Assembly: GCA_902787185.1 (NCBI GenBank)
Contig: CADAFP010000024.1
Coordinates: 1 to 62,662 of the forward strand
From: an uncultured Bacteroidales bacterium
GTDB taxonomy: Bacteria > Bacteroidota > Bacteroidia > Bacteroidales > Muribaculaceae
DNA: 62,662 nucleotides
Reading direction: 5' to 3'
The number at the start of each line of letters is the position of its first letter. Positions within the stretch are counted from its first letter, which is position 1. A model generated the notes under the pieces. The model saw only the letters and a program-made list of their open reading frames with translations. It did no database searches and had not been told where the DNA came from. A program made the position numbers and the translations under genes. This document shows positions 1 through 62,662 of the stretch, in pieces.

Positions 1-357
1 TCCGAAACGAATTTCCTTGACCACGAGTTTGGTGGACTTGGCCTTCTGTTCCTTGGCGTGTTTGCGCTGTTGGAACTTGAACTTCTGGTAGTCCATCACT
101 CGGCACACGGGAGGCTCGGCTTGGGGCGCGATCAGGATGAGGTCCAGTTCCAGCCCTTCGGCAATCTTCAGGGCTTCCTCGATGGGATAGATGCCCTGCT
201 CCACGTTGTCACCCACCAGGCGCACCTCGCTCGCACGAATTTCATCGTTTATCGGGTTGGTGTCTTCTTTTTTGCCGCCCATTTGGCGATTGCGGCCTTT
301 GGGCCTGGTGGCATTGCTCGGGCGTTTAGGCCCGGGACGATACGGTTTTTTGTTCAT
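1..357 (-). CDS. infC: translation initiation factor IF-3, N-terminal part (cut by window edge)
   Basis: IF-3 binds the 30S subunit and controls start-codon selection. The visible 119 residues carry the conserved IF-3 N-terminal domain: [16 protein letters not shown] near residue 37, then [23 protein letters not shown]. The C-terminal domain lies beyond position 1. The ATG at 357 is immediately preceded by an in-frame TGA, so it is the only ATG start available upstream of the domain; the Arg/Lys/Pro-rich leader of about 35 residues before the domain is typical of Bacteroidetes IF-3. It lies 75 bp downstream of thrS on the same strand, matching the common thrS-infC-rpmI-rplT order. Confidence 0.95.
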
Positions 358-432
358 TCAGCAGTTTTACAATTGTTAGTATTATCGTGACAATCAAGCA
401 CTTCCATACGGCACACACCGCACGGAAGTGGC

Positions 433-2110
433 TTAAAAGTTGGTCATTTCTGCCACTTCGCGATTAATATCGGCCGCAAAGGTAGTAATTTTTTTCGAAC
501 CTTGATCACCTTCGCCCTGTTTTCTTATAGAAATTTCTTCACAGCTGGCCTCTTTTTCACCAACAATGAGGAGGTAGGGGATGCGTTTGAGCTCGTTATC
601 ACGGATTTTTCGGCCGATTTTCTCGTTACGGTCATCGACGATGGCGCGCACGTCGAGTTTGTTCAGTTCGTCAGCCACGTGGTGGGCATAGTCGTTGAAC
701 TTCTCGCTGATGGGAAGCACGACGCACTGGTCGGGAACCAACCACAGCGGCAGCTTGCCGGCGGTGTGCTCGAGCAGCACAGCGACAAAGCGCTCCAGCG
801 AGCCGAAGGGGGCGCGGTGGATCATCACGGGACGATGCTTCTGGTTGTCGGCACCGGTATATTCGAGCTGGAAGCGCTCGGGCAGGTTGTAGTCCACCTG
901 GATGGTACCCAGCTGCCAGCGGCGGCCCAGGGCGTCCTTGACCATGAAGTCGAGCTTGGGAACGCAGCGAGATCTGAGCCTCGTAGTTGAAGCCAAACAC
1001 CTTAAAGATAAACGAGATGATGTCCATCACACCGAGGAACTCCTGCTTCAGCTGGTCGGGGGTGCAGAACAAGTGGGCGTCGTCCTGGGTGAAGCTGCGC
1101 ACGCGCGTCAGTCCGTGCAGCTCACCACTCTGCTCATAGCGGTAAACGGTACCGAACTCGGCATAGCGGATGGGCAGGTCACGGTAGCTGCGGGGAGACG
1201 TCTTGTAAATCTCGCAGTGGTGGGGGCAGTTCATGGGTTTGAGCATGTACTCCTCGCCCTCCTCGGGGGTGGTGATGGGACGGAACGAGTCCTTACCATA
1301 CTTGGCATAGTGGCCGCTGGTCACATACAGCATCTTGTTGCCGATGTGCGGCGTGATCACCTGCTGGTAGCCATAGCGCTTCTGGATCTTGGCGAGCATG
1401 TCCTGCAGACGGTTGCGCAGCGCGGCACCCTTGGGCAGCCACAGGGGCAGACCCTGGCCCACGTTAGGCGAGAAGGCAAACAGCTCCATCTCCTTACCGA
1501 TCTTGCGGTGGTCGCGCTTCTTGGCCTCTTCGAGCAGCACCAGGTACTCGTCGAGCATCTTCTTCTTGGGGAAGGAGATGCCATACACACGGGTGAGCTG
1601 CGGGCGGGTCTCGTCACCGCGCCAGTACGCGCCGGCGAGCGACATCACCTTGATGGCCTTGATAGCGCCTGTCGAGGGGATGTGCGGGCCACGGCACAGG
1701 TCGGTGAAGTTGCCCTGGGTATAAGTGGTGATGTGGCCATCCTCGAGGTCGTTGATGAGCTCACACTTCAAATTCTGGCCCTTGTCGCCGAAGAACTTCA
1801 GTGCGTCGGCCTTGCTGATGTCGGCACGCACCACTTCCTCGTTCTTCTGGACGAGTTCCATCATCTTCTTTTCAATCTTGGCGAAATCAGCGTCGGTCAA
1901 GGGGTTGCCACCAGTGTCGATGTCATAGTAGAAACCGTTCTCGATGGCGGGGCCGATACCGAACTGCACCTTGGGGTACAGCTCCTGCAGGGCCTCGGCC
2001 AGCAGGTGTGCCGACGTGTGCCAGAAGGCGTGCTTGCCCTCGGCGTCTTCCCACTTGAAGAACTTGATATCGCCATCCATACAAATGGGGCGTGAGATAT
2101 CGCACAACAA
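433..2110 (-). pseudogene. thrS: threonyl-tRNA synthetase, disrupted by an internal deletion/frameshift and lacking the TGS domain
   Basis: ThrRS charges tRNA-Thr. The editing domain ([17 protein letters not shown]), the catalytic core with zinc-ligand motifs ([14 protein letters not shown]) and the C-terminal half ([28 protein letters not shown] to the anticodon-binding domain) are all clear. They lie in two frames: the first part ends in sense at about 962 after [10 protein letters not shown], and the second resumes at about 961 with PKLDF. Compared with the family, about 45 residues between these motifs are absent and the frame changes. The N-terminal TGS domain (about 50 residues) is also absent: the first possible start is TTG at 2110, and a good promoter lies only about 10 bp upstream of it. 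As written the enzyme cannot work. Either this is a decayed copy with an intact thrS elsewhere, or the assembly lost two pieces of an essential gene. Confidence 0.85.
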
Positions 2111-2120
2111 TTTTAAGGGA

Positions 2121-2151
2121 CAAAGGTACGAACTTTTTAATACAACTCAAA
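2121..2151 (-). promoter_or_regulatory. thrS: Bacteroidetes-type promoter for thrS-infC
   Basis: On the minus strand TTTG (2148-2151) is followed after 19 bp by TACCTTTG (2121-2128), a full match to the -33/-7 consensus. Transcription would begin near 2113-2116, leaving almost no leader before the TTG at 2110. This supports loss of the 5' coding part of thrS. Confidence 0.75.
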
Positions 2152-2570
2152 CAACAACGGCAACAATTTGAAGAGGAAGACAACAAATACTTAAAACAAA
2201 GGAATGTGCGCAATTTCTCAGGCAACAGGGACAAAATTGATGTCAATTCGTTGACAACACATCTTTGTCATTTTGTTGAAAAGCAATGGGGTGTTTTTAC
2301 CTCTCATTTTGCAACCAGTTGATTTTCAATACCGTCCTCGCTCGCAGCCAAACAAAACAGGTGCGGGGGGATTGATAATGAATGTTAAACGTATGTCAAA
2401 GACCTCCAGCGCAAAGGTACAAAACACAAGGATGGCCACACCATGATGAAACGCAAAAACAACTCAAACAACTAAAACAAAAATGACCAAGAATCATCCA
2501 CAAATCATCCCTGGCCATTCATATCATTACGTCTAAACTACTGTACCTATTGTCCCTAATAATCCAATCT
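2152..2570. other. AT-rich intergenic stretch without a gene
   Basis: No convincing coding frame. It holds a second -7-like TACCTTTG on the minus strand (2412-2419) without a clear -33 box, and one copy of a direct repeat (2481-2520) whose partner lies beyond the restriction gene at 6311-6337. Confidence 0.5.
2481..2520 (+). repeat. direct repeat, left copy, flanking the restriction locus
   Basis: AAATCATCCCTGGCCATTC at 2502-2520 recurs exactly at 6319-6337 in the same orientation. Both are preceded by ATGACCA (2483-2489 and 6311-6317); the left copy has a partial internal duplication (GAATCATCCA) between the two blocks. The copies bracket the frameshifted membrane gene and the restriction-modification gene. 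Confidence 0.7.
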
Positions 2571-3256
2571 TTATGAATTACTTTTCAACTCTTTAATTTT
2601 CTTACTTGTGCGGCAGTTTTGAAATATTTGAATTATCCCTATCATAATTGACACGAACAAGGCGATAATGGAATTGTTATAACTTGATTCTGACTTATTT
2701 AAATATTTGGTTACAAGTTGGTTTTTGTTTTTTAAGTCATCTGCTATTCTGTTCATGTCAAAGGAGACTTTATTATAATTTGAATCTAGTTTTTCTTGAA
2801 CATTCTGAAAATTATATCTTTGATTCTCTTCTAAATTATCAAATGGATTCTTTTTATCGTTTTCTTTGATTAACGATTCTATTGCATCAATATATGCAGT
2901 ATCCTTGGGTTCTGAACGAAATGTTCTATCTTGAGATCGTACAAAATTTTAGATAATGAATAGTCTTGTGCATAGTAATCATCTCCCTTGTTAGATATTC
3001 TAGATATTTTACGATTGTCATAAATGTGTTTTATACTGCTCAAATCATTACCTCCATTCTTTATGGTTTTTTCCATTTCTGTTTTAATAGTGGTTTTGTC
3101 AAAGCCGTACATTTTGGTTTCCGGATCCAATTTAGTCACTACAAATATAACAATCATTATCATAATTAACATGATTATTTTTTCAAACATATTCTTTATG
3201 ATATAATTTAACTCTGACTTGAATCTTGTTTTGATCTTTGATGTATCTATGCTCAT
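2571..3256 (-). pseudogene. putative two-TM coiled-coil membrane protein, frameshifted
   Basis: I do not recognise the family. The upstream frame (from ATG 3256) gives an N-terminal membrane segment (IIMLIMIMIVIFVV, about residues 27-40) and a charged region up to YSLSKILYD. It then ends after a short basic run at 2879. The -1 frame from about 2945 is open without a stop to 2571 and reads as a strongly hydrophilic helix (RSQDRTFRSEP, AIESLIKENDKKNPFDN, ENQRYNFQNVQEKL) closing with a second membrane segment (IIALFVSIMIGIIQIF). Joined, they form a protein of about 225 residues with a TM at each end. One missing base, near the A4T4 run around 2944-2951, would explain the break. The gene starts 45 bp downstream of the restriction-modification gene on the same strand and may be cotranscribed with it. 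Sequencing error or real mutation cannot be told apart. Confidence 0.5.
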
Positions 3257-3301
3257 AACTATGAAATTATTAATGTTATTATTGTTTATTTATTATTTTA
3301 T

Positions 3302-6085
3302 TTATTGTTGTTTGATTAGGTGGGAGTAGAGAGTGAAGAGGTGGGAGACTACTTCGGGCTCGGTCATTGTGGTGGGGAAGCCGTAGGCGGCCATGACGGC
3401 GCGATCGTTGGCGTCGTGGGCTTTGCGGAGTTCCGGGGGCATCGTCAATTCGTCGTACAGGTCAGCTAGACTGCTGTCGGGGTATAAAGCCCTTGCATCA
3501 AGGATGCCCTGGGCGGTCTGGGCGATGCGGTCGCGCTGTGCCTCAGTGACCTCTGGCCACGGGAAATTGTTGTACACCACGTCCTTGCTGTAACGGTAAC
3601 GCATCTCCAACCTGCCGCAGACAACCCTCATCCACGCCATGTGAACACTCGACTCCAGCACCCCGAAATGATACAACGACGCCTCAGGGATAATAAATAC
3701 CAAATCGCTTGCAAATGCCTCAGGTGTCATAAAGCCCATAGGGACATAATTACGTCGTTCTGATGATACTTTTGGCACGATAATGAAATTGCTATTGGGC
3801 ATATTCTCGACATGGAATCGTGTGGGGCGGTCGGCAAGTTTTCTTGTGCCCTCGCTCTTGCTGGCAAGGCGTAAATTGCGGACTGCTTCCATGCGCTTGA
3901 GGCAATGGGGCATACTGCGCAATTCGGCAGGGGTGCAGTCGCCTAACCATAGACAATATCGGGGCTTTTGGTGGATAAACTCGACAGAGCCGTACCATGG
4001 GCGGAAATACTGCTCTGATTTTGGCTCCAGTTGGATAAAGGCATCCATTTCCTCCTTCTCAAACAGGTAATTGCCGCCGTCAATGGGCTTGTTGCCGATG
4101 CCTATTTCAGGAATGTCACAAAGTGGCTTGCTGCGGCTCCCTACGAACACATCTGGTCCGTCAATCAGGTAGGCATTGATATGTTTGGCCTTGATAACCT
4201 TGTCGCCGTCAAACAATAATTTGTCCTTGTTGTCTTTCTTGTCTTCATAACTGAAGCCGATGATGACGCAGTGGACGTGGGCCTTAATGGCTGCCTCGCT
4301 GTCCCAGCGGAAAGTGCGGTGGGCAAAGTTGATGACGATGCCGTCCTGCATGAGTGGCTGCCACAGGTTGGCGACCTGCTCGCCCTGGGTTATACTGTTG
4401 GTCGAGACAAGTGCTGTGGCAATATCGGTACCGTGCATCATGTCGGCAGCCTTTTTGTACCAGCCGCACACATAGTCCATGTTGCCGATGTTCTTCCACT
4501 TCGCCCCAAATACGCTAATAAGGTCTTGTTTTTGCTCCGCAGTCGCCATTCTTGCTCCGATAAACGGGGGATTGCCCATGATGTAGTTAAGGTTTTCCTT
4601 GGGGACGATGGTGGACCAGTCGGTGCGCAGGGCGTTGGCCTCGTGGATGTTGGGGAAAGACTTGAGCGGCAGGAATTCGAGGTCGTGGGAGATGATGCGC
4701 TCAGTCTCGGCCAGCATCTGCGACTCGCTAATCCATAGGGCAGTGGTGGCGACAGTCACGGCAAAGTCGTTGATTTCGATGCCATAGAACTGGTGGATAT
4801 CCACCTTGACGGGATTGACAAAGTCGTCGCCGCCGATAAACATGGATTCACCCTCATAGAGGGCGCGGATCAGGCGGTTCTCAAGCCGTCGCAGCGACAG
4901 GTAGGTCTCGGTGAGGAAGTTGCCGCTGCCGCAGGCGGGGTCGAGGAAGGTGAGGCTTGCCAAGTGCTTCTGGAAGTCCAAGAGGCGTTTGCGGCGCTTG
5001 CTCACGACCTTTTCCTCGAGGATGTCATCGAGCTGATGGCGCAGGTCGTCAAGGAAGAGGGGGTCGATAACCTTGTGGATGTTCTCGACGCTGGTATAGT
5101 GCATGCCGCTGCTGCGCCGTGTCTCGGGGTTGAGGGTGCTCTCAAAGACGGCACCGAAGATGGTGGGCGAAATCTCGCTCCAGTCAAAGTCGAGCGAGGC
5201 GTGCTGCAGGAGCAGGTCACGGATTTCGTCGTTCAAGCGCGGAATCTCGATGTCGCCCTCGAACAGGCCTCCGCTGGCAAACGGGAAGGCGGCGAGGTCG
5301 TCCTGCAGATAGGGGTCGCGCTCGTCAAGCGGCGTGTTGAGGATTTTGAACAGACGGATAAGGGCATTGCGCATGTCCATTGTGTCGTAGCGGGCAAGGT
5401 AGTCATGGAACATGTCATGACGGCCAAAGATGCCCGCGTCCTCGCTGTAGAGGCAGAACACGAGCCTGACGCACAGCACGTTCAATGAGCGCAGCGACTC
5501 GGCATTGGTGGGGTCCTTGTATTCCTTGAGCAGGGCGTCATAGAGTTTGCCCACTATGGCTCCAGCCTGCATTGACACGCGCATCTCCCGCTCGAGGTGC
5601 TCTCTGCCTGTCTCGACAAGGAAACGCAGGCGGTAGTGCTCCTTACCCAGGTCGGCGAGGCGAATTTCAAAGGGCTCGCCGTTGGGGTTCTCCATGTCAT
5701 AGACGAGAAACGTCGAGAAATTGCAGGTCACAATCCATCGGGGGCGCTTGCTGTAAGGCAGGCCGGCACTGTAACGCTGCGCTTGCCTGAAAGGCGTGAG
5801 TGACGAGCCGTCGCTCTGCTTGATGGGCGCCCGCAGGTCCTTGCCCAGCGACTTCTGCTCAATCATGGTGTGGGTGCGGTCGATGTAGCCATCTATAAAA
5901 GACGTGTGGTCGAGCTGCACCTGGTCCTCAAAGGAGATGAACGTTGAGGGCTCCTCGATGCCGAACACCTCGGTCAGCAGTTCGGTCCAGAACAGCTGGC
6001 TTTCGCCCTTCTCATATCCCTTGCCCTCCCAGCGCTTTGCAAACTTGCTTGCGGCCTGTGCAATCTGTTTCTCGGTCTTGTTCAT
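3302..6085 (-). CDS. MmeI-like single-chain restriction-modification enzyme (type IIL/IIG)
   Basis: A 927-residue protein close in length to MmeI (about 919). Near the N-terminus is a nuclease motif: D65 in SFIDGYID and E76-Q-K78 in TMIEQKS, i.e. D-X10-EXK. A helical connector follows, then a gamma-class adenine methyltransferase: motif I FLDPACGSGNF (about residues 381-391) and motif IV NPPF (about 505-508), then a target-recognition region (PRYCLWLGDC, YRYSKDVVYNNFPWPE). In this family one polypeptide cuts DNA and methylates one adenine. The start is ATG 6085: the open frame extends 18 codons further upstream, but that stretch holds the gene's own promoter (-7 at 6109-6116). The protein is intact, so the system may be active. 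No separate restriction or specificity gene is nearby. Confidence 0.88.
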   Translation of the reverse strand: MNKTEKQIAQAASKFAKRWEGKGYEKGESQLFWTELLTEVFGIEEPSTFISFEDQVQLDHTSFIDGYIDRTHTMIEQKSLGKDLRAPIKQSDGSSLTPFRQAQRYSAGLPYSKRPRWIVTCNFSTFLVYDMENPNGEPFEIRLADLGKEHYRLRFLVETGREHLEREMRVSMQAGAIVGKLYDALLKEYKDPTNAESLRSLNVLCVRLVFCLYSEDAGIFGRHDMFHDYLARYDTMDMRNALIRLFKILNTPLDERDPYLQDDLAAFPFASGGLFEGDIEIPRLNDEIRDLLLQHASLDFDWSEISPTIFGAVFESTLNPETRRSSGMHYTSVENIHKVIDPLFLDDLRHQLDDILEEKVVSKRRKRLLDFQKHLASLTFLDPACGSGNFLTETYLSLRRLENRLIRALYEGESMFIGGDDFVNPVKVDIHQFYGIEINDFAVTVATTALWISESQMLAETERIISHDLEFLPLKSFPNIHEANALRTDWSTIVPKENLNYIMGNPPFIGARMATAEQKQDLISVFGAKWKNIGNMDYVCGWYKKAADMMHGTDIATALVSTNSITQGEQVANLWQPLMQDGIVINFAHRTFRWDSEAAIKAHVHCVIIGFSYEDKKDNKDKLLFDGDKVIKAKHINAYLIDGPDVFVGSRSKPLCDIPEIGIGNKPIDGGNYLFEKEEMDAFIQLEPKSEQYFRPWYGSVEFIHQKPRYCLWLGDCTPAELRSMPHCLKRMEAVRNLRLASKSEGTRKLADRPTRFHVENMPNSNFIIVPKVSSERRNYVPMGFMTPEAFASDLVFIIPEASLYHFGVLESSVHMAWMRVVCGRLEMRYRYSKDVVYNNFPWPEVTEAQRDRIAQTAQGILDARALYPDSSLADLYDELTMPPELRKAHDANDRAVMAAYGFPTTMTEPEVVSHLFTLYSHLIKQQ

Positions 6086-6108
6086 TAAAGCCGTTGGTTT
6101 TAAAGTAG

Positions 6109-6140
6109 CAAAGGTAGTGCAAGTCGAGCGGAGTGCCAAA
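6109..6140 (-). promoter_or_regulatory. promoter of the MmeI-like gene
   Basis: TTTG (6137-6140), 20 bp, TACCTTTG (6109-6116) on the minus strand. It lies 24 bp upstream of ATG 6085 and fixes that start. Confidence 0.75.
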
Positions 6141-6310
6141 CAAAAACTATATTTTTATTTTCAATCCCGAGACGCAGACTAACTTTGACGAAGCCAACAC
6201 ACATAGACACAACTCTGACAACAACTGAAACCTCTGAATTCAACTGAAGGCGTCAGCACTTTTTTTTAAAAACAACAATTACAATGTTGAACAACAGACA
6301 ACCAACACAA

Positions 6311-6337
6311 ATGACCAGAAATCATCCCTGGCCATTC
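6311..6337 (+). repeat. direct repeat, right copy, flanking the restriction locus
   Basis: Partner of 2481-2520: 19 identical bases (6319-6337) preceded by ATGACCA. The following 30 bases also resemble those after the left copy (both contain CTGTA and CCTAT blocks). Confidence 0.7.
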
Positions 6338-6400
6338 TTACATCAAAGATAACCCTCCTGTAGTTCCTATATCTATCAACTAAGCTAACCTTAAATTTTT

Positions 6401-6560
6401 GGCAATGATATAGCAGTTGGCCCATTTGTAGTTTTAACCGCCCTGCGGGCGGGAAATTAACCAAATTAATAATTTTAAAAATTTATTTTCTTCTAATTTC
6501 CCGTGCGTTAGCATGGTTATATGTGCCACATTCCATCGCAGGGTCAACTGCTATATCGTT
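6401..6560. repeat. noncoding nested inverted-repeat element A
   Basis: Outer arms 6404-6423 and 6541-6560 are complementary at 18 of 20 positions (core GATATAGCAGTTG). Inside them, AACCGCCCTGCGGGCGG (about 6435-6451) forms a perfect small hairpin, followed by GGAAATTA; the other side carries the mirrored TAATTTCCCGTGCGTTAGCATGGTTA (6494-6519). The same plan recurs at 21055, 32181 and 52323. It sits between the two divergent genes of the defence region. Confidence 0.6.
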
Positions 6561-6582
6561 CCTTAATTTTTATAAAGGGTTA

Positions 6583-6614
6583 TTTGGTGAAAAGTTGAGA
6601 ATCGATTAACTTTG
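6583..6614 (+). promoter_or_regulatory. promoter of the nuclease-like/TPR gene
   Basis: TTTG (6583-6586), 20 bp, TAACTTTG (6607-6614), 28 bp before ATG 6643. It is divergent from the restriction gene promoter. Confidence 0.75.
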
Positions 6615-6642
6615 CGGATAATAACAAAAAGAGGATTCTCAC

Positions 6643-8781
6643 ATGGCCAAGAATACTACAAAAATAGAGGATAAAGCCGTACGTGCTGTTGGGGATTATA
6701 TAGATGACTGTCCTAAATTGAAGTCTTATTGCCAGTCGAATGACAAGACCCCGGTTTGGGATGGAGACATCTTTATCTATAAAAGCGAGGAAGAGCATAA
6801 TGTGAAGAACATTTTTGCCCGTGTTCCTTTGCAGATTAAGGGGACAACCAACACCGAAGATGGTTTCTATCGGATTGAGCGTGAATACATTAAGGCCTAT
6901 CAAGCCGAAAGAGGTTGTGTGTTCTTTATGGTTCAAGAGGATAAGGAAACCTATAAGCCTATTAGGATCCTTTATGCCATGCTGGCGTTGGAGGATGTCA
7001 ATGCACTGCTGCAGCAAAAGACCCAAACCATCAAAATTGACTTGAAGGAAGTACCTGCCAACCCTCGAGATTTTGAAACGGAATTGATCAAGTTCGCGAA
7101 AAAAAGGAACAGAGAAATGATTGACAATCCTGCCCCAAAGGAAATAGCCTCCTTAGTAAAAAAGTTCAAAGAAATTGAGAAGCACCTGGATGAGGTAGAG
7201 GACAAAGGTGCTCGGATTGAGCTTAAATCATTCATTGACACCATCATAGGCTTAAAGAATGACGGAACAGTAGGTTGGCGTGATACATTTGTGCATCTTT
7301 CAAGAAAAGCACTCGACTTAGCAAGCAAGCATATCGAAGGGTACGATTTCCTTTACCTGCAACATGATTTAGGTCTATACCTCCATGAACAAAAACTCTA
7401 TCATCTGGTAGAGGATTACTATGTCCAATCTTTAAAGGAATTGCGTGAGCGTGCAACAGCTAATCCTGACGCTTTCTTGCCTGATGTGGCCATGACGCTT
7501 AACAACCTTGCGAACCTGCACAGCGACCTTAACCGATTCGAAATGGCGGAGAAAGAATTCAAGGAGGCGTTGGAAATCTATAGGGAACTGGCTAAAGCTA
7601 ATCCGGACGCTTTCTTGCCTGATGTGGCAACAACGCTCAACAACCTTGCAGCCCTGCACAGCGACCTTAACCGATTCGAAATGGCGGAGGAAGAATACAA
7701 GGAGGCGTTGGTAATACGACGGAAACTCGCTGAAGCTAATCCTGACGCTTTCTTGCCTGATGTGGCAACAACGCTTAACAACCTTGCAATTCTGCACTGG
7801 AACCTTAACCGATTCGAAATGGCGGAGAAAGAATACAAGGAGGCGTTGGTAATATATAGGAAACTCGCTGAAGCTAATCCGGACGCTTTCTTGCCTAATG
7901 TGGCAACAACGCTTAACAACCTTGCGAACCTGCACAGCAACCTTAACCAATTCGAAATGGCGGAGAAAGAATACAAGGAGGCGTTGGAAATATATAGGAA
8001 ACTCACTGAAGCTAATCCTGACGCTTTCTTGCTTTATGTGGCAGGAACGCTCAACAACCTTGCAGCCCTGCACAGCGACCTTAACCGATTCGAAATGGCG
8101 GAGAAAGAATACAAGGAGGCTTTGGAAATCTATAGGAAACTCGCTGAAACTAATCCGGACGCTTTCTTGCCTGATGTGGCCATGACGCTTAACAACCTTG
8201 CGAACCTGCATAGCGACCTCAACCGATTCGAAATCGCGGAGGAAGAATACAAGGAGGCGTTGGAAATACGACGGAAACTCGCTGAAGCTAATCCGGACGC
8301 TTTCTTGCCTGATGTGGCAACAACGCTTAACAACTTTGCAATTCTGCACAGCGACCTTAACCGATTCGAAATGGCGGAGGAAGAATACAAGGAGGCGTTG
8401 GGAATATATAGGAAACTCGCTAATGCTAATCCGGACGCTTTCTTGCCTTATGTGGCAACAACGCTTAACAACCTTGCAGCCCTGCACAACGACATTAACC
8501 GATTCGAAATGGCGGAGCTTGAATACAAGGAGGCGTTGGAAATCTATAGGAAACTGGCTAAAGCTAATCCTGACGCTTTCTTGCCTAATGTGGGGGGAAC
8601 GCTTTTCAATATAGCATTACTAAGAATGCGCGAGCATCGCAAAGATGAAGCTAAAAAGGCTTGTGAAGAAGCCCTTGAAATCTACAAAACAATGGCAAAA
8701 AAGGCTCCGCAAAAGTGGAACAAAAATGTCGATAAAGCGGAACAACTGCTTGATTTCATCAATGAAACAGAGAACAGTTGA
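6643..8781 (+). CDS. nuclease-like (DUF4365-type) domain fused to nine TPR repeats, putative defence protein
   Basis: 712 residues. The N-terminal 130 residues resemble DUF4365/PD-(D/E)XK-type nuclease domains: TPVWDGDIFIYKS supplies an acidic residue and VPLQIKG a Q-X-K core; FYRIEREYIKAY and GCVFFMV follow as in that fold. A charged helical linker runs to about residue 272. Residues 273-686 are nine consecutive 46-residue TPR units of the kinesin-light-chain style (NPDAFLPDVATTLNNLANLH, then LNRFEMAEKEYKEALEIYRK). The C-terminus is a short helical tail. TPR arrays bind peptides or proteins, so I infer a sensor-effector: TPRs recognise a partner and the N-terminal domain cleaves nucleic acid. 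It is divergent from an MmeI-like enzyme and has its own promoter. Catalytic activity and the DUF assignment are inferred from motif appearance only. Confidence 0.75.
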   Translation: MAKNTTKIEDKAVRAVGDYIDDCPKLKSYCQSNDKTPVWDGDIFIYKSEEEHNVKNIFARVPLQIKGTTNTEDGFYRIEREYIKAYQAERGCVFFMVQEDKETYKPIRILYAMLALEDVNALLQQKTQTIKIDLKEVPANPRDFETELIKFAKKRNREMIDNPAPKEIASLVKKFKEIEKHLDEVEDKGARIELKSFIDTIIGLKNDGTVGWRDTFVHLSRKALDLASKHIEGYDFLYLQHDLGLYLHEQKLYHLVEDYYVQSLKELRERATANPDAFLPDVAMTLNNLANLHSDLNRFEMAEKEFKEALEIYRELAKANPDAFLPDVATTLNNLAALHSDLNRFEMAEEEYKEALVIRRKLAEANPDAFLPDVATTLNNLAILHWNLNRFEMAEKEYKEALVIYRKLAEANPDAFLPNVATTLNNLANLHSNLNQFEMAEKEYKEALEIYRKLTEANPDAFLLYVAGTLNNLAALHSDLNRFEMAEKEYKEALEIYRKLAETNPDAFLPDVAMTLNNLANLHSDLNRFEIAEEEYKEALEIRRKLAEANPDAFLPDVATTLNNFAILHSDLNRFEMAEEEYKEALGIYRKLANANPDAFLPYVATTLNNLAALHNDINRFEMAELEYKEALEIYRKLAKANPDAFLPNVGGTLFNIALLRMREHRKDEAKKACEEALEIYKTMAKKAPQKWNKNVDKAEQLLDFINETENS
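7459..8700 (+). repeat. nine in-frame 138-bp tandem repeats inside the TPR gene
   Basis: Nine units of exactly 138 bp (46 codons) without any indel. Units 1-8 are nearly identical at DNA level and vary mainly at a few codons (for example LPDV/LPNV/LLYV/LPYV; YRK/RRK; ANLH/AALH/AILH). Unit 9 is diverged in its second half. The near identity points to recent amplification or gene conversion. Confidence 0.95.
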
Positions 8782-8870
8782 CAGGGAACAGTGAATAGTG
8801 AACAGTTGACAGTGAACAGTGAACAGGGAACAGTTGACAGTGAATAGTGAACAGTTGACAGTTGACATTT
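8772..8870 (+). repeat. degenerate short tandem repeats (GAACAGTTGACAGT type)
   Basis: About 90 bp made of variants of GAACAGTTGACAG and GAACAGTGAATAGT directly after the TPR gene stop codon. Related tracts follow genes at 54075 and, with a different unit, at 18530 and 36763. Confidence 0.8.
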
Positions 8871-8943
8871 TTCGTCTATTTGTCTATTCGTTTTTTGTCC
8901 ATTGGATGTGGGGCGGCGGTTATTGGTTGATTAGTAAAAATGG

Positions 8944-8995
8944 GACGGCCCGATGTTTGACCTTGGGGAGGTAAACACCGGGCGCGTCGTTTTTT
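8944..8995. terminator. bidirectional terminator-like hairpin
   Basis: An imperfect stem pairs 8944-8962 (GACGGCCCGATGTTTGACC) with 8970-8988, followed by T6 on the plus strand and preceded by A5, so it could act both ways. It lies between the convergent TPR gene and dockerin gene. Confidence 0.6.
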
Positions 8996-9015
8996 GGGGT
9001 TGCTATGGGTACTGA

Positions 9016-10476
9016 TTAGGGCTTAGGGGCAGTGAAAATCAGGTTGGTGATGCCCACCAGGTCACCTACGTTGATGGTCTCATTGTCATCGACGTCGGCT
9101 GCCGTGAAGCAGAAGGGGGCGGGATTCATCTCCATGATGTAATTCACAGCGGTCACATAGTCGCCCACATTGACCATATCATCGCCGTTGGCGTCCCCCT
9201 TGACATAGGTCCTCACCTGCACCATGCTTTGGGCCGAAGCCAAGTCATAGGTGGTGGCGTTAACGTCTGCTGCAACGATGTTAATCATCTCTATGGGATA
9301 GGTGCCGTCCACCACCCCGGCATTCACATTGACGTGAAGGGTGAACAGGTTACCCGTGTGGCCGACAAACGGCTTGGCGTCGGGCGAGGCGATGAGCACA
9401 CGCACGCTGCCATCGGCAAGCTGACGCGTGGACAACGTGTGGCTATCGCTCATGCGCTCAGCATTCACATCAACCTTGAAATTACCGTTTGCGTCGCGTG
9501 CCAGCTCAAAGCCTTCGGGCAGCACGATGTCGCACTGCAATGCCGAGATCTGGTACTCGTTAGACAAGTCCACGGGCAGTTCAAAGCTCCTGCCGCTTTG
9601 TGCCGACACCTCGAGGGGCACCGTCAGGGTGTTGCCTGTGGGAAGTTCCTCTTCGCCAGGCTCATTGTTGCGAATGTGCACACGCTGGTAATACTGGTAA
9701 ATCTGCGCCGTGTTGTTGCCGCCGGTGCCGTAGAAGAAGCGGTACTCGTTAGGTTCCCAACGCGGCTCGTTGGTGAACGCCTCACGGAACCCGAACTCCA
9801 TGTTGGCGATAATCATGTCAGGCATATCGCTTGTGACAGGGCAGTCAGCCTTGACGAGGAGCCCTATCACGGGAGCGTCGTCCTTCTTGAGGGCGCCGTT
9901 GCTCTTGTAACGGGCGGCATTCTTGGCCGACAGATGGCTACCGTAATTGTTGGCATTGTAACACAGCACGGTGTAACTGTGATAGGTAACGCCGTTAATG
10001 ATCTTGGTGCCGTTTTGGTTATACACGATATCGGACGTGTTGGGCATACGGTCGCCTTGAAGGAACTTGTATTCGTCACCATCACTGTCCTCATAGGGGA
10101 TGATGCGCAGCCCCTCGGGCAGGTACAAGTCGCACTGGAACGAATTGTAAGTAATCTCGTTGTAGAGGTCGCCTGTGGCGTTATAGGGTATCGGTGTGAG
10201 GGCCTGTACCGCGGTGTTGTTGTAGATGGCATCATCGTCGAGCCAGAACCACACTACCTGGGTGTCGCCCTCGTCAAATATCACGACATTGTCAGTCACC
10301 GTAGCCTGGGTGGTCGTGCGCACGAACAGGTGGTCGTTCGTCGGCTGACCCACCTTGTAGGGGGTGCCGTCACTCAGCCAGGCCAGTTCGCCGTTGGTGG
10401 GTTCGCCAGCCCATGCTGTGGCTCCCAATAGGCATGCTGCCGCCAATACGAGCAGTTGTTGAATTGTCTTTTTCAT
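9016..10476 (-). CDS. secreted protein with cohesin-like and dockerin-like modules
   Basis: 486 residues. A signal peptide (MKKTIQQLLVLAAACLLGATAWA) starts it. The first half is an unrecognised region with cohesin-like traits (FQCDLYLPEGLRI). A second such module follows from about residue 285 (LQCDIVLPEGFEL, NLFTLHVNV). The C-terminus is a dockerin-type calcium-binding pair: GDANGDDMVNVGDYV and AADVDDNETINVGDLV, each with the Dx(N/D)xD loop. In gut Bacteroidales such modules occur in many single extracellular proteins, without proof of a cellulosome. It is the last gene of a probable operon with the two genes upstream (39 bp gap to the next), and the dockerin and cohesin-like modules are paralogous to those in that neighbour. 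Confidence 0.8.
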   Translation of the reverse strand: MKKTIQQLLVLAAACLLGATAWAGEPTNGELAWLSDGTPYKVGQPTNDHLFVRTTTQATVTDNVVIFDEGDTQVVWFWLDDDAIYNNTAVQALTPIPYNATGDLYNEITYNSFQCDLYLPEGLRIIPYEDSDGDEYKFLQGDRMPNTSDIVYNQNGTKIINGVTYHSYTVLCYNANNYGSHLSAKNAARYKSNGALKKDDAPVIGLLVKADCPVTSDMPDMIIANMEFGFREAFTNEPRWEPNEYRFFYGTGGNNTAQIYQYYQRVHIRNNEPGEEELPTGNTLTVPLEVSAQSGRSFELPVDLSNEYQISALQCDIVLPEGFELARDANGNFKVDVNAERMSDSHTLSTRQLADGSVRVLIASPDAKPFVGHTGNLFTLHVNVNAGVVDGTYPIEMINIVAADVNATTYDLASAQSMVQVRTYVKGDANGDDMVNVGDYVTAVNYIMEMNPAPFCFTAADVDDNETINVGDLVGITNLIFTAPKP

Positions 10477-10515
10477 CTTTCTTCAGTCTTACAAGGTGAA
10501 ACAATCAGGCTCACA

Positions 10516-12741
10516 TCACAATTTGAGTTTGGCCACCTGGCCTGCGGCACGCACGATGAGGATGCCACGGTCGGCAGGATAGACGTTGGTGCCCGCGGTA
10601 GCCTTTGCCGTACGTGTCATGCCGTTGGGCAGGATGAACTCGACTTGGGTATCAACAGGCGTCTCCACGATGATGTCTCTGCCCGAGGCGTAGATGCGCA
10701 CGTTGCCTCGCAGGTCACGCACACTGCTATTCTCGACACTCACAGCGAAGGCCTGTGCCGCATGGGTGGTCATATCGCGCTCGGCCAGCAAAATATTGTC
10801 AAAACCGATGAGCGCATCATTGACGGTCATTCCCGACAGCACCAGAGTGAGCACTGCACCCTCATGGCCAGTGAGTTCGTCATTGACCGACGAGGAGGCC
10901 AGGAGCCTCAAGTTGCCATTCTCCAGCTCGTTGACCGCCAAACTGTGGGTGGCGGCACGCGAGGTGAGGTATGCCTGCTCCAGGGTCAAACCCTCGGGCA
11001 GATTCACATCCATCTGGCAAGCAGTAAGCACCATCGCGTTGCTCAGGTCCAGTGTCACGGTCATCGTGTTGTCGGTGACAGCGCACTCCCCGGTGAACTG
11101 CACATCGTTGGCAGGATGTGCCATCGCATTCTCAGGCATGGCAAAGTCGCCCAGGACGATGTTGGCGATGCCAACGAGGTCGCCCACGTCGATGGTCTTG
11201 TTTTCATCCACATCGGCTGCGTCAAAGATGAACGGATCGGGATTCATCATCAGGATGTAGTTGGCGGTGGCCACATAGTCACCCACGTTGACCACATCAT
11301 CGCCGTTGGCATCACCTTTGATATAGGACTTCACCGTCACGGTAGTAAAGGTCTCGGGGGCGTAGAAGGTTTGGGCGTTGACACTGGCAAGGACGATATT
11401 GTCCATTTGCACGGGGTAACTGCCGTCAGGAACCACGTCGCCCACATTCAGGTGCAGCGTGAACAAGGTGCCCTCGTTACCGGTTATCGGCTCGGCAATG
11501 GGTGAGGTAATGAGCACACGCACGCCACCGTCTTGCAACGGGCGGCAGGTGAGGACATGGGAACCGCCCACGCGGTCGGCCGCCAGGTCAATCACATAGT
11601 TGCCATTGTCCTGTACCAGCTCAAAGCCCTCGGGCAACGTGATGTCGCACTGCAAGGCCGTGATGGAGGCATCATTTTCCATCATCACGGGCAGCTCAAA
11701 GTCCTTGCCGCTCTGCACCTGCATGCTCTCGGGAAGGGTGAGCACGTTGTCGGTCTGCATGCCCATCGATATCACACGCACCATGCAAGAGGCGCTGATG
11801 TCGGTACCGTCGAGTGTCGTGGCGGTGATGGTCGCCTGTCCGGCACCCATAGCGGTCACCATGCCGTTCTGATCGACAACAGCCACCTCGTTGTCACTGG
11901 TGGACCAGCGCACGGCAGGGCTCGCGTCGGCAGGCATGACCGAGGCCACAAACTGATGCTGGGCACCGCTCTTCAGCGAGAGTGACGTGCAGTCAAGCGT
12001 CAGCGATGTCGCCATCGTGATGTTGACAAAGGTGCGGAAACGTCCCCAATTCGTGTCGGCCTTGTAGGCAGCCATCGCTGAACCGGGCACACACAGCGTG
12101 GCATTTTGATAGGCCTCGTTGCTCAGGCTGTAGGAGGCGTTCATGCTTGGCGGTGTGGTGGCCAGACAAGTCACCTTTCTTATATTCGGGCAGTCAAAGA
12201 ATGCCTTGATGGCAAGGAATTCTACCGAGGTACCGATTACAACATCATTCAACGAGTAACAGTATTGGAAGCAGTACTCGTCAATGACAGGCACCGAGTT
12301 GCCCACTACGGCACTGGTCATTGCCGAGCAGGTGTGGAACACACAACGCCCCAGCGACTCCACCGAGTTGGGGATGACAATGCCCTGTAGGGCTGTGCAG
12401 CTGGCAAATGCATGGTCACCGATGGAGCGTACCGTGTTAGGAATCTCCACAGCCGTGAGGTTGTTGCTGTAAGAGAACGCCCCGCCTGCGATGGCGGTGA
12501 CGGGATAGGTCACGCCGTTGTGAACGACGCGCTCGGGGATGGCCACTTCGCCACTATAGGACGCCGTCTTGCTGGCCTTATAGGTCACAGCGACCTCGGT
12601 GCGGTTCTCGTTAAAGTTATAGTAGATACCGTCCTCGTCAAAGTCATAGGCTGCCACGTTCAACGGCACCGCAGCGGCAACAGCGATGACTGCCGCTGTC
12701 ACCATGCTGAAAATAGTTTTGTCTCTCATTGCGCTATACAT
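10516..12741 (-). CDS. secreted BspA-type leucine-rich repeat protein with Ig-like, cohesin-like and dockerin modules
   Basis: 741 residues. Signal peptide within residues 1-31 (the second ATG at 12729, MRDKTIFSM, is an equally good start). Residues about 45-225 are BspA/LRR_5 repeats (AIAGGAFSYSNNLTAVEIP, SIGDHAFASCTALQGIVIP). A BIG2-like Ig domain follows (LSLKSGAQHQFVASVMP, VRWSTSDNEVAVVD). Then come a cohesin-like module (LQCDITLPEGFEL), a dockerin pair (GDANGDDVVNVGDYV, AADVDENKTIDVGDLV), a second cohesin-like module (ACQMDVNLPEGLTL), and a C-terminal tail ending GILIVRAAGQVAKLKL that resembles T9SS-type sorting tails. The dockerin is internal, which is unusual. BspA proteins are surface adhesins; binding partner unknown. 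Confidence 0.82.
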   Translation of the reverse strand: MYSAMRDKTIFSMVTAAVIAVAAAVPLNVAAYDFDEDGIYYNFNENRTEVAVTYKASKTASYSGEVAIPERVVHNGVTYPVTAIAGGAFSYSNNLTAVEIPNTVRSIGDHAFASCTALQGIVIPNSVESLGRCVFHTCSAMTSAVVGNSVPVIDEYCFQYCYSLNDVVIGTSVEFLAIKAFFDCPNIRKVTCLATTPPSMNASYSLSNEAYQNATLCVPGSAMAAYKADTNWGRFRTFVNITMATSLTLDCTSLSLKSGAQHQFVASVMPADASPAVRWSTSDNEVAVVDQNGMVTAMGAGQATITATTLDGTDISASCMVRVISMGMQTDNVLTLPESMQVQSGKDFELPVMMENDASITALQCDITLPEGFELVQDNGNYVIDLAADRVGGSHVLTCRPLQDGGVRVLITSPIAEPITGNEGTLFTLHLNVGDVVPDGSYPVQMDNIVLASVNAQTFYAPETFTTVTVKSYIKGDANGDDVVNVGDYVATANYILMMNPDPFIFDAADVDENKTIDVGDLVGIANIVLGDFAMPENAMAHPANDVQFTGECAVTDNTMTVTLDLSNAMVLTACQMDVNLPEGLTLEQAYLTSRAATHSLAVNELENGNLRLLASSSVNDELTGHEGAVLTLVLSGMTVNDALIGFDNILLAERDMTTHAAQAFAVSVENSSVRDLRGNVRIYASGRDIIVETPVDTQVEFILPNGMTRTAKATAGTNVYPADRGILIVRAAGQVAKLKL

Positions 12742-12801
12742 TTTATTGGGTTGATAATGATTTGCTTGATTAATGCCTCATGAATTCAGGCCACAAAGCA
12801 G

Positions 12802-13308
12802 TTAAAAGCGGTAAGAGGCGCCGATGCCGAACACAACCTGACTGGCGTGGCTGATGATTTGGTACTTCACCTCGGCGTTCAGCCCGAAGTGGTCCGTCAG
12901 CAGGTAATCGATGCCGCCGCCCAAGTTGCCGCCGACTTTCGACTCGGTCTGGCTGTCAACGCCGATGCTAATTTCGCCATTGCTCACGTTAATGCCATCG
13001 GCATGCCAGATGCCCACGCACACGCCTGCAAGAGGATACACGCGCACCTTCTCGCCCACGTTGAACAAGTAGTTGCCCTCAAGGTTCACGTCAAAAGCCG
13101 TTACCCCCGAGTGCTTGAAGTAGTAGTTGCTCGACAGGTTGAGCCTGAGAGCGTCGGTCAGACATTTCTTCACGTGCAGTCCGATGCCCGCGGTCTCGGC
13201 CTTAGTGCCATACACAACCTGTCCGCCAACGTTCCATTCTCCACTCTCAGCATGGGCCATCAACATAGCCGCTGCCATCACAAGAATTAAAATAATCTTT
13301 TTCATCAT
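12802..13308 (-). CDS. small outer-membrane beta-barrel protein
   Basis: 168 residues: signal peptide (MMKKIILILVMAAAMLMAHA), then alternating beta-strand sequence with glycine-rich turns (VGGQVVYGTKAETAGIGLHVKK, GGNLGGGIDYLLTDHFGLNAEVKYQI) and a C-terminal aromatic residue (GIGASYRF), the recognition mark for the BAM complex. It resembles the OmpA/OprG-like eight-strand barrels. First gene of a probable three-gene minus-strand unit; its own promoter is at 13431-13462. Confidence 0.75.
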   Translation of the reverse strand: MMKKIILILVMAAAMLMAHAESGEWNVGGQVVYGTKAETAGIGLHVKKCLTDALRLNLSSNYYFKHSGVTAFDVNLEGNYLFNVGEKVRVYPLAGVCVGIWHADGINVSNGEISIGVDSQTESKVGGNLGGGIDYLLTDHFGLNAEVKYQIISHASQVVFGIGASYRF

Positions 13309-13430
13309 TGTTATTATTTATTGGTGATACTCATTGCGTCTTGGTTGCAAAATTATCGCGTTGCCGGTAGGTTGGCAATACCCATTTGGGTGTTTTTCAG
13401 AAGCCGACAACTGATGTCATTTGTCGATGG

Positions 13431-13462
13431 CAAAGTTACTGCTCTTGGTCATTTTCACCAAG
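13431..13462 (-). promoter_or_regulatory. promoter of the outer-membrane barrel gene
   Basis: CTTG (13459-13462, one mismatch to TTTG), 20 bp, TAACTTTG (13431-13438) on the minus strand; it predicts a leader of about 115 nt. Confidence 0.6.
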
Positions 13463-13533
13463 GAATTCAGTGGTTTTTTGACTTCATTTTAGAGGTCATA
13501 AAGTACTGATTAACAGAGCTATAAAAAAACAAA

Positions 13534-13559
13534 AACTTCATTTTGGCCAAAATGAAGTT
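13534..13559. other. perfect 26-bp palindrome between divergent genes
   Basis: Left half AACTTCATTTTGG (13534-13546) and right half are perfectly complementary with no loop. On the minus strand it is followed by a T-rich run, as in a terminator, but no gene to its right is transcribed in that direction. It could be an operator for the divergent genes at 13308 and 13759, or an antisense terminator. The rest of 13309-13758 shows no gene. Confidence 0.55.
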
Positions 13560-13698
13560 CATTCGACAATTTCAGTGTCTCAAAAAGGCAAAAAACACAA
13601 CAAATCAGACGCACAAAAAGCAGAATAATGCCGTCATTTTGTGTCTTACCCTGAAAAGAGTTGATTGTTTTTCTTCGCCAAATAATCTTTACTTTTTT

Positions 13699-13727
13699 GT
13701 AGTTTTTCGGTGGGACGCTGCGTCTAA
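13699..13727 (+). promoter_or_regulatory. ECF-like promoter motif (GTAGTTTTT-N12-GCGTCTAA)
   Basis: GTAGTTTTT and GCGTCTAA separated by exactly 12 bases; the same blocks and spacing occur at 27278-27306 ahead of the CPBP protease gene. The CGTCTA block resembles -10 elements of ECF sigma factors, and no TAnnTTTG is present here. Confidence 0.5.
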
Positions 13728-13758
13728 CAGGTGAAAACAATTTAAAACACTCGCCACT

Positions 13759-14457
13759 ATGAACACGATGAATAAAGAGAAGCAAATGCACTTGGAGGAA
13801 TTGCAGCAGAAAACGAGCACTTGGCACAAGTGGTATCTGGCCTCGATATGCGCCCTTGGAGCATGTTTTGTGATATATTTCATTGCTGACATCATGGAGG
13901 TTGACATGACCGACAACTTCCTTAACCTATGCTTTGGGGGAGCCATCTTGGCCTTATTTGCTTTTGCGGTGACGTTCTACAAGTACCGCATGGCCTATGA
14001 TGCTGTGATCTTCATGAAAAAGGAACTTGGAATGTCCGTCGAGGAAAAGGAGAAGAAAAACCGTTTCTTCTCGACGCCAAATCCCTCGTGGAGCGAGAGA
14101 TTATTCAAGTATCTGGGCTGCCTGATGTGCATCATCGCCCCACTGATCATCATCGCCCCGAACTTAGACAGGTTCACGGCGCTGCAGAGTTACTTTCCGG
14201 GGCTCTTCGATAGCCAAAGCAATCTGTTTGGCATGGCCACGGCCATGATTGGAGTGGCCTACACGAAGTATCATCCCGAGTTGAGCCTATTGGCCCGCAT
14301 CTCTCTGTGGGCTTCCATCATTCTCATCATTGTGGGTATTCCCCTGTTTCTCATGGGTTATGAGGCTGGAAGTTGGCTCATGTCGGTGTCGATAGTCCTG
14401 AATCTCTTCAATTTGCTCCGCACCGAGAGGGAACTCTTTTTCATCGACCAGGAATAA
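13759..14457 (+). CDS. polytopic membrane protein of unknown function
   Basis: 232 residues, family not recognised. After a short charged, helical N-terminus (MNKEKQMHLEELQQK) there are membrane segments near residues 26-45, 54-72, 117-133, 180-198 and 201-218 (for example WYLASICALGACFVIYFIAD, YLGCLMCIIAPLIIIAP). A basic cytoplasmic loop (KKELGMSVEEKEKKN) separates the first pair from the rest. The start is ATG 13759; ATG 13768 is possible. Its leader carries the ECF-like motif at 13699-13727, so it may belong to an envelope-stress type regulon. Confidence 0.75.
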   Translation: MNTMNKEKQMHLEELQQKTSTWHKWYLASICALGACFVIYFIADIMEVDMTDNFLNLCFGGAILALFAFAVTFYKYRMAYDAVIFMKKELGMSVEEKEKKNRFFSTPNPSWSERLFKYLGCLMCIIAPLIIIAPNLDRFTALQSYFPGLFDSQSNLFGMATAMIGVAYTKYHPELSLLARISLWASIILIIVGIPLFLMGYEAGSWLMSVSIVLNLFNLLRTERELFFIDQE

Positions 14458-14568
14458 GGGCGATGGCGGCATGGTGGATTTGCCGCCTTTGCCGAGTGGA
14501 TGTGATTCTGTTCAACCCGTTTTCACCGTAAACCGATACTTCTCACTGCTAAAACCTAAAAAATACGC

Positions 14569-14576
14569 TACCTTTG
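14569..14576 (+). promoter_or_regulatory. -7 element (TACCTTTG) before the M50-like gene
   Basis: TACCTTTG lies 28 bp before ATG 14605; I see no clear TTTG at the -33 position. Confidence 0.5.
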
Positions 14577-14604
14577 TGGTCAGTAATCATCAAACGACAG
14601 AAAT

Positions 14605-15765
14605 ATGAAAACTTTATTGAAGCTCGCAGGCTCACTATTCATCGGATTAATTATCGGCATGTTCATTGCCGTCACTATCGGCGCACTCATCGAGGGCGAA
14701 TCACCCTTACAGGTGATTAAATCCTTGTTTGACAAGGAGTCCCTGCCTAAGATGATATCCATCCTGTGGATGCTGCTGGGGCTCCTCATTGCCTATATCC
14801 TGCACATCGCCATCCACGAGGGCGGCCACCTGGTGGCAGGACTGATGACGGGCTACCGCTTTGTGTCCTATCGTTTCATGAACTGGACGGTGATACGCAA
14901 GGACGGACGACTGCAGTGGCGCAACTTTGAGTTGGCAGGAACGGGCGGACAGTGCCTGATGGCCCCACCCGACAAGCCTATCGAGCAGATTGACACGCGC
15001 TGGTACAACGCCGGTGGCGTGCTGGCCAATATCCTACTCGTGGTGATTGCTGCCGTTTTGCTGTTCGCATTAGACCTGCCCACATGGGCAAATGAGTTCC
15101 TGTCGATCATGATTGTCATCGGCATCCTGGTGGCGCTGACCAACGGTATTCCCATGAAGTTGGGCGGTGTCGCCAACGACGGCCGCAACCTGTTGCAGAT
15201 GGAGAAAGACCTGCCCGCAAAGCAGAGTTTCTGCAACATACTTGAAATCAATGCCCGCAGCCAGGAGGGACAGACCTATAGCGAGATGCCCGAATGCCTG
15301 TTCGAACTGCCGCAACCCTTCGACTGGAAGAACGCCATGCACGTGGGGAGCGCCCTCTCGCTGGCCACGTGGCTGATGGCGCAACACCGTTGGGAAGACG
15401 CCTACCAGCTGCTGACCGAAGCCCTCGACAACAAGGACGACATCATGGCACTGTATCAGTTGGAGCTGGAGAACATGATGACCCAGGTATGCATCGTCAT
15501 GGGCCGTGACGACGAGGCGCGTCAGCACTACAGCAAGGACATCGCCAAATACGTCAGCCGCCATGCCCCGACGCAGAGCGACAAGCAGTTCACCGCTATG
15601 GCCGTGGCCCTGGCTCTGGACGGCGACCGCCCCCGCGCCGAGAAAATCTACAAGGAACTTGAAGCAAATCGCGACAAATACATCCACCAGGGCGACGTGG
15701 CCTTGAGCCTCGACCTCATGCACTGGCTCCTGGACAACAAGAGAGATAATTATCAAACAACATGA
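14605..15765 (+). CDS. M50-like membrane zinc metalloprotease with C-terminal TPR-like region
   Basis: 386 residues. Membrane segments flank the zinc motif H71-E72-G-G-H75 (AIHEGGHLVAG), which lies inside a helix as in site-2 type proteases. Further segments occur around residues 140-160 and 167-186 (VLANILLVVIAAVLLFALDL, FLSIMIVIGILVALTNGIP); GGVLAN resembles the family's second conserved region and an Asp occurs in GGVANDGRN. Residues about 240-380 are helical TPR-like repeats (WEDAYQLLTEALDN, RAEKIYKELEANRD). Such proteases cleave substrates within the membrane; the substrate is unknown. I am fairly sure of the protease fold, not of the exact subfamily. Confidence 0.75.
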   Translation: MKTLLKLAGSLFIGLIIGMFIAVTIGALIEGESPLQVIKSLFDKESLPKMISILWMLLGLLIAYILHIAIHEGGHLVAGLMTGYRFVSYRFMNWTVIRKDGRLQWRNFELAGTGGQCLMAPPDKPIEQIDTRWYNAGGVLANILLVVIAAVLLFALDLPTWANEFLSIMIVIGILVALTNGIPMKLGGVANDGRNLLQMEKDLPAKQSFCNILEINARSQEGQTYSEMPECLFELPQPFDWKNAMHVGSALSLATWLMAQHRWEDAYQLLTEALDNKDDIMALYQLELENMMTQVCIVMGRDDEARQHYSKDIAKYVSRHAPTQSDKQFTAMAVALALDGDRPRAEKIYKELEANRDKYIHQGDVALSLDLMHWLLDNKRDNYQTT

Positions 15766-15845
15766 ACAACAAACAACAACATGAACAAACATTTATTTTC
15801 TATAATCGAGTTGTTTTTGTTGTTCAATGTTGTTACAGTTGTTTG
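15754..15845. repeat. AAC/GTT-rich imperfect inverted repeat
   Basis: CAAACAAC...GAACAAC-rich sequence (15754-15789) is roughly complementary to 15810-15845 and could fold into a long stem between the M50-like gene and the helicase gene. A similar AAC/GTT hairpin follows the helicase gene. Confidence 0.5.
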
Positions 15846-15861
15846 AAAAAGACTGATACAG

Positions 15862-17808
15862 ATGAATAACGCATCGGCCATAGCGCAATTGCAACAGCAA
15901 CGGCACCTGCTCCAACAGGAATATCAGGAGGAGAAGGAGGCCTACCGCCTGCACACGCAGAGCATGGGCCTGGCCCGCAAGGTGACGCGTGGCGATGCCT
16001 GGTTCCCGCTGCGCGTGGGCCGCACCTATTACAACTCGCTGAACCAGTACTGCATCGAGGTGACGCGACAGGCCGACGAGGAGATTGACCACAACTTTGA
16101 GTATGGCAAGCCCGTCGTGTTCTTCGGCGCCGAGGTGCCTGAGGGCGACCTCAAGCAGGCGGGCAGCATCCGCTACTACGGCTTCACCGGAACCATCTCC
16201 TACGTTGACGGCGACCGCATGGTCGTTGCCATCCCCGAGGGGCATGCGCTTGAGTTGCAGAACGCCCAGTCGCCCGTGGGGGTGCAGCTGTTCTTTGACG
16301 AGACGAGTTACCGCATCATGTTTGACGCGCTGGACCGTGTCATCAGCGCCAAGGGCAACCGTCTGGCCTACCTGCGCGACCTGTTCTACGGCCGCCAGCG
16401 GGCCGAGACATTTACCTTTGACGCCATGCGGTTCCCGTGGCTCAACACGAGCCAGGAGCGGGCCGTGAACGACGTGTTGCGGGCCAAGGACGTGCGCGTG
16501 CTGCACGGCCCCCCAGGCACGGGCAAAACGACGACGCTGGTCGAGGCCATCAACGAGACGCTCATGCGCGAGACACAGGTGCTCGTGTGCGCCCAGAGCA
16601 ACACCGCCGTCGATTGGATCAGCGAGAAGCTGGTGGACTGCGGCATCAGCGTCCTGCGCATCGGCAACCCCACGCGCGTCAATGACAAGATGCTGAGTTT
16701 CACCTATGAGCACCGCTTTGCCGACCACCCCGACTATCCCAAGCTGTGGCAAGTGAGGCGCACCATGCGCGAGATGCGGCGCAAACGGCGTGAATCGGGC
16801 GAGCGCTTCCATCAGCGGCTTGACCGCCTCAAGGAAATCGCCGTGGAACTCGAGGTGCGCATCAACAACGACATCTTCGGCCAGGTGCGCGTCATCGCCT
16901 CGACACTCGTCGGGGCGGGCAACAAGCTGCTCGACGGCAAGAAATTCGGCACCGTGTTCATCGACGAGGCCGCCCAAGCTCTCGAGGCCGCGTGCTGGAT
17001 TCCCATCCGCCGCGCCAGCCGCGTGATTTTTGCCGGCGACCACTGCCAGCTGCCGCCCACCGTCAAGAGCCTCGAGGCCCTGAAAGGCGGACTGGGCAAG
17101 ACGCTCATGGAGCGCATAGTCGAGAATAAGCCCGAATGCGTCTCGTTGCTGCAAGTGCAGTACCGTATGAATGACGAAATCATGCAGTTCAGCAGCGATT
17201 ACTTCTACCACGGCCAGATGCGCTCGGCTCCCGAGGTCGCCCACCGCCTCATCCACGAGGGCGACGCCCCCATCCTGTGGTTCGACACCTCGACCATCGA
17301 GATTGGCGAGGACGAGAAAAATGACTTCAAGGAACAGTTCGTCGGCGAGACTTTCGGCCGCATCAACAAGGGCGAGGCCAACCTCACGCTGAGCCTGCTA
17401 CAGATTTACTTCCAGCGTGTGGGCAAACAGCGTATCCTCGACGACCGCATCGACGTAGGCATCATCTCGCCCTACCGTGCCCAGGTGCAGTACCTGAGGC
17501 GGCTGATCAAGAAACGCGCCTTTTTCAAACCTTTCCGTCACCTGATTTCGGTCAACACCGTCGATGGTTTCCAGGGGCAGGAACGCGACGTCATCCTCAT
17601 CTCGCTGGTACGCGCCAACGACAAGGGCCAAATCGGCTTCCTGCGCGACCTGCGCCGCATGAATGTCGCCATCACCCGCGCCCGCATGAAACTCTTCATC
17701 CTGGGCGACGCCACCACCATGACACGCCACCCCTTCTACCAACGCCTCTACAACTACATCCAAACCGTCCGCGGCCACAATGTCAAACAACAGCAAGGGC
17801 AACAATAA
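15862..17808 (+). CDS. superfamily 1 helicase, UPF1/IGHMBP2-like
   Basis: 648 residues. An N-terminal helical and beta-barrel-like region precedes two RecA-like domains. Walker A GPPGTGKT is at residues 216-223, the Q-motif-like LNTSQERAV just before it, motif Ia VLVCAQSNTAVD, Walker B FIDEAAQALE at about 366-375, motif III GDHCQLPPTV, motif IV SLLQVQYRM, motif V NTVDGFQGQERDVI and motif VI NVAITRAR near the C-terminus. The order and sequences are those of UPF1-type helicases that unwind DNA or RNA 5' to 3'. The bacterial role is not established; the start ATG 15862 places the helical leader intact. Confidence 0.9.
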   Translation: MNNASAIAQLQQQRHLLQQEYQEEKEAYRLHTQSMGLARKVTRGDAWFPLRVGRTYYNSLNQYCIEVTRQADEEIDHNFEYGKPVVFFGAEVPEGDLKQAGSIRYYGFTGTISYVDGDRMVVAIPEGHALELQNAQSPVGVQLFFDETSYRIMFDALDRVISAKGNRLAYLRDLFYGRQRAETFTFDAMRFPWLNTSQERAVNDVLRAKDVRVLHGPPGTGKTTTLVEAINETLMRETQVLVCAQSNTAVDWISEKLVDCGISVLRIGNPTRVNDKMLSFTYEHRFADHPDYPKLWQVRRTMREMRRKRRESGERFHQRLDRLKEIAVELEVRINNDIFGQVRVIASTLVGAGNKLLDGKKFGTVFIDEAAQALEAACWIPIRRASRVIFAGDHCQLPPTVKSLEALKGGLGKTLMERIVENKPECVSLLQVQYRMNDEIMQFSSDYFYHGQMRSAPEVAHRLIHEGDAPILWFDTSTIEIGEDEKNDFKEQFVGETFGRINKGEANLTLSLLQIYFQRVGKQRILDDRIDVGIISPYRAQVQYLRRLIKKRAFFKPFRHLISVNTVDGFQGQERDVILISLVRANDKGQIGFLRDLRRMNVAITRARMKLFILGDATTMTRHPFYQRLYNYIQTVRGHNVKQQQGQQ

Positions 17809-17848
17809 ACAACGCGAACAACTTTTTTATGTTGTTGTTCGGGTTGTT
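17808..17848. terminator. hairpin between convergent helicase and pnuT genes
   Basis: AACAACGCGAACAAC (17808-17822), an eight-base T-rich loop, and a GTT-rich complement (17831-17848). It lacks a following T-run, so function as a terminator is only likely from its place between convergent genes. Confidence 0.45.
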
Positions 17849-17889
17849 TACTGTCATTCGAGTTGTTTGAATAAAAATCCGTTGTTTGG

Positions 17890-18510
17890 CTATGCGGGGA
17901 TTTTTTTGAGCCACTGGCGGTAGCCGAGGATGGCCATGACGGTGTAGAAAGCGTAGAGGCAGGCAGTGAAGGGTATCTGCTTGTAGATGTAGAGCACGGT
18001 GCAGACGGCATCCACGACAAGCCACAGGAGCCACTGCTCGGCATACTTCTGTGCCAAAGCCCACAAGGCGACCATACTCAAGGCTGTGGTGAAACTGTCG
18101 CACACGGGGACGCTGCTGTCGGTCCACGTGACGAGTATCCAGTAGATGACGCCCCACAACGCCAAGCCGATGAGCGCCACAGGCAATACGCGGCGCAGCG
18201 GGAAATGGGTGATGGAACGCTCCCCGTTTTCTCCGTTATTTCCATTTTCCCTGCGACTGCGCACCCACCGCCACATGGCATAGCCATAGACGGCGGCGAG
18301 GACGTAATAGACCTCCATACCAAAGTCGGCGTACAGGCCGCGCTCCCAGTACAGGTAGCCGTGGACAATGGGCATGATGACGCTCACCAGCCACAGCCAG
18401 ATGCTCGCCTTGAACTCCAGCCACAGGTAGATGAGGCCCAACACCAGCCCCGCCATGTCGATGGCCTTGACCCAAGTGAAATCGCTGAAATACTGAATAA
18501 TCGCGTCCAT
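17890..18510 (-). CDS. pnuT: PnuC-family thiamine transporter (PnuT)
   Basis: 206 residues with about seven membrane segments. WVKAIDMAGLVLGLIYLWLEFKASIWLW and YADFGMEVYYVLAAVYGYAMWRW are characteristic of the PnuC family, and W, N/D and aromatic residues recur in the second half (WLLWLVVDAVCTVLYIYK). PnuC members carry nicotinamide riboside, but in Bacteroidetes the branch linked to a TPP riboswitch and a TonB receptor is the thiamine transporter PnuT. Here the gene lies 87 bp downstream of that receptor gene on the same strand, so I assign thiamine. An untypical basic insert (RSRRENGNNGENGERS) separates the membrane segments. The usual third gene, thiamine pyrophosphokinase, is absent. Confidence 0.85.
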   Translation of the reverse strand: MDAIIQYFSDFTWVKAIDMAGLVLGLIYLWLEFKASIWLWLVSVIMPIVHGYLYWERGLYADFGMEVYYVLAAVYGYAMWRWVRSRRENGNNGENGERSITHFPLRRVLPVALIGLALWGVIYWILVTWTDSSVPVCDSFTTALSMVALWALAQKYAEQWLLWLVVDAVCTVLYIYKQIPFTACLYAFYTVMAILGYRQWLKKIPA

Positions 18511-18529
18511 CTTTTTTTAATGAGAAATG

Positions 18530-18605
18530 AGGAGTTAGGAGTTAGAAGTTAGAAGTTAGGAGTTAAACCTAATGCCTAATGCCTATAGCCTAATGCCTAA
18601 AACCT
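18530..18605. repeat. short tandem repeats between pnuT and the TonB receptor gene
   Basis: Successive GTTAGAA/GTTAGGA units (18535-18566) and TAATGCCTA units (18570-18600). The right end overlaps the 3' end of the receptor gene by a few bases. Confidence 0.7.
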
Positions 18606-20852
18606 CAAAGTCACATGGCCAAGGGAGTTGATGCCAGCCATGGGATAGAAGCGGGGATCGCTGTACAGGCTATAGGTGTTGGACTTGCTGCCGCCGGGAT
18701 AAAGGGCGCAGGTCTGTGAGTAGCCGTTAGTCTCGTACCTCTCGTCGAACAGGTTGTAGATGGTGGCACCCACGGTGACGCTGCGCATGTAGGGCAGCTT
18801 GAAGGTATAGGCCACATCCAGGTTGTTGACGAAGTAGGGATCCAGCGAGTCTTCCTTGCTCTCGAAGTTGTCGAGATACTGGCGCGACACGTACTGCGAC
18901 TGCAACGAGGCGGTAAAGCCCTTGTAGTCCAAAGCGATGAGGCTGCCCACGGTCACGCTGGGCGATAAGGCGATGGTGGTGTTACCCGCGTGGATTTCGG
19001 TCTGCGTCCACATGTCGTCCCAACTGTCGGCATCGTAGTCGCTCACGTAGCCCACGTAGTCCTTGATGCGGTTGCGGCTGAAGGTGGCATTCACATCCCA
19101 GCGCAGCCAGTCGGTGAAGCGGTAGCCTGCCATCAACTCGATACCCATGCGGTAGCTGTTGGGCACATTCTCGGCCATCAGCTCGCCAATCTCGTTGATT
19201 TTTCCGTTGAGCACGAGCTGGTCCTTGTAGTTCATGTAGTAGAGGTTGACGCCAGCAGCGAAGTTGCCGCTGCGCAACTCGTAACCTACCTCCCAGTCAT
19301 AGAGTTTCTCGCTGGTGGGATGCTGCAAGAACAGGCCGTCGGTATAGTTGTTGCGCGTGGGCTCCTTTTGGGCCACGGCAAACGAGGCATAGACGCGGTT
19401 GCGGGCGTCAATCTGCCAGTTGAGACCTGCCTTGGGGTTGAAGAAGCTGAACGGCTCGTCGATGTCGAGAATCTGCAAGCGCTCGGGGTCGGCGGTCCAG
19501 TCCCACTTGTCGTTGTTACCCGTGATGCGGTAGCCGATGTAGCGGTACTGCAAGTCGGCATAAGCGCTCAAGCCGCCCGTAATCACGTAATTGCCCTTGA
19601 CGTAGATGTTGAAGTCGGTCTTGCGGCCGTTGTTGCGGTAATACTCATGGTCGGGAGCCAGCGGGCTGGTGTAGTTCTCTACCCAGATGACCTGGCCATA
19701 GTGGTCGTTGCTGTAACGGTTGATGCCGCCGCCCAGGGTGGCATTCAGCTTGTCATTGGTGTACTGCAACGAGAACACGCCGCCGCCAAAGTTACTATTG
19801 ACACATTTCTTGCGCACCAGGCTGGCCTTCTTGATGGTGCCCTCGGGCGTCACCACGGGCTGCAGGGCATACTCCTTGAGCGTGCGGGCATTCTTGTACT
19901 CCTGGTAATAGCCGTAGCCGTTGGTATAGTGCAGGGCCACGTTGAGTTTCCACAAGGGGTTGAACGTCTGGTTCCAGATGAGCTGGTAGTGCGTCTGACG
20001 GTAGATGTCCTTCTGGTCCTTGTAGAAGCCCGTCACCTTGCCATCGTGCTTGATTTCGCCGTTGGGGTTGTAGGTGCGGTTCTCCTTCAGGTCATCACGG
20101 CTGATGCCGTCCCAGGCGTGGTAGGTGTCTTCCTTGCCGCCATAGGTGATGAAACGCACCGATGTGCCGCCGCCGAAGTAGCCCAGCTGGCCAAAGTAGC
20201 TGACCATCTCGCTGGTGGCGCGATCACGGTAGCCGTCGCTGCCGATGTGTGACAGGCGAGCCTCGATGGCCCAGTGGTCATTGAGCAAACCTGTGCCCAC
20301 ACGCAGCGTCTCCTTGTTGGTGTTAAAGGAGCCGTAGCTGCCCGACACGTCGGCATAAGCGTCGCGCGAGAAACTCTGGGTGCGCATGTTCACGCTGCCA
20401 CCGAAGGCGCCCGAACCGTTGGTCGAAGTGCCCGCGCCACGCTGCACCTGGATGTCGCGCACCGACGAGGCAAAGTCGGGCGTGTTCACCCAGTAGATGC
20501 TGTGGCTCTCGGCATCGTTCTGGGGGATGTCGTTCACCGTGATGTTGATGCGTGTGGCATCGGTGCCGCGCACGCGCATCGACGTGTAGCCCACGCCGGC
20601 ACCCGCATCGCTGGTGGTGATGACGCTCGGCGTCATCGTCAGCAGGAAGGGGATGTCCAAGCCATGGTTCACGGCAGCAATCTGCTTGCTGTCCACACTG
20701 GTAAACGCAACAGGAGTGTTTTGGGTAGCACGTGTGCCCAGCACCTCCACCTCGCTCAGGGCGATGGCAGGCACTGTGTCGGTTGCGGTGGACTGTGCCG
20801 CCGCAACGAGGCTTGCCAGCATTGTGGCAGCCGTCAATAAGGTCTTTTTCAT
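18597..20852 (-). CDS. TonB-dependent receptor for thiamine (OMR1-like)
   Basis: 751 residues. Signal peptide MKKTLLTAATMLASLVAAAQ, then the plug domain (IALSEVEVLGTRATQNTPVAFTSV, VRGTDATRINITVNDIPQNDAES, VQRGAGTSTNGSGAFGGSVNM) and a 22-strand-type barrel ending in an aromatic residue (GHVTLRF). It would import its ligand across the outer membrane with TonB energy. The start is ATG 20852; the frame extends to TTG 20870 but the signal peptide begins at the ATG. A TPP riboswitch precedes it and pnuT follows it, which identifies thiamine or its phosphates as the likely ligand. No carboxypeptidase-like N-terminal extension of SusC type is present. Confidence 0.9.
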   Translation of the reverse strand: MKKTLLTAATMLASLVAAAQSTATDTVPAIALSEVEVLGTRATQNTPVAFTSVDSKQIAAVNHGLDIPFLLTMTPSVITTSDAGAGVGYTSMRVRGTDATRINITVNDIPQNDAESHSIYWVNTPDFASSVRDIQVQRGAGTSTNGSGAFGGSVNMRTQSFSRDAYADVSGSYGSFNTNKETLRVGTGLLNDHWAIEARLSHIGSDGYRDRATSEMVSYFGQLGYFGGGTSVRFITYGGKEDTYHAWDGISRDDLKENRTYNPNGEIKHDGKVTGFYKDQKDIYRQTHYQLIWNQTFNPLWKLNVALHYTNGYGYYQEYKNARTLKEYALQPVVTPEGTIKKASLVRKKCVNSNFGGGVFSLQYTNDKLNATLGGGINRYSNDHYGQVIWVENYTSPLAPDHEYYRNNGRKTDFNIYVKGNYVITGGLSAYADLQYRYIGYRITGNNDKWDWTADPERLQILDIDEPFSFFNPKAGLNWQIDARNRVYASFAVAQKEPTRNNYTDGLFLQHPTSEKLYDWEVGYELRSGNFAAGVNLYYMNYKDQLVLNGKINEIGELMAENVPNSYRMGIELMAGYRFTDWLRWDVNATFSRNRIKDYVGYVSDYDADSWDDMWTQTEIHAGNTTIALSPSVTVGSLIALDYKGFTASLQSQYVSRQYLDNFESKEDSLDPYFVNNLDVAYTFKLPYMRSVTVGATIYNLFDERYETNGYSQTCALYPGGSKSNTYSLYSDPRFYPMAGINSLGHVTLRF

Positions 20853-20904
20853 TCGATAAAATTTTCCCAAGTTCCGCCGTCAAGCGCAACTTGAATCAAT
20901 AAAT

Positions 20905-20980
20905 GTTCTCTACGCCGGCATTATCCGGATCAGATCCGATGGGTATGTTCTCAGCCCCTTTTTCACAAGGAAGCACCCCA
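20905..20980 (-). promoter_or_regulatory. TPP (thi-box) riboswitch
   Basis: On the minus strand GGGGTGCTTCC (from 20979 down), GGGCTGAGA, ACCC, and CTGATCCGGATAATGCCGGCG followed by GAGA fit the THI-element consensus, including the conserved CUGAGA and the terminal stem. It lies in the leader of the TonB receptor gene, 53 nt before its ATG; TPP binding would repress receptor and pnuT expression. Confidence 0.95.
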
Positions 20981-20999
20981 AACTCATTGAATCGCACTG

Positions 21000-21030
21000 C
21001 AAAGGTACTGCAAGCTACGGACAGAACAAA
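21000..21030 (-). promoter_or_regulatory. promoter upstream of the TPP riboswitch
   Basis: TTTG (21027-21030), 19 bp, TACCTTTG (21000-21007) on the minus strand, placing the transcript start just before the riboswitch. Confidence 0.8.
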
Positions 21031-21054
21031 ATGAAAAGCCCAATTTTTCAATTT

Positions 21055-21203
21055 GGCAATGAAATAGCTGTTGGCCCTAAGCTCTGCGGGGCTAATACTA
21101 ATTACGCGAATTTTTACTGATTGGCGCTTGGTTTTTTTATTCGCCAGATTCGTAGAATTCGCGTAATTAGCGTTGAAAAAATCATTGGGGCAACAGTTAT
21201 GCC
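21055..21203. repeat. noncoding nested inverted-repeat element B
   Basis: Outer arms around 21055-21077 (GGCAATGAAATAGCTGTTGG core) and 21187-21203; inner arms CTAATTACGCGAATT (21098-21112) and its perfect complement (21156-21170). The left outer arm is about 19/23 identical to that of element A at 6401. No gene lies in 20980-21241 beyond these regulatory and repeat sequences. Confidence 0.6.
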
Positions 21204-21241
21204 TATTTGATTCTGTCCCGTTTTTTACCTCAGGGAGAGGG

Positions 21242-22885
21242 TTACGGGTGGAGGATCATGTCGATGAGGGTGGCGACGTCGCCAATGTCGAGGCGGCCGT
21301 TACCGTTGAGGTCGGCGTTCTCGACGATTAACGAGGAAGTGTCACCCGACAGGATGGCGTCGATAATCATGGTGGCATCGTTGACGCCGATGATGCCGTC
21401 GCCGTCGCTATCGCCAGGACCGGCGCTGCCGTCGTCGTTGCAACCGACAATCTCGAGGAAACCGTCTTTCCAATCATAATCGCTCTTGTACAACTCCAGC
21501 GACGAGTAGGGAACGCGCAGGATAGTATGTTCAGGCCAGACTGGGGACAACGACATGATTGAGGTGCTGGGAGGCACGGGAGCCAGGCAGGTGACGGTTG
21601 TGGCATCATGTGCCGACGAGAGGGCATAACCTCCAATCTGGGTGACGCCGCTGCCGATGACCAAGCGCTTGATTAGCGGACAAGAATAGGCCGCATAGGA
21701 ATTCACCTTGGTAACCGAATTGGGGATGATTAACTCGGTCAGGCTATCGCACTGCCACAACATGCCATAGGGAATCTCGGTGATGGTGTTGGGCAGACGC
21801 AGGTGTTTCATGGCGACGCACAGACGGAAGGTCTCTCTACCCAGTTGTTCAACACCGTCCTCGATATAGACATCCTGTACCCAGCCACAAAAGTCAAAGG
21901 CACCCATTTCGACGACCTTGACAGTGCCAGGAATAGTCATGTGACGCACATCGCACTCGCAAAAAGCATATCTCTTGATCAAGGTTACCGAAGGTGGGAT
22001 AATGATTCTGTCGAGTCCCCTGCAGCCCCCGTAGGCATAGGAGCCGATGGACGTGATGTCGTCAGGAATGACCGTGTTGCGGCAAGCGGCAAAGAGCATG
22101 TTGGTCGCAGTGAGATTCACCGCTTTACAGTCGCCTCGGGAGTCATACTTGGGGTTATCGGGGTGCACCGAGAGCGCCTCAAGGTCGGGGATATGGCTGA
22201 ACGGATTCTGCTCCATATCTGCCACTCCGCAGCCCAGAATGATGCTCTTCACCCCCCTGGTGTAGAAGAAGGCGTTGCTGCCAATCTTGGTGACGGAGTT
22301 GGGGAGGACGACATTTTCGGGAGCAGTGGTGCCGTAGAAGGCCGTTTCGCCTATCTCGGTGATGTCATCAGGAAAGACCGTGTTCTTGCAGCCGTAAAAT
22401 AGCGTATTGGTTGCTGTCTCGATAATGGCGTTGCAGTCGCCGCGGCTGTCAAAGTAGGGATTGTCAGGGTGAACCGCCAGTGACTCCAAGTTGTAGCATT
22501 CATAGATAAGGCTTCGACCGATGGACTGCACACCCGAGCCGATATAGATGCTCCGCAGGTTGTCACACTCCCAAAATGCATAAGTGCCAATGGAGGTGAC
22601 AGTATTGGGAATAATGAGATCGGTGAGTGTATCCTTGTTATACAAGCAATGATCCTTGATGGCAGTGACAGTGTAAGTAACCCCGTCCCATGTCACCGTT
22701 TCGGGAATCTCCAATCGGGGATTAATCTGTTGTGCTTCACAGCCCGAGACTGTCGCCTCGAGGGTGGTATTGTCCACGGTGTAATAAACGCCATCGATGA
22801 TGAAGTCGTGGGCTAAAGCGCTCCCAGCCCAACCCAGCATGAGGATGAGCAGAAACGCCCGCATGGATAGTAACACTTTTTTCAT
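21242..22885 (-). CDS. secreted BspA-type leucine-rich repeat protein with C-terminal dockerin-like module
   Basis: 547 residues from ATG 22885 (the frame runs to 22906 but the signal peptide MKKVLLSMRAFLLILMLGWA begins here). About ten LRR_5 repeats fill residues 60-450 (SIGTYAFWECDNLRSIYIG, SIGSYAYGGCRGLDRIIIP, KVNSYAAYSCPLIKRLVIG), with two spacer blocks of the type LAVHPDNPYFDSRGDCNAI typical of BspA-like proteins. The end is a dockerin-like calcium pair (DSDGDGIIGVNDATMI, NADLNGNGRLDIGDVATL). Probably a surface-exposed or exported adhesin; the partner is unknown. Confidence 0.82.
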   Translation of the reverse strand: MKKVLLSMRAFLLILMLGWAGSALAHDFIIDGVYYTVDNTTLEATVSGCEAQQINPRLEIPETVTWDGVTYTVTAIKDHCLYNKDTLTDLIIPNTVTSIGTYAFWECDNLRSIYIGSGVQSIGRSLIYECYNLESLAVHPDNPYFDSRGDCNAIIETATNTLFYGCKNTVFPDDITEIGETAFYGTTAPENVVLPNSVTKIGSNAFFYTRGVKSIILGCGVADMEQNPFSHIPDLEALSVHPDNPKYDSRGDCKAVNLTATNMLFAACRNTVIPDDITSIGSYAYGGCRGLDRIIIPPSVTLIKRYAFCECDVRHMTIPGTVKVVEMGAFDFCGWVQDVYIEDGVEQLGRETFRLCVAMKHLRLPNTITEIPYGMLWQCDSLTELIIPNSVTKVNSYAAYSCPLIKRLVIGSGVTQIGGYALSSAHDATTVTCLAPVPPSTSIMSLSPVWPEHTILRVPYSSLELYKSDYDWKDGFLEIVGCNDDGSAGPGDSDGDGIIGVNDATMIIDAILSGDTSSLIVENADLNGNGRLDIGDVATLIDMILHP

Positions 22886-23036
22886 AGAGCATAAAGGTCG
22901 CCGCACTGGTCCTCCTCAATGGCGGCAGGGTTAAGCAGTTGATATTAAGGGCAGGCATGAGGACAAGGCTCCATCGACCTTGATGGCATCAGACGCGATA
23001 AACCGAAGCATTGCCTGTCATCTTATTGTTTGCTGA

Positions 23037-23044
23037 CAAAGGTA
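23037..23044 (-). promoter_or_regulatory. -7 element (TACCTTTG) of the BspA-type gene
   Basis: Minus-strand TACCTTTG about 150 bp upstream of ATG 22885; the -33 box is not clear. The 22886-23172 interval otherwise shows nothing coding. Confidence 0.45.
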
Positions 23045-23172
23045 AGCATATTTATTGAAAATCGAAAGCAAAAACGCGAAAAATACGACTATCTACCAAT
23101 AATGTGTTTCAATAATGTAGCTTTCGGTAAGAAAAAGGGATTGATAATAGACTGAATTGGGGAATAATGTTG

Positions 23173-23180
23173 TACCTTTG
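23173..23180 (+). promoter_or_regulatory. -7 element (TACCTTTG) of the 99-residue gene
   Basis: TACCTTTG ends 8 bp before ATG 23189, which implies a nearly leaderless transcript covering this small gene and the dehydrogenase gene behind it. Confidence 0.5.
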
Positions 23181-23188
23181 CCATCACG

Positions 23189-23488
23189 ATGGAACATCCT
23201 AAATTCATTATCACCAGTGGTGGGCACCTGCGGTTGGGCATGGTGACGCTGCACCGCGACCTGCTCATGCCGCACGAGGAGTGCCTGGGTGGCGGATTCT
23301 ACGAGTATGATTACGCGAGCAACATGCTGATCCTGTCAGGCAAGTCGTTTGACTACGGCACGCCCCGATGGGGCAAGGTGACGGTCCTTCAGGTTCCCGA
23401 AGCCTACCGCGGCGTTCCCATCGTCTATCGCGACCACTGGGGTGACGAATTGAACATCACCAATGACATAACCATCAAGTATTATTAA
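23189..23488 (+). CDS. small protein of unknown function
   Basis: 99 residues, family not recognised. It reads as a compact mixed alpha/beta protein without signal or membrane segment: MVTLHRDLLMPHEECLGGGFYEYDYASNMLILSGKS, then WGKVTVLQVPEAYRGVPIVYRDH. The repeated GGG/YD pattern and Trp-rich end suggest a soluble beta-rich fold. It has a clear promoter and is followed after 12 bp by the FAD/Fe-S dehydrogenase gene, so both are probably in one transcript. Confidence 0.7.
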   Translation: MEHPKFIITSGGHLRLGMVTLHRDLLMPHEECLGGGFYEYDYASNMLILSGKSFDYGTPRWGKVTVLQVPEAYRGVPIVYRDHWGDELNITNDITIKYY

Positions 23489-23500
23489 CAAGAGACCATC

Positions 23501-26500
23501 ATGGAACAGTTCTTGAACGAAATAAAGGCCTTACTGCCCAAAGAGAGGGTTTACACCGATGAGTTGAGGACCCTGGCATGGGGGACTGACGCGAGTTTCT
23601 ACCGCTTGACACCCAAGGTGGTCATCCGCGCCAAGGATGAGCATGAGGTATCGCTGATTGTGAAGGCAGCGAACAAATATGGCCTGCCGTTCACCTTTCG
23701 CGCAGCGGGGACGTCGTTGTCGGGCCAGAGCGTGAGCGACAGCATCCTCATCGTTGCCAGCAAAAACTGGGAGGACTACACTGTGGCCCCCGACGCCGAG
23801 AGCATCACCCTGCAACCCGGTATCGTGGGCGCGAGGGTGAATCAAATCCTGAGACCCTTAGGGCGCGTGTTCCCGCCTGACCCCGCCAGCATCGGCTCGG
23901 CCATGGTGGGCGGCATCGTCGCCAACAACGCCTCGGGCATGAACTGCGGCACCCACGCCAACAGCGACCGCATGCTGCTGTCGGCACGCCTGGTGCTGCC
24001 CGACGGCACCGTGCTCGACACTGGCGACACAGCCAGCCGCGAGGCCTTCAGGCAGTCCCATCCCGACTTTATCGCCCGCATCGAGGCCCTGCGTGACCGC
24101 ATCCGCAAGAATACCCCCCTTGCCGAGCGCATCTGCAAGAAATACAGCATCAAGAACGTCACGGGCCTGAACCTGAGGCCGTTTATCGCCTACGATGACC
24201 CGTTTGACATCATCGCCCACAGCGTGGTGGGCAGCGAGGGCACGCTGGCGTTCATCAGCCAGGTGACCATGCGCACGCTGCACGACTACCCCTGCAAGGC
24301 CTCGGCCATGCTCTACTTTTTCACCATGAAGGAGAGCTGCGAGGCTGTGGTAGCCCTCAAGCAACTCAAATCCAGCGACGCCGACCTTGCCATGAGCGAG
24401 GAGAACCTGATGGTCAAGAGCGCCGAGATGCTCGACTACCTGTCGCTGGCCTCGGTCGATGACCCCGTCTATCTGCAGTACAAGCGTGATGTGGACGCCG
24501 GTAGAATCGAGGGCGTCAAGCCGGGCGACTACCATAACCTCACCGCCATCCTCACCGAGACCAAGGCAGCCACGCCCGATAACCTGCAACACCGCATCGA
24601 CGCCATCACGCAGTGCCTGTCGCAGTTCAAGACTTATATCCCCGTCGAGTTCACTACCGACCCCGCCGTTTATGGCAAATATTGGGCGATTCGCTCGGGC
24701 ATTTTCCCCAGTGTGGGTGGCGCGCGTCCCGTGGGCACCTCCTGCCTCATCGAAGACGTGGCTTTTGCCGTCGAGGACCTGCCCGAAGCCACGGTCAAGC
24801 TGCAAAAACTCATCGCCGACCACGGCTACAAGGATGCCTGCATCTACGGACACGCCTTCGAGGGCAATTACCACTTCATCATCAACCAGCTCTTCAGCGA
24901 CGAGAGCGAGGTGCAGCGCTATGCCGCGATGATGCGCGACGTGGCAAGGCTTGTGGTTGAGGAATATGACGGCTCGCTGAAGGCAGAGCACGGCACGGGC
25001 CGCAACATGGCACCGTTTGTCAAGTATGAGTGGGGCGAGGAGGCCTTTGCCGCCATGCGGGAGTTGAAGGAGATTTTTGACCCGCATTATCTGCTCAATC
25101 CCGGTGTCATCTTCAATGACGACCCCGAGTGCTTCATCAAGCACTTCAAGCCCCTGCCCGAACTGAAAATGCGCGGATTGGAAACGGCCACGTCAAGGCG
25201 AGGCCCTACGAGCAACGCCGGCGACAACGACCGCCACGACAGCGTGCGCGAGACCGTTGAGGGGGTACTGAAGGCCAACAAATGCATCGAGTGCGGCTTC
25301 TGTGAGGTGAACTGTGTGACCTGCGGCCTGACGCTATCGTCGCGCCAGCGCATCGTCATCCAACGCGAAATCTCCCACCTGCGCGAGACGGGCAGCGATC
25401 CCGAGCGCCTGGCGACCCTCGTCAAGCAATACCGCTACCAGGGTGACCAGACCTGCGCCGGCGACGGCCTGTGCGCCACCTCCTGCCCGATGAAAATCAA
25501 TGTGGCCGACTTGACCCACCTCATTCGCCAGGAGGGTTTGTTGCAGGGCAGTATGGGCTATAAGACAGGTGACTTCGCCGCCCGTCATTTTGCGGGCATC
25601 AAGAGCGGCCTGCGTTTTGTCCTTGACACGGCACGGCTGGGGCATAATGTCCTGGGCACTACCGCCATGCAGGGCATCGCGGGCGCTATGCACAAAGCGG
25701 GTCTGCCCCTGTGGACATCCGCCATGCCAGGAAAAACCCGTCAACCTCGTGCCGTAGGGCCTCGTCTTGACATGGCCGAACCGAGAGACACCGTCAATAA
25801 GGTCGTCTATTTCCCCTCGTGCATCAACCAGACGATGGGCCTCGCCAAGGGGGCTCCTGTCAAGAACACCCTCGTCGATGAGATGGTGCAGTTGTGCCGC
25901 AAGGCAGGCTATGAGGTCATCTTCCCCAAAGGGCTGGAACGGATGTGCTGCGGCACCATCTGGGAGTCGAAGGGCATGCTCGACATCGCCGACCGCAAGA
26001 CCGCCGAACTTGACGACGCGCTGTGGGAAGCCAGCGAGCACGGCAAGTACCCCGTCGTGTGCGACCAGAGTCCCTGTCTGCACCGCATGAGGAAATGCAT
26101 CACCCGCATGAAGTTGTATGAGCCAGTGGAGTTCATTTGGGAATTCCTGCGTGACCGCCTCGAGTTCTCACCCATCGACCGCCGTATCGCCCTGCACTTC
26201 ACCTGTTCGACCCGCGAGATGGGCCTGGTGGACAAGATGACCGCCCTGGCACGCCTGTGCAGCAACAACGTCTTCTTGCCCGAGGGTGTGGGCTGCTGCG
26301 GCTTTGCCGGTGACCGAGGCTGGACGCACCCCGAGGTCAACCGCTGGGCGCTCAGGAAACTGCGACGCCAACTGGAGGAAAACCGCATCGAGATGGGCTA
26401 CAGCAACAGCCGAACCTGTGAAGTGGGCCTGGAGACCAACGGTGGCATCCCCTACCAAAGCATCGTCTACCTCGTCAACGAGGTGACCACAAGGAAATAA
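23501..26500 (+). CDS. FAD-linked oxidoreductase with Fe-S and CCG domains (D-lactate/2-hydroxyacid dehydrogenase type)
   Basis: 999 residues that join GlcD-like and GlcF-like parts in one chain. Residues about 35-210 form the FAD-binding PCMH domain (FRAAGTSLSGQSVSD, GGIVANNASGMNCG); the FAD-linked oxidase C-terminal domain runs to about 540 (KAEHGTGRNMAPFVKYEWG). Two 4Fe-4S type clusters follow at about 593-660 (KCIECGFCEVNC, CAGDGLCATSCP), and two CCG heterodisulfide-reductase-like domains at about 815 (MCCGTIWESKG) and 931 (GVGCCGFAGDRG). The family oxidises D-lactate or related 2-hydroxy acids and passes electrons to quinones, peripheral to the inner membrane. The exact substrate is not settled by sequence. 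Confidence 0.88.
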   Translation: MEQFLNEIKALLPKERVYTDELRTLAWGTDASFYRLTPKVVIRAKDEHEVSLIVKAANKYGLPFTFRAAGTSLSGQSVSDSILIVASKNWEDYTVAPDAESITLQPGIVGARVNQILRPLGRVFPPDPASIGSAMVGGIVANNASGMNCGTHANSDRMLLSARLVLPDGTVLDTGDTASREAFRQSHPDFIARIEALRDRIRKNTPLAERICKKYSIKNVTGLNLRPFIAYDDPFDIIAHSVVGSEGTLAFISQVTMRTLHDYPCKASAMLYFFTMKESCEAVVALKQLKSSDADLAMSEENLMVKSAEMLDYLSLASVDDPVYLQYKRDVDAGRIEGVKPGDYHNLTAILTETKAATPDNLQHRIDAITQCLSQFKTYIPVEFTTDPAVYGKYWAIRSGIFPSVGGARPVGTSCLIEDVAFAVEDLPEATVKLQKLIADHGYKDACIYGHAFEGNYHFIINQLFSDESEVQRYAAMMRDVARLVVEEYDGSLKAEHGTGRNMAPFVKYEWGEEAFAAMRELKEIFDPHYLLNPGVIFNDDPECFIKHFKPLPELKMRGLETATSRRGPTSNAGDNDRHDSVRETVEGVLKANKCIECGFCEVNCVTCGLTLSSRQRIVIQREISHLRETGSDPERLATLVKQYRYQGDQTCAGDGLCATSCPMKINVADLTHLIRQEGLLQGSMGYKTGDFAARHFAGIKSGLRFVLDTARLGHNVLGTTAMQGIAGAMHKAGLPLWTSAMPGKTRQPRAVGPRLDMAEPRDTVNKVVYFPSCINQTMGLAKGAPVKNTLVDEMVQLCRKAGYEVIFPKGLERMCCGTIWESKGMLDIADRKTAELDDALWEASEHGKYPVVCDQSPCLHRMRKCITRMKLYEPVEFIWEFLRDRLEFSPIDRRIALHFTCSTREMGLVDKMTALARLCSNNVFLPEGVGCCGFAGDRGWTHPEVNRWALRKLRRQLEENRIEMGYSNSRTCEVGLETNGGIPYQSIVYLVNEVTTRK

Positions 26501-26544
26501 GTTTGGTCTGAGTGATTGCGCGAGTAATCATTGGCAGACATGCC

Positions 26545-26943
26545 TTATACTGCGATTAATTCTTTGCCGATGGCATGTACAGTGTCATAGATTAGCTCCA
26601 TACGCGCTTTACTGGGGCGTTTCTTGCCACTGATATATTGAGCCATGAGGCTTTGGGATATACCCATGCGTCGCGCAATAGCCGAAACATTTAATTCGGG
26701 ATGACTCATAAATAATCGATATAGGGCAGTAGGCTCTTTGGTATCAAAGAACCCCTCGAAACTCAGGTCTTCGTCAAGTGCCTCCCAATGGATGCCGAAC
26801 TCATCGGCTTCAAACTGCTGGCGTTGTTCCTGTGTGGCGTAACGCAAACGGGGGTAGTCGGCAAACTCTTCGTAAGCCTCTTTGCCGTCATCGGTACGAA
26901 TCCACACTGCCGTATCGGTTAACCAAATTTTTTCAATCTTCAT
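26545..26943 (-). CDS. DUF2442-type protein with C-terminal HTH (putative antitoxin)
   Basis: 132 residues. The first half (IEKIWLTDTAVWIRTDDGKEAYEEFADYPRL, then FGIHWEALDEDLSFEGFF) matches the DUF2442 pattern. Residues about 83-120 are an XRE-like helix-turn-helix (NVSAIARRMGISQSLMAQYISGKKRPSKA). It is encoded 20 bp downstream of a DUF4160 gene on the same strand; this pair is widespread and is commonly treated as a toxin-antitoxin-like module. The HTH protein would be the DNA-binding autoregulator. Toxin activity of the pair is an inference. Confidence 0.78.
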   Translation of the reverse strand: MKIEKIWLTDTAVWIRTDDGKEAYEEFADYPRLRYATQEQRQQFEADEFGIHWEALDEDLSFEGFFDTKEPTALYRLFMSHPELNVSAIARRMGISQSLMAQYISGKKRPSKARMELIYDTVHAIGKELIAV

Positions 26944-26963
26944 AGTTCACCTCCTTCTTCACG

Positions 26964-27221
26964 TTACTTGTTGTTATTGAAAAACATGTTCCAGTGTTGG
27001 GCGATAATTTCCACATTTTCCTCGATGATGGATTCAATTAGTTTCACCTCTTGAGGCTTGAAACCCTTGTTGTCAACGAGTTCAATCGGAAATATATTGA
27101 ATTTCGCCTTAGACCGACCTTTTACCACATGCACATGGATGGGCGTATGGTCATTGGAATAGAACTGAAATCTATAGCCAAATATGATGAATATTGTGGG
27201 CTTCTGCTCTTTTTTTCGCAA
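26964..27221 (-). CDS. DUF4160 protein (putative toxin partner)
   Basis: Up to 85 residues. KPTIFIIFGYRFQFYSNDHTPIHVHVVKGRSKAKFNI is the DUF4160 signature (YSNDHxPxHxHV), followed by an acidic helix (VKLIESIIEENVEIIAQHW). The family usually starts right at PTIF. Here no ATG exists: the frame opens with TTG at 27221, but this TTG is also the end of the gene's own -7 element (27219-27226), so it is unlikely to be translated. A non-standard start (perhaps ATA or ATC around the TIFII codons) or a start I cannot see is needed. Pairs with the HTH gene downstream. Confidence 0.65.
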   Translation of the reverse strand: MRKKEQKPTIFIIFGYRFQFYSNDHTPIHVHVVKGRSKAKFNIFPIELVDNKGFKPQEVKLIESIIEENVEIIAQHWNMFFNNNK

Positions 27222-27250
27222 AGATAGGTAATATTTTTATTACCCACAAC
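27219..27250 (-). promoter_or_regulatory. promoter of the DUF4160/DUF2442 pair
   Basis: GTTG (27247-27250), 20 bp, TATCTTTG (27219-27226) on the minus strand. Confidence 0.55.
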
Positions 27251-27277
27251 TTTTATTCCATTTTTTCTTGTTTTAGC

Positions 27278-27306
27278 GTAGTTTTTTGGGGGGTGTTTGC
27301 GTCTAA
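27278..27306 (+). promoter_or_regulatory. ECF-like promoter motif (GTAGTTTTT-N12-GCGTCTAA)
   Basis: Second occurrence of the 29-bp motif found at 13699-13727, with identical block spacing, 37 bp before ATG 27344. Confidence 0.5.
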
Positions 27307-27343
27307 GGGGTAAAAAACAAGTTTCATTTAAACGCTAATTGTT

Positions 27344-28351
27344 ATGATTGCATCCATCAAAAAAGGCATTGTCTGGTTATGGCCGGCGATTAAGTACTTC
27401 TTATATTGGCTGTTGGTGACAGTGGCAGCAATGATAATGGTCTACGTTATCGGTATTGTTGCGCTGGGAAGTGCAGGCCAAAAAATCGATGATATCGACT
27501 CGATCATGGAGAATTCATGGCTCCTGGCTTCGGCTTTGGCGAGTGCCGATGTGCTTCTCCTGCTGTTGTTCTGGAAGCGGAAATATACCCGTAACTGGAT
27601 TGAATACGGCTATACCTATGGTGAGGATTTCTCGTCTGGGAAATTGGCTTTATGGGCCGTGGTAGGCGCCATCGGTTGCCTGCTTCTGGATATCATGGTG
27701 CAGGAATATGTGCCCATACCCGTTGAATCTGACTTAGGGGAATGGTTTGAGATGCTTTTTGGTAACCCGCTGGGTATCCTGTCGATATGCCTGATTGGCC
27801 CGCTTGCCGAGGAGGCCATCTTCAGGGGTGCCATCGAGCGCCGCTTGCTCGAGACGAACTGGAGTCCCTGGTTTGCCATCGTGATTTCGGCGTTATTGTT
27901 TGCTGTGGCGCATGGTAATTACGCGCAAGGAGCCACGGCAATCATGATGGGTTGCTTCTCGGGATGGATTTACTACCGCACCCGTAGCATCTGGCCCACG
28001 TTCCTAATCCATGCTGTCAACAACACTACAGCGGTCATTGCAGCACTCTCGATACCCGAGTCGATGGTCGATGAGGCGGCAGAAACGTTGGGCGTGCCCT
28101 TGTCAATAGGTATCCCCCTGATTGTCTTGAGCCTTATCTTACTCTATATCTCAGTTAAACACATCAGTAAGATAACCCACGACCGCACCCCGATTTCCGC
28201 CCTCGGTACTGACCATGATGTACTGCCACCGCCCTTCACCAATGAGTATATCAAGCAAGATGTTCCCGTCGGAGATACTCTCGCAGAAAATGCTGAAACC
28301 GGAGACACCGCCGAAGGGTTTGACTCGGAAATCCATCATATGGAGCCTTAG
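27344..28351 (+). CDS. CPBP family intramembrane metalloprotease
   Basis: 335 residues with about eight membrane segments. The family motifs are present: EE-A-I-F-R-G at residues 155-161 (LAEEAIFRGAIERRLL), the second motif FAVAHGNYAQGATA (about 185-198) and FLIHAVNNTTAV (about 222-233), whose His and Asn complete the active site. A hydrophilic tail of about 60 residues follows the last segment (ISALGTDHDVLPPPFTN onward). Members are prenyl-peptide type or bacteriocin-immunity type proteases; the substrate is unknown. The leader carries the ECF-like motif, as does the membrane protein gene at 13759. Confidence 0.88.
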   Translation: MIASIKKGIVWLWPAIKYFLYWLLVTVAAMIMVYVIGIVALGSAGQKIDDIDSIMENSWLLASALASADVLLLLLFWKRKYTRNWIEYGYTYGEDFSSGKLALWAVVGAIGCLLLDIMVQEYVPIPVESDLGEWFEMLFGNPLGILSICLIGPLAEEAIFRGAIERRLLETNWSPWFAIVISALLFAVAHGNYAQGATAIMMGCFSGWIYYRTRSIWPTFLIHAVNNTTAVIAALSIPESMVDEAAETLGVPLSIGIPLIVLSLILLYISVKHISKITHDRTPISALGTDHDVLPPPFTNEYIKQDVPVGDTLAENAETGDTAEGFDSEIHHMEP

Positions 28352-28418
28352 GGCAACTGGTCTAACGACTACAAACAACAAGACTCATAAATTCCACCTC
28401 CCTACCCAGAGAGTGTGA

Positions 28419-28472
28419 CAAGGGTTGAGTGCCGTGATGGCGCCCAACCCTTGCTGTAGCTCTGTGCTACAG
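28419..28472. terminator. tandem hairpins between convergent genes
   Basis: A 15-bp stem with one mismatch and one G-T pair (28419-28433 with 28439-28453, CAAGGGTTGAGTGCC half) is followed at once by a second perfect 7-bp stem CTGTAGC (28454-28460) with GCTACAG (28466-28472). No T-run. They sit between the CPBP and C10 protease genes and likely stop transcription from both sides. Confidence 0.5.
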
Positions 28473-28582
28473 CTAAACAACCCATTATTTCATGTTATGT
28501 CCCTATGCCACCAAGCAATAACTTGGGACGGCTTAGAGCCTAAACGTGAGGGGCGTTTAGCGGTACACGTTTGAAACAATCA

Positions 28583-30973
28583 TCAATTGTTAGCAGATCC
28601 GCTCAGAATCATGTCGATGAGGAGCGTCACGTCGGCAATACCCACCAGGTTGTCACCATCAAGGTCGGCAACGGCAAGATTGATACCCGTTGCATCACCA
28701 ACCAGCACATAATCAATCAATGCCGTGACATCCGCAATCTCAATGACGCCATTGCCGTTGACGTCGCCCATCAGCCCCTGAGGAGCCTCGGGGAAGACGA
28801 CGGTGTAAGTGTAAGTGTTACCGAGTGACTTCTTTGTACCCTCGCTATAGTAGTAGAAGAAGGCGAAGTACTGCCAGCCATCAATGACGTTGTCCATGTC
28901 AATCTGCAGGGTAGCGGTCTCACCAGCAGCGAGTGTCAAGTGCTTATCGACGGTCTGCACGCCAGCGCCACTGTTGCCATAGGTGTGCTTGTACAGATTG
29001 GCCGTGATGTCCTCGTCATAGGTCGTGCTGCCATTGTTGGTGATGGTGAGCACAACGCTGAACTTGTCGCTATTGATATTAGAGCCTTCGGCATCCAGAA
29101 CATTGACCATAGCTCTCAAGTTAGCAGCAGGCATCGGGTTGATGGTGATGGTGCGGGTGGCAACGGGATCGCTGCCATTCTCGTTCAATGACCAGGTGAG
29201 GCTATAGCTGCCTGCGTTGGCGAAGGTGTAGGAATAATGGACGTCACCCGTCTCGCCCGGTTCCAGACCCACAAAACCTGAAGCAGCCGAAGCTCCGTTG
29301 ATGAACATGTAAAGCATCTCGTTGCTCGACGTGCCGTTATTGGTCATGTTGACATCGATGCCAACGGGGCGGTCCTGGTTCATGGTGCCCGTAAAGGCGA
29401 CGTCGTTGACGGTGTAGTCGCGTGTGCCGGCAGTGCCATAGCCCGTAACGGAGCACTGGTTGCCGTCGATGGTCACCTCGATGTAGTTGCGTTCGGCACC
29501 GACGCAGGGACGCCAGTTGTTCGCGCCAAGTTCGCTATAGATGGGCATGATGCGATAGGTGCCGCTGGTCATGCCAGCGCCGAACCGCAGTTCACGGTTG
29601 GTGTGGATGAAGAAATAGCCCGGTCCGAGACCTTGGCCATTGGAGCCTTGGAGCCTGTTAATCATCACGCCATCCTCATCAAACAAGCCCCAGCCAATGC
29701 TCACGTCTAACGTGTTGGGGGTATTGTTAACGAAGTTACCCGAGACATAGACCTTGAAGGCCTCGTTGGTGCCACCACGTGTGCCAACAAAGCTGTCGAG
29801 TTTGACACCGTCGGCCGTGAGCTCAAAGACGGGGCTGCCGCCCTGGTTAGGTTGGAAGCCCACAATGGCCTCCTGAGTGTAGATGTATCCGTAAGGGCCA
29901 TCGGAACTACCCGCGCCCTGCTCACTGGGATTGAGCACATTGAGCAGGTAGTAGCCATTGCTATTGCCGTCCCAGCCCCAATTCATGTGGAACATGCCAT
30001 TGCCATCATAGCCGTCGCAGATGAAGGAGTGTCCACCAGTCAGCTTGCTGCCGCTGTAGATGACAGGGCGTCCAGCCGCCAACTCACCGTAGAGAAGGTC
30101 GGCCCATCCCTGTGTACTATAGTTGCCGCGGCTCACCTTGTGGGCAGCTGCATCGTAGTCAAAGTAGGCGGCCGCCTTCTCGGGAATCAAGCCGGAGTTG
30201 GCACCCGATGAGTACATCATAAAAGTCATCTCCAATGCCTGGGCGCAATACAGGTTGAGCGTGGCGACAGCCTGTGCTCCAGCGCTCTCGTTGTCGTTTG
30301 TCTCATAGGTGTCCTGCATCGCATTCCAGTCAAACTCGACAACCGGCAGTTCGGACATATAATATTGCATGTTAGCGGCCGGGTATGAGCTGGTATAGGC
30401 AGGAATAGGCTGAGTGGTGCTTGCGGGCCACTTCCAGTAGTACATCACCTGAGACAGTGCTGTGGCAACACAACCCGTATAGGCATGCTTACTCGACGGG
30501 ATGATGGGCAGCAGATTGTTGTACGGATCGTTCTGGCTCCATGATGACGTCAACAGGGGTTTGATGGCACCGCTGCTGCGCAGCTGCGTCTCGGCCTTAG
30601 CGCCGCGGGCAATGGCATCAATCTGGGCGGCATAACCCTCGAGCAGGAATTGCAAGGCCTCGGGAACGTTTTGTTCATCGAACGCACCCTGGTCGCTGTA
30701 ACCCAACACAGCAGGTGCGCTGTCGTCACCAGCCACGATGACGAAACCGCAGCTACCGCCGTTAAACACATAGTAGGCTGCCTGGTCAGTACCGGCTTTG
30801 GCATTCATTCGAGGAGCCTTGCTCGCCATCTTGATGGTGGCCGAAGGCATGGCGTGCGAAGCCATGAAGCGGGCTGCAATATTGCGAGCCTGATTCTCGT
30901 TGATTGACTCGGCCCAAGCAGTAACAGTGACTGCAAGGCACATCATTAACAGTAGTGTCTTGAAACTTTTCAT
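28583..30973 (-). CDS. secreted C10 (streptopain-type) cysteine protease with C-terminal dockerin-like module
   Basis: 796 residues. Signal peptide (MKSFKTLLLMMCLAVTVTAWA), then a Spi-like propeptide (residues about 22-125; QARNIAARFM, AYYVFNGGSCGFVIVAGDD). The C10 catalytic domain has Cys168 in AYTGCVATALSQVMYYWKWP and His315 in GGHSFICDGYDG, followed by FHMNWGWDG, which carries the conserved Asn/Trp. Middle domains are beta-rich, with one CARDB-like block (TFANAGSYSLTWSLNENG). The C-terminus is a dockerin-type calcium pair (GDVNGNGVIEIADVTALID, VADLDGDNLVGIADVTLLID). Related enzymes are SpeB of Streptococcus and the Bacteroides bfp proteases. Secreted; the dockerin may hold it at the surface. 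Confidence 0.92.
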   Translation of the reverse strand: MKSFKTLLLMMCLAVTVTAWAESINENQARNIAARFMASHAMPSATIKMASKAPRMNAKAGTDQAAYYVFNGGSCGFVIVAGDDSAPAVLGYSDQGAFDEQNVPEALQFLLEGYAAQIDAIARGAKAETQLRSSGAIKPLLTSSWSQNDPYNNLLPIIPSSKHAYTGCVATALSQVMYYWKWPASTTQPIPAYTSSYPAANMQYYMSELPVVEFDWNAMQDTYETNDNESAGAQAVATLNLYCAQALEMTFMMYSSGANSGLIPEKAAAYFDYDAAAHKVSRGNYSTQGWADLLYGELAAGRPVIYSGSKLTGGHSFICDGYDGNGMFHMNWGWDGNSNGYYLLNVLNPSEQGAGSSDGPYGYIYTQEAIVGFQPNQGGSPVFELTADGVKLDSFVGTRGGTNEAFKVYVSGNFVNNTPNTLDVSIGWGLFDEDGVMINRLQGSNGQGLGPGYFFIHTNRELRFGAGMTSGTYRIMPIYSELGANNWRPCVGAERNYIEVTIDGNQCSVTGYGTAGTRDYTVNDVAFTGTMNQDRPVGIDVNMTNNGTSSNEMLYMFINGASAASGFVGLEPGETGDVHYSYTFANAGSYSLTWSLNENGSDPVATRTITINPMPAANLRAMVNVLDAEGSNINSDKFSVVLTITNNGSTTYDEDITANLYKHTYGNSGAGVQTVDKHLTLAAGETATLQIDMDNVIDGWQYFAFFYYYSEGTKKSLGNTYTYTVVFPEAPQGLMGDVNGNGVIEIADVTALIDYVLVGDATGINLAVADLDGDNLVGIADVTLLIDMILSGSANN

Positions 30974-31016
30974 AATGCTTTACTTGTTTAAAAAAGTATA
31001 ATAAAAATGGATTTTG

Positions 31017-31024
31017 CAAAGATA
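31017..31024 (-). promoter_or_regulatory. -7 element (TATCTTTG) of the C10 protease gene
   Basis: Minus strand, 44 bp upstream of ATG 30973; -33 box not clear. Confidence 0.45.
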
Positions 31025-31109
31025 CACATTATAATTAAAAAATTGATGGGCGAAATCGCTACCATAACTGCATCAATTGTTAATCTGTGTTAAATATTTA
31101 CTCAGACCC

Positions 31110-31140
31110 ATTGTCGGTCCAAAAATTGCATATATCTTTG
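31110..31140 (+). promoter_or_regulatory. promoter of the SPFH gene
   Basis: ATTG (31110-31113), 19 bp, TATCTTTG (31133-31140); leader of about 55 nt. Confidence 0.6.
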
Positions 31141-31201
31141 TGATATCAAAATGATATTATTTTAAAACAAACTAAATCTAACTTTTTCAACTTTTACGAT
31201 T

Positions 31202-32170
31202 ATGGAATCCAAGGAATTTAATTTTAAAGGCTTAACCCTCAACGGTTTCTTGATGTTATTCGTTGTTATCATCATGCCGATTATCGCTGTATGGTGCATC
31301 TACAAGAGTATAGTTTTGTTTGACATGCCCAATCCAGGTGGACTGCCTGCCTTCCTCATCACCTTAGGTGTCCTGTTGGCCATCTGCACCTTAATCTTAT
31401 TAGGTGGTTTTATGATGCTGGAGCCCAACACCGCACGTGTGACCACCTGGTTCGGCAAGTATAGCGGCACGTTCACCCGCACGGGTTTCTACTGGATTAA
31501 CCCCTTCTACGGCACCAAGAAAGTGTCGCTGCGTGCCCGCAACCTGGATGCCGAGCCCATCAAGGTCAACGACAAGGTGGGTAACCCCGTAATGATCGGT
31601 CTGGTGCTGGTGTGGAGGCTGAAGGACACCTATAAGGCCCTGTTCGAGATCGATTCGCAGACCATGGCCTCGACCGACGGCACGCTGAACGGCAACGCCA
31701 AAGGCCTGATGCGCGCCCTGGAGGGCTTTGTGAGCGTCCAGAGTTATGCCGCCCTGCGTCAGGTAGCCGGGCAGTACGCCTACGACGACAATGATGAGGA
31801 TACCAAGGAACTGACCTTGCGCTCGGGTGGTGACGAAATCAACGACCAGCTCGAGGGCAAACTCAACGAGCGCCTGTCACTTGCCGGCATCGAGGTGGTT
31901 GAGGCCCGTATCAACTACCTGGCCTATGCCCCCGAAATCGCTGCCGTGATGCTGCGCCGTCAGCAGGCCAGCGCCATCATCACCGCCCGCGAGAAAATCG
32001 TCGAAGGCGCTGTGAGCATGGTGAAGATGGCCCTTGACAAACTCTCAAGCGAGGAAATCGTAGAGCTTGACGACGATAAGAAGGCCTCGATGGTGAGCAA
32101 CCTGCTTGTTGTCCTGTGCGCCGACGAACAGGCTCAGCCCGTCGTCAACACTGGCACCCTCAACATGTAA
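31202..32170 (+). CDS. SPFH/Band 7 domain membrane protein
   Basis: 322 residues. Two membrane segments ([18 protein letters not shown] at about 17-34, [23 protein letters not shown] at about 51-73) precede the SPFH domain ([53 protein letters not shown]). The last third is a helix ([22 protein letters not shown]) typical for oligomer formation. SPFH proteins scaffold membrane microdomains and often bind a protease or another partner. The next gene is an Arc-like DNA-binding protein, a neighbourhood often seen in Bacteroidetes. Confidence 0.9.
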
Positions 32171-32180
32171 CCCCGCGGGG

Positions 32181-32337
32181 CTAATGAGGTTGTGCCATCA
32201 TTCAATGCCAAAAACATGGATCGTGCTATCGCACGAGAAATCAAAGAAATTATTTTGATTTTTCCACTTGTTTAGCTGGCGCAACGATATCCTACATAAC
32301 CGCCCTGCGGTCGGAATGATGGCATATCCTCATTGAG
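32181..32337. repeat. noncoding nested inverted-repeat element C
   Basis: Outer arms 32181-32203 and 32313-32337 are complementary over about 20 positions (TGCCATCATTC core). Inside are CGTGCTATCGCACG (a perfect 5-bp stem with 4-nt loop), GAGAAATCA, and on the far side ATAACCGCCCTGCGGTCGG, matching inner parts of elements A and D. It lies between the SPFH gene and the Arc-like gene. Confidence 0.6.
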
Positions 32338-32362
32338 AACCCGCCAAAAGATTCAGCAGACT

Positions 32363-32542
32363 ATGGCAAAGAAAGCCACAAAGAGTTTTATCCTGCGTGT
32401 CGATAGCGACACGATGGATGCCATTGAGAAGTGGGCAGCCGACGAGTTCCGTTCCACCAACGGCCAGTTGCAGTGGATCATCACCGAGGCGCTGCGCAAG
32501 GCCAAGATGAAATCAACGGCTCTGATTGACAATGTCATGTGA
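32363..32542 (+). CDS. Arc-family-like DNA-binding protein
   Basis: 59 residues from ATG 32363 (the frame opens at 32333, but MAKKATKSFILRVDSDTMDAIEKW is the usual beginning of this family). FILRVDSDTMDAIEKWAADEFRSTNGQLQWIITEALRKA fits a ribbon-helix-helix: one beta strand then two helices. Such proteins bind DNA as dimers of dimers. It may regulate the SPFH gene or itself; there is no toxin gene next to it. Confidence 0.8.
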   Translation: MAKKATKSFILRVDSDTMDAIEKWAADEFRSTNGQLQWIITEALRKAKMKSTALIDNVM

Positions 32543-32637
32543 GACGAGCGATTTCATAATCGCCAATAATGCACTATTAATGATAGAATTATGGAGCTGA
32601 GCAAAAAGAAAGTAAAACAATCAAAAACCTAATTGTT

Positions 32638-33321
32638 ATGAAAGAGACCAATCTAATCGTAAAGTATTGCCTCATGCTATTTGTTGTTGCGGGGTTGTGC
32701 TTTATGCATTACAAAGACCTTATAAGTAATGGCATGTTCTGTGTGTGGGCCATCTTCTTTGTGATCATTATCATCATGGATATCGTCAAGCGCAGGAAAT
32801 CGGCAAAGAGGGGACAAGAGCAGGCTAGCAAAGCGCTTGGCAATCCCGACGATGCTGAGTCGCACGTGAGCCACACCGTCAATGTGCGCCCAACCCTCGC
32901 AGGAATGTGCTGTGACCTGTCCACAATCATCATGCTGATGATTGCCTGGATTTTGATCATCAGGAAAGACCTTCTTGACCTGGATTCAAGCCATGCTATC
33001 TATATCTACATTTTATACACCATGGGTGCCGTAGTAAGTCTTGTGGCAAATTATCAGCCCAGAACCTATGGCGGCATGTACCAACTCTATGGCATGAAGC
33101 AGGTCAAGCAGGACATCATTCGCCTTCATGCAGTAGCATTTGTCTGTGCCCTGACGGTGCTAACCTGTTCACTAAGATATATCATGCCTTCTAATACCGG
33201 GATTACCGTATTAATGGGCATATCGGCTGTTGGCGTTGTGGTTATTTTCGTTTGGAAGTTCTTTATCAAGAAGGTTACACCGACGCAAGAAGACATAGAA
33301 AAAGCACTCAAAGATGAATAA
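32638..33321 (+). CDS. polytopic membrane protein of unknown function
   Basis: 227 residues, family not recognised. Membrane segments lie near residues 7-24, 30-48, 95-112, 120-138, 165-182 and 186-208 (YCLMLFVVAGLCFMHY, VWAIFFVIIIIMDIV, ITVLMGISAVGVVVIFVWKFF). A basic loop (KRRKSAKRGQEQAS) after the second segment and a charged C-terminal tail (KVTPTQEDIEKALKDE) face the same side. It starts a run of closely spaced plus-strand genes (gaps 11, 30, 25 and 6 bp) up to the first endonuclease. Confidence 0.7.
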   Translation: MKETNLIVKYCLMLFVVAGLCFMHYKDLISNGMFCVWAIFFVIIIIMDIVKRRKSAKRGQEQASKALGNPDDAESHVSHTVNVRPTLAGMCCDLSTIIMLMIAWILIIRKDLLDLDSSHAIYIYILYTMGAVVSLVANYQPRTYGGMYQLYGMKQVKQDIIRLHAVAFVCALTVLTCSLRYIMPSNTGITVLMGISAVGVVVIFVWKFFIKKVTPTQEDIEKALKDE

Positions 33322-33332
33322 TCGATAAGACA

Positions 33333-34538
33333 ATGAAAACGATGAACAAAATAGTTTTTTTATCAGTAGTACTCTCACTGATGACGTTAAACGGGGCTGC
33401 ACAAAACATCAGCGGCTCTTGGAGAGGTGTGCTTGAAGTGGAAGATGTTCAACTTCCATTGGTGCTCAAAATCACTCCCGACGGCAATTGCACCATCGAC
33501 AGCCCAAAGGAGATGGTGAGAAACATACCCAGCGATGTCAAATATCTCTCGGCCGACTCAATATTTGTCAGCACTTCGATAGGCTTCGACTATGCCGGGC
33601 GGCTGCAGGACGGAGTGATTCATGGCACCTTCACCCAAGGAGGAATCTCGGTGCCGATGGAATTGAGCCTCATGCAACGTCCTCAGAATCCACAACCGCC
33701 ATTCCCCTATCAGACCGAGCAGGTGAAGTTCACCAACGCCAATGCGGGAGCGACCTTTGCTGGCACCCTGAGTGTGCCCGATGGCGCGCAGTGTGTGCTG
33801 CTGATGGTGACCGGCAGCGGCTCTCAGGACCGCGACGAGGAACTGTTTGAACACAGGCCTTTTGCTGTGATTGCCGACCGCTTGGCGCGGCAGGGTATTG
33901 CCACTCTGCGATATGATGACCGTGGTTATGGTGAATCGGTGGGTGGTGACGTGATGAATGCCACCACACGAGACTTTGCCGACGATGCAGCAGCGGGAAT
34001 TGAGTGGCTGAGGCGTTCGGGACGGTTCCAGCAAGTGGGTATTCTTGGCCATAGCGAGGGCGGAAGCATCGCCTACATGCTCGGCGCACAGGGATTGGTG
34101 GATTTCATCGTTAGCCTTGCGGGACCCACTGTGCAGGGAGACACCATCCTATTAGAACAGAACCGCACCCTCACGGGTGAAAAATCCATTGGACTCACCA
34201 TCGATCATATCCGCAACAATCCGCGAGTCCAACAGATACCCTGGTATCAGTTCTTTATCAACTATAATCCCAAAGCCGATATCGCCAAGATCACCTGTCC
34301 CGTTATGGCCATCAATGGAGAGAAGGACGTGCAGGTCATGTCTGAGATGTGCTTGGATGCCCTGCGCCGCGTTTTGCCCGCCAACGAGCACCACCTCATC
34401 AAATCCTATCCTGGATTGAACCATCTGTTCCAGCATTGCGAGACGGGAATGCCCGATGAGTATGAATCCATCGAGGAAACCATTTCGGAGGAAGTCATCA
34501 ACGACATCATCTCCTGGATCCACCAAGTTACCAAATAA
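33333..34538 (+). CDS. exported alpha/beta hydrolase (serine esterase-like)
   Basis: 401 residues. Signal peptide MNKIVFLSVVLSLMTLNGAAQ (start at ATG 33333 or 33342). An N-terminal beta domain (ISGSWRGVLEVEDVQLPLVLKI) is of the type that precedes many Bacteroidetes esterases. The hydrolase core has the oxyanion region VTGSGSQDRDE, YDDRGYGES, the nucleophile elbow GHSEGG (about residue 235), the acid in INGEKD (about 330) and the His in GLNHLFQ (about 368). It would act on ester or acyl substrates in the periplasm or outside; the substrate is unknown. Confidence 0.85.
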   Translation: MKTMNKIVFLSVVLSLMTLNGAAQNISGSWRGVLEVEDVQLPLVLKITPDGNCTIDSPKEMVRNIPSDVKYLSADSIFVSTSIGFDYAGRLQDGVIHGTFTQGGISVPMELSLMQRPQNPQPPFPYQTEQVKFTNANAGATFAGTLSVPDGAQCVLLMVTGSGSQDRDEELFEHRPFAVIADRLARQGIATLRYDDRGYGESVGGDVMNATTRDFADDAAAGIEWLRRSGRFQQVGILGHSEGGSIAYMLGAQGLVDFIVSLAGPTVQGDTILLEQNRTLTGEKSIGLTIDHIRNNPRVQQIPWYQFFINYNPKADIAKITCPVMAINGEKDVQVMSEMCLDALRRVLPANEHHLIKSYPGLNHLFQHCETGMPDEYESIEETISEEVINDIISWIHQVTK

Positions 34539-34568
34539 ACCCATTGAAACGTAACAACCACAAACGCT

Positions 34569-35717
34569 ATGAGACCTAAATTTGACAATAAGGGACTCAA
34601 CATCCTGTATAACACCTTGATGTGGTGCTCTGCCGGCGCAGCGGGATTGGCCTTAGCCTTTTACCGTTCTGGCAAAATCAGTTTGGCCGCTGTGGTAGCC
34701 ATCTGCACGGTATGCGCGTTTTTCATCCTGTTTGAAATCGGTTGGAACTTCCTGTCCAAGAAAGAGAATCCGTCAATCATCGATGAAGCAGCCGCCGAGG
34801 GGACAGCAGAACCGGGCTTTGACCTCGACAAGGCCAAAACCGCACGCACTCCCCAACGGGTTTTCCTCAGCCTGCTGACAGTCGTCGTCCTCCTTATCGC
34901 ATGGGGATGGGCATGGTCGCAGCATACGTTTGACGGGGTATTCTTCATGGACCGACCTTTCAGTACTTATCTGGGCAACACGGCAATATGCCTCGGCTTG
35001 CTTGTTTATGCCCGTTTCCCCTTCTTGATGGATGAAGACCGTTTTAAAAACATGTCTCAGGTCAATCTGGCCATCAATTCTAAGCTTGTCACAGCTTTAT
35101 TCCTGGCGCTGGGGCTCTTGTCCTACGCCGTTCTGAAGGACAATCCCGGCGCAACTCCTTGGAGAACCATCTCCATGCTTGTTCTGGGCTTTATTTGGTT
35201 AGACTACTTCATCTGTTATCAAGACCGCGTCAAGGATGCCGGCGGCTCTCAAACTGCAACCGGGCAGGCAAGCGATGCCGTCAACATCCTGGGGCTCAAG
35301 GTTCGCAGGGGCACAGCGCTGACGATCATCAGGGCTCTGGTCCTCATTATCCTGGCTGCCGCATGGTTGATAAAACTGACGGCAGGTGGACTGGGTTTCA
35401 AGGGCGTTTACCAGCCTACGCTAACGGCACTCGCTTTCACGCTGGTATCCCTCTGTTTTTTTGTCCTCTCTTATTGCCTCGGTTGGTTTGTCGGCAGGGC
35501 CGATGGCAGGCAAGCCGCTTCACTGGCCGACAACCAGCTGTTTGGTGCCACGGCCTTTGCCTTGTTGGCATTGATGAGCAGCCTGCATGAAGGCCTGCAC
35601 TGGGATTTATCCAGTCGCCCCATCGCGATGGGCAGCATCGCCCTGTTTCTTGCCCTCGGGTGGGCCTTGGGCGCACTGGGCAAGCGGCGCTACAAAGGGA
35701 ACAAACAACAACAATAA
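34569..35717 (+). CDS. large polytopic membrane protein of unknown function
   Basis: 382 residues with about nine membrane segments in three groups (FYRSGKISLAAVVAICTVCA, VFLSLLTVVVLLIAWGWAW, LVTALFLALGLLSYAVL, IIRALVLIILAAAWLI, LAFTLVSLCFFVLSYCLGW, and two near the end). A hydrophilic loop (KENPSIIDEAAAEGTAEP) follows the second. No catalytic motif is visible apart from scattered His/Glu in MSSLHEGLHWD. It is 30 bp behind the esterase gene and 25 bp before a one-TM gene, so it is likely in the same transcript. Confidence 0.7.
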   Translation: MRPKFDNKGLNILYNTLMWCSAGAAGLALAFYRSGKISLAAVVAICTVCAFFILFEIGWNFLSKKENPSIIDEAAAEGTAEPGFDLDKAKTARTPQRVFLSLLTVVVLLIAWGWAWSQHTFDGVFFMDRPFSTYLGNTAICLGLLVYARFPFLMDEDRFKNMSQVNLAINSKLVTALFLALGLLSYAVLKDNPGATPWRTISMLVLGFIWLDYFICYQDRVKDAGGSQTATGQASDAVNILGLKVRRGTALTIIRALVLIILAAAWLIKLTAGGLGFKGVYQPTLTALAFTLVSLCFFVLSYCLGWFVGRADGRQAASLADNQLFGATAFALLALMSSLHEGLHWDLSSRPIAMGSIALFLALGWALGALGKRRYKGNKQQQ

Positions 35718-35742
35718 TCATCAACCTACTAATTTCTCGACT

Positions 35743-35919
35743 ATGAACAGAAAAACAGCAATCATCAAGTTTGCCATCATCGAGACACTGGTTACCTTTC
35801 TCATCATCGCACTATACTTGATGGGTAAGTTGAGCCTGACGGGGTTTATCATCGCTTTTGGCTTTGCCACGTTGGTATCGGCGGGCGTACTCTTCATCAT
35901 CATCCGCAAGACGGAATAA
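35743..35919 (+). CDS. 58-residue small membrane protein
   Basis: MNRKTAIIKFAIIETLVTFLIIALYLMG and then LSLTGFIIAFGFATLVSAGVLFIIIR give two membrane helices with a short loop and basic ends. The ATG at 35743 is chosen because the longer frame upstream overlaps the preceding gene in another frame. Spacing of 25 bp before and 6 bp after suggests cotranscription with the first endonuclease. Confidence 0.65.
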   Translation: MNRKTAIIKFAIIETLVTFLIIALYLMGKLSLTGFIIAFGFATLVSAGVLFIIIRKTE

Positions 35920-35925
35920 TCGGGC

Positions 35926-36765
35926 ATGATGAAGCGCATTGAGCGGTGGTGGCAACGTTGGGGCGATGCCGTCAGGTTCCTTGGATGGGGCCTGATGGTG
36001 GCGTTGGTATGCTTTTTGCTGTATAGGGTGGCGATGAACAACAATGCTACACATCTGGTGCCCTTGAGCGAGGGCGCGCGCGACAGCCTGATGACCGTCG
36101 GCGTGCCCCGCAGCATGAGCGACACGCTGCTGAACTATGGCGAAGCCTTCGCCGTACACTTTAACAGCACTTTGGGCATCGCCAACTGTGCCGCCTATGA
36201 GCTCGTTAACAACGAGCTAAACGGGACGGCAGAGCGAGCTGGAGAGTTCATGCAGGACCCTGATGTGAAGGGATGCCCGTCACCGCAGGACTATGCGGGC
36301 AGCGGCATGGACCGCGGGCATCTGGTGCCTGCCGGAGACCTGAAGTGGAACCCGCAAGCCATGCGCCAGTCGTTCCTGCTGACCAACGTGTGCCCGATGC
36401 ACAAGGCGCTGAACGAGGGCGGCTGGGCCAAACTGGAGGAGAAGGTGCGCGAATGGACGGCACGCGACAGCGCCCTGCTGGTGTTCACCGGGCCTGTCGT
36501 GAGCGAGGGAGACACGACGCTGGCCAGTGGGCGCGTGACCGTGCCGAGTGCCTACTACAAGGTCATCATGGCACCCTGTGTGAGACCGATGCGGGCCATC
36601 GCGTTCATCTACCCGAACGGGCACAGCGGAGGACGGCTGCGGCAGTATGCCGTGAGCATTGACGAGGTGGAACGCCGCACGGGGCTGGACTTCTTCCCTA
36701 CCCTGCCCCAAAAGGAACAACAGCGGCTGGAGAGCGTGGTCAACCTGGACACGTGGACGAATTAG
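35926..36765 (+). CDS. DNA/RNA non-specific endonuclease, copy 1 (NUC1 family)
   Basis: 279 residues. One N-terminal membrane segment (FLGWGLMVALVCFLLYRVAM, about residues 18-37) anchors or exports the enzyme. The catalytic domain shows the full DRGH motif (SGMDRGHLVPAGDLKWN, about residue 126), the metal-binding Asn in FLLTNVCPM (about 149) and the Glu in GWAKLEEKV. VFTGPVV and SAYYKVIM complete the beta-beta-alpha-metal fold. It would cut DNA and RNA in the periplasm or outside. First of three consecutive paralogues; copies 2 and 3 have S and T in place of the motif's Asp. Confidence 0.9.
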   Translation: MMKRIERWWQRWGDAVRFLGWGLMVALVCFLLYRVAMNNNATHLVPLSEGARDSLMTVGVPRSMSDTLLNYGEAFAVHFNSTLGIANCAAYELVNNELNGTAERAGEFMQDPDVKGCPSPQDYAGSGMDRGHLVPAGDLKWNPQAMRQSFLLTNVCPMHKALNEGGWAKLEEKVREWTARDSALLVFTGPVVSEGDTTLASGRVTVPSAYYKVIMAPCVRPMRAIAFIYPNGHSGGRLRQYAVSIDEVERRTGLDFFPTLPQKEQQRLESVVNLDTWTN

Positions 36766-36795
36766 GAGTTAGGAATTAGGAGTTAGGAGTTATTT
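36763..36795. repeat. short tandem repeat (GAATTAGGAGTTAG type)
   Basis: Alternating GAATTAGGA and GTTAGGA units directly at the end of endonuclease copy 1; similar to the tract at 18530. Confidence 0.65.
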
Positions 36796-36801
36796 GACTG
36801 A

Positions 36802-37749
36802 ATGATTATATTTTTGACAATGAGGAGAGTAGTGAAGATTTGGGTGCTGGTTGCAGCGATGGTGATGGGCGGTGCATTGCCGCCGCAGGTGATGGGCGAT
36901 AACAGCATTACCACCCAGTGGTCGGCTCAGGCTAAGTCCAAAAAGAAAAATAAGAAAAATAAGAAAAAGAAAAAACACGCCAAATCCGTCAAGCAGTCTG
37001 CCATTTCTCCACTGGTGAGTGTTCCCACCATCGGCAAGGCGACGGGCACTACCGTAAAGCCGCAGCAGAACACCAATGCGCTACTGGCGGTAAACATCCC
37101 TAAAGGGGTGTCGAACCAGGTCTTGAACTACCAGACCATCCGAGTGAACTTCAATCCGACATTACGGATTCCCAACTGTGTTGCTTATGAGTTGACGGCG
37201 ACGATGGTCGATATGGCCGACGCTCCAGGGCACGAGAACCGCAAGAACTACAACTATGCCCGTGACAACAGCGTCAAGACTTGCCCCGAGAACTGGGAAT
37301 ACCGTGGTAGCGGCTACAGCCGTGGCCACATGGCTCCCGCGATGGATATGCGTTGGGACAAGACGGCGATGACACAGTGCTTCTACATGACCAACATGTG
37401 CCCGCAGGACACCAAACTCAACAACGACCACTGGCGCGTGCTGGAAGAGAAGGTGCACCGCTGGGCCAAACGCGACAAGCGACTGATGGTCTTTACAGGT
37501 CCCATCATGGGCAAGAATCCCAAGATGATTGGCAAAGACAAACAGAATATCGCCGTTCCTGAGGCTTTCTTCAAGGTGCTGTATGCGCCCGACAAGGGGC
37601 GCTCCATCGCCTTCATCTATGAGAACAAGCCGTGTCCTGGCGGCATCAGCAAGCGTGCCGTCACTGTTGCCGAGGTCGAGCGCCGCACGGGCCTCACCTT
37701 TTCCAGCGCCATGCCCAAGCGCCAGTGTAAAATTGAGGACTGGGAATAA
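36802..37749 (+). CDS. DNA/RNA non-specific endonuclease, copy 2 (NUC1 family)
   Basis: 315 residues; ATG 36820 (MRRVVKIWVLVAAMVMG) is the more likely start and gives a signal-like segment. A strikingly basic stretch follows (KSKKKNKKNKKKKKHAKS, about residues 46-63), then a linker. The nuclease domain keeps SRGHMAPAMDMRWDK, FYMTNMCPQ and VLEEKVHRW, VFTGPIMG, so the His, Asn and Glu of the active site are present; the motif's first residue is Ser rather than Asp. The Lys-rich stretch could bind nucleic acid or an acidic surface. More similar to copy 3 than to copy 1. Confidence 0.88.
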   Translation: MIIFLTMRRVVKIWVLVAAMVMGGALPPQVMGDNSITTQWSAQAKSKKKNKKNKKKKKHAKSVKQSAISPLVSVPTIGKATGTTVKPQQNTNALLAVNIPKGVSNQVLNYQTIRVNFNPTLRIPNCVAYELTATMVDMADAPGHENRKNYNYARDNSVKTCPENWEYRGSGYSRGHMAPAMDMRWDKTAMTQCFYMTNMCPQDTKLNNDHWRVLEEKVHRWAKRDKRLMVFTGPIMGKNPKMIGKDKQNIAVPEAFFKVLYAPDKGRSIAFIYENKPCPGGISKRAVTVAEVERRTGLTFSSAMPKRQCKIEDWE

Positions 37750-37773
37750 ACTCCGCTTCGTTCTTAATTGAAC

Positions 37774-37804
37774 GTTGCAGATACCGAGTTTTTTAGTATC
37801 TTTG
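37774..37804 (+). promoter_or_regulatory. promoter of endonuclease copy 3
   Basis: GTTG (37774-37777), 19 bp, TATCTTTG (37797-37804), 22 bp before ATG 37827. It would also transcribe mnmE. Confidence 0.6.
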
Positions 37805-37826
37805 TCGGCGAGTAATACTGACAAAG

Positions 37827-38726
37827 ATGAAGAAGAAACAGAAAAAGAATCTATATTTTGCACTGCTGGCAGTGTTGCTGGCGTTGGCCGGGTATCAGAG
37901 TTACCAGAAGAATGGTTTCTACAAGAGTGCCTATAATGACGAGTTACCTGCTGAACAGACTACGACTCAACAGCAAGATGGTCAGGAGGGCAAGGAATAC
38001 CAATCCACAGGCGACCAGTCGCTGCTTGACGTTAAACTGCCCGAGCGGCTTGACAATGAGACGGTGCACTACAAGGCTATCACGGTATATTTCAACAAGT
38101 ATTACCGTGTGCCCAACTGTGTGGCCTATGAGCTGACCAGCACCATGACGGCCATGGCCGACTCGCGTGACGCCGAAAACCGCGCCGACTACAAGTTTGA
38201 ACGCGACCACAACGTGAAGGGTTGCCCCGACTGGTGGGACTACAAAGACAGCGGCTACACGCGCGGACACATGGCTCCGGCAATGGATATGCGCTGGAAC
38301 AAGACCGCCATGGAGCAGTGCTTCCTGATGACGAACATCTGTCCCCAGCTCGACGAGATGAATGACGGCGAGTGGCGCCACGTCGAGGAGGCGGTGCACA
38401 AGTGGTCGAGAACCGCCAAGAGGCTGATCGTGTTCACAGGTCCCATCTTGACCAACGACATGGAACGCATCGGCAAGCATAACGACATTGCCGTGCCAAA
38501 GAGTTTCTTCAAGGTCGTGTATTCTCCCGAACAAAACCGCGCCATCGCCTTTGTGATGGAGAACAAGAAGATGCCCAACAGCTGGACCAACTATGCCACC
38601 ACCATCGACAAGGTGGAGGCGCTGACGGGCTATGACTTCCTCACCTCACTCGAGGACAAGGTAGAGGACGTCATCGAGAGTAAAGAGAACATCAAGAACT
38701 GGCCCGCATACTATCCCCGCCGATGA
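37827..38726 (+). CDS. DNA/RNA non-specific endonuclease, copy 3 (NUC1 family)
   Basis: 299 residues. After MKKKQKKN comes a membrane/signal segment (LYFALLAVLLALAGYQSY). Catalytic region: TRGHMAPAMDMRWNK, FLMTNICPQ, HVEEAVHKW, VFTGPILT, FFKVVYSPE. Active-site His, Asn and Glu are kept; Thr replaces the motif's Asp. The stop codon overlaps the mnmE start (ATGA, 38723-38726), so mnmE is translationally coupled to this nuclease. It has its own promoter at 37774-37804. Confidence 0.9.
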   Translation: MKKKQKKNLYFALLAVLLALAGYQSYQKNGFYKSAYNDELPAEQTTTQQQDGQEGKEYQSTGDQSLLDVKLPERLDNETVHYKAITVYFNKYYRVPNCVAYELTSTMTAMADSRDAENRADYKFERDHNVKGCPDWWDYKDSGYTRGHMAPAMDMRWNKTAMEQCFLMTNICPQLDEMNDGEWRHVEEAVHKWSRTAKRLIVFTGPILTNDMERIGKHNDIAVPKSFFKVVYSPEQNRAIAFVMENKKMPNSWTNYATTIDKVEALTGYDFLTSLEDKVEDVIESKENIKNWPAYYPRR

Positions 38727-40189
38727 GCAGCATTGAGTTGACAGGCTATCAGGGCGACACCATCTGTGCCGTTTCGACCCCGCCGGGCCGTGGCGGCATC
38801 GCCGTTATCCGCGTGAGCGGCTCTGAGGCGCTCGAAATCGTGCAACGCCGCTGGCAGGGCAAACCGCTGGCCGAGATGGCGACACACACCGTGCATTTTG
38901 GGAATCTGACGGATAGCGCGGGCGACGTGCTGGATCAGGCAGTGCTGACGGTCTTCAAAGCTCCCAACTCGTTCACAGGTGAGGATGTGGTGGAACTGGC
39001 TTGTCACGGTTCGACATGGATTCAACAACAGGTTGTCCAGGCACTGATTGATGCGGGGTGCCGCCATGCCACGGCGGGCGAGTTCACACGCCGCGCCTTT
39101 GCCAACGGACGCATGGACCTGTCGCAGGCCGAAGCTGTCGCCGACGTCATCGAGGCGCAGTCACGAGCCGCCCACCATGTGGCGATGAGCCAGATGCGAG
39201 GGCGTTACAGCGACGAATTGAAGGGGCTGCGCGAGAAATTGCTGCATTTTGTGGCCCTCATTGAATTGGAACTGGACTTCAGCGAAGAGGATGTGACCTT
39301 TGCCGACCGTGGCGAGGTGACCGCACTGGCACGAGATATCCATGCCCTCATCAGCCGCCTCGCCGACAGCTACCGTGACGGCAACGCCATCCGCAACGGT
39401 ATGCCTGTCGCCATCGTGGGACAGACCAATGCGGGAAAATCCACCCTGTTGAACGCCCTGCTGCGCGACGACCGCGCTCTGGTGAGCGACATCCACGGCA
39501 CCACACGCGACACCATCGAGGACACCGTGGTCATGGGAGGCACACTGTTCCGCTTCATCGACACGGCAGGCATCCGCCAGTCGAGCGACACCGTCGAACA
39601 GATGGGCATCGAGCGCTCCTGGCAAGCGCTGGACAAGGCCACCATCGTGCTGTGGGTCATCGACAGCACCCGCCCTGACGACATCGCCACAATGGCACAC
39701 GACATCGTGTCCCGCTGCGAGGGGAAACGCCTCATCGCCGTGCTCAACAAGACCGACCTTGGCGACGCACAGGATGCAGAGAACCAACTGAACAAAATCC
39801 TGTCCACATTGCGGCCACATCAAGGCGAGGACCTACAGCCGCAAAATCCTAGCGGGGAATTGCCGCAAGTTACCGCTATCAGTGCCAAGCGCGAATCTGA
39901 CATCGAGGCGCTGCGCGACCTCATCGTCCGCACCGCTACCCTACCCGACGTGGACAGTGACGCCGTCATCGTCACCAACGCACGCCACTACCAGGCGCTG
40001 ACCCGCGCCCGCGACGCCATCGCCCGCGCCATCGACGGCCTCACCAACGGCCTCACCAACGGCCTGAGCGGCGACCTCCTCGACCAGGACATCCGCGAAT
40101 GCCTCCACTGGCTCGGTGAAATCACCGGCGAAATCACCACCGACAACATCCTCGGCGAAATCTTCGCCCACTTCTGCGTGGGCAAATAA
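38723..40189 (+). CDS. mnmE: tRNA modification GTPase MnmE
   Basis: 488 residues. MnmE with MnmG modifies the wobble uridine of certain tRNAs. The N-terminal formyl-THF-binding domain (DTICAVSTPPGRGGIAVIRVSG, FTGEDVVELACHGS) is followed by a helical domain and an inserted G domain: G1 GQTNAGKSTLLN (about residues 233-244), G3 DTAG, G4 NKTD, G5-like SAK. The C-terminus ends FCVGK, where the Cys is the family's catalytic residue. An odd short duplication GLTNGLTNGL lies near residue 448. It starts inside the stop codon of endonuclease copy 3. Confidence 0.96.
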   Translation: MSSIELTGYQGDTICAVSTPPGRGGIAVIRVSGSEALEIVQRRWQGKPLAEMATHTVHFGNLTDSAGDVLDQAVLTVFKAPNSFTGEDVVELACHGSTWIQQQVVQALIDAGCRHATAGEFTRRAFANGRMDLSQAEAVADVIEAQSRAAHHVAMSQMRGRYSDELKGLREKLLHFVALIELELDFSEEDVTFADRGEVTALARDIHALISRLADSYRDGNAIRNGMPVAIVGQTNAGKSTLLNALLRDDRALVSDIHGTTRDTIEDTVVMGGTLFRFIDTAGIRQSSDTVEQMGIERSWQALDKATIVLWVIDSTRPDDIATMAHDIVSRCEGKRLIAVLNKTDLGDAQDAENQLNKILSTLRPHQGEDLQPQNPSGELPQVTAISAKRESDIEALRDLIVRTATLPDVDSDAVIVTNARHYQALTRARDAIARAIDGLTNGLTNGLSGDLLDQDIRECLHWLGEITGEITTDNILGEIFAHFCVGK

Positions 40190-40329
40190 ATATATATTTA
40201 CATATTGTACATATATTTAACTTATTTACTAATCCACCAAGATAGTGACTCTCATAATGCATAGGTTAATTAAGCATTATGAAATGAATATAGCAACCAA
40301 TAAGATTCTTCGCAAAGAGGAGTTAAATA
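40190..40329. other. AT-rich intergenic region at the left edge of the AT-rich island
   Basis: Starts with TA-rich sequence after mnmE. A 41-codon frame from ATG 40258 (MHRLIKHYEMNIATNKIL) overlaps the start of the 54-residue frame below in a different frame; either could be a remnant. Confidence 0.4.
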
Positions 40330-40494
40330 ATGAAAAACCGAAAGACAACTCTAGATTTTGCAAAAATCTTATATTTTAGCACGCTATCTTCAGATTTTGA
40401 CAAAAGAACTCAAACTAGGCTTTTCGATATTATTCTCAGATATGCGCATTATACAATCAATACTGATGTCGTCAAGTATTGTAAACATCTCTGA
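40330..40494 (+). CDS. 54-residue small ORF, unknown
   Basis: ATG 40330 is preceded by AAGAGGAG at a good distance and encodes MKNRKTTLDFAKILYF, then SSDFDKRTQTRLFDIILRYAH and a Cys-containing end, closing 4 bp before the convergent GHKL-nuclease gene. No membrane or signal segment. It may be a real small protein of the island or the tail of a degenerate gene, because a second frame upstream looks equally coding. Confidence 0.35.
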   Translation: MKNRKTTLDFAKILYFSTLSSDFDKRTQTRLFDIILRYAHYTINTDVVKYCKHL

Positions 40495-40498
40495 TTAT

Positions 40499-42682
40499 TT
40501 ACGAACATTCATCATCTTCCCCACTTGATCTGTTTTCAGGTAAAGCATCTTCCATGAGACGATCGATGAATGCTTTGTTCCTTAATGAAGCACGCTCTCG
40601 TAGCACAGAAAATTTAAGAACCTCCATATATAAAGTACCATCAATGCCTGCCCCACTATCATCCGGTATCGTTTTCTTTGGCCTAAAAAGATAATCAAGA
40701 TTAGGTGCAGTTTGAAAATCACCATCAACTGCTCGCACATCACGTTTTTCCATGCTTTCACCTATAAGATAACCATAGAAAGTAATAAACCTAAATTGAG
40801 GTTTTGTGAAGTTCCTGAGGAAATAGGCATACTTTGTTATCTGGGTAATGCAGTCAGCGACATTTACCTTTGGATTTTTAAACTCTATAATTACACATTT
40901 ACCCTCTGCAGGAAATAGTAATACATCAGTTCGCATATCTGCTCTCTTCTCTCCTAACGAATTTAGATAGCGCTCTTCCTCCTCGTCAATGATATCTTTG
41001 AAGATACGTTCACCATCCAATTTCAATTGCGATAGTTTGCTTTCTGAAGAACCCGTAAAATACATATATTCTTCATTTATAAGCCACATGTCGCTTGAAA
41101 GAGGATTATCACTATGCTGCTTAAATATGAGATTATGAAGCAATTTCTCGTCCTGATTTCTTTTATCATCTTGACAATCTGCAAGACGATCCAGTATTTT
41201 ACCCATTAGTTCGATTACCATCTTGCGTCGAGCAACATATTTAGACAATGTTGCGCGATTCTGAACGGGCAACGATTCAACTAAATTATCAACAATATTA
41301 GAGAGTTGATCTTGATAATCATCAGTTGCCGGATTCAACTCATTTAACTTCTGTATGCTCTTCTCGTAGGCAGCACTTTGTTTCGCCATTACCTTTGCAT
41401 CATAGGTATATGCTTTTTTGAACACATCATCAATGGAATCACTCAATGATACCTCTAATAATGCATCTTCGGAAAGCAGATAATCTTTCTTCAACTGCTC
41501 AAGCCTTTCCTGAAACTCTTCATTCTGAGATAATATTTCAGAATAGATCTCGCTTGCTTTTGCATTCACTCCATCCTGGATATCATTAAGCACAATCTGA
41601 TGCTCAATATATCCTTGAGCTTTGGCTACTTTTTTGAATTCTGTCTTATCTAATATCTCAATATTGCCACGCTCATCTCCTTCCAAATCATCAAAATAAT
41701 CACTTGAAAGCAGGAATAAATACCTGTAATTATCTAATTCTGCATTAGGATCTATACATGTTAATTTTATCTTGGCATTATCGCAAATCTCTCCTTTACT
41801 AGCGATTTTTATCTCACTTGTTTGGAGCATATCTGCATTAATCTTATAGGGAAGTATCTTGATTGCTATATTCGTATCCTCTACCTTTTGGATTCTTTTC
41901 ATGTCATCTGATATCTTACAAAGAGGCACTGATATCAAAACATCAGTGCAAGTTGGATCTGGAATGTCATCAACTAGAATTGTATCACGATCTTTTACTT
42001 CACCACCAATCATATAAATAATGCTTATCAAAGGTAATGAATCCTTTCCATTACAAAAAGAAAGTAAATAGTGATTTATGAGTTCTTTCTTTATGTCGTC
42101 TGAACCTAATTTGGCATACTCTTTTGCATCACGTTCATTAGTGGGCAAATACATCTTGAGGGTAGTCTTAATCTCCTCATCACCTTCTACCACAGTTGGC
42201 TCTTCTATTTTATAGATAATTGTATTCTTATCTATGAATGGCCTTGTTCCGGAAATAACGAATCCTCGCTTCATCAATATGTCTCCTTCCTTATAGATAC
42301 TATCATATTGGGATAACTGAAAAGCGTGAATCATTTGAATTCGGCCAGAGCCTCTATTATTATAACCTTTGGTATCATCTTTAAAGACAACAAGTCGCTT
42401 GTAGTTATCTTCATCAAATCCTATACCATTGTCTTCGATGGTTAAGCTCGACAAATCTAAACTATTATCATCGGTCGATGAATTATAACTAAGTATGATA
42501 TTGATATAAGGAGAAAAATCATCTCCTCTTTTTATCCGCATCTTGATCGACTCTAGACTATTTGTGAAACCCTCAAAGAGTGGTTGCAGAATATTAGCAG
42601 ATTTTTTAATGCTTTTTAAGATGCCCGACCATTTCAAGTCATTGTACTTTTCGAACTTTGTTACATCATCAAATTTTATCAT
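40499..42682 (-). CDS. GHKL (Hsp90-like) ATPase fused to a PD-(D/E)XK nuclease domain, putative defence effector
   Basis: 727 residues. The ATPase N box is E37-GFT-N41, G1 is ED84-NG86-IG88-F, and a glycine lid NNRGSGRIQM follows (about residues 108-117), as in Hsp90, MutL and MORC proteins. A transducer-like region (to about 330) and a long coiled-coil (about 360-520) lead to a C-terminal domain with RTD586-VLLFP and VIIE600-F-K602-NPK, then a helix (ITQITKYAYFL): the D...EXK pattern of restriction-like nucleases. Such ATP-gated nucleases occur in phage defence. Last gene of a three-gene operon, 12 bp after the DUF3307 gene. AT-rich unlike mnmE. The match to a named defence system is open. 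Confidence 0.8.
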   Translation of the reverse strand: MIKFDDVTKFEKYNDLKWSGILKSIKKSANILQPLFEGFTNSLESIKMRIKRGDDFSPYINIILSYNSSTDDNSLDLSSLTIEDNGIGFDEDNYKRLVVFKDDTKGYNNRGSGRIQMIHAFQLSQYDSIYKEGDILMKRGFVISGTRPFIDKNTIIYKIEEPTVVEGDEEIKTTLKMYLPTNERDAKEYAKLGSDDIKKELINHYLLSFCNGKDSLPLISIIYMIGGEVKDRDTILVDDIPDPTCTDVLISVPLCKISDDMKRIQKVEDTNIAIKILPYKINADMLQTSEIKIASKGEICDNAKIKLTCIDPNAELDNYRYLFLLSSDYFDDLEGDERGNIEILDKTEFKKVAKAQGYIEHQIVLNDIQDGVNAKASEIYSEILSQNEEFQERLEQLKKDYLLSEDALLEVSLSDSIDDVFKKAYTYDAKVMAKQSAAYEKSIQKLNELNPATDDYQDQLSNIVDNLVESLPVQNRATLSKYVARRKMVIELMGKILDRLADCQDDKRNQDEKLLHNLIFKQHSDNPLSSDMWLINEEYMYFTGSSESKLSQLKLDGERIFKDIIDEEEERYLNSLGEKRADMRTDVLLFPAEGKCVIIEFKNPKVNVADCITQITKYAYFLRNFTKPQFRFITFYGYLIGESMEKRDVRAVDGDFQTAPNLDYLFRPKKTIPDDSGAGIDGTLYMEVLKFSVLRERASLRNKAFIDRLMEDALPENRSSGEDDECS

Positions 42683-42694
42683 TGATTTCCTCTT

Positions 42695-43465
42695 TTAAAA
42701 TTTCACAACAATTATACCCAGAAAAAAAGCTATTGCCAACGATACCAAAGAACCCGCCAAGACATACTCAGACTTCTCACTCTCAGAGTTTGCTTGGCTA
42801 AATCGCAAAATAGACTTTGCAGTAAGCAAGAAGCCTATTGCTTCGTATTGAGATAGAATAACAAACAAGAGAATCAATACACGCTCTATATTCCCTATCA
42901 GCGCGCCTGAATGAAAGTTTCCATGATCTTCTTTTACGACCTTTACCTTACATGCTTTAAGAACTAGTAATACTAGAATATTGGCAGGTTTCAAAACCAA
43001 AGCCATAGCTAATATCGTCTTTATCCATAGTGGATGCTGCAAGTATAAAGACGTCACCCAGTTAAACTGACTCCAATCATTACCAACCTGGAACCAAAGG
43101 TTCACAATGCTAACAATAATACCTATATGAAGCAACTGGTCAACTACAAATAACGGTAAATCATATTTTGCATTTTTCCCATCAGTTACATTAAGTGTGG
43201 TAATATTTACAAGATTGTATTTAACCTGCAAATAAGATTTCATGCTGTCGATTGCAAAATGAGATATTATCAACAAAAGAATTATCCACCAAGCGGCACA
43301 ATCCATAACAGCAAAACAGGAAAGAATTCCAATAATTATAGCATGGACAATCATTCCCCACCCACTCCAATTATTCTTCACTTTGCTCCTACACATGCAG
43401 CTATTCTGCAAATAGAAGTCGCCTACAAAATGAGCCACCAATAAGTTTATTATCATATCTATCAT
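42695..43465 (-). CDS. DUF3307 family membrane protein
   Basis: 256 residues with about seven membrane segments. The beginning LLVAHFVGDFYLQ and the segment IISHFAIDSMK with its acidic and His residues are the DUF3307 signature (AHxxxDFxxQ and SHxxxD). A soluble loop (LVNITTLNVTDGKNAKYDLP) and VDQLLHIGIIV follow; the second half is polytopic. Function of the family is unknown. It overlaps the SatD-like gene by 4 bp (ATGA) and precedes the ATPase-nuclease gene by 12 bp. Confidence 0.82.
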   Translation of the reverse strand: MIDMIINLLVAHFVGDFYLQNSCMCRSKVKNNWSGWGMIVHAIIIGILSCFAVMDCAAWWIILLLIISHFAIDSMKSYLQVKYNLVNITTLNVTDGKNAKYDLPLFVVDQLLHIGIIVSIVNLWFQVGNDWSQFNWVTSLYLQHPLWIKTILAMALVLKPANILVLLVLKACKVKVVKEDHGNFHSGALIGNIERVLILLFVILSQYEAIGFLLTAKSILRFSQANSESEKSEYVLAGSLVSLAIAFFLGIIVVKF

Positions 43466-44112
43466 AATTCTCTCACGATTTCTTTATAATACTCTATAAC
43501 CTGTTCAATAGAACTCCAACAGAGCGCATTAAGATTCTGATTAACCCCCGATGGGGTAATACCCATGTTCTTTGCAATTATATTCGCATCCTTATAGAGG
43601 ATTTTCTCATAAAGTGTGCGACATCTACGAGCTGTAGTATTATTTACTAAGTCATTGATTAGCGAAAACATGATTCTCAAAATTTGTTCTTGCTTTCCAT
43701 CAGCCATGGAGATAGTAAACGAATACTTCGATCTACCCACAAGGCTATCTAGAGCTCTTCCAGATCGATAAATGGCATCACCATCCATCATATCGCGTTC
43801 TCTGCTTACAGTCTTCATATCACCTAAGCCAATTGCAATCCTAAGGCCATATTTGCTAAAACTATCTGTAGCATCACTCTTTGGTATAAATGACTTTACC
43901 CCTGTTTTCAGTACAAGTGCTACTTCAAGGGCATTCTCTGGCGATCTCAGAATGCATTCTATTGTGTCACCTCTTACAATTCGTCCCCAAAAGCCCATAT
44001 ATCTATCTTCAAGAAGAGCTAGGCACTTCTTGATATGCTCGTTAAGTCCTATCATAGACTCTATTGATAATGAAGTAGAAGAAACTACATCTGCTGATAT
44101 TGTTGCGTACAT
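43462..44112 (-). CDS. SatD-family protein: cyclase-like N-terminal fold plus C-terminal HTH
   Basis: 216 residues. The N-terminal region resembles nucleotide cyclase/GGDEF-type folds: ISADVVSSTSLS has the first-strand Asp position of class III cyclases, GRIVRGDTIECIL the second metal site region, LRIAIGLGD and DGDAIYRSGRALDSL the later conserved blocks. The C-terminus (AKNMGITPSGVNQNLNALCW) is a helix-turn-helix. SatD proteins commonly lie next to DUF3307 genes and are named after streptococcal acid tolerance; molecular function is unknown. Here it starts the operon and probably regulates it through the palindromes at 44142-44190. Catalytic cyclase activity is only an inference. Confidence 0.78.
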   Translation of the reverse strand: MYATISADVVSSTSLSIESMIGLNEHIKKCLALLEDRYMGFWGRIVRGDTIECILRSPENALEVALVLKTGVKSFIPKSDATDSFSKYGLRIAIGLGDMKTVSRERDMMDGDAIYRSGRALDSLVGRSKYSFTISMADGKQEQILRIMFSLINDLVNNTTARRCRTLYEKILYKDANIIAKNMGITPSGVNQNLNALCWSSIEQVIEYYKEIVREL

Positions 44113-44141
44113 ATTCTTATAAGTATTATTTCAAATGTTAA

Positions 44142-44190
44142 AACAAGTGCTAGAACTTGTTTTTTGACAATACAAGTTCCAGAGCTTGTA
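44142..44190. promoter_or_regulatory. two tandem palindromic operator-like sites
   Basis: Site 1 AACAAGTGCTAGAACTTGTT (44142-44161) is self-complementary at 18 of 20 positions. Site 2 TACAAGTTCCAGAGCTTGTA (44171-44190) is self-complementary at 16 of 20. They share ACAAG-N8-CTTGT and lie 29 bp centre to centre, 30-78 bp upstream of the SatD-like gene. Likely binding sites for its HTH domain (autoregulation). A TAACATTTG sequence on the minus strand near 44132 may be a weak -7 element. Confidence 0.6.
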
Positions 44191-44787
44191 ATTAGGCTTA
44201 GAGCCAATGTTGCTAATAGGGCCATACATCGCCTTATTGCAGTGGATTAACTTGATATTTTGATTTGCAAATATACTGAATAAATCCGACAAACAAGAAG
44301 AAATTGAGAAATACTATTGATTTGAGGCCATGTTTTTGATTACCGTCATTAATTTATTGAATAAACAATTGAAGGCAAAACTGACATCACAAAAATGAAA
44401 AAAACCATCTTATAAGATGTTCTTGACGGCAGTTGGACAATATGCTTATATGCGAGGTTACGGTGTAATGATTGTTCTGATAGGTTACCTAAAAGACTAA
44501 TATTAGAATAAATCATGACTCAACTGCTTTTTCTATTCTATTATGTTATATACGAACTACAACTGATTCACCAAATGTACATTCTGTTGTATCTACCGAC
44601 CGTTAAACTAAGTCAAAAGTGTTAAAATGAAGGGCGTTGAAATAAGTACTTTAAAGCTCTACCATATTTCTACCGTTTGGTAAATAAATAGCTAATAATC
44701 AATAAATTACATCTTCTATATCGGAAAAATATATCCCACATGTGGGAGAATGCCACAAAAAAGGAACCGACAAAAGAGAAAAAGACA
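44191..44787. other. AT-rich intergenic region, no gene seen
   Basis: No credible coding frame on either strand. A perfect 12-bp palindrome CCCACATGTGGG lies at 44735-44746 and contains the upstream ATG (44740) of the following gene. No tRNA, integrase or attachment site is visible. Confidence 0.5.
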
Positions 44788-45456
44788 ATGAAGACAAAAG
44801 AAGAAATTATCGAATTTTTGAAAAAACCAGAAGTGGAGAGTTTTGGAGAAATCGCTGAAGAATTACTTCATCATCTTGTAATCAAAAAGCAAGAACAGAA
44901 GCTTGATGAGGATATCAAGGAGGTTACTTATAATCTTGCTGAAATAGAGTTCTATTATTATGGTGAGGAACACGAAGACCGGCATACATACATTCGTATG
45001 GCCAATGCCGGAACGTGGTTCTTTCATGGTAGTGGAATGGATCTGGCTTTTCAAACAATAGAAGATAAAGATAAGGAAACGCTTACCTCTTTTGGCGGGA
45101 TTCTGATACGCTCTATCATCAGACATGAGGGGAATGATAAGAACGATAAAACCATCAGTGGCCCTATTCGATGTATGGAAGAACTGATCAACCACAATGC
45201 TGGTGTCCTTGAATGGGATATGGTTGAGCAAAGCGGTAATAGGGATAAAGAAATTGCTACTCCAATAGAACGAACAGGCTTAACCCCCTTTGCTGCAGAA
45301 AAAGCCAATAAAGAAAAGGATTATTCAAAAAGACAATACAAATACTATCTCAAAAATAAACCTTGGCAAAAATCAATTGTACGTTACAAGTACTATCCCA
45401 AACAAGAGCATCTGGCAATAGTAATGAAAGAAGATAAAATAGATTATAAGATTTAA
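44788..45456 (+). CDS. soluble protein of unknown function in the AT-rich island
   Basis: 222 residues from ATG 44788, which has a purine-rich stretch just upstream; ATG 44740 in the same frame adds a Lys-rich leader and is possible. I do not recognise the family. A helical, charged N-terminus (EEIIEFLKKPEVESFGEIAEELLHHL) is followed by a beta-rich core with striking blocks HTYIRMANAGTWFFHGSGMDLAF and TSFGGILIRSIIRH, and a basic C-terminal part (KRQYKYYLKNKPW, SIVRYKYYPKQEHLA). No signal or membrane segment. AT-rich like the neighbouring operon and divergent from it, so it may be part of the same acquired island. Confidence 0.65.
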   Translation: MKTKEEIIEFLKKPEVESFGEIAEELLHHLVIKKQEQKLDEDIKEVTYNLAEIEFYYYGEEHEDRHTYIRMANAGTWFFHGSGMDLAFQTIEDKDKETLTSFGGILIRSIIRHEGNDKNDKTISGPIRCMEELINHNAGVLEWDMVEQSGNRDKEIATPIERTGLTPFAAEKANKEKDYSKRQYKYYLKNKPWQKSIVRYKYYPKQEHLAIVMKEDKIDYKI

Positions 45457-45499
45457 TGGTCAACAAGAGAGGACTCGCCCTCTTCTGCTTAAATTCTGG

Positions 45500-46324
45500 T
45501 CAACCCTGGATGTTCCAGGTGGTGCAGTTTAGGACGCCGCCTTCGGTGACGATGGTTTCACAATGTGGAACTGGGTGGCAGTGGCAGTCGGGGTAGGCCT
45601 CGGCGATTTGGTTAAATGCCGTTTCATCAAATCGGTCGCCTGTCATGGGGATGAATATGTGCTGTCCCACGTGCAGGAAATTGAGGTAGGCCCAACTATT
45701 GGCAGTAAAAGTGCCATAATGGAGTTCTGTGATGTTGAAATGGGGTTTAAGGGTTGCCAGCAGTCTCTTGCGCAGTGCCTTGTCGAAGTCGCAGTAATTG
45801 TTGAGCAGCACGTTGCCTTCGCCCATATACCGCACCATTCCGTCAGCATGTCCGTATTCTTCGTACACATCTTCAGGAATCAGCACTACCTGCGCCTCGA
45901 GCAAACGGGTAAGCGCATCAATGAGTCTTGACTGAGCGACATGAGGATTCTCCCTGAATACTTTGTCTGTCATGATTACCTTGTCTCCACAACTGACAAC
46001 GTTGCCACCATCAACAACCAAATCGGTATCAATCACCGTAATTCCAAGCTCTGAAAGGATGGCAGATGTGTCAGGCTTAAATTCAGGGCTGTCGCACAGA
46101 TAATCGGGACTGTAATTAAACCTTACAAACTTTTTATCACTCACCTGCACGGGCATATAGTCACGCGCCCAGATGTGCAAAGGAGAGTCCGTACCAGGCA
46201 GTAACCCCCACTCTACCTGTTGGTTGTCTAATGCAGAGAAAAGGGACTGGGCAGCATGACAATAAGATGGAGAACTAAGTCCCTTGGCAATAAAGACCTT
46301 GTTTGTATCAAAATTGGTGAGCAT
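45500..46324 (-). CDS. agmatine deiminase family protein (guanidino-group hydrolase)
   Basis: 274 residues. The fold's catalytic elements are visible: WARDYMPV (about residue 52-59), DGGN (about 104), GHADGMVRYMGEG with the catalytic His-Asp pair (about 157-170), and the nucleophile Cys267 in GGVLNCTTWN. Members convert agmatine to N-carbamoylputrescine or act on peptidyl-arginine. It is shorter than typical agmatine deiminases (about 340-370), so the exact substrate is doubtful. No polyamine gene is adjacent. Confidence 0.85.
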   Translation of the reverse strand: MLTNFDTNKVFIAKGLSSPSYCHAAQSLFSALDNQQVEWGLLPGTDSPLHIWARDYMPVQVSDKKFVRFNYSPDYLCDSPEFKPDTSAILSELGITVIDTDLVVDGGNVVSCGDKVIMTDKVFRENPHVAQSRLIDALTRLLEAQVVLIPEDVYEEYGHADGMVRYMGEGNVLLNNYCDFDKALRKRLLATLKPHFNITELHYGTFTANSWAYLNFLHVGQHIFIPMTGDRFDETAFNQIAEAYPDCHCHPVPHCETIVTEGGVLNCTTWNIQG

Positions 46325-46633
46325 AGAATGTATTTGATTAAAGTTATTTCAACATCACGAGCAAAGGTCAAAAAAAGCGAGCAATCGAGCTAAAATCTTT
46401 TGTTAAAACTTACAAAGGTTTCGCAAAGAGTTATTTATAATATTTTTGTGTGTAAGGGATATAAGCCAACAATATTTTATAAATAGAATAAGTTTTATCG
46501 TTTCGGGCGAAATCTAACTATTCTCAGATAGATTTCGCCCGAAATGGGTTGCGTATGTCAAAGGGGTGTCGTGAGGTGAGTTCACAAACTTGAACGGTTC
46601 AATGCGTACAAGCCAAATGACCGAATCAGGGGG
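46325..46633. other. intergenic region with one strong hairpin
   Basis: Nothing coding is seen. The only clear structure is the 16-bp inverted repeat at 46501-46544. Confidence 0.5.
46501..46544. terminator. perfect 16-bp inverted repeat, possible terminator
   Basis: TTTCGGGCGAAATCTA (46501-46516) and its exact complement (46529-46544) with a 12-nt loop. It follows the minus-strand gene ending at 46634, but lacks a T-run in that direction. Confidence 0.45.
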
Positions 46634-46930
46634 TTAGGGTGTTTTGCGTTTGAGTTTGTTTTTTAGGCGTTTGTAGCCCTCGACGCCGAGGATGGTCAGG
46701 CCTCCGTATTGGCAGGTTTTGGCCAGGCCGAAGAGGATAGTCCATAAGATGCCCTTTGCCGAAACGCTGATGGGGAGCAGCATTTGGGCAAAGGACAGTA
46801 TATAGAACGGAATACAGCACAACAACACGATGACACCTGTCCTGAAAGAGAGTGACTGCAGCCAGGACTTCAACCTGCCCCACAGGCGCAAGATGTCGTC
46901 TTTTGGTGAACAGGTTCTCATTCTTGTCAC
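46634..46930 (-). CDS. small two-TM protein (transporter-suffix-like)
   Basis: 98 residues. A basic amphipathic N-terminus (ILRLWGRLKSWLQSL) precedes two membrane helices: FRTGVIVLLCCIPFYILSFAQMLLP and GILWTILFGLAKTCQYGGLTILGVEG, ending in KRLKNKLKRKTP. The pattern (membrane helix, LPIS.A.KG.LWTI.FG.AK..QYGG) recalls small Bacteroidetes proteins annotated as carrying a transporter suffix domain. Function unknown. It lies 30 bp after a flavin reductase gene on the same strand. Confidence 0.65.
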   Translation of the reverse strand: MTRMRTCSPKDDILRLWGRLKSWLQSLSFRTGVIVLLCCIPFYILSFAQMLLPISVSAKGILWTILFGLAKTCQYGGLTILGVEGYKRLKNKLKRKTP

Positions 46931-46960
46931 TTGTGCCAGATTTCCTCTGTGATCATCTAC

Positions 46961-47524
46961 TTACTCTAATTTAGCGCCGTCGGCGAATGCGTGGCCTACC
47001 GTCTTGCCCAACTGGATGTAGGTGTGGTGAATGGGGTCGAAGGTGATGATTTCCATCTTCTCCACATTGGGCTCACCATCGATAGCCAGGTATTTCTCAT
47101 CGCAGAGGACGTTGACGATTTTGGCCACGAGGTTATAGCCTGATGGCGACTCATCAATTTTCTCCTTGATACGGCATTCCAATGTCATCGGGAACTCCGT
47201 AAACATGGGGGCATTCACGTTGGGAGCCTTCACGACAGTCCAGCCTGCCTTTTCCATCTTGTTGGGCGTGTCGCGGCCACTGGTGATGCCCACGTAGTCA
47301 GCCGCCACCATAGTTTGGGCGGTGGCAAAGGCAACAGTCAGGTCACGGTTGTTTTTGAGATTATCGGTCGTGGCGTGAGAGCCAAGCGAAATCATGATTT
47401 CGCCATTATCCCACTGTCCGCCCCATGCCGCATTCATGGCATTGGGCTTGCCATACATGTCATAGGTACCAATAATCAATACGGGTTGTGGAAGAATCCA
47501 GGGTTTAGCTCCAAAACTTTTCAT
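46961..47524 (-). CDS. flavin reductase family protein
   Basis: 187 residues covering the split-barrel FMN-binding domain: VLIIGTYDMYGKPNAMNAAWGGQ at the start, SLGSHATTDNLKNNRDLTVAFAT, YVGITSGRDTPNKMEKAG and a C-terminal FDPIHHTYIQLGKTVGHAF. Members reduce or bind FMN and pass electrons to partner enzymes. It lies between a GPx-nitroreductase gene (28 bp upstream) and the small membrane protein gene, all in one direction, suggesting a redox-related unit. Confidence 0.88.
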   Translation of the reverse strand: MKSFGAKPWILPQPVLIIGTYDMYGKPNAMNAAWGGQWDNGEIMISLGSHATTDNLKNNRDLTVAFATAQTMVAADYVGITSGRDTPNKMEKAGWTVVKAPNVNAPMFTEFPMTLECRIKEKIDESPSGYNLVAKIVNVLCDEKYLAIDGEPNVEKMEIITFDPIHHTYIQLGKTVGHAFADGAKLE

Positions 47525-47552
47525 GTTTTCAAATCTTATTAAGTTAATAATG

Positions 47553-48689
47553 TTAGTTGATATATTTCACTTTTGATGCGTCACGGGGTTTTGCATCGGG
47601 GTATTCGTCGGGATAGCCGATGGCAATGATGTAGTTCAGTTTGTAGCCCTCGGGAATGTCAAGGCGGTCGAGGAAAAACTTGGCATCGGCATTAGCGTTG
47701 AGGAAACGCACGGGACCGGCGAGACAGACGGTGCCGAGTCCCATCGACTGAGCCGCCAGCATCATGTTTTCGCCCAGCAGACCAGCATCGAGCTCGCCAC
47801 CACCCTCTGCCGGGGTGCAGACGCAGATAAGGTTAGGCGCATTGCGGAACATGTTCTTGAAGTCCTTGTCGCGCTTCACCTGCTCGGGATTGTAGCGCTT
47901 ATAGACCTCGGTCACATCGGCAATGAGCTGCGGGTTTTCCACCACGCGCACAATCCACGGCTGACGGTTCATGCCGCTGGGGGCATTGATGCCTGCGCGC
48001 ACAATCACCTCCAGTTTCTCGTGCTCGACGGGTTTGTCGAGATATTTGCGCACCGAGCGGCGCGCCATGATGGTGCTCAAGGTGGGATTCAACTCGATGT
48101 TGATGTCGGCATCGATGTCAGCCATCTTATCCGTTGGCTCGTAACGCTTCACGACGCGTCCGTCACGAGAAACGAGGAACTTGGTGAAGTTCCACTTGAT
48201 GTCGCTCTTCTTGTCGTAGTCGGCATCGCGCTTGCGCAGCATCTCGTCCATGAACTTGCCCGTCTGGTCGTTGAGGTCGAAGCCGCGGAAACCCTGCCGC
48301 GCCTTCAGATAGGTGAACAGCGGCGACTCACCCGCACCGTTCACGTCAATCTTGTCGAACTGCGGGAACTGGATGTTGAAGTTGGCGGTGCAGAACTGGT
48401 GGATTTCCTCGATAGTTCCGGGGGCCTGCTCACCGAACTGGTTGCAGGGGAAGTCGAGGATTTCGAGACCGTCGACATGATATTTCTCGTAGAGTGCCTC
48501 CAACTCATCATACTGGGGAGTGAAGCCGCAGCGGGTGGCGGTGTTCACAATCAGCAGCACCTTGCCCTTGTAGTCGGCCATCGGCACGTCTCGGCCCAAG
48601 TCATCCTTTACCGTGATGTCATAGATACCTTGTGCCGTAACCCCCATTACACTCATCATTGCCATGAGACCAAAAAATAATCTTTTCAT
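47553..48689 (-). CDS. exported glutathione peroxidase-nitroreductase fusion
   Basis: 378 residues. A signal peptide (MKRLFFGLMAMMSVMGVTAQ) precedes a glutathione-peroxidase domain (residues about 22-195): NTATRCGFTPQY with the peroxidatic Cys, LDFPCNQFGEQAPG with Gln and second Cys, and DIKWNFTKFLVSRDG with Trp-Asn. From about residue 205 a nitroreductase domain follows (TIMARRSVRKYLDKPVEHEKLEVIVRAGINAPSGMNRQPW, GENMMLAAQSMGLGTVCLAG). Both active sites look intact. The signal peptide and thioredoxin-like Cys pair suggest a periplasmic peroxide-reducing enzyme; coupling to an FMN oxidoreductase in one chain is unusual. Confidence 0.9.
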   Translation of the reverse strand: MKRLFFGLMAMMSVMGVTAQGIYDITVKDDLGRDVPMADYKGKVLLIVNTATRCGFTPQYDELEALYEKYHVDGLEILDFPCNQFGEQAPGTIEEIHQFCTANFNIQFPQFDKIDVNGAGESPLFTYLKARQGFRGFDLNDQTGKFMDEMLRKRDADYDKKSDIKWNFTKFLVSRDGRVVKRYEPTDKMADIDADINIELNPTLSTIMARRSVRKYLDKPVEHEKLEVIVRAGINAPSGMNRQPWIVRVVENPQLIADVTEVYKRYNPEQVKRDKDFKNMFRNAPNLICVCTPAEGGGELDAGLLGENMMLAAQSMGLGTVCLAGPVRFLNANADAKFFLDRLDIPEGYKLNYIIAIGYPDEYPDAKPRDASKVKYIN

Positions 48690-48694
48690 CTGTG

Positions 48695-48880
48695 TTATTG
48701 ATATTTCTTGAATTGATATTTCTTGCGGAGTTCATCCTTTTGCTCGTCACTCAGGCTGGTAAAATAGCCTTTCCAGCCTGGGCAGAAATTGATGTGCCAC
48801 CGCCAGAAGCGACCCAACAATGAGTTGGGTTTCTGGTCGTAGTGAGCACGGAATTTACAATTTTCACATAGATGTGCCAT
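48695..48880 (-). CDS. 61-residue conserved-looking Cys/Trp-rich protein
   Basis: MAHLCENCKFRAHYDQKP begins with a CxxC pair, then LLGRFWRWHINFCPGWKGYFTSL contains a third Cys, and SDEQKDELRKKYQFKKY is a helical end. Similar small proteins occur widely in Bacteroidales, but I know of no function; metal or Fe-S binding is possible from the Cys residues. It ends 190 bp before the next gene and starts the unit whose next gene is the GPx-nitroreductase fusion (6 bp gap). Confidence 0.7.
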   Translation of the reverse strand: MAHLCENCKFRAHYDQKPNSLLGRFWRWHINFCPGWKGYFTSLSDEQKDELRKKYQFKKYQ

Positions 48881-48922
48881 TGTTTATATTATTTTAAAGC
48901 ATTAATAATTTACGAATTGCTG

Positions 48923-49036
48923 TTAGCCCTCGAGTTTCAGCTGACAGGCAGCCAGGCGTTCGCCCATGCCAGCGGGAATCAGAGTGTAGGCCTGTGAGAC
49001 CAGCCGTGCCGCCGGTTGAGGCAGAAACAGGCCTGA
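48923..49036 (-). pseudogene. possible remnant of a protein C-terminus
   Basis: Between two glutathione-peroxidase genes the minus strand has an open frame reading QPAARLVSQAYTLIPAGMGERLAACQLKLEG before a stop. It has no start codon after the preceding in-frame TAA, and coding-like composition. It may be the tail of a gene lost by deletion. Family not recognised. Confidence 0.3.
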
Positions 49037-49071
49037 TTATCCAACCGCAATTGGGCATGCATGGCTGCAAA

Positions 49072-49617
49072 CTAAGCCAGCATGGCTTCTACATCCTGCT
49101 CAAAGTCCTTGGGCTCGGTAGTGGGAGCATAGCGCTTGACGGTCTCGCCATCCTTCGAAATCAGGAACTTGGTGAAGTTCCACTTGATGTCGCTGTCTTT
49201 CTCCACACTCTTGCTGATGGTCTTAAAGAGTTTGGAGATTCCCTTGGCCTTCAGGCCGTGGTACTCCTCGGTGGGAGCCTGTGCCTTCAGGTACTCAAAA
49301 ATGGGCTCGGCGGCGGGACCATTCACGTCGGTCTTCTTCATAATCTGGAACGTCACGCCATAGTTCAGCTGGCAGAACTCCTCAATCTGTCCGTCGGTGC
49401 CAGGATCCTGCTCCTTGAACTGGTTGCAGGGGAATCCGATGATGACCAGTCCCCGGTCCTTGTACTTCTGGTTCAGTTCCTCCAATCCCGCGAACTGAGG
49501 GGTGAATCCGCACTTGCTCGCTGTGTTCACAATCAGCAGCACCTTGCCCTTAAATTGTGAGAAATCTATCTCTTTACCTCTGCTTGTGAGAGCCTTAAAA
49601 TCATAAATCGATGCCAT
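49072..49617 (-). CDS. glutathione peroxidase (cytoplasmic)
   Basis: 181 residues: NTASKCGFTPQF with the peroxidatic Cys, GFPCNQFKEQDPG with Gln, and DIKWNFTKFLISKDG with Trp-Asn, the complete catalytic set. No signal peptide. The family reduces hydroperoxides, usually with thioredoxin in bacteria. It is paralogous to the peroxidase half of the fusion 380 bp further on. Confidence 0.93.
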   Translation of the reverse strand: MASIYDFKALTSRGKEIDFSQFKGKVLLIVNTASKCGFTPQFAGLEELNQKYKDRGLVIIGFPCNQFKEQDPGTDGQIEEFCQLNYGVTFQIMKKTDVNGPAAEPIFEYLKAQAPTEEYHGLKAKGISKLFKTISKSVEKDSDIKWNFTKFLISKDGETVKRYAPTTEPKDFEQDVEAMLA

Positions 49618-49775
49618 AAAATACTATTATTGTTAAATGTCACTTTAATTGTTTACGTCGCTAAGATACGACAAATAATCTATTTTGCAAGCGATTTTTC
49701 TCGTTTTTATCATTTTTCCCTTATTTTTCCCTTATTTTTCTATTAATTCGGCCCATACATTTCTTGATAGACTAT

Positions 49776-49892
49776 GGATTTGCTCAAATAAATTTGGCAA
49801 ATCGCTCGGCTTGCACTAAATTTCGATAATTTAGGCGGCGCCTCGGATTTCATCAAATAAATTTGCCAAATCGCTCGGCTTGCACTAAATTT
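49776..49892 (+). repeat. tandem duplication containing the murB promoter
   Basis: Two copies of a 48-bp block (49776-49823 and 49845-49892, period 69 bp) match at 45 of 48 bases. Both hold TTTG-N20-TAAATTT; only the right copy ends in G (TAAATTTG), the left in C. The rest of 49618-49775 is AT-rich with no gene. Confidence 0.85.
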
Positions 49893-49893
49893 G
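49862..49893 (+). promoter_or_regulatory. murB: promoter of murB-murA
   Basis: TTTG (49862-49865), 20 bp, TAAATTTG (49886-49893), 21 bp before ATG 49915. The left duplicate (49793-49824) has TAAATTTC and is probably weak. Confidence 0.75.
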
Positions 49894-49914
49894 CGGCCTT
49901 AAATCAATGCTTCA

Positions 49915-50946
49915 ATGAGAGACATGGCTAATTCCATCACAATCAAGCGCGACTACTCACTGCGAGAGCACAACACCTTCGGGTTGGATGTGAAGGCTAA
50001 GCAGTTCATCAATTACAATACAATTGATGAACTCGTTGAGGTGTTAGCGAGCCTCAAGGGCAAGGAACAGCGTATTTTGCACATTGGTGGCGGCAGCAAC
50101 TTGCTCTTCACCCAAGATTTTGAGGGCACTATCCTGCATTCAGGCATCAAGTTTATCGAATATGTTTCTCGCGAAGACCATGAGGTGGTTATCCGTGTGG
50201 GGGCGGGTGTCAAGTGGGATGACTTATGTGCCGAGATGGCCAGATGCAACTATTATGGCTGCGAGAATCTCTCCTACATTCCAGGCGAAGTCGGAGCCTC
50301 GGCCATCCAAAACATCGGCGCCTATGGCGTGGAGGTGGAAAGCATCATACAGCAGGTAGAGACGATAGAAGCCTCGACGGGCAAGCCACGTGTGTTCCAT
50401 CACACTGAGTGTGGATATGGCTACCGAGACAGCATCTTCAAGCATCGCCTGCAGGGACAGTATATCGTGACGGCTGTCGTCTATCGCCTCTCGCCTATTC
50501 CTATTGTTCATCTGGACTATGGCCAGTTGCAACAGTTGCGTTCACATGCTGGGACGCCCACGGCGCAGGAGATCCGTGACGCTGTGATAGCCATTCGCCA
50601 GTCGAAGTTGCCCGAGCCCGACGAACTGGGCAGCGCAGGCAGTTTCTTCAAGAATCCCGTTGTGCCTGCCAAGGTTTTCCGACAAATCGCAACGACCTAC
50701 GGCGACGTACCACATTACGTCATCAGTGAGGATGAGATTAAGATTCCCGCCGCATGGCTCATCGACCAATGCGGATGGAAGGGCAAGAGCCATGGCGGAG
50801 CCGCTGTGTATGAGAAACAGCCCTTGATTCTGGTCAACAAGGACCACGCGACGCCCACCGATATCATCAAACTTGCCACACTCATTGAGCAAAGTGTTTT
50901 GGAGAAGTTCAACATCCATCTTTCTCCTGAAGTCAATTACATCTAA
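49915..50946 (+). CDS. murB: UDP-N-acetylenolpyruvoylglucosamine reductase MurB
   Basis: 343 residues (ATG 49924, MANSITIK, is an alternative start). MurB reduces UDP-GlcNAc-enolpyruvate to UDP-MurNAc in peptidoglycan synthesis. The FAD-binding motif ILHIGGGSNLLF, the GEVGASAIQNIGAYGVE block and the catalytic Ser in GSAGSFFKNP are all present, and the C-terminal Glu in LSPEVNYI. It is of the type I (E. coli-like) length. It is followed 22 bp later by murA, so the first two committed muropeptide steps are encoded together. Confidence 0.96.
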   Translation: MRDMANSITIKRDYSLREHNTFGLDVKAKQFINYNTIDELVEVLASLKGKEQRILHIGGGSNLLFTQDFEGTILHSGIKFIEYVSREDHEVVIRVGAGVKWDDLCAEMARCNYYGCENLSYIPGEVGASAIQNIGAYGVEVESIIQQVETIEASTGKPRVFHHTECGYGYRDSIFKHRLQGQYIVTAVVYRLSPIPIVHLDYGQLQQLRSHAGTPTAQEIRDAVIAIRQSKLPEPDELGSAGSFFKNPVVPAKVFRQIATTYGDVPHYVISEDEIKIPAAWLIDQCGWKGKSHGGAAVYEKQPLILVNKDHATPTDIIKLATLIEQSVLEKFNIHLSPEVNYI

Positions 50947-50968
50947 TACAAACAAAAGAACAAACAGT

Positions 50969-52279
50969 ATGGCATCATTTATCGTCGAAGGGAATCATCC
51001 CCTGCATGGAGAAATCACACCCCAAGGAGCCAAGAATGAAGCGTTACAGGTCATCTCCGCGAGCCTGCTCACGACCGAAGAAGTGGTTATCGAGAACGTC
51101 CCCGATATCGTAGACGTGAATAACCTGATACACATGCTTCAAGACATGGGAGTTGCCGTCAAGCATGAGGGCAACAACACCTATCGGTTTAAGGCCGAGC
51201 ACATCAACACCGAGTTTATCGAGAGCCAAGATTTCATGAACAGATGCGCCAAGTTGCGTGGCTCCGTCCTGCTTATCGGGCCGTTGTTGAGTCGCCTGGG
51301 CAAGATGTACTTTGCCAATCCTGGCGGAGACAAGATTGGTCGCCGCCGCCTTGACACCCACTTCAGGGGCATTGGCAGCCTGGGGGCAGAATTTGCTTTT
51401 GACGCCGAGAAGAAAGCCTATCGGTTTGAGACCAAAGGCCGACTGCAAGGAACCTACATGCTGCTTGACGAGGCATCGGTGACCGGCACTGCCAACATTG
51501 TGATGGCAGCCGTGATGGCACAGGGGACGACAACCATCTATAACGCGGCATGCGAGCCCTATGTGCAGCAACTGTGCCGAATGCTTAACCAGATGGGGGC
51601 ACGCATCACAGGCATCGCCTCCAACCTGCTGACCATCGAGGGCGTGGACCAACTGCACGGCGCGCGTCACCGCATCCTGCCCGACATGATTGAGGTGGGC
51701 AGTTTCATCGGCATGGCCGCCATGACGGGAAGCGAATTGACCATCAAGGACGTCTCGTGGGAGAATCTGGGCATTATCCCCGACAGTTTCCGCCGCCTGG
51801 GCCTGCGTCTCGAGAAGCGCGGAGACGACATGTTCATCCCGCGGCAGGAGCATTATGAGGTGGAACGTTTCATGGACGGGTCCATCCTGACGCTGGCCGA
51901 TGCGATTTGGCCAGGCCTCACCCCCGACCTGTTGAGTGTGCTGCTGGTCGTGGCGACGCAGGCCAACGGCAGCATCCTGATTCATCAAAAGATGTTTGAG
52001 AGCCGCCTCTTCTTTGTGGACAAACTCATTGATATGGGTGCCCAAATCATCCTATGTGACCCTCACCGCGCCGTCGTCATCGGCCATGACCACCACATCA
52101 GGCTGCGTGCCAACCACATGGTCTCGCCCGACATCCGCGCCGGCATCGCCATGCTGATTGCCGCCATGAGTGCCGATGGTGTGAGCCGCATCGACCACAT
52201 CGAACAGATAGACCGAGGCTACACCCGAATAGAGGAACGCCTCAATGCCATCGGCGCCAAGATAACCCGCATCGACTAA
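50969..52279 (+). CDS. murA: UDP-N-acetylglucosamine 1-carboxyvinyltransferase MurA
   Basis: 436 residues from ATG 50969; the frame continues upstream but overlaps murB. MurA transfers enolpyruvate from PEP to UDP-GlcNAc. GEITPQGAKNEALQVISASLLT holds the conserved Lys-Asn, then RLGKMYFANPGGDKIGRRRLDTH, and the late RAGIAMLIAAMSADGVSRI and IDRGYTRIEERL blocks. In the usual loop the enzyme has a Cys near residue 115; here the loop reads YFANPGGDKIG, with Asp in that region. If the Asp stands at the Cys115 position the enzyme would be fosfomycin-resistant, as known for Asp variants in other bacteria. Confidence 0.94.
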   Translation: MASFIVEGNHPLHGEITPQGAKNEALQVISASLLTTEEVVIENVPDIVDVNNLIHMLQDMGVAVKHEGNNTYRFKAEHINTEFIESQDFMNRCAKLRGSVLLIGPLLSRLGKMYFANPGGDKIGRRRLDTHFRGIGSLGAEFAFDAEKKAYRFETKGRLQGTYMLLDEASVTGTANIVMAAVMAQGTTTIYNAACEPYVQQLCRMLNQMGARITGIASNLLTIEGVDQLHGARHRILPDMIEVGSFIGMAAMTGSELTIKDVSWENLGIIPDSFRRLGLRLEKRGDDMFIPRQEHYEVERFMDGSILTLADAIWPGLTPDLLSVLLVVATQANGSILIHQKMFESRLFFVDKLIDMGAQIILCDPHRAVVIGHDHHIRLRANHMVSPDIRAGIAMLIAAMSADGVSRIDHIEQIDRGYTRIEERLNAIGAKITRID

Positions 52280-52322
52280 TCCCGCACGTAGGAGAGTCCA
52301 TACCCATAGATAGGCCTGAAAG

Positions 52323-52466
52323 CGGTGTGTCATAAATCTGACAAGGCAACATAACCGTGCTAACGCACGGGAAATCAAGCAAATTTTAAATTAAAATTAT
52401 AAATATAATTTGCTTTACCCCCCCAACGGACGGTTATGCATATTTTAGTTGATTTATGACACACCG
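52323..52466. repeat. noncoding nested inverted-repeat element D
   Basis: Perfect 16-bp outer arms CGGTGTGTCATAAATC (52323-52338) and complement (52451-52466). Inside, ATAACCGTGCTAACGCACGG includes the perfect hairpin CCGTGC-TAAC-GCACGG followed by GAAATCA; an AT-rich middle and a CGGACGGTTATG block follow. Same plan as elements at 6401, 21055 and 32181. Confidence 0.65.
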
Positions 52467-52475
52467 TCTTCAAGT

Positions 52476-52506
52476 TTTGCGCTTTCAGTTTTTATATGTA
52501 TCTTTG
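52476..52506 (+). promoter_or_regulatory. promoter of the GH109 gene
   Basis: TTTG (52476-52479), 19 bp, TATCTTTG (52499-52506), 41 bp before ATG 52548. Confidence 0.7.
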
Positions 52507-52547
52507 TGCAATAACTATGATGAAATCAATTTTCAATAACCAAAATC

Positions 52548-54074
52548 ATGAGACTTCGAAACATTATCTTAGCACTGCTGGCGGCAATTGTTGTGTTGCT
52601 GCCGGTGGAGGCGTGGGGGCAGTTTAACTGGCCTTATACCATTCAGGATGGGACGATTGTGACCGAGGTGCCTGCAAGACCTGCGGGGCAGCGGTCGGCA
52701 TTGGGACTCACGGTGGAGAAGATTCCTGTCGTGAGGGTGGCATTTGTCGGCCTGGGCATGCGCGGCCCTGACGCTGTCGAGCGCTGGACACACATCCCTG
52801 GCATCGAGGTGAAGGCATTGTGTGACTATGAGCGAGACCGTGCCGAGGCATGCCAGAACATCCTGCGCAAGGCGTCGATGCCTGCCGCCGATGTCTATTA
52901 CGGAGAATATGGCTACAAGGACCTGTGCCGCCGCACCGACATCGACCTGGTGTATATCGCCACCGACTGGCTGCACCACTATCCCGTGGCCCGCGAGGCG
53001 CTGGAGAATGGCCATCACGTTGCCATTGAGGTTCCCTCGGCGATGAACTTGACCGAAATCTGGTCGCTCATCAACCTGAGCGAGAGCAAGCGCCTGCATG
53101 TGATGATGCTCGAGAACTGCTGTTACGACTTCTTTGAACTCAACTCGCTCTACATGGCTCAGAGGGGTCTGCTGGGCGAGGTCATCTATGTGCAAGGTGC
53201 CTATCGCCACGAGCTGTCGCCCTATTGGGACGAATATTGGAAACGCGGTGACGATGACAAATTGGGATGGCGTCTGGACTACAACAGCAAGTTCCGCGGT
53301 GACGTTTATCCCACCCATGGCCTGGGACCCATCGCGCAAGTGCTGAACCTGCACCGCGGCGACCGCATGAGAACGCTTGTGGCAATGGATACCCGCTCGT
53401 TTAACGGCCAGGAACTGTTCAAGGCTCGCACAGGCGAGTATTGCACCAACTTCAAGAACGGTGACCACACTACCACACTCATCTCGACCGAGAAGAGCAA
53501 GGTCATCGAAATCCACCACAACGTGATGACGCCGCAACCTTATAACCGCATGTACCAGCTCACCGGCACCAAGGGCTTTGTCAACAAATATCCCGTCGAG
53601 GGGTTCGCACTGGCAAAATCAGTATTGACAAAGGCAGGCATCAACGTCAGCAAGGACTATACGGGCCATTCCTACCTGAGCAAAGAGGATACCGAGGTGC
53701 TCCTGCAGAGGTTTACCTCGCCGCTCGTGAAACGCTATGGCGAGGAGGCCAAAGAAGTGGGTGGCCACGGCGGCATGGACTTCATCATGGACTCGCGCCT
53801 TGTTTATTGCCTGCAGAACGGGCTGCCGCTCGATATCGACGTGTATGACCTGGCCGAGTGGTGCTGCCTGGCCGAACTGGGCAGCCTGTCGATGGACAAC
53901 GGCAATAAGCCCGTGCAGGTGCCCGACTTCACCCGAGGCGAGTGGAGCAGGTTCCGTGGATACCGCCATGCTTGGGCCAAGCCCGAGGACGAGGCCGTGA
54001 CACGCGCTGCCGCTATGGAGTTCACCAAGCAGCTCAAGGCCAAGGGGGCAAAGTACTGGAAGAAGCGTAAATAG
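52548..54074 (+). CDS. exported GH109-type alpha-N-acetylgalactosaminidase (Gfo/Idh/MocA fold)
   Basis: 508 residues. Signal peptide MRLRNIILALLAAIVVLLPVEAWG. The NAD-binding Rossmann motif reads VVRVAFVGLGMRGPDAVERW (about residues 61-80), followed by ATDWLHHYPVAREALENGHHVAIEVP and the GH109 hallmark GDVYPTHGLGPIAQVLNLHRGD (about residues 251-272). GH109 enzymes remove terminal alpha-GalNAc (blood group A, mucin) with NAD recycling through an oxidation-elimination mechanism. The next gene is an N-acetylhexosamine kinase, supporting this role. Periplasmic or surface. Confidence 0.88.
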   Translation: MRLRNIILALLAAIVVLLPVEAWGQFNWPYTIQDGTIVTEVPARPAGQRSALGLTVEKIPVVRVAFVGLGMRGPDAVERWTHIPGIEVKALCDYERDRAEACQNILRKASMPAADVYYGEYGYKDLCRRTDIDLVYIATDWLHHYPVAREALENGHHVAIEVPSAMNLTEIWSLINLSESKRLHVMMLENCCYDFFELNSLYMAQRGLLGEVIYVQGAYRHELSPYWDEYWKRGDDDKLGWRLDYNSKFRGDVYPTHGLGPIAQVLNLHRGDRMRTLVAMDTRSFNGQELFKARTGEYCTNFKNGDHTTTLISTEKSKVIEIHHNVMTPQPYNRMYQLTGTKGFVNKYPVEGFALAKSVLTKAGINVSKDYTGHSYLSKEDTEVLLQRFTSPLVKRYGEEAKEVGGHGGMDFIMDSRLVYCLQNGLPLDIDVYDLAEWCCLAELGSLSMDNGNKPVQVPDFTRGEWSRFRGYRHAWAKPEDEAVTRAAAMEFTKQLKAKGAKYWKKRK

Positions 54075-54112
54075 TTAACAGTGAACAGTTAACAGTGAAC
54101 AGTTAGAAGTTG
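54075..54112 (+). repeat. short tandem repeats (GTTAACAGTGAACA type)
   Basis: Two and a half units of GTTAACAGTGAACA directly after the GH109 stop codon. Same family as the tract at 8772. Confidence 0.75.
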
Positions 54113-54143
54113 ACTTCTCTAGAGAGTCTAGGAACTATAAAAA

Positions 54144-55244
54144 ATGGGACTAAAAATGGAGAATATTGATATTGCCAGGATTCTGGCACAGTTTGAGATT
54201 GAGGGGGCGGTTAAGGAGGTCATGCCTCTGGGCAACGGACTTATTAACGATACTTATCGCGTTGTGACAGATGGTGATGCGCCCGACTATGTGTTGCAAC
54301 GCATCAACAATGCCATCTTCCAGGACGTGGACCTGCTGCAGCACAACATCGAGGTGGTGACGGCACACGTCCGCCGCAAATTGGAAGCCTGCAATGCGGA
54401 CGACATCGACCGCAGGGTGCTGCAATTTGTCAAGGCCCGTGACGGCAAGACGTACTACCGCGACGAGGCCGACCGCTACTGGCGCGTGATGGTGTATATC
54501 CCCGAAACGATTACCAACGAGGCCGTCACGCCCGAGAGCGCCCATGACTGCGGCAAGGCCTTCGGCAACTTCGAGAAAATGCTGGTTGATGTGCCTGAAC
54601 CGTTGGGAGAGACCATCCCCGACTTCCACAATATGGAACTGCGCATGAGCCAACTGCGCGAGGCTGTCGCCAACAATGCTGCTGGCCGACTGGACGAGGT
54701 GCGTGATATCGTCGAGGAACTGGAACGTGATGCCGACGAGATGTGCAAGGCCGAACGCCTCTACCGTGAGGGCAAGTTGCCTAAGCGCATCTGCCACTGC
54801 GACACCAAGGTCAACAACATGCTGTTTGACCAGCAGGGACAGGTGCTGTGCGTCATTGACCTCGACACGGTGATGCCGTCGTTCGTTTTCTCGGACTACG
54901 GCGACTTCCTGCGCACCGGCGCCAACTTCACTGCCGAGGACGACCCCGACCTGTCACATGTGGGCTTCAACGAGGAGATTTTCAAGGCCTTTACCACGGG
55001 TTATCTGGAGTCGGCGCGCGAGTTCCTCACGCCCATCGAGGTGGAAATGCTACCCTATGCCGTGGCGCTGTTCCCCTTCATGCAGTGCGTGCGCTTCCTT
55101 GCCGACTACATCAACGGCGACACCTACTACAAAATCAAGTATCCCACCCACAACCTGGACCGCACCCGCAACCAACTGGCCCTGTACCGCGACGTGCGCC
55201 GCCACGACCAGATGATGGCCGCCTTCATCTGCAGCTTGCAATAA
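54144..55244 (+). CDS. N-acetylhexosamine 1-kinase-like phosphotransferase (NahK-like)
   Basis: 366 residues (ATG 54156, MENIDIARI, is an alternative start). It has the aminoglycoside-phosphotransferase-like kinase fold: MPLGNGLINDTYRV as the nucleotide loop, VLQRIN with the Lys/Arg-type lobe, catalytic loop HCDTKVNNMLF (about residues 217-227) and metal-binding VIDLDTVMPSF (about 237). NahK phosphorylates free GlcNAc or GalNAc at C1. Placed 70 bp behind GH109, it would phosphorylate released GalNAc in the cytoplasm. Homoserine-kinase-like relatives share the fold, so the substrate is inferred from context. Confidence 0.85.
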   Translation: MGLKMENIDIARILAQFEIEGAVKEVMPLGNGLINDTYRVVTDGDAPDYVLQRINNAIFQDVDLLQHNIEVVTAHVRRKLEACNADDIDRRVLQFVKARDGKTYYRDEADRYWRVMVYIPETITNEAVTPESAHDCGKAFGNFEKMLVDVPEPLGETIPDFHNMELRMSQLREAVANNAAGRLDEVRDIVEELERDADEMCKAERLYREGKLPKRICHCDTKVNNMLFDQQGQVLCVIDLDTVMPSFVFSDYGDFLRTGANFTAEDDPDLSHVGFNEEIFKAFTTGYLESAREFLTPIEVEMLPYAVALFPFMQCVRFLADYINGDTYYKIKYPTHNLDRTRNQLALYRDVRRHDQMMAAFICSLQ

Positions 55245-55354
55245 TTTTTGTGAGAAAAAATTGTATGGATGTCACCTTTTGCTTTCTTAAACTGTTTTAT
55301 CAATGAACTGGTTCAAGAAACAAAAAGTTTAACAATTTAAAATTCAATAAAAAT

Positions 55355-55801
55355 ATGGAAAACCTTGGAGCAATGTTAGTGCCGATTGCATGTGGTTGCA
55401 TTCTTCCCATCGTTGCCATTTTATCGGGCGTCCGTAAGAAGATGAATGAGACCAACCAACGCACACAAATCGTGCTGGCCGCTATTGAGAAGAATCCTGA
55501 AATGGATATCGAAGAAATCATGAAGAAAATTTCCCACAAGCCCAGGCTGCTGAAGGAAAAACTGCTCACTAAACTGCTGTGGGGATGTCTCGCCACACTG
55601 TTGGGTATCTGCTTGATTGGGTTTGGCATCTATCTAAATGTGAGCCAACTTGGCGGCACCAATGATCCCTTGACAGCCGTCTGCTTCGGGGCTATTTCAT
55701 TTGTAGTGGGCATCACCTTCCTCTTCACTTATTACGTGGGCAAGAAGATGCTTGCCAAGGAAATAGAGGCCGAGGAGAAAAGAGTGACGACACAAGAATA
55801 A
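55355..55801 (+). CDS. membrane protein, DUF6249-like, upstream of the sigma factor
   Basis: 148 residues. A membrane helix at the N-terminus (LVPIACGCILPIVAIL), a charged middle (NQRTQIVLAAIEKNPEMDIEEIMKKI), then two membrane helices (LLWGCLATLLGICLIGFGIYL, ICFGAISFVVGITFLFTYYVG) and a charged tail. The pattern fits the DUF6249 family of Bacteroidetes, often found beside ECF sigma genes. Its stop is 2 bp before the GTG of the sigma factor gene. Confidence 0.7.
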   Translation: MENLGAMLVPIACGCILPIVAILSGVRKKMNETNQRTQIVLAAIEKNPEMDIEEIMKKISHKPRLLKEKLLTKLLWGCLATLLGICLIGFGIYLNVSQLGGTNDPLTAVCFGAISFVVGITFLFTYYVGKKMLAKEIEAEEKRVTTQE

Positions 55802-55803
55802 CC

Positions 55804-56280
55804 GTGACCCGCGAAGTCTTCATAACACATGTGGAGCGTGAGCAAGAGGCCCTGCGAGGTTTCTTGCTTGCCCTGTGCTGCGGCAACAAGAGCGATGCCG
55901 ACGACCTGGCGCAGGATGTCCTCGTTAAGGCCTACATCTCGTCGACTGGATATCAGGAGAAGGGACGCTTCCGCTCATGGCTGTTCAAGATTGCCCACAA
56001 CACCTTCCTCAACCACAAGGCGAGTTGCCGCACGATGGAAAGCATCGACGAGGCGAGAGCACTCCTGAGCAGCGACACGGCCGAGAGTTCCTTTCAGCAT
56101 CAAGACCTCTACTTGGCCTTGAGCACTCTGCCACCCAAGGAGCGTTCGGCCATCACCATGTTCTATCTTAACGGCTACAGCATCAAGGATATCAGCAAGA
56201 TGACCGACACATCGGAAGATGCCGTTAAAAAACAACTTTCGCGAGGACGTGATAAACTTAAACAGATACTGGAGTTATGA
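55804..56280 (+). CDS. ECF-type RNA polymerase sigma factor
   Basis: 158 residues with a GTG start. Region 2 is DADDLAQDVLVKAYISSTGYQEKGRFRSWLFKIAHNTFLNH (about residues 29-72) and region 4 is LSTLPPKERSAITMFYLNGYSIKDISKMTDTSEDAVKKQLSRGRDKL (about 107-153), a typical sigma70 group IV layout. Preceded by a membrane protein gene and overlapping the next membrane protein gene by 4 bp (ATGA, 56277-56280), so the partner is likely its anti-sigma factor. The motif at 13699 and 27278 might be its target, but no copy is seen before its own operon. Confidence 0.9.
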   Translation: MTREVFITHVEREQEALRGFLLALCCGNKSDADDLAQDVLVKAYISSTGYQEKGRFRSWLFKIAHNTFLNHKASCRTMESIDEARALLSSDTAESSFQHQDLYLALSTLPPKERSAITMFYLNGYSIKDISKMTDTSEDAVKKQLSRGRDKLKQILEL

Positions 56281-56693
56281 ACAAAGATAAAGCCCTTGAG
56301 GAACTCTTCCTCGCCCAGAAACCGCATTTCGACGACAGTGACGCCTTCATGGCATCACTTACTAAGCGCTTGGATGCCGTGGAATATATCAAACAGCACC
56401 AAGAGGCAACCATCCGTCGTTACAAGATGGCTATGGTGGTAGCATTCATTGCAGGACTTATCGTTGGAGGTATTGCCATAGCCTACATCCTCTCGACACC
56501 GATGGATGTTCCCGTCTTTTCCTTCAAGACTCAATTTGCACTGCTGCAATGGCTGATTGATAACTCCCGGTTGATTACCGTCACAGCCATCTCGTTGCTG
56601 ACGACCTTTGGCATTGCTGCATTTATCAATAATATTCAGGAAATCAAAACCATGCGTTCGGCAGTAGAGCGAGCCAAACAACTTAGCCTCTAA
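56277..56693 (+). CDS. membrane protein, probable anti-sigma factor
   Basis: 138 residues, family not recognised. A helical cytoplasmic N-terminus (KALEELFLAQKPHFDDSDAFMASLTKRL) of the size usual for sigma-binding domains, then two membrane helices (MAMVVAFIAGLIVGGIAIAYIL and LITVTAISLLTTFGIAAFINN). Start codon overlaps the sigma factor stop. The gene position and topology suggest an anti-sigma factor, but there is no named ASD motif. Confidence 0.7.
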   Translation: MNKDKALEELFLAQKPHFDDSDAFMASLTKRLDAVEYIKQHQEATIRRYKMAMVVAFIAGLIVGGIAIAYILSTPMDVPVFSFKTQFALLQWLIDNSRLITVTAISLLTTFGIAAFINNIQEIKTMRSAVERAKQLSL

Positions 56694-56909
56694 CGAAATC
56701 AGCTGGACCGATATGTTGAAAAAATCTTGCATATATCAAATATTTTGACGAATTTTGCGTATTAGTAGTGAAGGCGGTGATTTAATTCAGTATTATTTCG
56801 CCGCCAATTTGCTAATAATCAGCAAAATATAAAAGCACTTAAAACTTCTTTTTATTAACCTTACTGTCCCGTTGACGGGAACACCTTTGCAAGCAAACAC
56901 CTATCTATC

Positions 56910-57983
56910 ATGAATGTGCATCAACAGCAACAATTAGAGATGACTCGCGATTACGTTGAGCGCCTCAGGCAAGAGCACCCCTTGCGGGATTTGTTTTGGG
57001 AATGCACCTTGCGCTGTAACTTGTCGTGCCGGCATTGCGGCAGCGACTGCCTCAAGGAATCGGCGATACCCGATATGCCCTTTGCCGACTTCCTGCCTGT
57101 TCTGGATGAGGTGGCGGCGCATTGTGACCCCAAGCAGGTGATGGTAGAGACCGTGGGAGGAGAGCCGTTGGTTCGTCCCGACCTGATGGATTGTGGCAGG
57201 GCCATACGTGAACGCGGCTTCATGTGGGGGCTTGTCACCAACGGCCTCATTCTGGACCGTTCCCTCGCTCGCGAGATGGCTCAAGCCGGTATCACCTCCC
57301 TGTCCATTGATGTGGACGGCATGCGCGAGGAACACAATTGGCTCAGGAATTCGTCGGCCAGCTTTGATGCCGCCTTGCGGGCGATAGAGGCAGTGCAGAC
57401 CATCCCCAACCTCACATGGGACGTGATTACCTGTGTAAACGGTCGTAATCTGCCCCGATTGAATGAAATCAAGAAATTGCTCATCGAGGCTGGTGTCGCT
57501 CATTGGCGTTGCTTCACTATCGACCCGATGGGGCGCGCCGCCCGAGACCCGGGCCTGCTGCTCACCGATGAACAGTTCCGCGAGTTGCTCAATTTCATCG
57601 TCACCACACGCTGCGAGGGAAAAATCGACATCAGTTATGCGTGTGACGGATTTTTGGGCGCATACGAGGGACTTGTCCGCGATTATTTCTTCTACTGCCA
57701 AGCAGGGTTGACAGTGGCAAGTGTCCGTGCCAATGGCGACATCTCGGGTTGCCTGAGCATTCGCAGTGATTATAGCCAGGGCAACATCTACCGAGACAGT
57801 TTTTGGGATGTGTGGGAGAACCGCTTTAAGCGGTTCCGCGACCATGAGTGGATGAAACGTGGCGCATGTCAGGACTGTGAGGTTTTCCGCTATTGCCAAG
57901 GCGACGGTCTTCACTTGCGCGATGAGAATGGTGACCTGATGACGACATGCCTCTACAATCGGTTAAAGAACATTAAACTTTAA
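56910..57983 (+). CDS. radical SAM/SPASM enzyme (TIGR04133-like)
   Basis: 357 residues. FWECTLRCNLSCRHCGSDC has the radical SAM motif C36-X3-C40-X2-C43, followed by VETVGGEPLVRPDLMDCG and SLSIDVDGMREEHNWLR. The C-terminal SPASM region has Cys residues in YFFYCQAG, DISGCLSIRS, GACQDCEVFRYCQG and TTCLYN for auxiliary Fe-S clusters. The sequence fits the TIGR04133 family (rSAM/lipoprotein system). SPASM enzymes usually modify peptides or proteins. The gene following after 45 bp encodes an exported protein with no lipobox, and is the best substrate candidate. Confidence 0.85.
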   Translation: MNVHQQQQLEMTRDYVERLRQEHPLRDLFWECTLRCNLSCRHCGSDCLKESAIPDMPFADFLPVLDEVAAHCDPKQVMVETVGGEPLVRPDLMDCGRAIRERGFMWGLVTNGLILDRSLAREMAQAGITSLSIDVDGMREEHNWLRNSSASFDAALRAIEAVQTIPNLTWDVITCVNGRNLPRLNEIKKLLIEAGVAHWRCFTIDPMGRAARDPGLLLTDEQFRELLNFIVTTRCEGKIDISYACDGFLGAYEGLVRDYFFYCQAGLTVASVRANGDISGCLSIRSDYSQGNIYRDSFWDVWENRFKRFRDHEWMKRGACQDCEVFRYCQGDGLHLRDENGDLMTTCLYNRLKNIKL

Positions 57984-58028
57984 CAAGTGAAATGAGTCTA
58001 AAAAATATAACAACCAAACCTTACTGAC

Positions 58029-58649
58029 ATGATGAAAAATAAAAATATTAGGAAGAAAACACTCACCGCGGTGGGTGCAGTAGTTGCCGCAGGACTCACT
58101 CCAGGCATCATTGCTGCCACTCCCTCATGCTTGCCAGTTCAGGACACATATATGGGAATCACCGCTGCCGAGGTGGTTGTCATCGACGGCATGACTTATA
58201 GTTTTGACGAGTTACTCGCCATGCAGCGACCGGGCAACGGGTTGGAGCAGGGAGAACCCCGACCGCAACCCCTGCCTCAGCACGCATCAAGATATGGTGC
58301 ACCCGGTTCCTCCCAACACGCAACTTATTATGATGTGCAACATCCTTCAGGGTCAGTTGTCATTGTAACACCGTCGTCCGAGGAAACGATGAAAAAGGTA
58401 TATCTGAAGTACTTGACTGAATATTGTGCCCAATTGATTGATGCCAAAGCCAGACGCATCCGCATTACACCTGACAGTGACTTGGCCCAAGACCTTGGGA
58501 TGACTTTAGAAGAGATGAAGGAACTATCGGCCGAAATCAAACGTCACTATGGTGTAGAAACGTCATACTTTCGATTCCGTCTCGTTGGCCAACTTAACAC
58601 CCTGCGTCTCATTTCAGATTATATTTACAAGATGAGTGCACCCAAGTAA
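58029..58649 (+). CDS. exported protein of unknown function, candidate substrate of the radical SAM enzyme
   Basis: 206 residues. A basic start and hydrophobic segment (MMKNKNIRKKTLTAVGAVVAAGLTPGIIAATPS) form a signal-like leader. A short region ITAAEVVVIDGMTYSFDELLAMQ (about 39-61) looks conserved, then a Pro/His/Gly-rich stretch (EPRPQPLPQHASRYGAPGSSQHATYY) and a helical C-terminal domain (KKVYLKYLTEYCAQLIDAKARRI, LGMTLEEMKELSAEIKRHY). Family not recognised. The low-complexity middle could be the modified site. Placement after the radical SAM gene is the only link to it. Confidence 0.6.
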   Translation: MMKNKNIRKKTLTAVGAVVAAGLTPGIIAATPSCLPVQDTYMGITAAEVVVIDGMTYSFDELLAMQRPGNGLEQGEPRPQPLPQHASRYGAPGSSQHATYYDVQHPSGSVVIVTPSSEETMKKVYLKYLTEYCAQLIDAKARRIRITPDSDLAQDLGMTLEEMKELSAEIKRHYGVETSYFRFRLVGQLNTLRLISDYIYKMSAPK

Positions 58650-58665
58650 TTAGGAATCGGCAAAA

Positions 58666-59019
58666 ATGGGAAAGATGGATGTATTTGAAATGAAATTCTC
58701 GAAGGTGTTTCCGCTGCTGCTTGCCAAGGCCGAGCGCAAAGGACGCACCATCGAAGAAGTGTATGCCGTGACGACGTGGCTCACGGGATACACCCCCGAC
58801 GACCTGGACGCCCTGCTCAAGAGCGAATCCACATATGGTGACTTTCTGGACAACGCCCCTGCCATGAATCCAGCCCGACTGAACGTGAAGGGCAGCATCT
58901 GTGGCGTGCGCATCGAGGAAATCGAAGACCCCAGGATGAGAGACCTGAGAGTGCTCGACAAACTTGTTGATGAACTCGCCAAAGGCAAGCCGCTGGGCAA
59001 AATCATTCAAATCCGCTGA
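58666..59019 (+). CDS. DUF2200 protein
   Basis: 117 residues. VFEMKFSKVFPLLLAKAERKGRTIEEVYAVTTWLTGYTPDDLDALL followed by APAMNPARLNVKGSICGVRIEEIEDPRMRDLRVLDKLVDELAKGKPLGKI matches the DUF2200 pattern along its length. Small soluble protein; function unknown. It begins 16 bp behind the exported protein gene and ends against the convergent nitroreductase gene. Confidence 0.85.
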   Translation: MGKMDVFEMKFSKVFPLLLAKAERKGRTIEEVYAVTTWLTGYTPDDLDALLKSESTYGDFLDNAPAMNPARLNVKGSICGVRIEEIEDPRMRDLRVLDKLVDELAKGKPLGKIIQIR

Positions 59020-59035
59020 AGTCCTTTACGTAGTG

Positions 59036-59725
59036 TCAAGCCCAGCGGAAGTTGTCTTTTCCAGCACCGATTTCAAAATGATATTTGGCGATGCCCAAGT
59101 CCATCTGGGTGTAGCCCACGAGCGAGAAGTGGCGCCTCGCGCGGACGCGGGCAGGTAGCCCGTCGGCAGCAGGCAGGTATTCAAAGGAGAACTTCTGCTG
59201 ATTGATAGCCGTTGGCGCCAGCAGGGCAGCCTCGACACCGCGGCGGAACCAGCCAGGAGTCAAGTCGGTGACATTGCTCACCTGCTCAATGCTTTTAATC
59301 TTGTGCGTCACACCTTGTGTCTCACCATAGCCGATGGCGATATAAGCCTGGATGACCTCACCGTCGTTGAGGACGTAGGTTCCCGGAATCTTGGTATAGC
59401 TGAGCCCCACCCAGCAGGTATTCATCCCACGCGTTTGGGCAAACAACACCAGTTGCTCGCCATAGTAGCCGATGCGCTCATCCAGGTCATCGGCTTTCAC
59501 GCCCGCCATGACGAGGTAGTCAGTCACCCCACGGAATTTGCCGTAACGGGCAAAGGGACCCAAGAAAGCCTTGGGTTCGTTGCGAATCAGCTGGATGTGC
59601 AGCCGCCCCTCGCGGTTCAATTCCTCAATCTTCTCTTGCAGCGCCCATGCATCGGCATCGGTCAACGGCTGCTCTTGATAAGCCCTCACGCTGTGGCGGG
59701 CTTGAATGGCTTCTTGTAGTGTCAT
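59036..59725 (-). CDS. nitroreductase family protein
   Basis: 229 residues from ATG 59725. The start AIQARHSVRAYQEQPLTDADAWALQEKI is the FMN-binding beginning of nitroreductases, followed by YGEQLVLFAQTRGMNTCWVGLSYTK and AIGYGETQG. The second half has the family's variant with SNVTDLTPGWFRRGVEAALLAPTAINQQKF (residues 151-180), a circularly placed FMN-binding piece typical of the short TM1586-like group. Function on nitro compounds or as a flavin reductase. Probably last gene of the uraA operon. Confidence 0.85.
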   Translation of the reverse strand: MTLQEAIQARHSVRAYQEQPLTDADAWALQEKIEELNREGRLHIQLIRNEPKAFLGPFARYGKFRGVTDYLVMAGVKADDLDERIGYYGEQLVLFAQTRGMNTCWVGLSYTKIPGTYVLNDGEVIQAYIAIGYGETQGVTHKIKSIEQVSNVTDLTPGWFRRGVEAALLAPTAINQQKFSFEYLPAADGLPARVRARRHFSLVGYTQMDLGIAKYHFEIGAGKDNFRWA

Positions 59726-59771
59726 TATCACATTATAAAAAGTTGGTCAATACAACATAAAACCGCCCCTA

Positions 59772-60065
59772 CTATTTCTTGAGTCGATCGTTCAGGCTTC
59801 GGACGTCGGAGAGGAGGTTCCAAATGCCGTCCTCGCTGAGGACGCCGCGCTTGAGGTCGGCGGGCAAACGCCCTGCCTCATCGTCGGCAAAGTCTTGCCG
59901 CCACAGGTCGCTGCCATAGTACTCGTCGAGGGCAGCGATGGCATTCTGCACGGCCTCCCACTTGTCGAGGGCAGCAGTGAGGCGTTTCACGGCTGCCGCT
60001 GCCGTGTTAAGGTTCCGTTCCATGCGGCGGATGCGTGCGATTTGCTGTTTATTGTCTTGATTCAT
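59772..60065 (-). CDS. DUF4298 protein
   Basis: 97 residues. RIRRMERNLNTAAAAVKRLTAALDKWEAVQNAIAALDEYYGSDLWRQDFADDEAGRLPADLKRGVLSEDGIWNLL shows the family's RMExxL, LxxYYGSxxWxxDF and LKRGVLSEDxIW blocks. Helical, soluble, function unknown. It lies between TfoX-like and nitroreductase genes on the same strand. Confidence 0.85.
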   Translation of the reverse strand: MNQDNKQQIARIRRMERNLNTAAAAVKRLTAALDKWEAVQNAIAALDEYYGSDLWRQDFADDEAGRLPADLKRGVLSEDGIWNLLSDVRSLNDRLKK

Positions 60066-60095
60066 AAGTCTGCATTTACATTTTTCAGATTCAAT

Positions 60096-60422
60096 TCACT
60101 GTTTAGGACGTTTCTTGGGCTTGGGAAACGGCAGAACGGCGCAAGTCTCACTGACGAGCATAGCCAGGTAGTCGCGGTCGTCCACATCGGCAATGAGGAA
60201 ATAGTCCTTGGCACCCTCATAGGGTGGCTGGAGCTCCACGCTCCTCAACAGTGGGCGAACGGCATCGGTAGGCTTGAGATAAAATCGGTCGTCACAGATG
60301 AGACCGAAAATCTTGCCGTCACAGTAGATGCCATAATCGCCAAACATCTTCTTGACCATGATCTCGCCGGCATCTGAACACTGGTCGGCGATGTACTGCA
60401 CAAAGTCGGGATTGCTTGCCAT
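60096..60422 (-). CDS. TfoX/Sxy N-terminal domain protein
   Basis: 108 residues from ATG 60422; the frame extends to 60446 but MASNPDFVQYIADQCSDAGEIMVKKMFGDYGIYCDGKIFGLICDDRFYLK begins the domain. FGDYGIYCDGKIFG and ADVDDRDYLAMLV are family features. TfoX/Sxy activates competence genes in gamma-proteobacteria; the isolated domain in Bacteroidales has no proven role. It starts 25 bp after uraA. Confidence 0.85.
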   Translation of the reverse strand: MASNPDFVQYIADQCSDAGEIMVKKMFGDYGIYCDGKIFGLICDDRFYLKPTDAVRPLLRSVELQPPYEGAKDYFLIADVDDRDYLAMLVSETCAVLPFPKPKKRPKQ

Positions 60423-60446
60423 AGTGTGATGAATCGGTAAAAACAA

Positions 60447-61655
60447 TTACTTTGACGTTTCCCTTGACTTGGGAATCACAAGGTTGAGGATGACACCTGC
60501 AAGGGCCGACAGGCCGATGCCACTCAACGAGAAGGTGCCCATGGGAAGGATGGCGCCACCGATGCCCAGCGTCAACACGATACTCACAATGATGATGTTG
60601 CGCGTCTCGTTCAGGTCCACCTTGTTGTTCACGAGATTCTGGATGCCCACCGAGGCGATGGAGCCGAACAGCAGCAGCATAATGCCGCCCAACACCGCGC
60701 TGGGGATGCTCTGCAGCAGTGCGCTCAACTTGCCGATGACCGAGAACACGATGGCCGTTCCCGCCGCTATGCGGATAACGGCAGGGCTCGTGATGCGCGT
60801 GATCTGCATGGCGCCCGTCACCTCGCTGTAGGTGGTCACGGGAGGACCGCCAAAGAAGGAAGCCACCAAGCAGGCGAGACCGTCACCCAACATGGTGCGG
60901 TGCAGGCCAGGGTCCTTGACAAAATCCTTGCCGGCAACGGCACTCACCACATACACATCACCGATGTGCTCAATCACGGGTGCGATGGCTACAGGTATCA
61001 TAAACAGGAAGGGTTCCCAGGCAAATTGCGGCAGTTTGAAATGGGTGATGCTCGACGGCAGGGCGAACCATGGTGCACTGTTCACGGCAGTGAAATCGAC
61101 CAGCCCCATGCAAATCGACACGATGTAGCCCACGACGATGCCACACACCACAGGCACCAGCTTGACAAGTCCGCGGCCCAACACGAGCACGAGGATGGCT
61201 GTCAGGAGCGAGATGCCGGCCAGCAGCCAGTTCTCCTGCGCCATGTTGACGGCAGATGGCGACAACGACAGGCCGATGATGATAATGACAGGCCCGATGA
61301 CCACAGGCGGAAACAAGCGGTCAAGGAAACGCTTCCCCTGCCACTTGATGAGGGCCGACATGACGAAATAGACCAGCGCCACACCCGCCATGCCTGCCAA
61401 AGCGCCGGGCATACCCCACTGCTGGGACGCCGACAAGATGGGGGCGATAAAGGCAAAACTGGAACCCAGGAAGATGGGCACCTTGCCCTTGGTGATGAGA
61501 TGGAAGATGAAGGTACCAAGGCCGGCAGTGAACAAGGCGGTAGCAGGATCAAGCCCCACGAGCAGCGGGACCAGGACAGTGGCACCGAAGGCCACGAACA
61601 GGAACTGAATTCCCACGATGGTCTTTCGCGCGGAGGTTAGATTAGCGGTTTCCAT
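60447..61655 (-). CDS. uraA: uracil/xanthine permease (UraA-like)
   Basis: 402 residues with about 14 hydrophobic segments. The NCS2 family signatures appear: QFLFVAFGATVLVPLLVGLDP at the start, FLGSSFAFIAP, EHIGDVYVVSAV with the substrate-binding Glu (about residue 229-240), and FGGPPVTTYSEVTGAMQITR with the second conserved Glu (about 268-287). The proton-symport carrier imports uracil; xanthine or uric acid cannot be excluded. Head of a minus-strand unit with tfoX-like, DUF4298 and nitroreductase genes. Confidence 0.92.
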   Translation of the reverse strand: METANLTSARKTIVGIQFLFVAFGATVLVPLLVGLDPATALFTAGLGTFIFHLITKGKVPIFLGSSFAFIAPILSASQQWGMPGALAGMAGVALVYFVMSALIKWQGKRFLDRLFPPVVIGPVIIIIGLSLSPSAVNMAQENWLLAGISLLTAILVLVLGRGLVKLVPVVCGIVVGYIVSICMGLVDFTAVNSAPWFALPSSITHFKLPQFAWEPFLFMIPVAIAPVIEHIGDVYVVSAVAGKDFVKDPGLHRTMLGDGLACLVASFFGGPPVTTYSEVTGAMQITRITSPAVIRIAAGTAIVFSVIGKLSALLQSIPSAVLGGIMLLLFGSIASVGIQNLVNNKVDLNETRNIIIVSIVLTLGIGGAILPMGTFSLSGIGLSALAGVILNLVIPKSRETSK

Positions 61656-61685
61656 TAAAATACAGGTGACATTTTATTGCCGTCA

Positions 61686-61693
61686 CAAAGGTA
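61686..61693 (-). promoter_or_regulatory. -7 element (TACCTTTG) of uraA
   Basis: Minus strand, 31 bp before ATG 61655; no clear -33 box. Confidence 0.5.
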
Positions 61694-61770
61694 CAACTCT
61701 TTTCGGCAAATCGGCCATAGTCAAGAACAAAAAGTTTTCAATAAAGGGAGCAAATTGACCAAAATAAAGG

Positions 61771-61778
61771 TACCTTTG
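61771..61778 (+). promoter_or_regulatory. -7 element (TACCTTTG) of the alkylation repair gene
   Basis: TACCTTTG ends 15 bp before ATG 61794. It shows that the longer open frame upstream (from 61677) is not translated. Confidence 0.55.
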
Positions 61779-61793
61779 CATCAAATATGCGCT

Positions 61794-62546
61794 ATGATGA
61801 CAGCTAAGGAGATTATCGGATATATGGAGTCGCGGCAAAACGAGAAGCAGCGACAGGTGCTGATGCAGTTCTTCAAGACGGGACCGGGCGAGTATGGCGA
61901 GGGAGACGAATTTCTGGGGCTGAAGGTGCCGCAGACACGTCAAGTCGTAAAACTGGCTGTAGGGGACACTCCCCTTGAAGAGGTGCCCGAACTGCTCATG
62001 TCCCATTGGCACGAAGTGAGGTTGTGCGGATGGCTGATGCTGGTCGAGAAATTCACTAAACTGGCAAAAAAGCGGTTGGAGAACGATGAGGCCGCTATCC
62101 AGGGGCGCGATAGAATTGTGGCGATGTATTTGCAATATGCCGAGTGGGCCAACAACTGGGACCTGGTGGACCTGTCGGCGCCCAAAATCCTTGGGCACTG
62201 GCTGTTGCTGCCCACAAACCTTGGCGACAAACGCGAAATCATGGATGGCCTTGCCGCCAGCGCCAACCTGTGGCTGCAGCGCATGAGCATGGTAAGCACC
62301 TGGAAGACGACTCAAGCGGGCGACCCGTCATGGTGCCTGCGCTATGCCGAGTGGCACCTGCACCACCCTCATGACCTGATGCACAAGGCGGTGGGCTGGA
62401 TGCTGCGCGAGATGGGCAAGCGGTGCAGCATGGACCTGCTGCGGCAGTTCCTCGAGCGCCATGCCCACGATATGCCCCGCACGGCCCTGCGCTACGCCAT
62501 CGAGAAGATGTCCCCCACCGAGCGCCTCCACTGGATGTCCTACTAA
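61794..62546 (+). CDS. DNA alkylation repair protein (AlkD-like HEAT-repeat glycosylase)
   Basis: 250 residues from ATG 61794 (ATG 61797 is adjacent). The family features are FFKTGPGEYGEGDEFLGLKVPQTR at the start, LLMSHWHEVRLCGWLMLVEKF, YAEWANNWDLVDLSAPKILG with the conserved Trp and Asp of AlkD (about residues 117-135), STWKTTQAGDPSWCLRYAEWHLHHPHDLMHKAVGWMLREMGKR. AlkD removes 3- and 7-methylpurines. The frame upstream to 61677 overlaps the promoter and is not used. Confidence 0.88.
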   Translation: MMTAKEIIGYMESRQNEKQRQVLMQFFKTGPGEYGEGDEFLGLKVPQTRQVVKLAVGDTPLEEVPELLMSHWHEVRLCGWLMLVEKFTKLAKKRLENDEAAIQGRDRIVAMYLQYAEWANNWDLVDLSAPKILGHWLLLPTNLGDKREIMDGLAASANLWLQRMSMVSTWKTTQAGDPSWCLRYAEWHLHHPHDLMHKAVGWMLREMGKRCSMDLLRQFLERHAHDMPRTALRYAIEKMSPTERLHWMSY

Positions 62547-62569
62547 CATCCCCAACGAAAAGGAAGACA

Positions 62570-62607
62570 AGCCCTATGTTTGCACCGTCAAAGTCAAACA
62601 TAGGGCT
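62570..62607. terminator. hairpin terminator behind the alkylation repair gene
   Basis: Perfect 13-bp stem AGCCCTATGTTTG (62570-62582) with 62595-62607 and a 12-nt loop, followed by ATTTG. Only weakly T-rich, but the stem is strong. 62608-62662 shows nothing else. Confidence 0.6.
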
Positions 62608-62662
62608 ATTTGACTATTCTTCGGTTTAATAAGAATGGGCATTTAGTTTTTGTTTGTAACTT

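Follow-up and report, generated by a model that had tools for sequence, protein, structure and literature searches.

The window, i.e. the whole stretch of 62,662 nucleotides from an uncultured Bacteroidales bacterium that was analysed here, features three closely spaced minus-strand genes next to mnmE. In the direction of transcription they encode a SatD-like protein, a DUF3307 membrane protein and a protein that fits paraMORC3, a GHKL ATPase with a restriction endonuclease-type domain, and they are preceded by two palindromes. The following elements were located:

40322-44717, cassette of about 4.4 kb, 94% identical to positions 3968-8365 of locus L002 with different flanks (blastn)
40499-42682, minus strand, paraMORC3-type GHKL ATPase-nuclease gene, 727 aa
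40877-40927, minus strand, nuclease motif D586...E600-F-K602
42572-42574, minus strand, N-box E37 of the ATPase
42695-43465, minus strand, DUF3307 membrane-protein gene, 256 aa
43462-44112, minus strand, SatD-like gene, 216 aa
43966-43968, minus strand, metal-type aspartate D49 of the SatD-like protein
44089-44091, minus strand, metal-type aspartate D8 of the SatD-like protein
44143-44160, palindrome 1 (ACAAG-N8-CTTGT), upstream of the SatD-like gene, proposed operator
44172-44189, palindrome 2 (ACAAG-N8-CTTGT), 29 bp from palindrome 1, start to start
44597-44728, intergenic repeat of about 130 bp at the upstream edge of the cassette

A sequence-only reading of this DNA had already described the tight gene arrangement, the tandem palindromes and an AT-rich composition unlike that of mnmE, and all three descriptions hold. 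According to the gene coordinates, the SatD-like and DUF3307 genes overlap by 4 bp and a gap of 12 bp follows before the ATPase-nuclease gene. The G+C content of 40499-44112 is 36.1% as compared to 62.0% for mnmE and 51.5% for the whole window; 2 of 119 overlapping segments of the same size are lower, and those two may overlap the operon itself. The next gene (44740-45456) is likewise low in G+C (36.8%), such that the low stretch extends past the operon. For ACAAG-N8-CTTGT, 0.08 matches are expected and none of 100 shuffles yielded two copies. Both palindromes are kept in L002 and L003.

The N-terminal part of the SatD-like protein, residues 1 to approximately 137, is predicted to adopt a class III nucleotide-cyclase/palm fold and is followed by a C-terminal helical, HTH-type region. 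A cyclase-like fold had been set beforehand as a test, and it was found: the AF2 model (pLDDT 80.7, pTM 0.80) matches class III cyclases, GGDEF and Cas10 (Foldseek, VIA), the cUMP synthase 7r65 is among its 11 best Foldseek matches, and a profile comparison with the cyclase 3mr7 gave an E value of 3.8e-4. Both putative metal-type aspartates, D8 and D49, are conserved in 50 out of 50 aligned SatD-like sequences; their positions were derived from the profile alignment to 3mr7 and from the model topology rather than from a residue-level superposition. Class III cyclases use an Asn/Arg transition-state pair. In the SatD-like sequences, Tyr or a variable residue stands where the Asn would align, and 40 out of 50 have the Arg, leaving cyclase catalysis unproven. 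In lacking the usual Asn, the protein presumably differs from the Pycsar cyclase. The C-terminal HTH that had also been suggested is supported for the family, 19 of whose 37 members match sigma-70 region 4 (Sigma70_r4_2) at E values up to 0.1, though the window protein itself gave no significant HTH match. Similarly, PF16264 (SatD) is matched by 15 of 37 aligned relatives at E≤0.1 (best 4.4e-14), among the family being a Fusobacterium protein (E 3.2e-14) whose gene adjoins one for DUF3307, while the window protein itself yields no match up to E 1 (cut-off 29 bits) and is therefore termed SatD-like. A PF16264 scan of its own genome stayed silent throughout, as did the controls, and is thus uninformative. 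No printed cyclase assignment for SatD was found in the literature searched.

The partner gene is clearly assigned to DUF3307 by PF11750 (75.5 bits, cut-off 23, E 4.9e-21), its sole Pfam match, and a crude hydropathy scan points at no fewer than five hydrophobic segments, i.e. at least five. Eighteen residues are invariant in 26 sequences: H12, D16, F17, Q20, F106, Q110, H113, G187, I190, G191, E194, R195, K217, R221, E233, Y234, G238 and S242. A repeated H-xxx-D pattern had raised the idea of a YdjM-type membrane metal hydrolase, which a profile-profile comparison did not support (hhalign probabilities 1.5% and 0.5%). Neither the SatD-like nor the DUF3307 protein is matched by PADLOC. In the literature searched, DUF3307 appears in a table for a Ralstonia jumbo phage.

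For the third gene, the GHKL N-box and ED-NG-IG motifs and the C-terminal nuclease motif proposed from the letters are confirmed by an alignment of ten ATPases (the window protein and nine others with 19-96% identity to it), in which the N-, G1- and G2-box residues E37, N41, D84, G86, G88, G111 and G113 and the nuclease residues D586, E600, F601 and K602 are all invariant. HATPase_c reached no more than E 0.12 in the window protein, HSDR_N gave E 0.0012, below the cut-off there and just above it in the homologue L067, and an AlphaFold model from four sequences had a pLDDT of 40.6. ParaMORC3 was defined in 2008 by Iyer, Abhiman and Aravind. The family combines GHKL motifs with a C-terminal E-D-ExK-type nuclease, is prevalent in Bacteroidetes and Proteobacteria and occurs in restriction contexts or stand-alone (PMC2292703). 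The window gene shares both kinds of motif and differs in its position behind SatD-DUF3307 and in the absence of a DNA-modification gene from the operon. A restriction-modification neighbourhood, a feature of some paraMORC3 members, is absent from the window operon; it is present for the ATPase relatives L004, L005, L065 and L067. The window ATPase found no match in phage records or viral contigs.

SatD genes nearly always overlap or directly precede a DUF3307 gene, and the pair occurs without the ATPase in genomes, on prophage-type contigs and on plasmids, including plasmids of 3.8 kb, one of them the natural E. coli plasmid pEC34A, and a defence-rich plasmid region. Exceptions are L080, a SatD locus devoid of DUF3307, and Aerococcus, where the SatD-like gene is followed by a DUF975 gene in its place and lies beside a ribonuclease/barstar pair. 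Among 5,426 complete E. coli genomes, neither the Enterobacter pair (distant mode) nor the pEC34A pair (near mode) found a match. Phage records held no match for one SatD and two DUF3307 proteins; the two weak matches of a third DUF3307 protein are two records of one phage. Two SatD queries and a SatD alignment found nothing in viral contigs.

We tentatively favour a reading in which two genes of the locus, a controller and an effector, make up a module and an unrelated third gene was added downstream of them. The ATPase-nuclease may then well be a passenger, a module separate from SatD-DUF3307 that was captured under the promoter of the pair, which can do without it. SatD would bind or convert a nucleotide, and its nucleotide state would keep the DUF3307 membrane protein, the proposed effector, inactive. 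An invader that disturbs the nucleotide pool or SatD would free DUF3307, the membrane would be damaged and the infected cell would halt before the phage spreads. The C-terminal HTH of SatD might repress the operon via the tandem palindrome, and the paraMORC3-type protein could link the ATP-driven closing of a clamp to the cutting of DNA in restriction. On this evidence, two poorly understood Pfam families appear to act as halves of one unit, one half having a predicted nucleotide-cyclase fold in which the metal residues are retained. Several results weigh against the favoured reading: the incomplete transition-state pair, the lack of defence enrichment around the copies in genome contigs, the frequency of DUF3307, the exceptions L080 and Aerococcus, and the absence of matches in complete E. 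coli genomes.

A bolder form of this idea, possible although we would not expect it to be true, is that SatD-DUF3307 represents an undescribed two-gene immune guard that is very widespread among bacteria and archaea. An enzyme of cyclase fold, fused to its own operator-binding HTH region, would make a nucleotide that shuts a polytopic membrane effector, and phages and plasmids would carry the pair to exclude rivals. In Streptococcus pyogenes satD, an accessory gene, is reported as "essential when present", and a role of streptococcal satD, whose name refers to acid tolerance, as restrainer would explain how it can be both. The essentiality could also stem from a polar effect on nearby genes, a possibility that weighs against restraint. 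If the restraint model is true, a widespread second-messenger guard has been overlooked so far and the report of an essential accessory gene gains a mechanism. We know of no phage-defence assay for any member; as pEC34A carries the pair, the question is directly testable in K-12.

Among the closest described systems is Panoptes, where the synthase OptS, an mCpol, restrains the effector OptE, an S-2TM-beta protein (PMC12657218). Both have a two-gene operon, a palm-type synthase or synthase-like protein with a putative active-site Asp pair and a membrane effector, restraint being a proposal in the case of SatD-DUF3307. The window pair differs in that its synthase-like part is SatD-like and joined to an HTH-type region and its membrane protein is DUF3307; OptE was not matched, the partner giving DUF3307 only. 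The terms "SatD" and "DUF" are absent from the main text of the Panoptes paper. No mCpol structure is among the fold matches listed for the SatD-like model, an absence that carries no weight. With Pycsar, a cyclase plus an effector (PMC11224242), the pair shares the class III cyclase fold and a membrane protein as possible effector. It differs by the HTH-type C-terminus of the SatD-like protein and by the lack of a Pycsar effector domain: no Pycsar-type effector gene lies beside the SatD-like gene, whose partner is DUF3307 in Pfam and nothing in PADLOC.

A housekeeping stress switch is conceivable to the same limited degree as the immune guard. SatD would be an HTH regulator whose cyclase-like domain does no more than sense a nucleotide, and DUF3307 would serve in transport or membrane maintenance under acid, osmotic or envelope stress, with no role against phages. 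This agrees with the surroundings. The sequence-only reading had called for a look at defence islands, and around SatD loci in genome contigs of the host order no enrichment was seen: PADLOC matched 51 families with 126 neighbour proteins (of 130 picked from 33 loci, after omission of three very long proteins and one DUF3307 fragment) versus 68 families with 109 control proteins, which were taken from 15 further regions in some of these genomes, the counts referring to families matched and not to proteins. Many of the neighbours are housekeeping genes, and the Salinivibrio pairs sit among metabolic genes. DUF3307 is found in 77 of 296 genomes sampled from the phylum, a frequency that also fits such a role, and for the SatCDE/Ffh/YlxM cluster of S. 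mutans a link to acid tolerance and an increase with fructose are described (PMC12077213). The occurrence on prophage-type contigs, 3.8-kb plasmids and in a defence-rich plasmid region speaks against it, as does the patchy distribution of the SatD gene (60 out of 393 genomes from the order at E≤0.001).

The occurrence as cargo of small plasmids and prophage-type contigs, together with the tandem palindrome, the 4-bp overlap, the reported essentiality of satD and the ribonuclease/barstar pair in Aerococcus, is also consistent with a plain toxin-antitoxin module, in which SatD, a protein antitoxin and autorepressor, would neutralise the membrane toxin DUF3307 by contact, without nucleotide signal, and maintain plasmids and prophages. 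We consider this unlikely: a metal-type Asp pair conserved throughout in a cyclase fold exceeds the needs of a protein antitoxin, and copies are common in some genera, unlike typical mobile toxin-antitoxin modules.

That all three genes form one defence system, with a SatD signal, a DUF3307 membrane step and a nuclease acting jointly, was the central suggestion of the earlier reading and is now highly improbable. Gene order and close spacing are indeed kept in L002 and L003, which share about 95% identity with the window (94-96% at the protein level). Yet the ATPase adjoins SatD-DUF3307 in one of 36 SatD loci, L002, L003 being a near-identical twin outside that set, and it was not found in the stretches examined of the other 35, some of which end at contig ends. 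A conserved three-gene association is not supported by these neighbourhoods. In addition, genome G257 contains both genes far apart, the ATPase is much rarer (6 of the 393 genomes of the order versus the 60 with SatD), and it occurs elsewhere without SatD and with other partners. Least credible of all is a paraMORC3 nuclease as sole working restriction gene with SatD-DUF3307 as an unlinked, merely promoter-providing neighbour, which is in line with such genes on alphaproteobacterial plasmids without an annotated restriction gene adjoining and with the stand-alone genes described (PMC2292703) and does not explain why the pair spreads on its own and is conserved.

Regarding the edges of the cassette, the slot between mnmE and the agmatine deiminase gene holds other genes in congeners. 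Integron- or transposon-like ends were considered and rejected, because the edge repeats, the one of about 130 bp included, occur once each in the assembly that contains the window, and the right one belongs to the chromosomal site in congeners. In congeners, the repeat of about 130 bp also lies beside agmatine deiminase genes, and further copies are present in L002, L003 and L172.

The three genes, their spacing, their low G+C content and the tandem palindrome upstream of them are all as described in the sequence-only reading:

40499-42682 (minus strand), paraMORC3-type ATPase-nuclease
42695-43465 (minus strand), DUF3307 membrane protein
43462-44112 (minus strand), SatD-like protein
44143-44160 and 44172-44189, two ACAAG-N8-CTTGT palindromes, starting 31 and 60 bp 5' of the SatD-like start codon

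A conserved three-gene association, as proposed in that reading, did not emerge, the trio being seen together only in near-identical copies, namely the window and two relatives' loci, L002 and L003. Counting the window's own genome, 60 of 393 genomes of the order encode the SatD-like protein and six the ATPase. The idea of a new ATP-gated nuclease system was not borne out, as the nuclease belongs to a known type and is a passenger; interest shifts to the SatD-DUF3307 pair.

The residues of the ATP site and of the nuclease named at the outset are kept in an alignment of the window ATPase with nine other sequences (19-96% identity to the window). paraMORC3 is described as a GHKL ATPase carrying a restriction-type nuclease at its C-terminus, occurring in restriction contexts or stand-alone (PMC2292703). 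Since the window ATPase agrees with this account in architecture and in the contexts of its homologues, the gene is, judged by sequence, of this known kind. The nuclease fold is putative; it is suggested by motifs and by a weak HSDR_N match, which exceeds the cut-off in a homologue only. Among eight bacteroidal loci that do not belong to the cassette, four have modification or restriction genes adjoining the ATPase:

Neighbours of the ATPase in bacteroidal loci (L004, L005, L006 and L065-L069; L006 stops early at its contig end, and L066, L068 and L069 lie outside the neighbour scan)
L004: C5 methylase, AAA_5 protein, LlaJI-type protein
L005: C5 methylase, AAA_5, DUF2357/PDDEXK_7
L065: type I hsdM-hsdS before the ATPase, R-type helicase after it
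L067: DndE-HerA-type protein, AAA_23 protein

Truncated or split paraMORC3-type frames occur in L067 (8571-13663) and L068 (8829-10918). A distant homologue is present in eight plasmid records, four of which were opened; one lacks annotation, and in the three annotated records no annotated restriction gene lies next to it.

The pairing of SatD and DUF3307 is evident from both sides. Starting from SatD, 29 of 30 loci have DUF3307 next to it, the window's own genome being among them; the thirtieth, L031, shows on a longer piece of its contig (L073) a DUF3307-type fragment that the contig end truncates. Among 36 larger stretches, mostly from the same genomes, the two genes are neighbours in 34, the remaining two being L073 with its fragment and L080, which is without DUF3307. 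Starting from DUF3307, which was found in 77 of 296 genomes of a phylum sample, a SatD-like frame lies within about 1.5 kb in all of the best 30 loci fetched. The pair is also present in Pseudomonadota, in Fusobacterium and, by annotation, on a haloarchaeal plasmid. No conserved third gene was seen behind it, the next same-direction gene varying between loci. In L047, two further genes (10727-12425, plus strand) lie directly 3' of the pair, the second without Pfam match and with a D...E-x-K-like stretch that could indicate a nuclease. In Aerococcus tenax (L193 3097-6709), a ribonuclease/barstar pair is followed by a SatD-like gene and a DUF975 membrane protein in the place of DUF3307, possibly a swap of the membrane partner.

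Mobile elements are among the carriers. DUF3307 resides on eight distinct IMG/VR contigs, seven of which have a SatD-like gene beside it; on the remaining one (L107), no SatD was detected and DUF3307 appears truncated. One contig (L099/L100) resembles, on inspection, a lambdoid early region with repressor and replication-type genes. PHROG matches confirmed genes for terminase (L105), tail fibre (L101), integrase (L102) and a virion-type protein (L104). By eye, proteins of L103, L106 and L107 resemble those of L105. Both DUF3307 proteins scanned (L099, L105) belong to PHROG 2470, 'moron, membrane protein', and their SatD-like neighbours are without PHROG match. An Enterobacter DUF3307 query matched 12 plasmid records, six of them of 3,770 bp (one from E. 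coli, five from Klebsiella). For the two fetched (L095, L098), the source's incomplete gene table shows SatD-DUF3307 as the cargo, the remaining genes being those for replication, Rop and mobilisation and, in L095, one very small hypothetical gene. The pair is also found on a 4.4-kb Klebsiella and a 10.3-kb Pseudomonas plasmid. On a Sphingomonas insulae plasmid (L093 1-10193) it is flanked by a TIR gene, by an AAA+helicase pair that looks Gabija-like by eye, and by an annotated Pycsar effector with cyclase gene; an E2-associated gene is present in the same ~10 kb. Two Salinivibrio copies, by contrast, sit amid metabolic genes.

The suspected cyclase nature of SatD was borne out at the level of the predicted fold. 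This fold prediction and the metal-type residues are well supported, as are the tight linkage of the two genes, the membrane character of DUF3307 and the mobile carriers. SatD may act by restraining DUF3307. The best lead comes from S. pyogenes, where satD is reported to be accessory (178 of 249 genomes) and the sole accessory gene in the top quarter of transposon-screen essentiality scores (PMC11323703), a pattern that would be expected of a restrainer with a harmful partner, provided that satD has a DUF3307 neighbour there. The closest worked-out logic is that of Panoptes, a two-gene operon in which the membrane effector is under constant restraint by a palm-type synthase, a restraint that ends when a phage protein takes the signal away (PMC12657218).

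A housekeeping stress switch stays a serious rival to restraint of this kind, because around 33 pairs on genome contigs of the order defence families are not richer than in control regions (51 matched among 126 pair-neighbour proteins versus 68 among 109 control proteins), many of the neighbours are housekeeping genes, DUF3307 is widespread within certain genera (genus g212 alone has it in 12 or more genomes of the phylum sample) and the streptococcal sat cluster has been linked to acid tolerance (PMC12077213). A plain toxin-antitoxin pair is another rival.

The 4.4-kb cassette (40322-44717) shows 94% identity to a stretch in L002 and L003, themselves 99.8% identical over this part, and the compared flanks of both show no match to the window except copies of edge repeats. 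L002 and L003 each retain two copies of a stricter pattern common to both palindromes; beyond these, among 157 loci examined, it was seen only in two own-genome loci of the window. As the flanks differ and the site carries other genes in congeners (same-genus genomes), the cassette looks like an accessory insertion.

Site content in congeners (mnmE matched in L168 and L170 only, among five stretches fetched)
L168: AAA/DUF4143 gene, in the mnmE-agmatine deiminase slot or beside the deiminase
L170: ATPase_2/DUF234 gene, in the mnmE-agmatine deiminase slot or beside the deiminase
L171: N6 methylase, in the mnmE-agmatine deiminase slot or beside the deiminase
L172, 13332-19000 (-): GAP1-N1 protein, plus GTPase-type genes by eye, near agmatine deiminase

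An intergenic repeat of ~130 bp (44597-44728) is single-copy in the window's own assembly and scattered in relatives, with copies in L002 (830-961 and 3968-4084) and two in L172. An AT-rich gene (44740-45456, plus strand; 36.8% G+C) has look-alikes adjoining agmatine deiminase in L170, L171 and L172. Directly before mnmE lie three consecutive apparent paralogues (35926-38726, plus strand; 279, 315 and 299 aa), whose DRGH/SRGH/TRGH-type motif we take to be that of DNA/RNA non-specific endonucleases.
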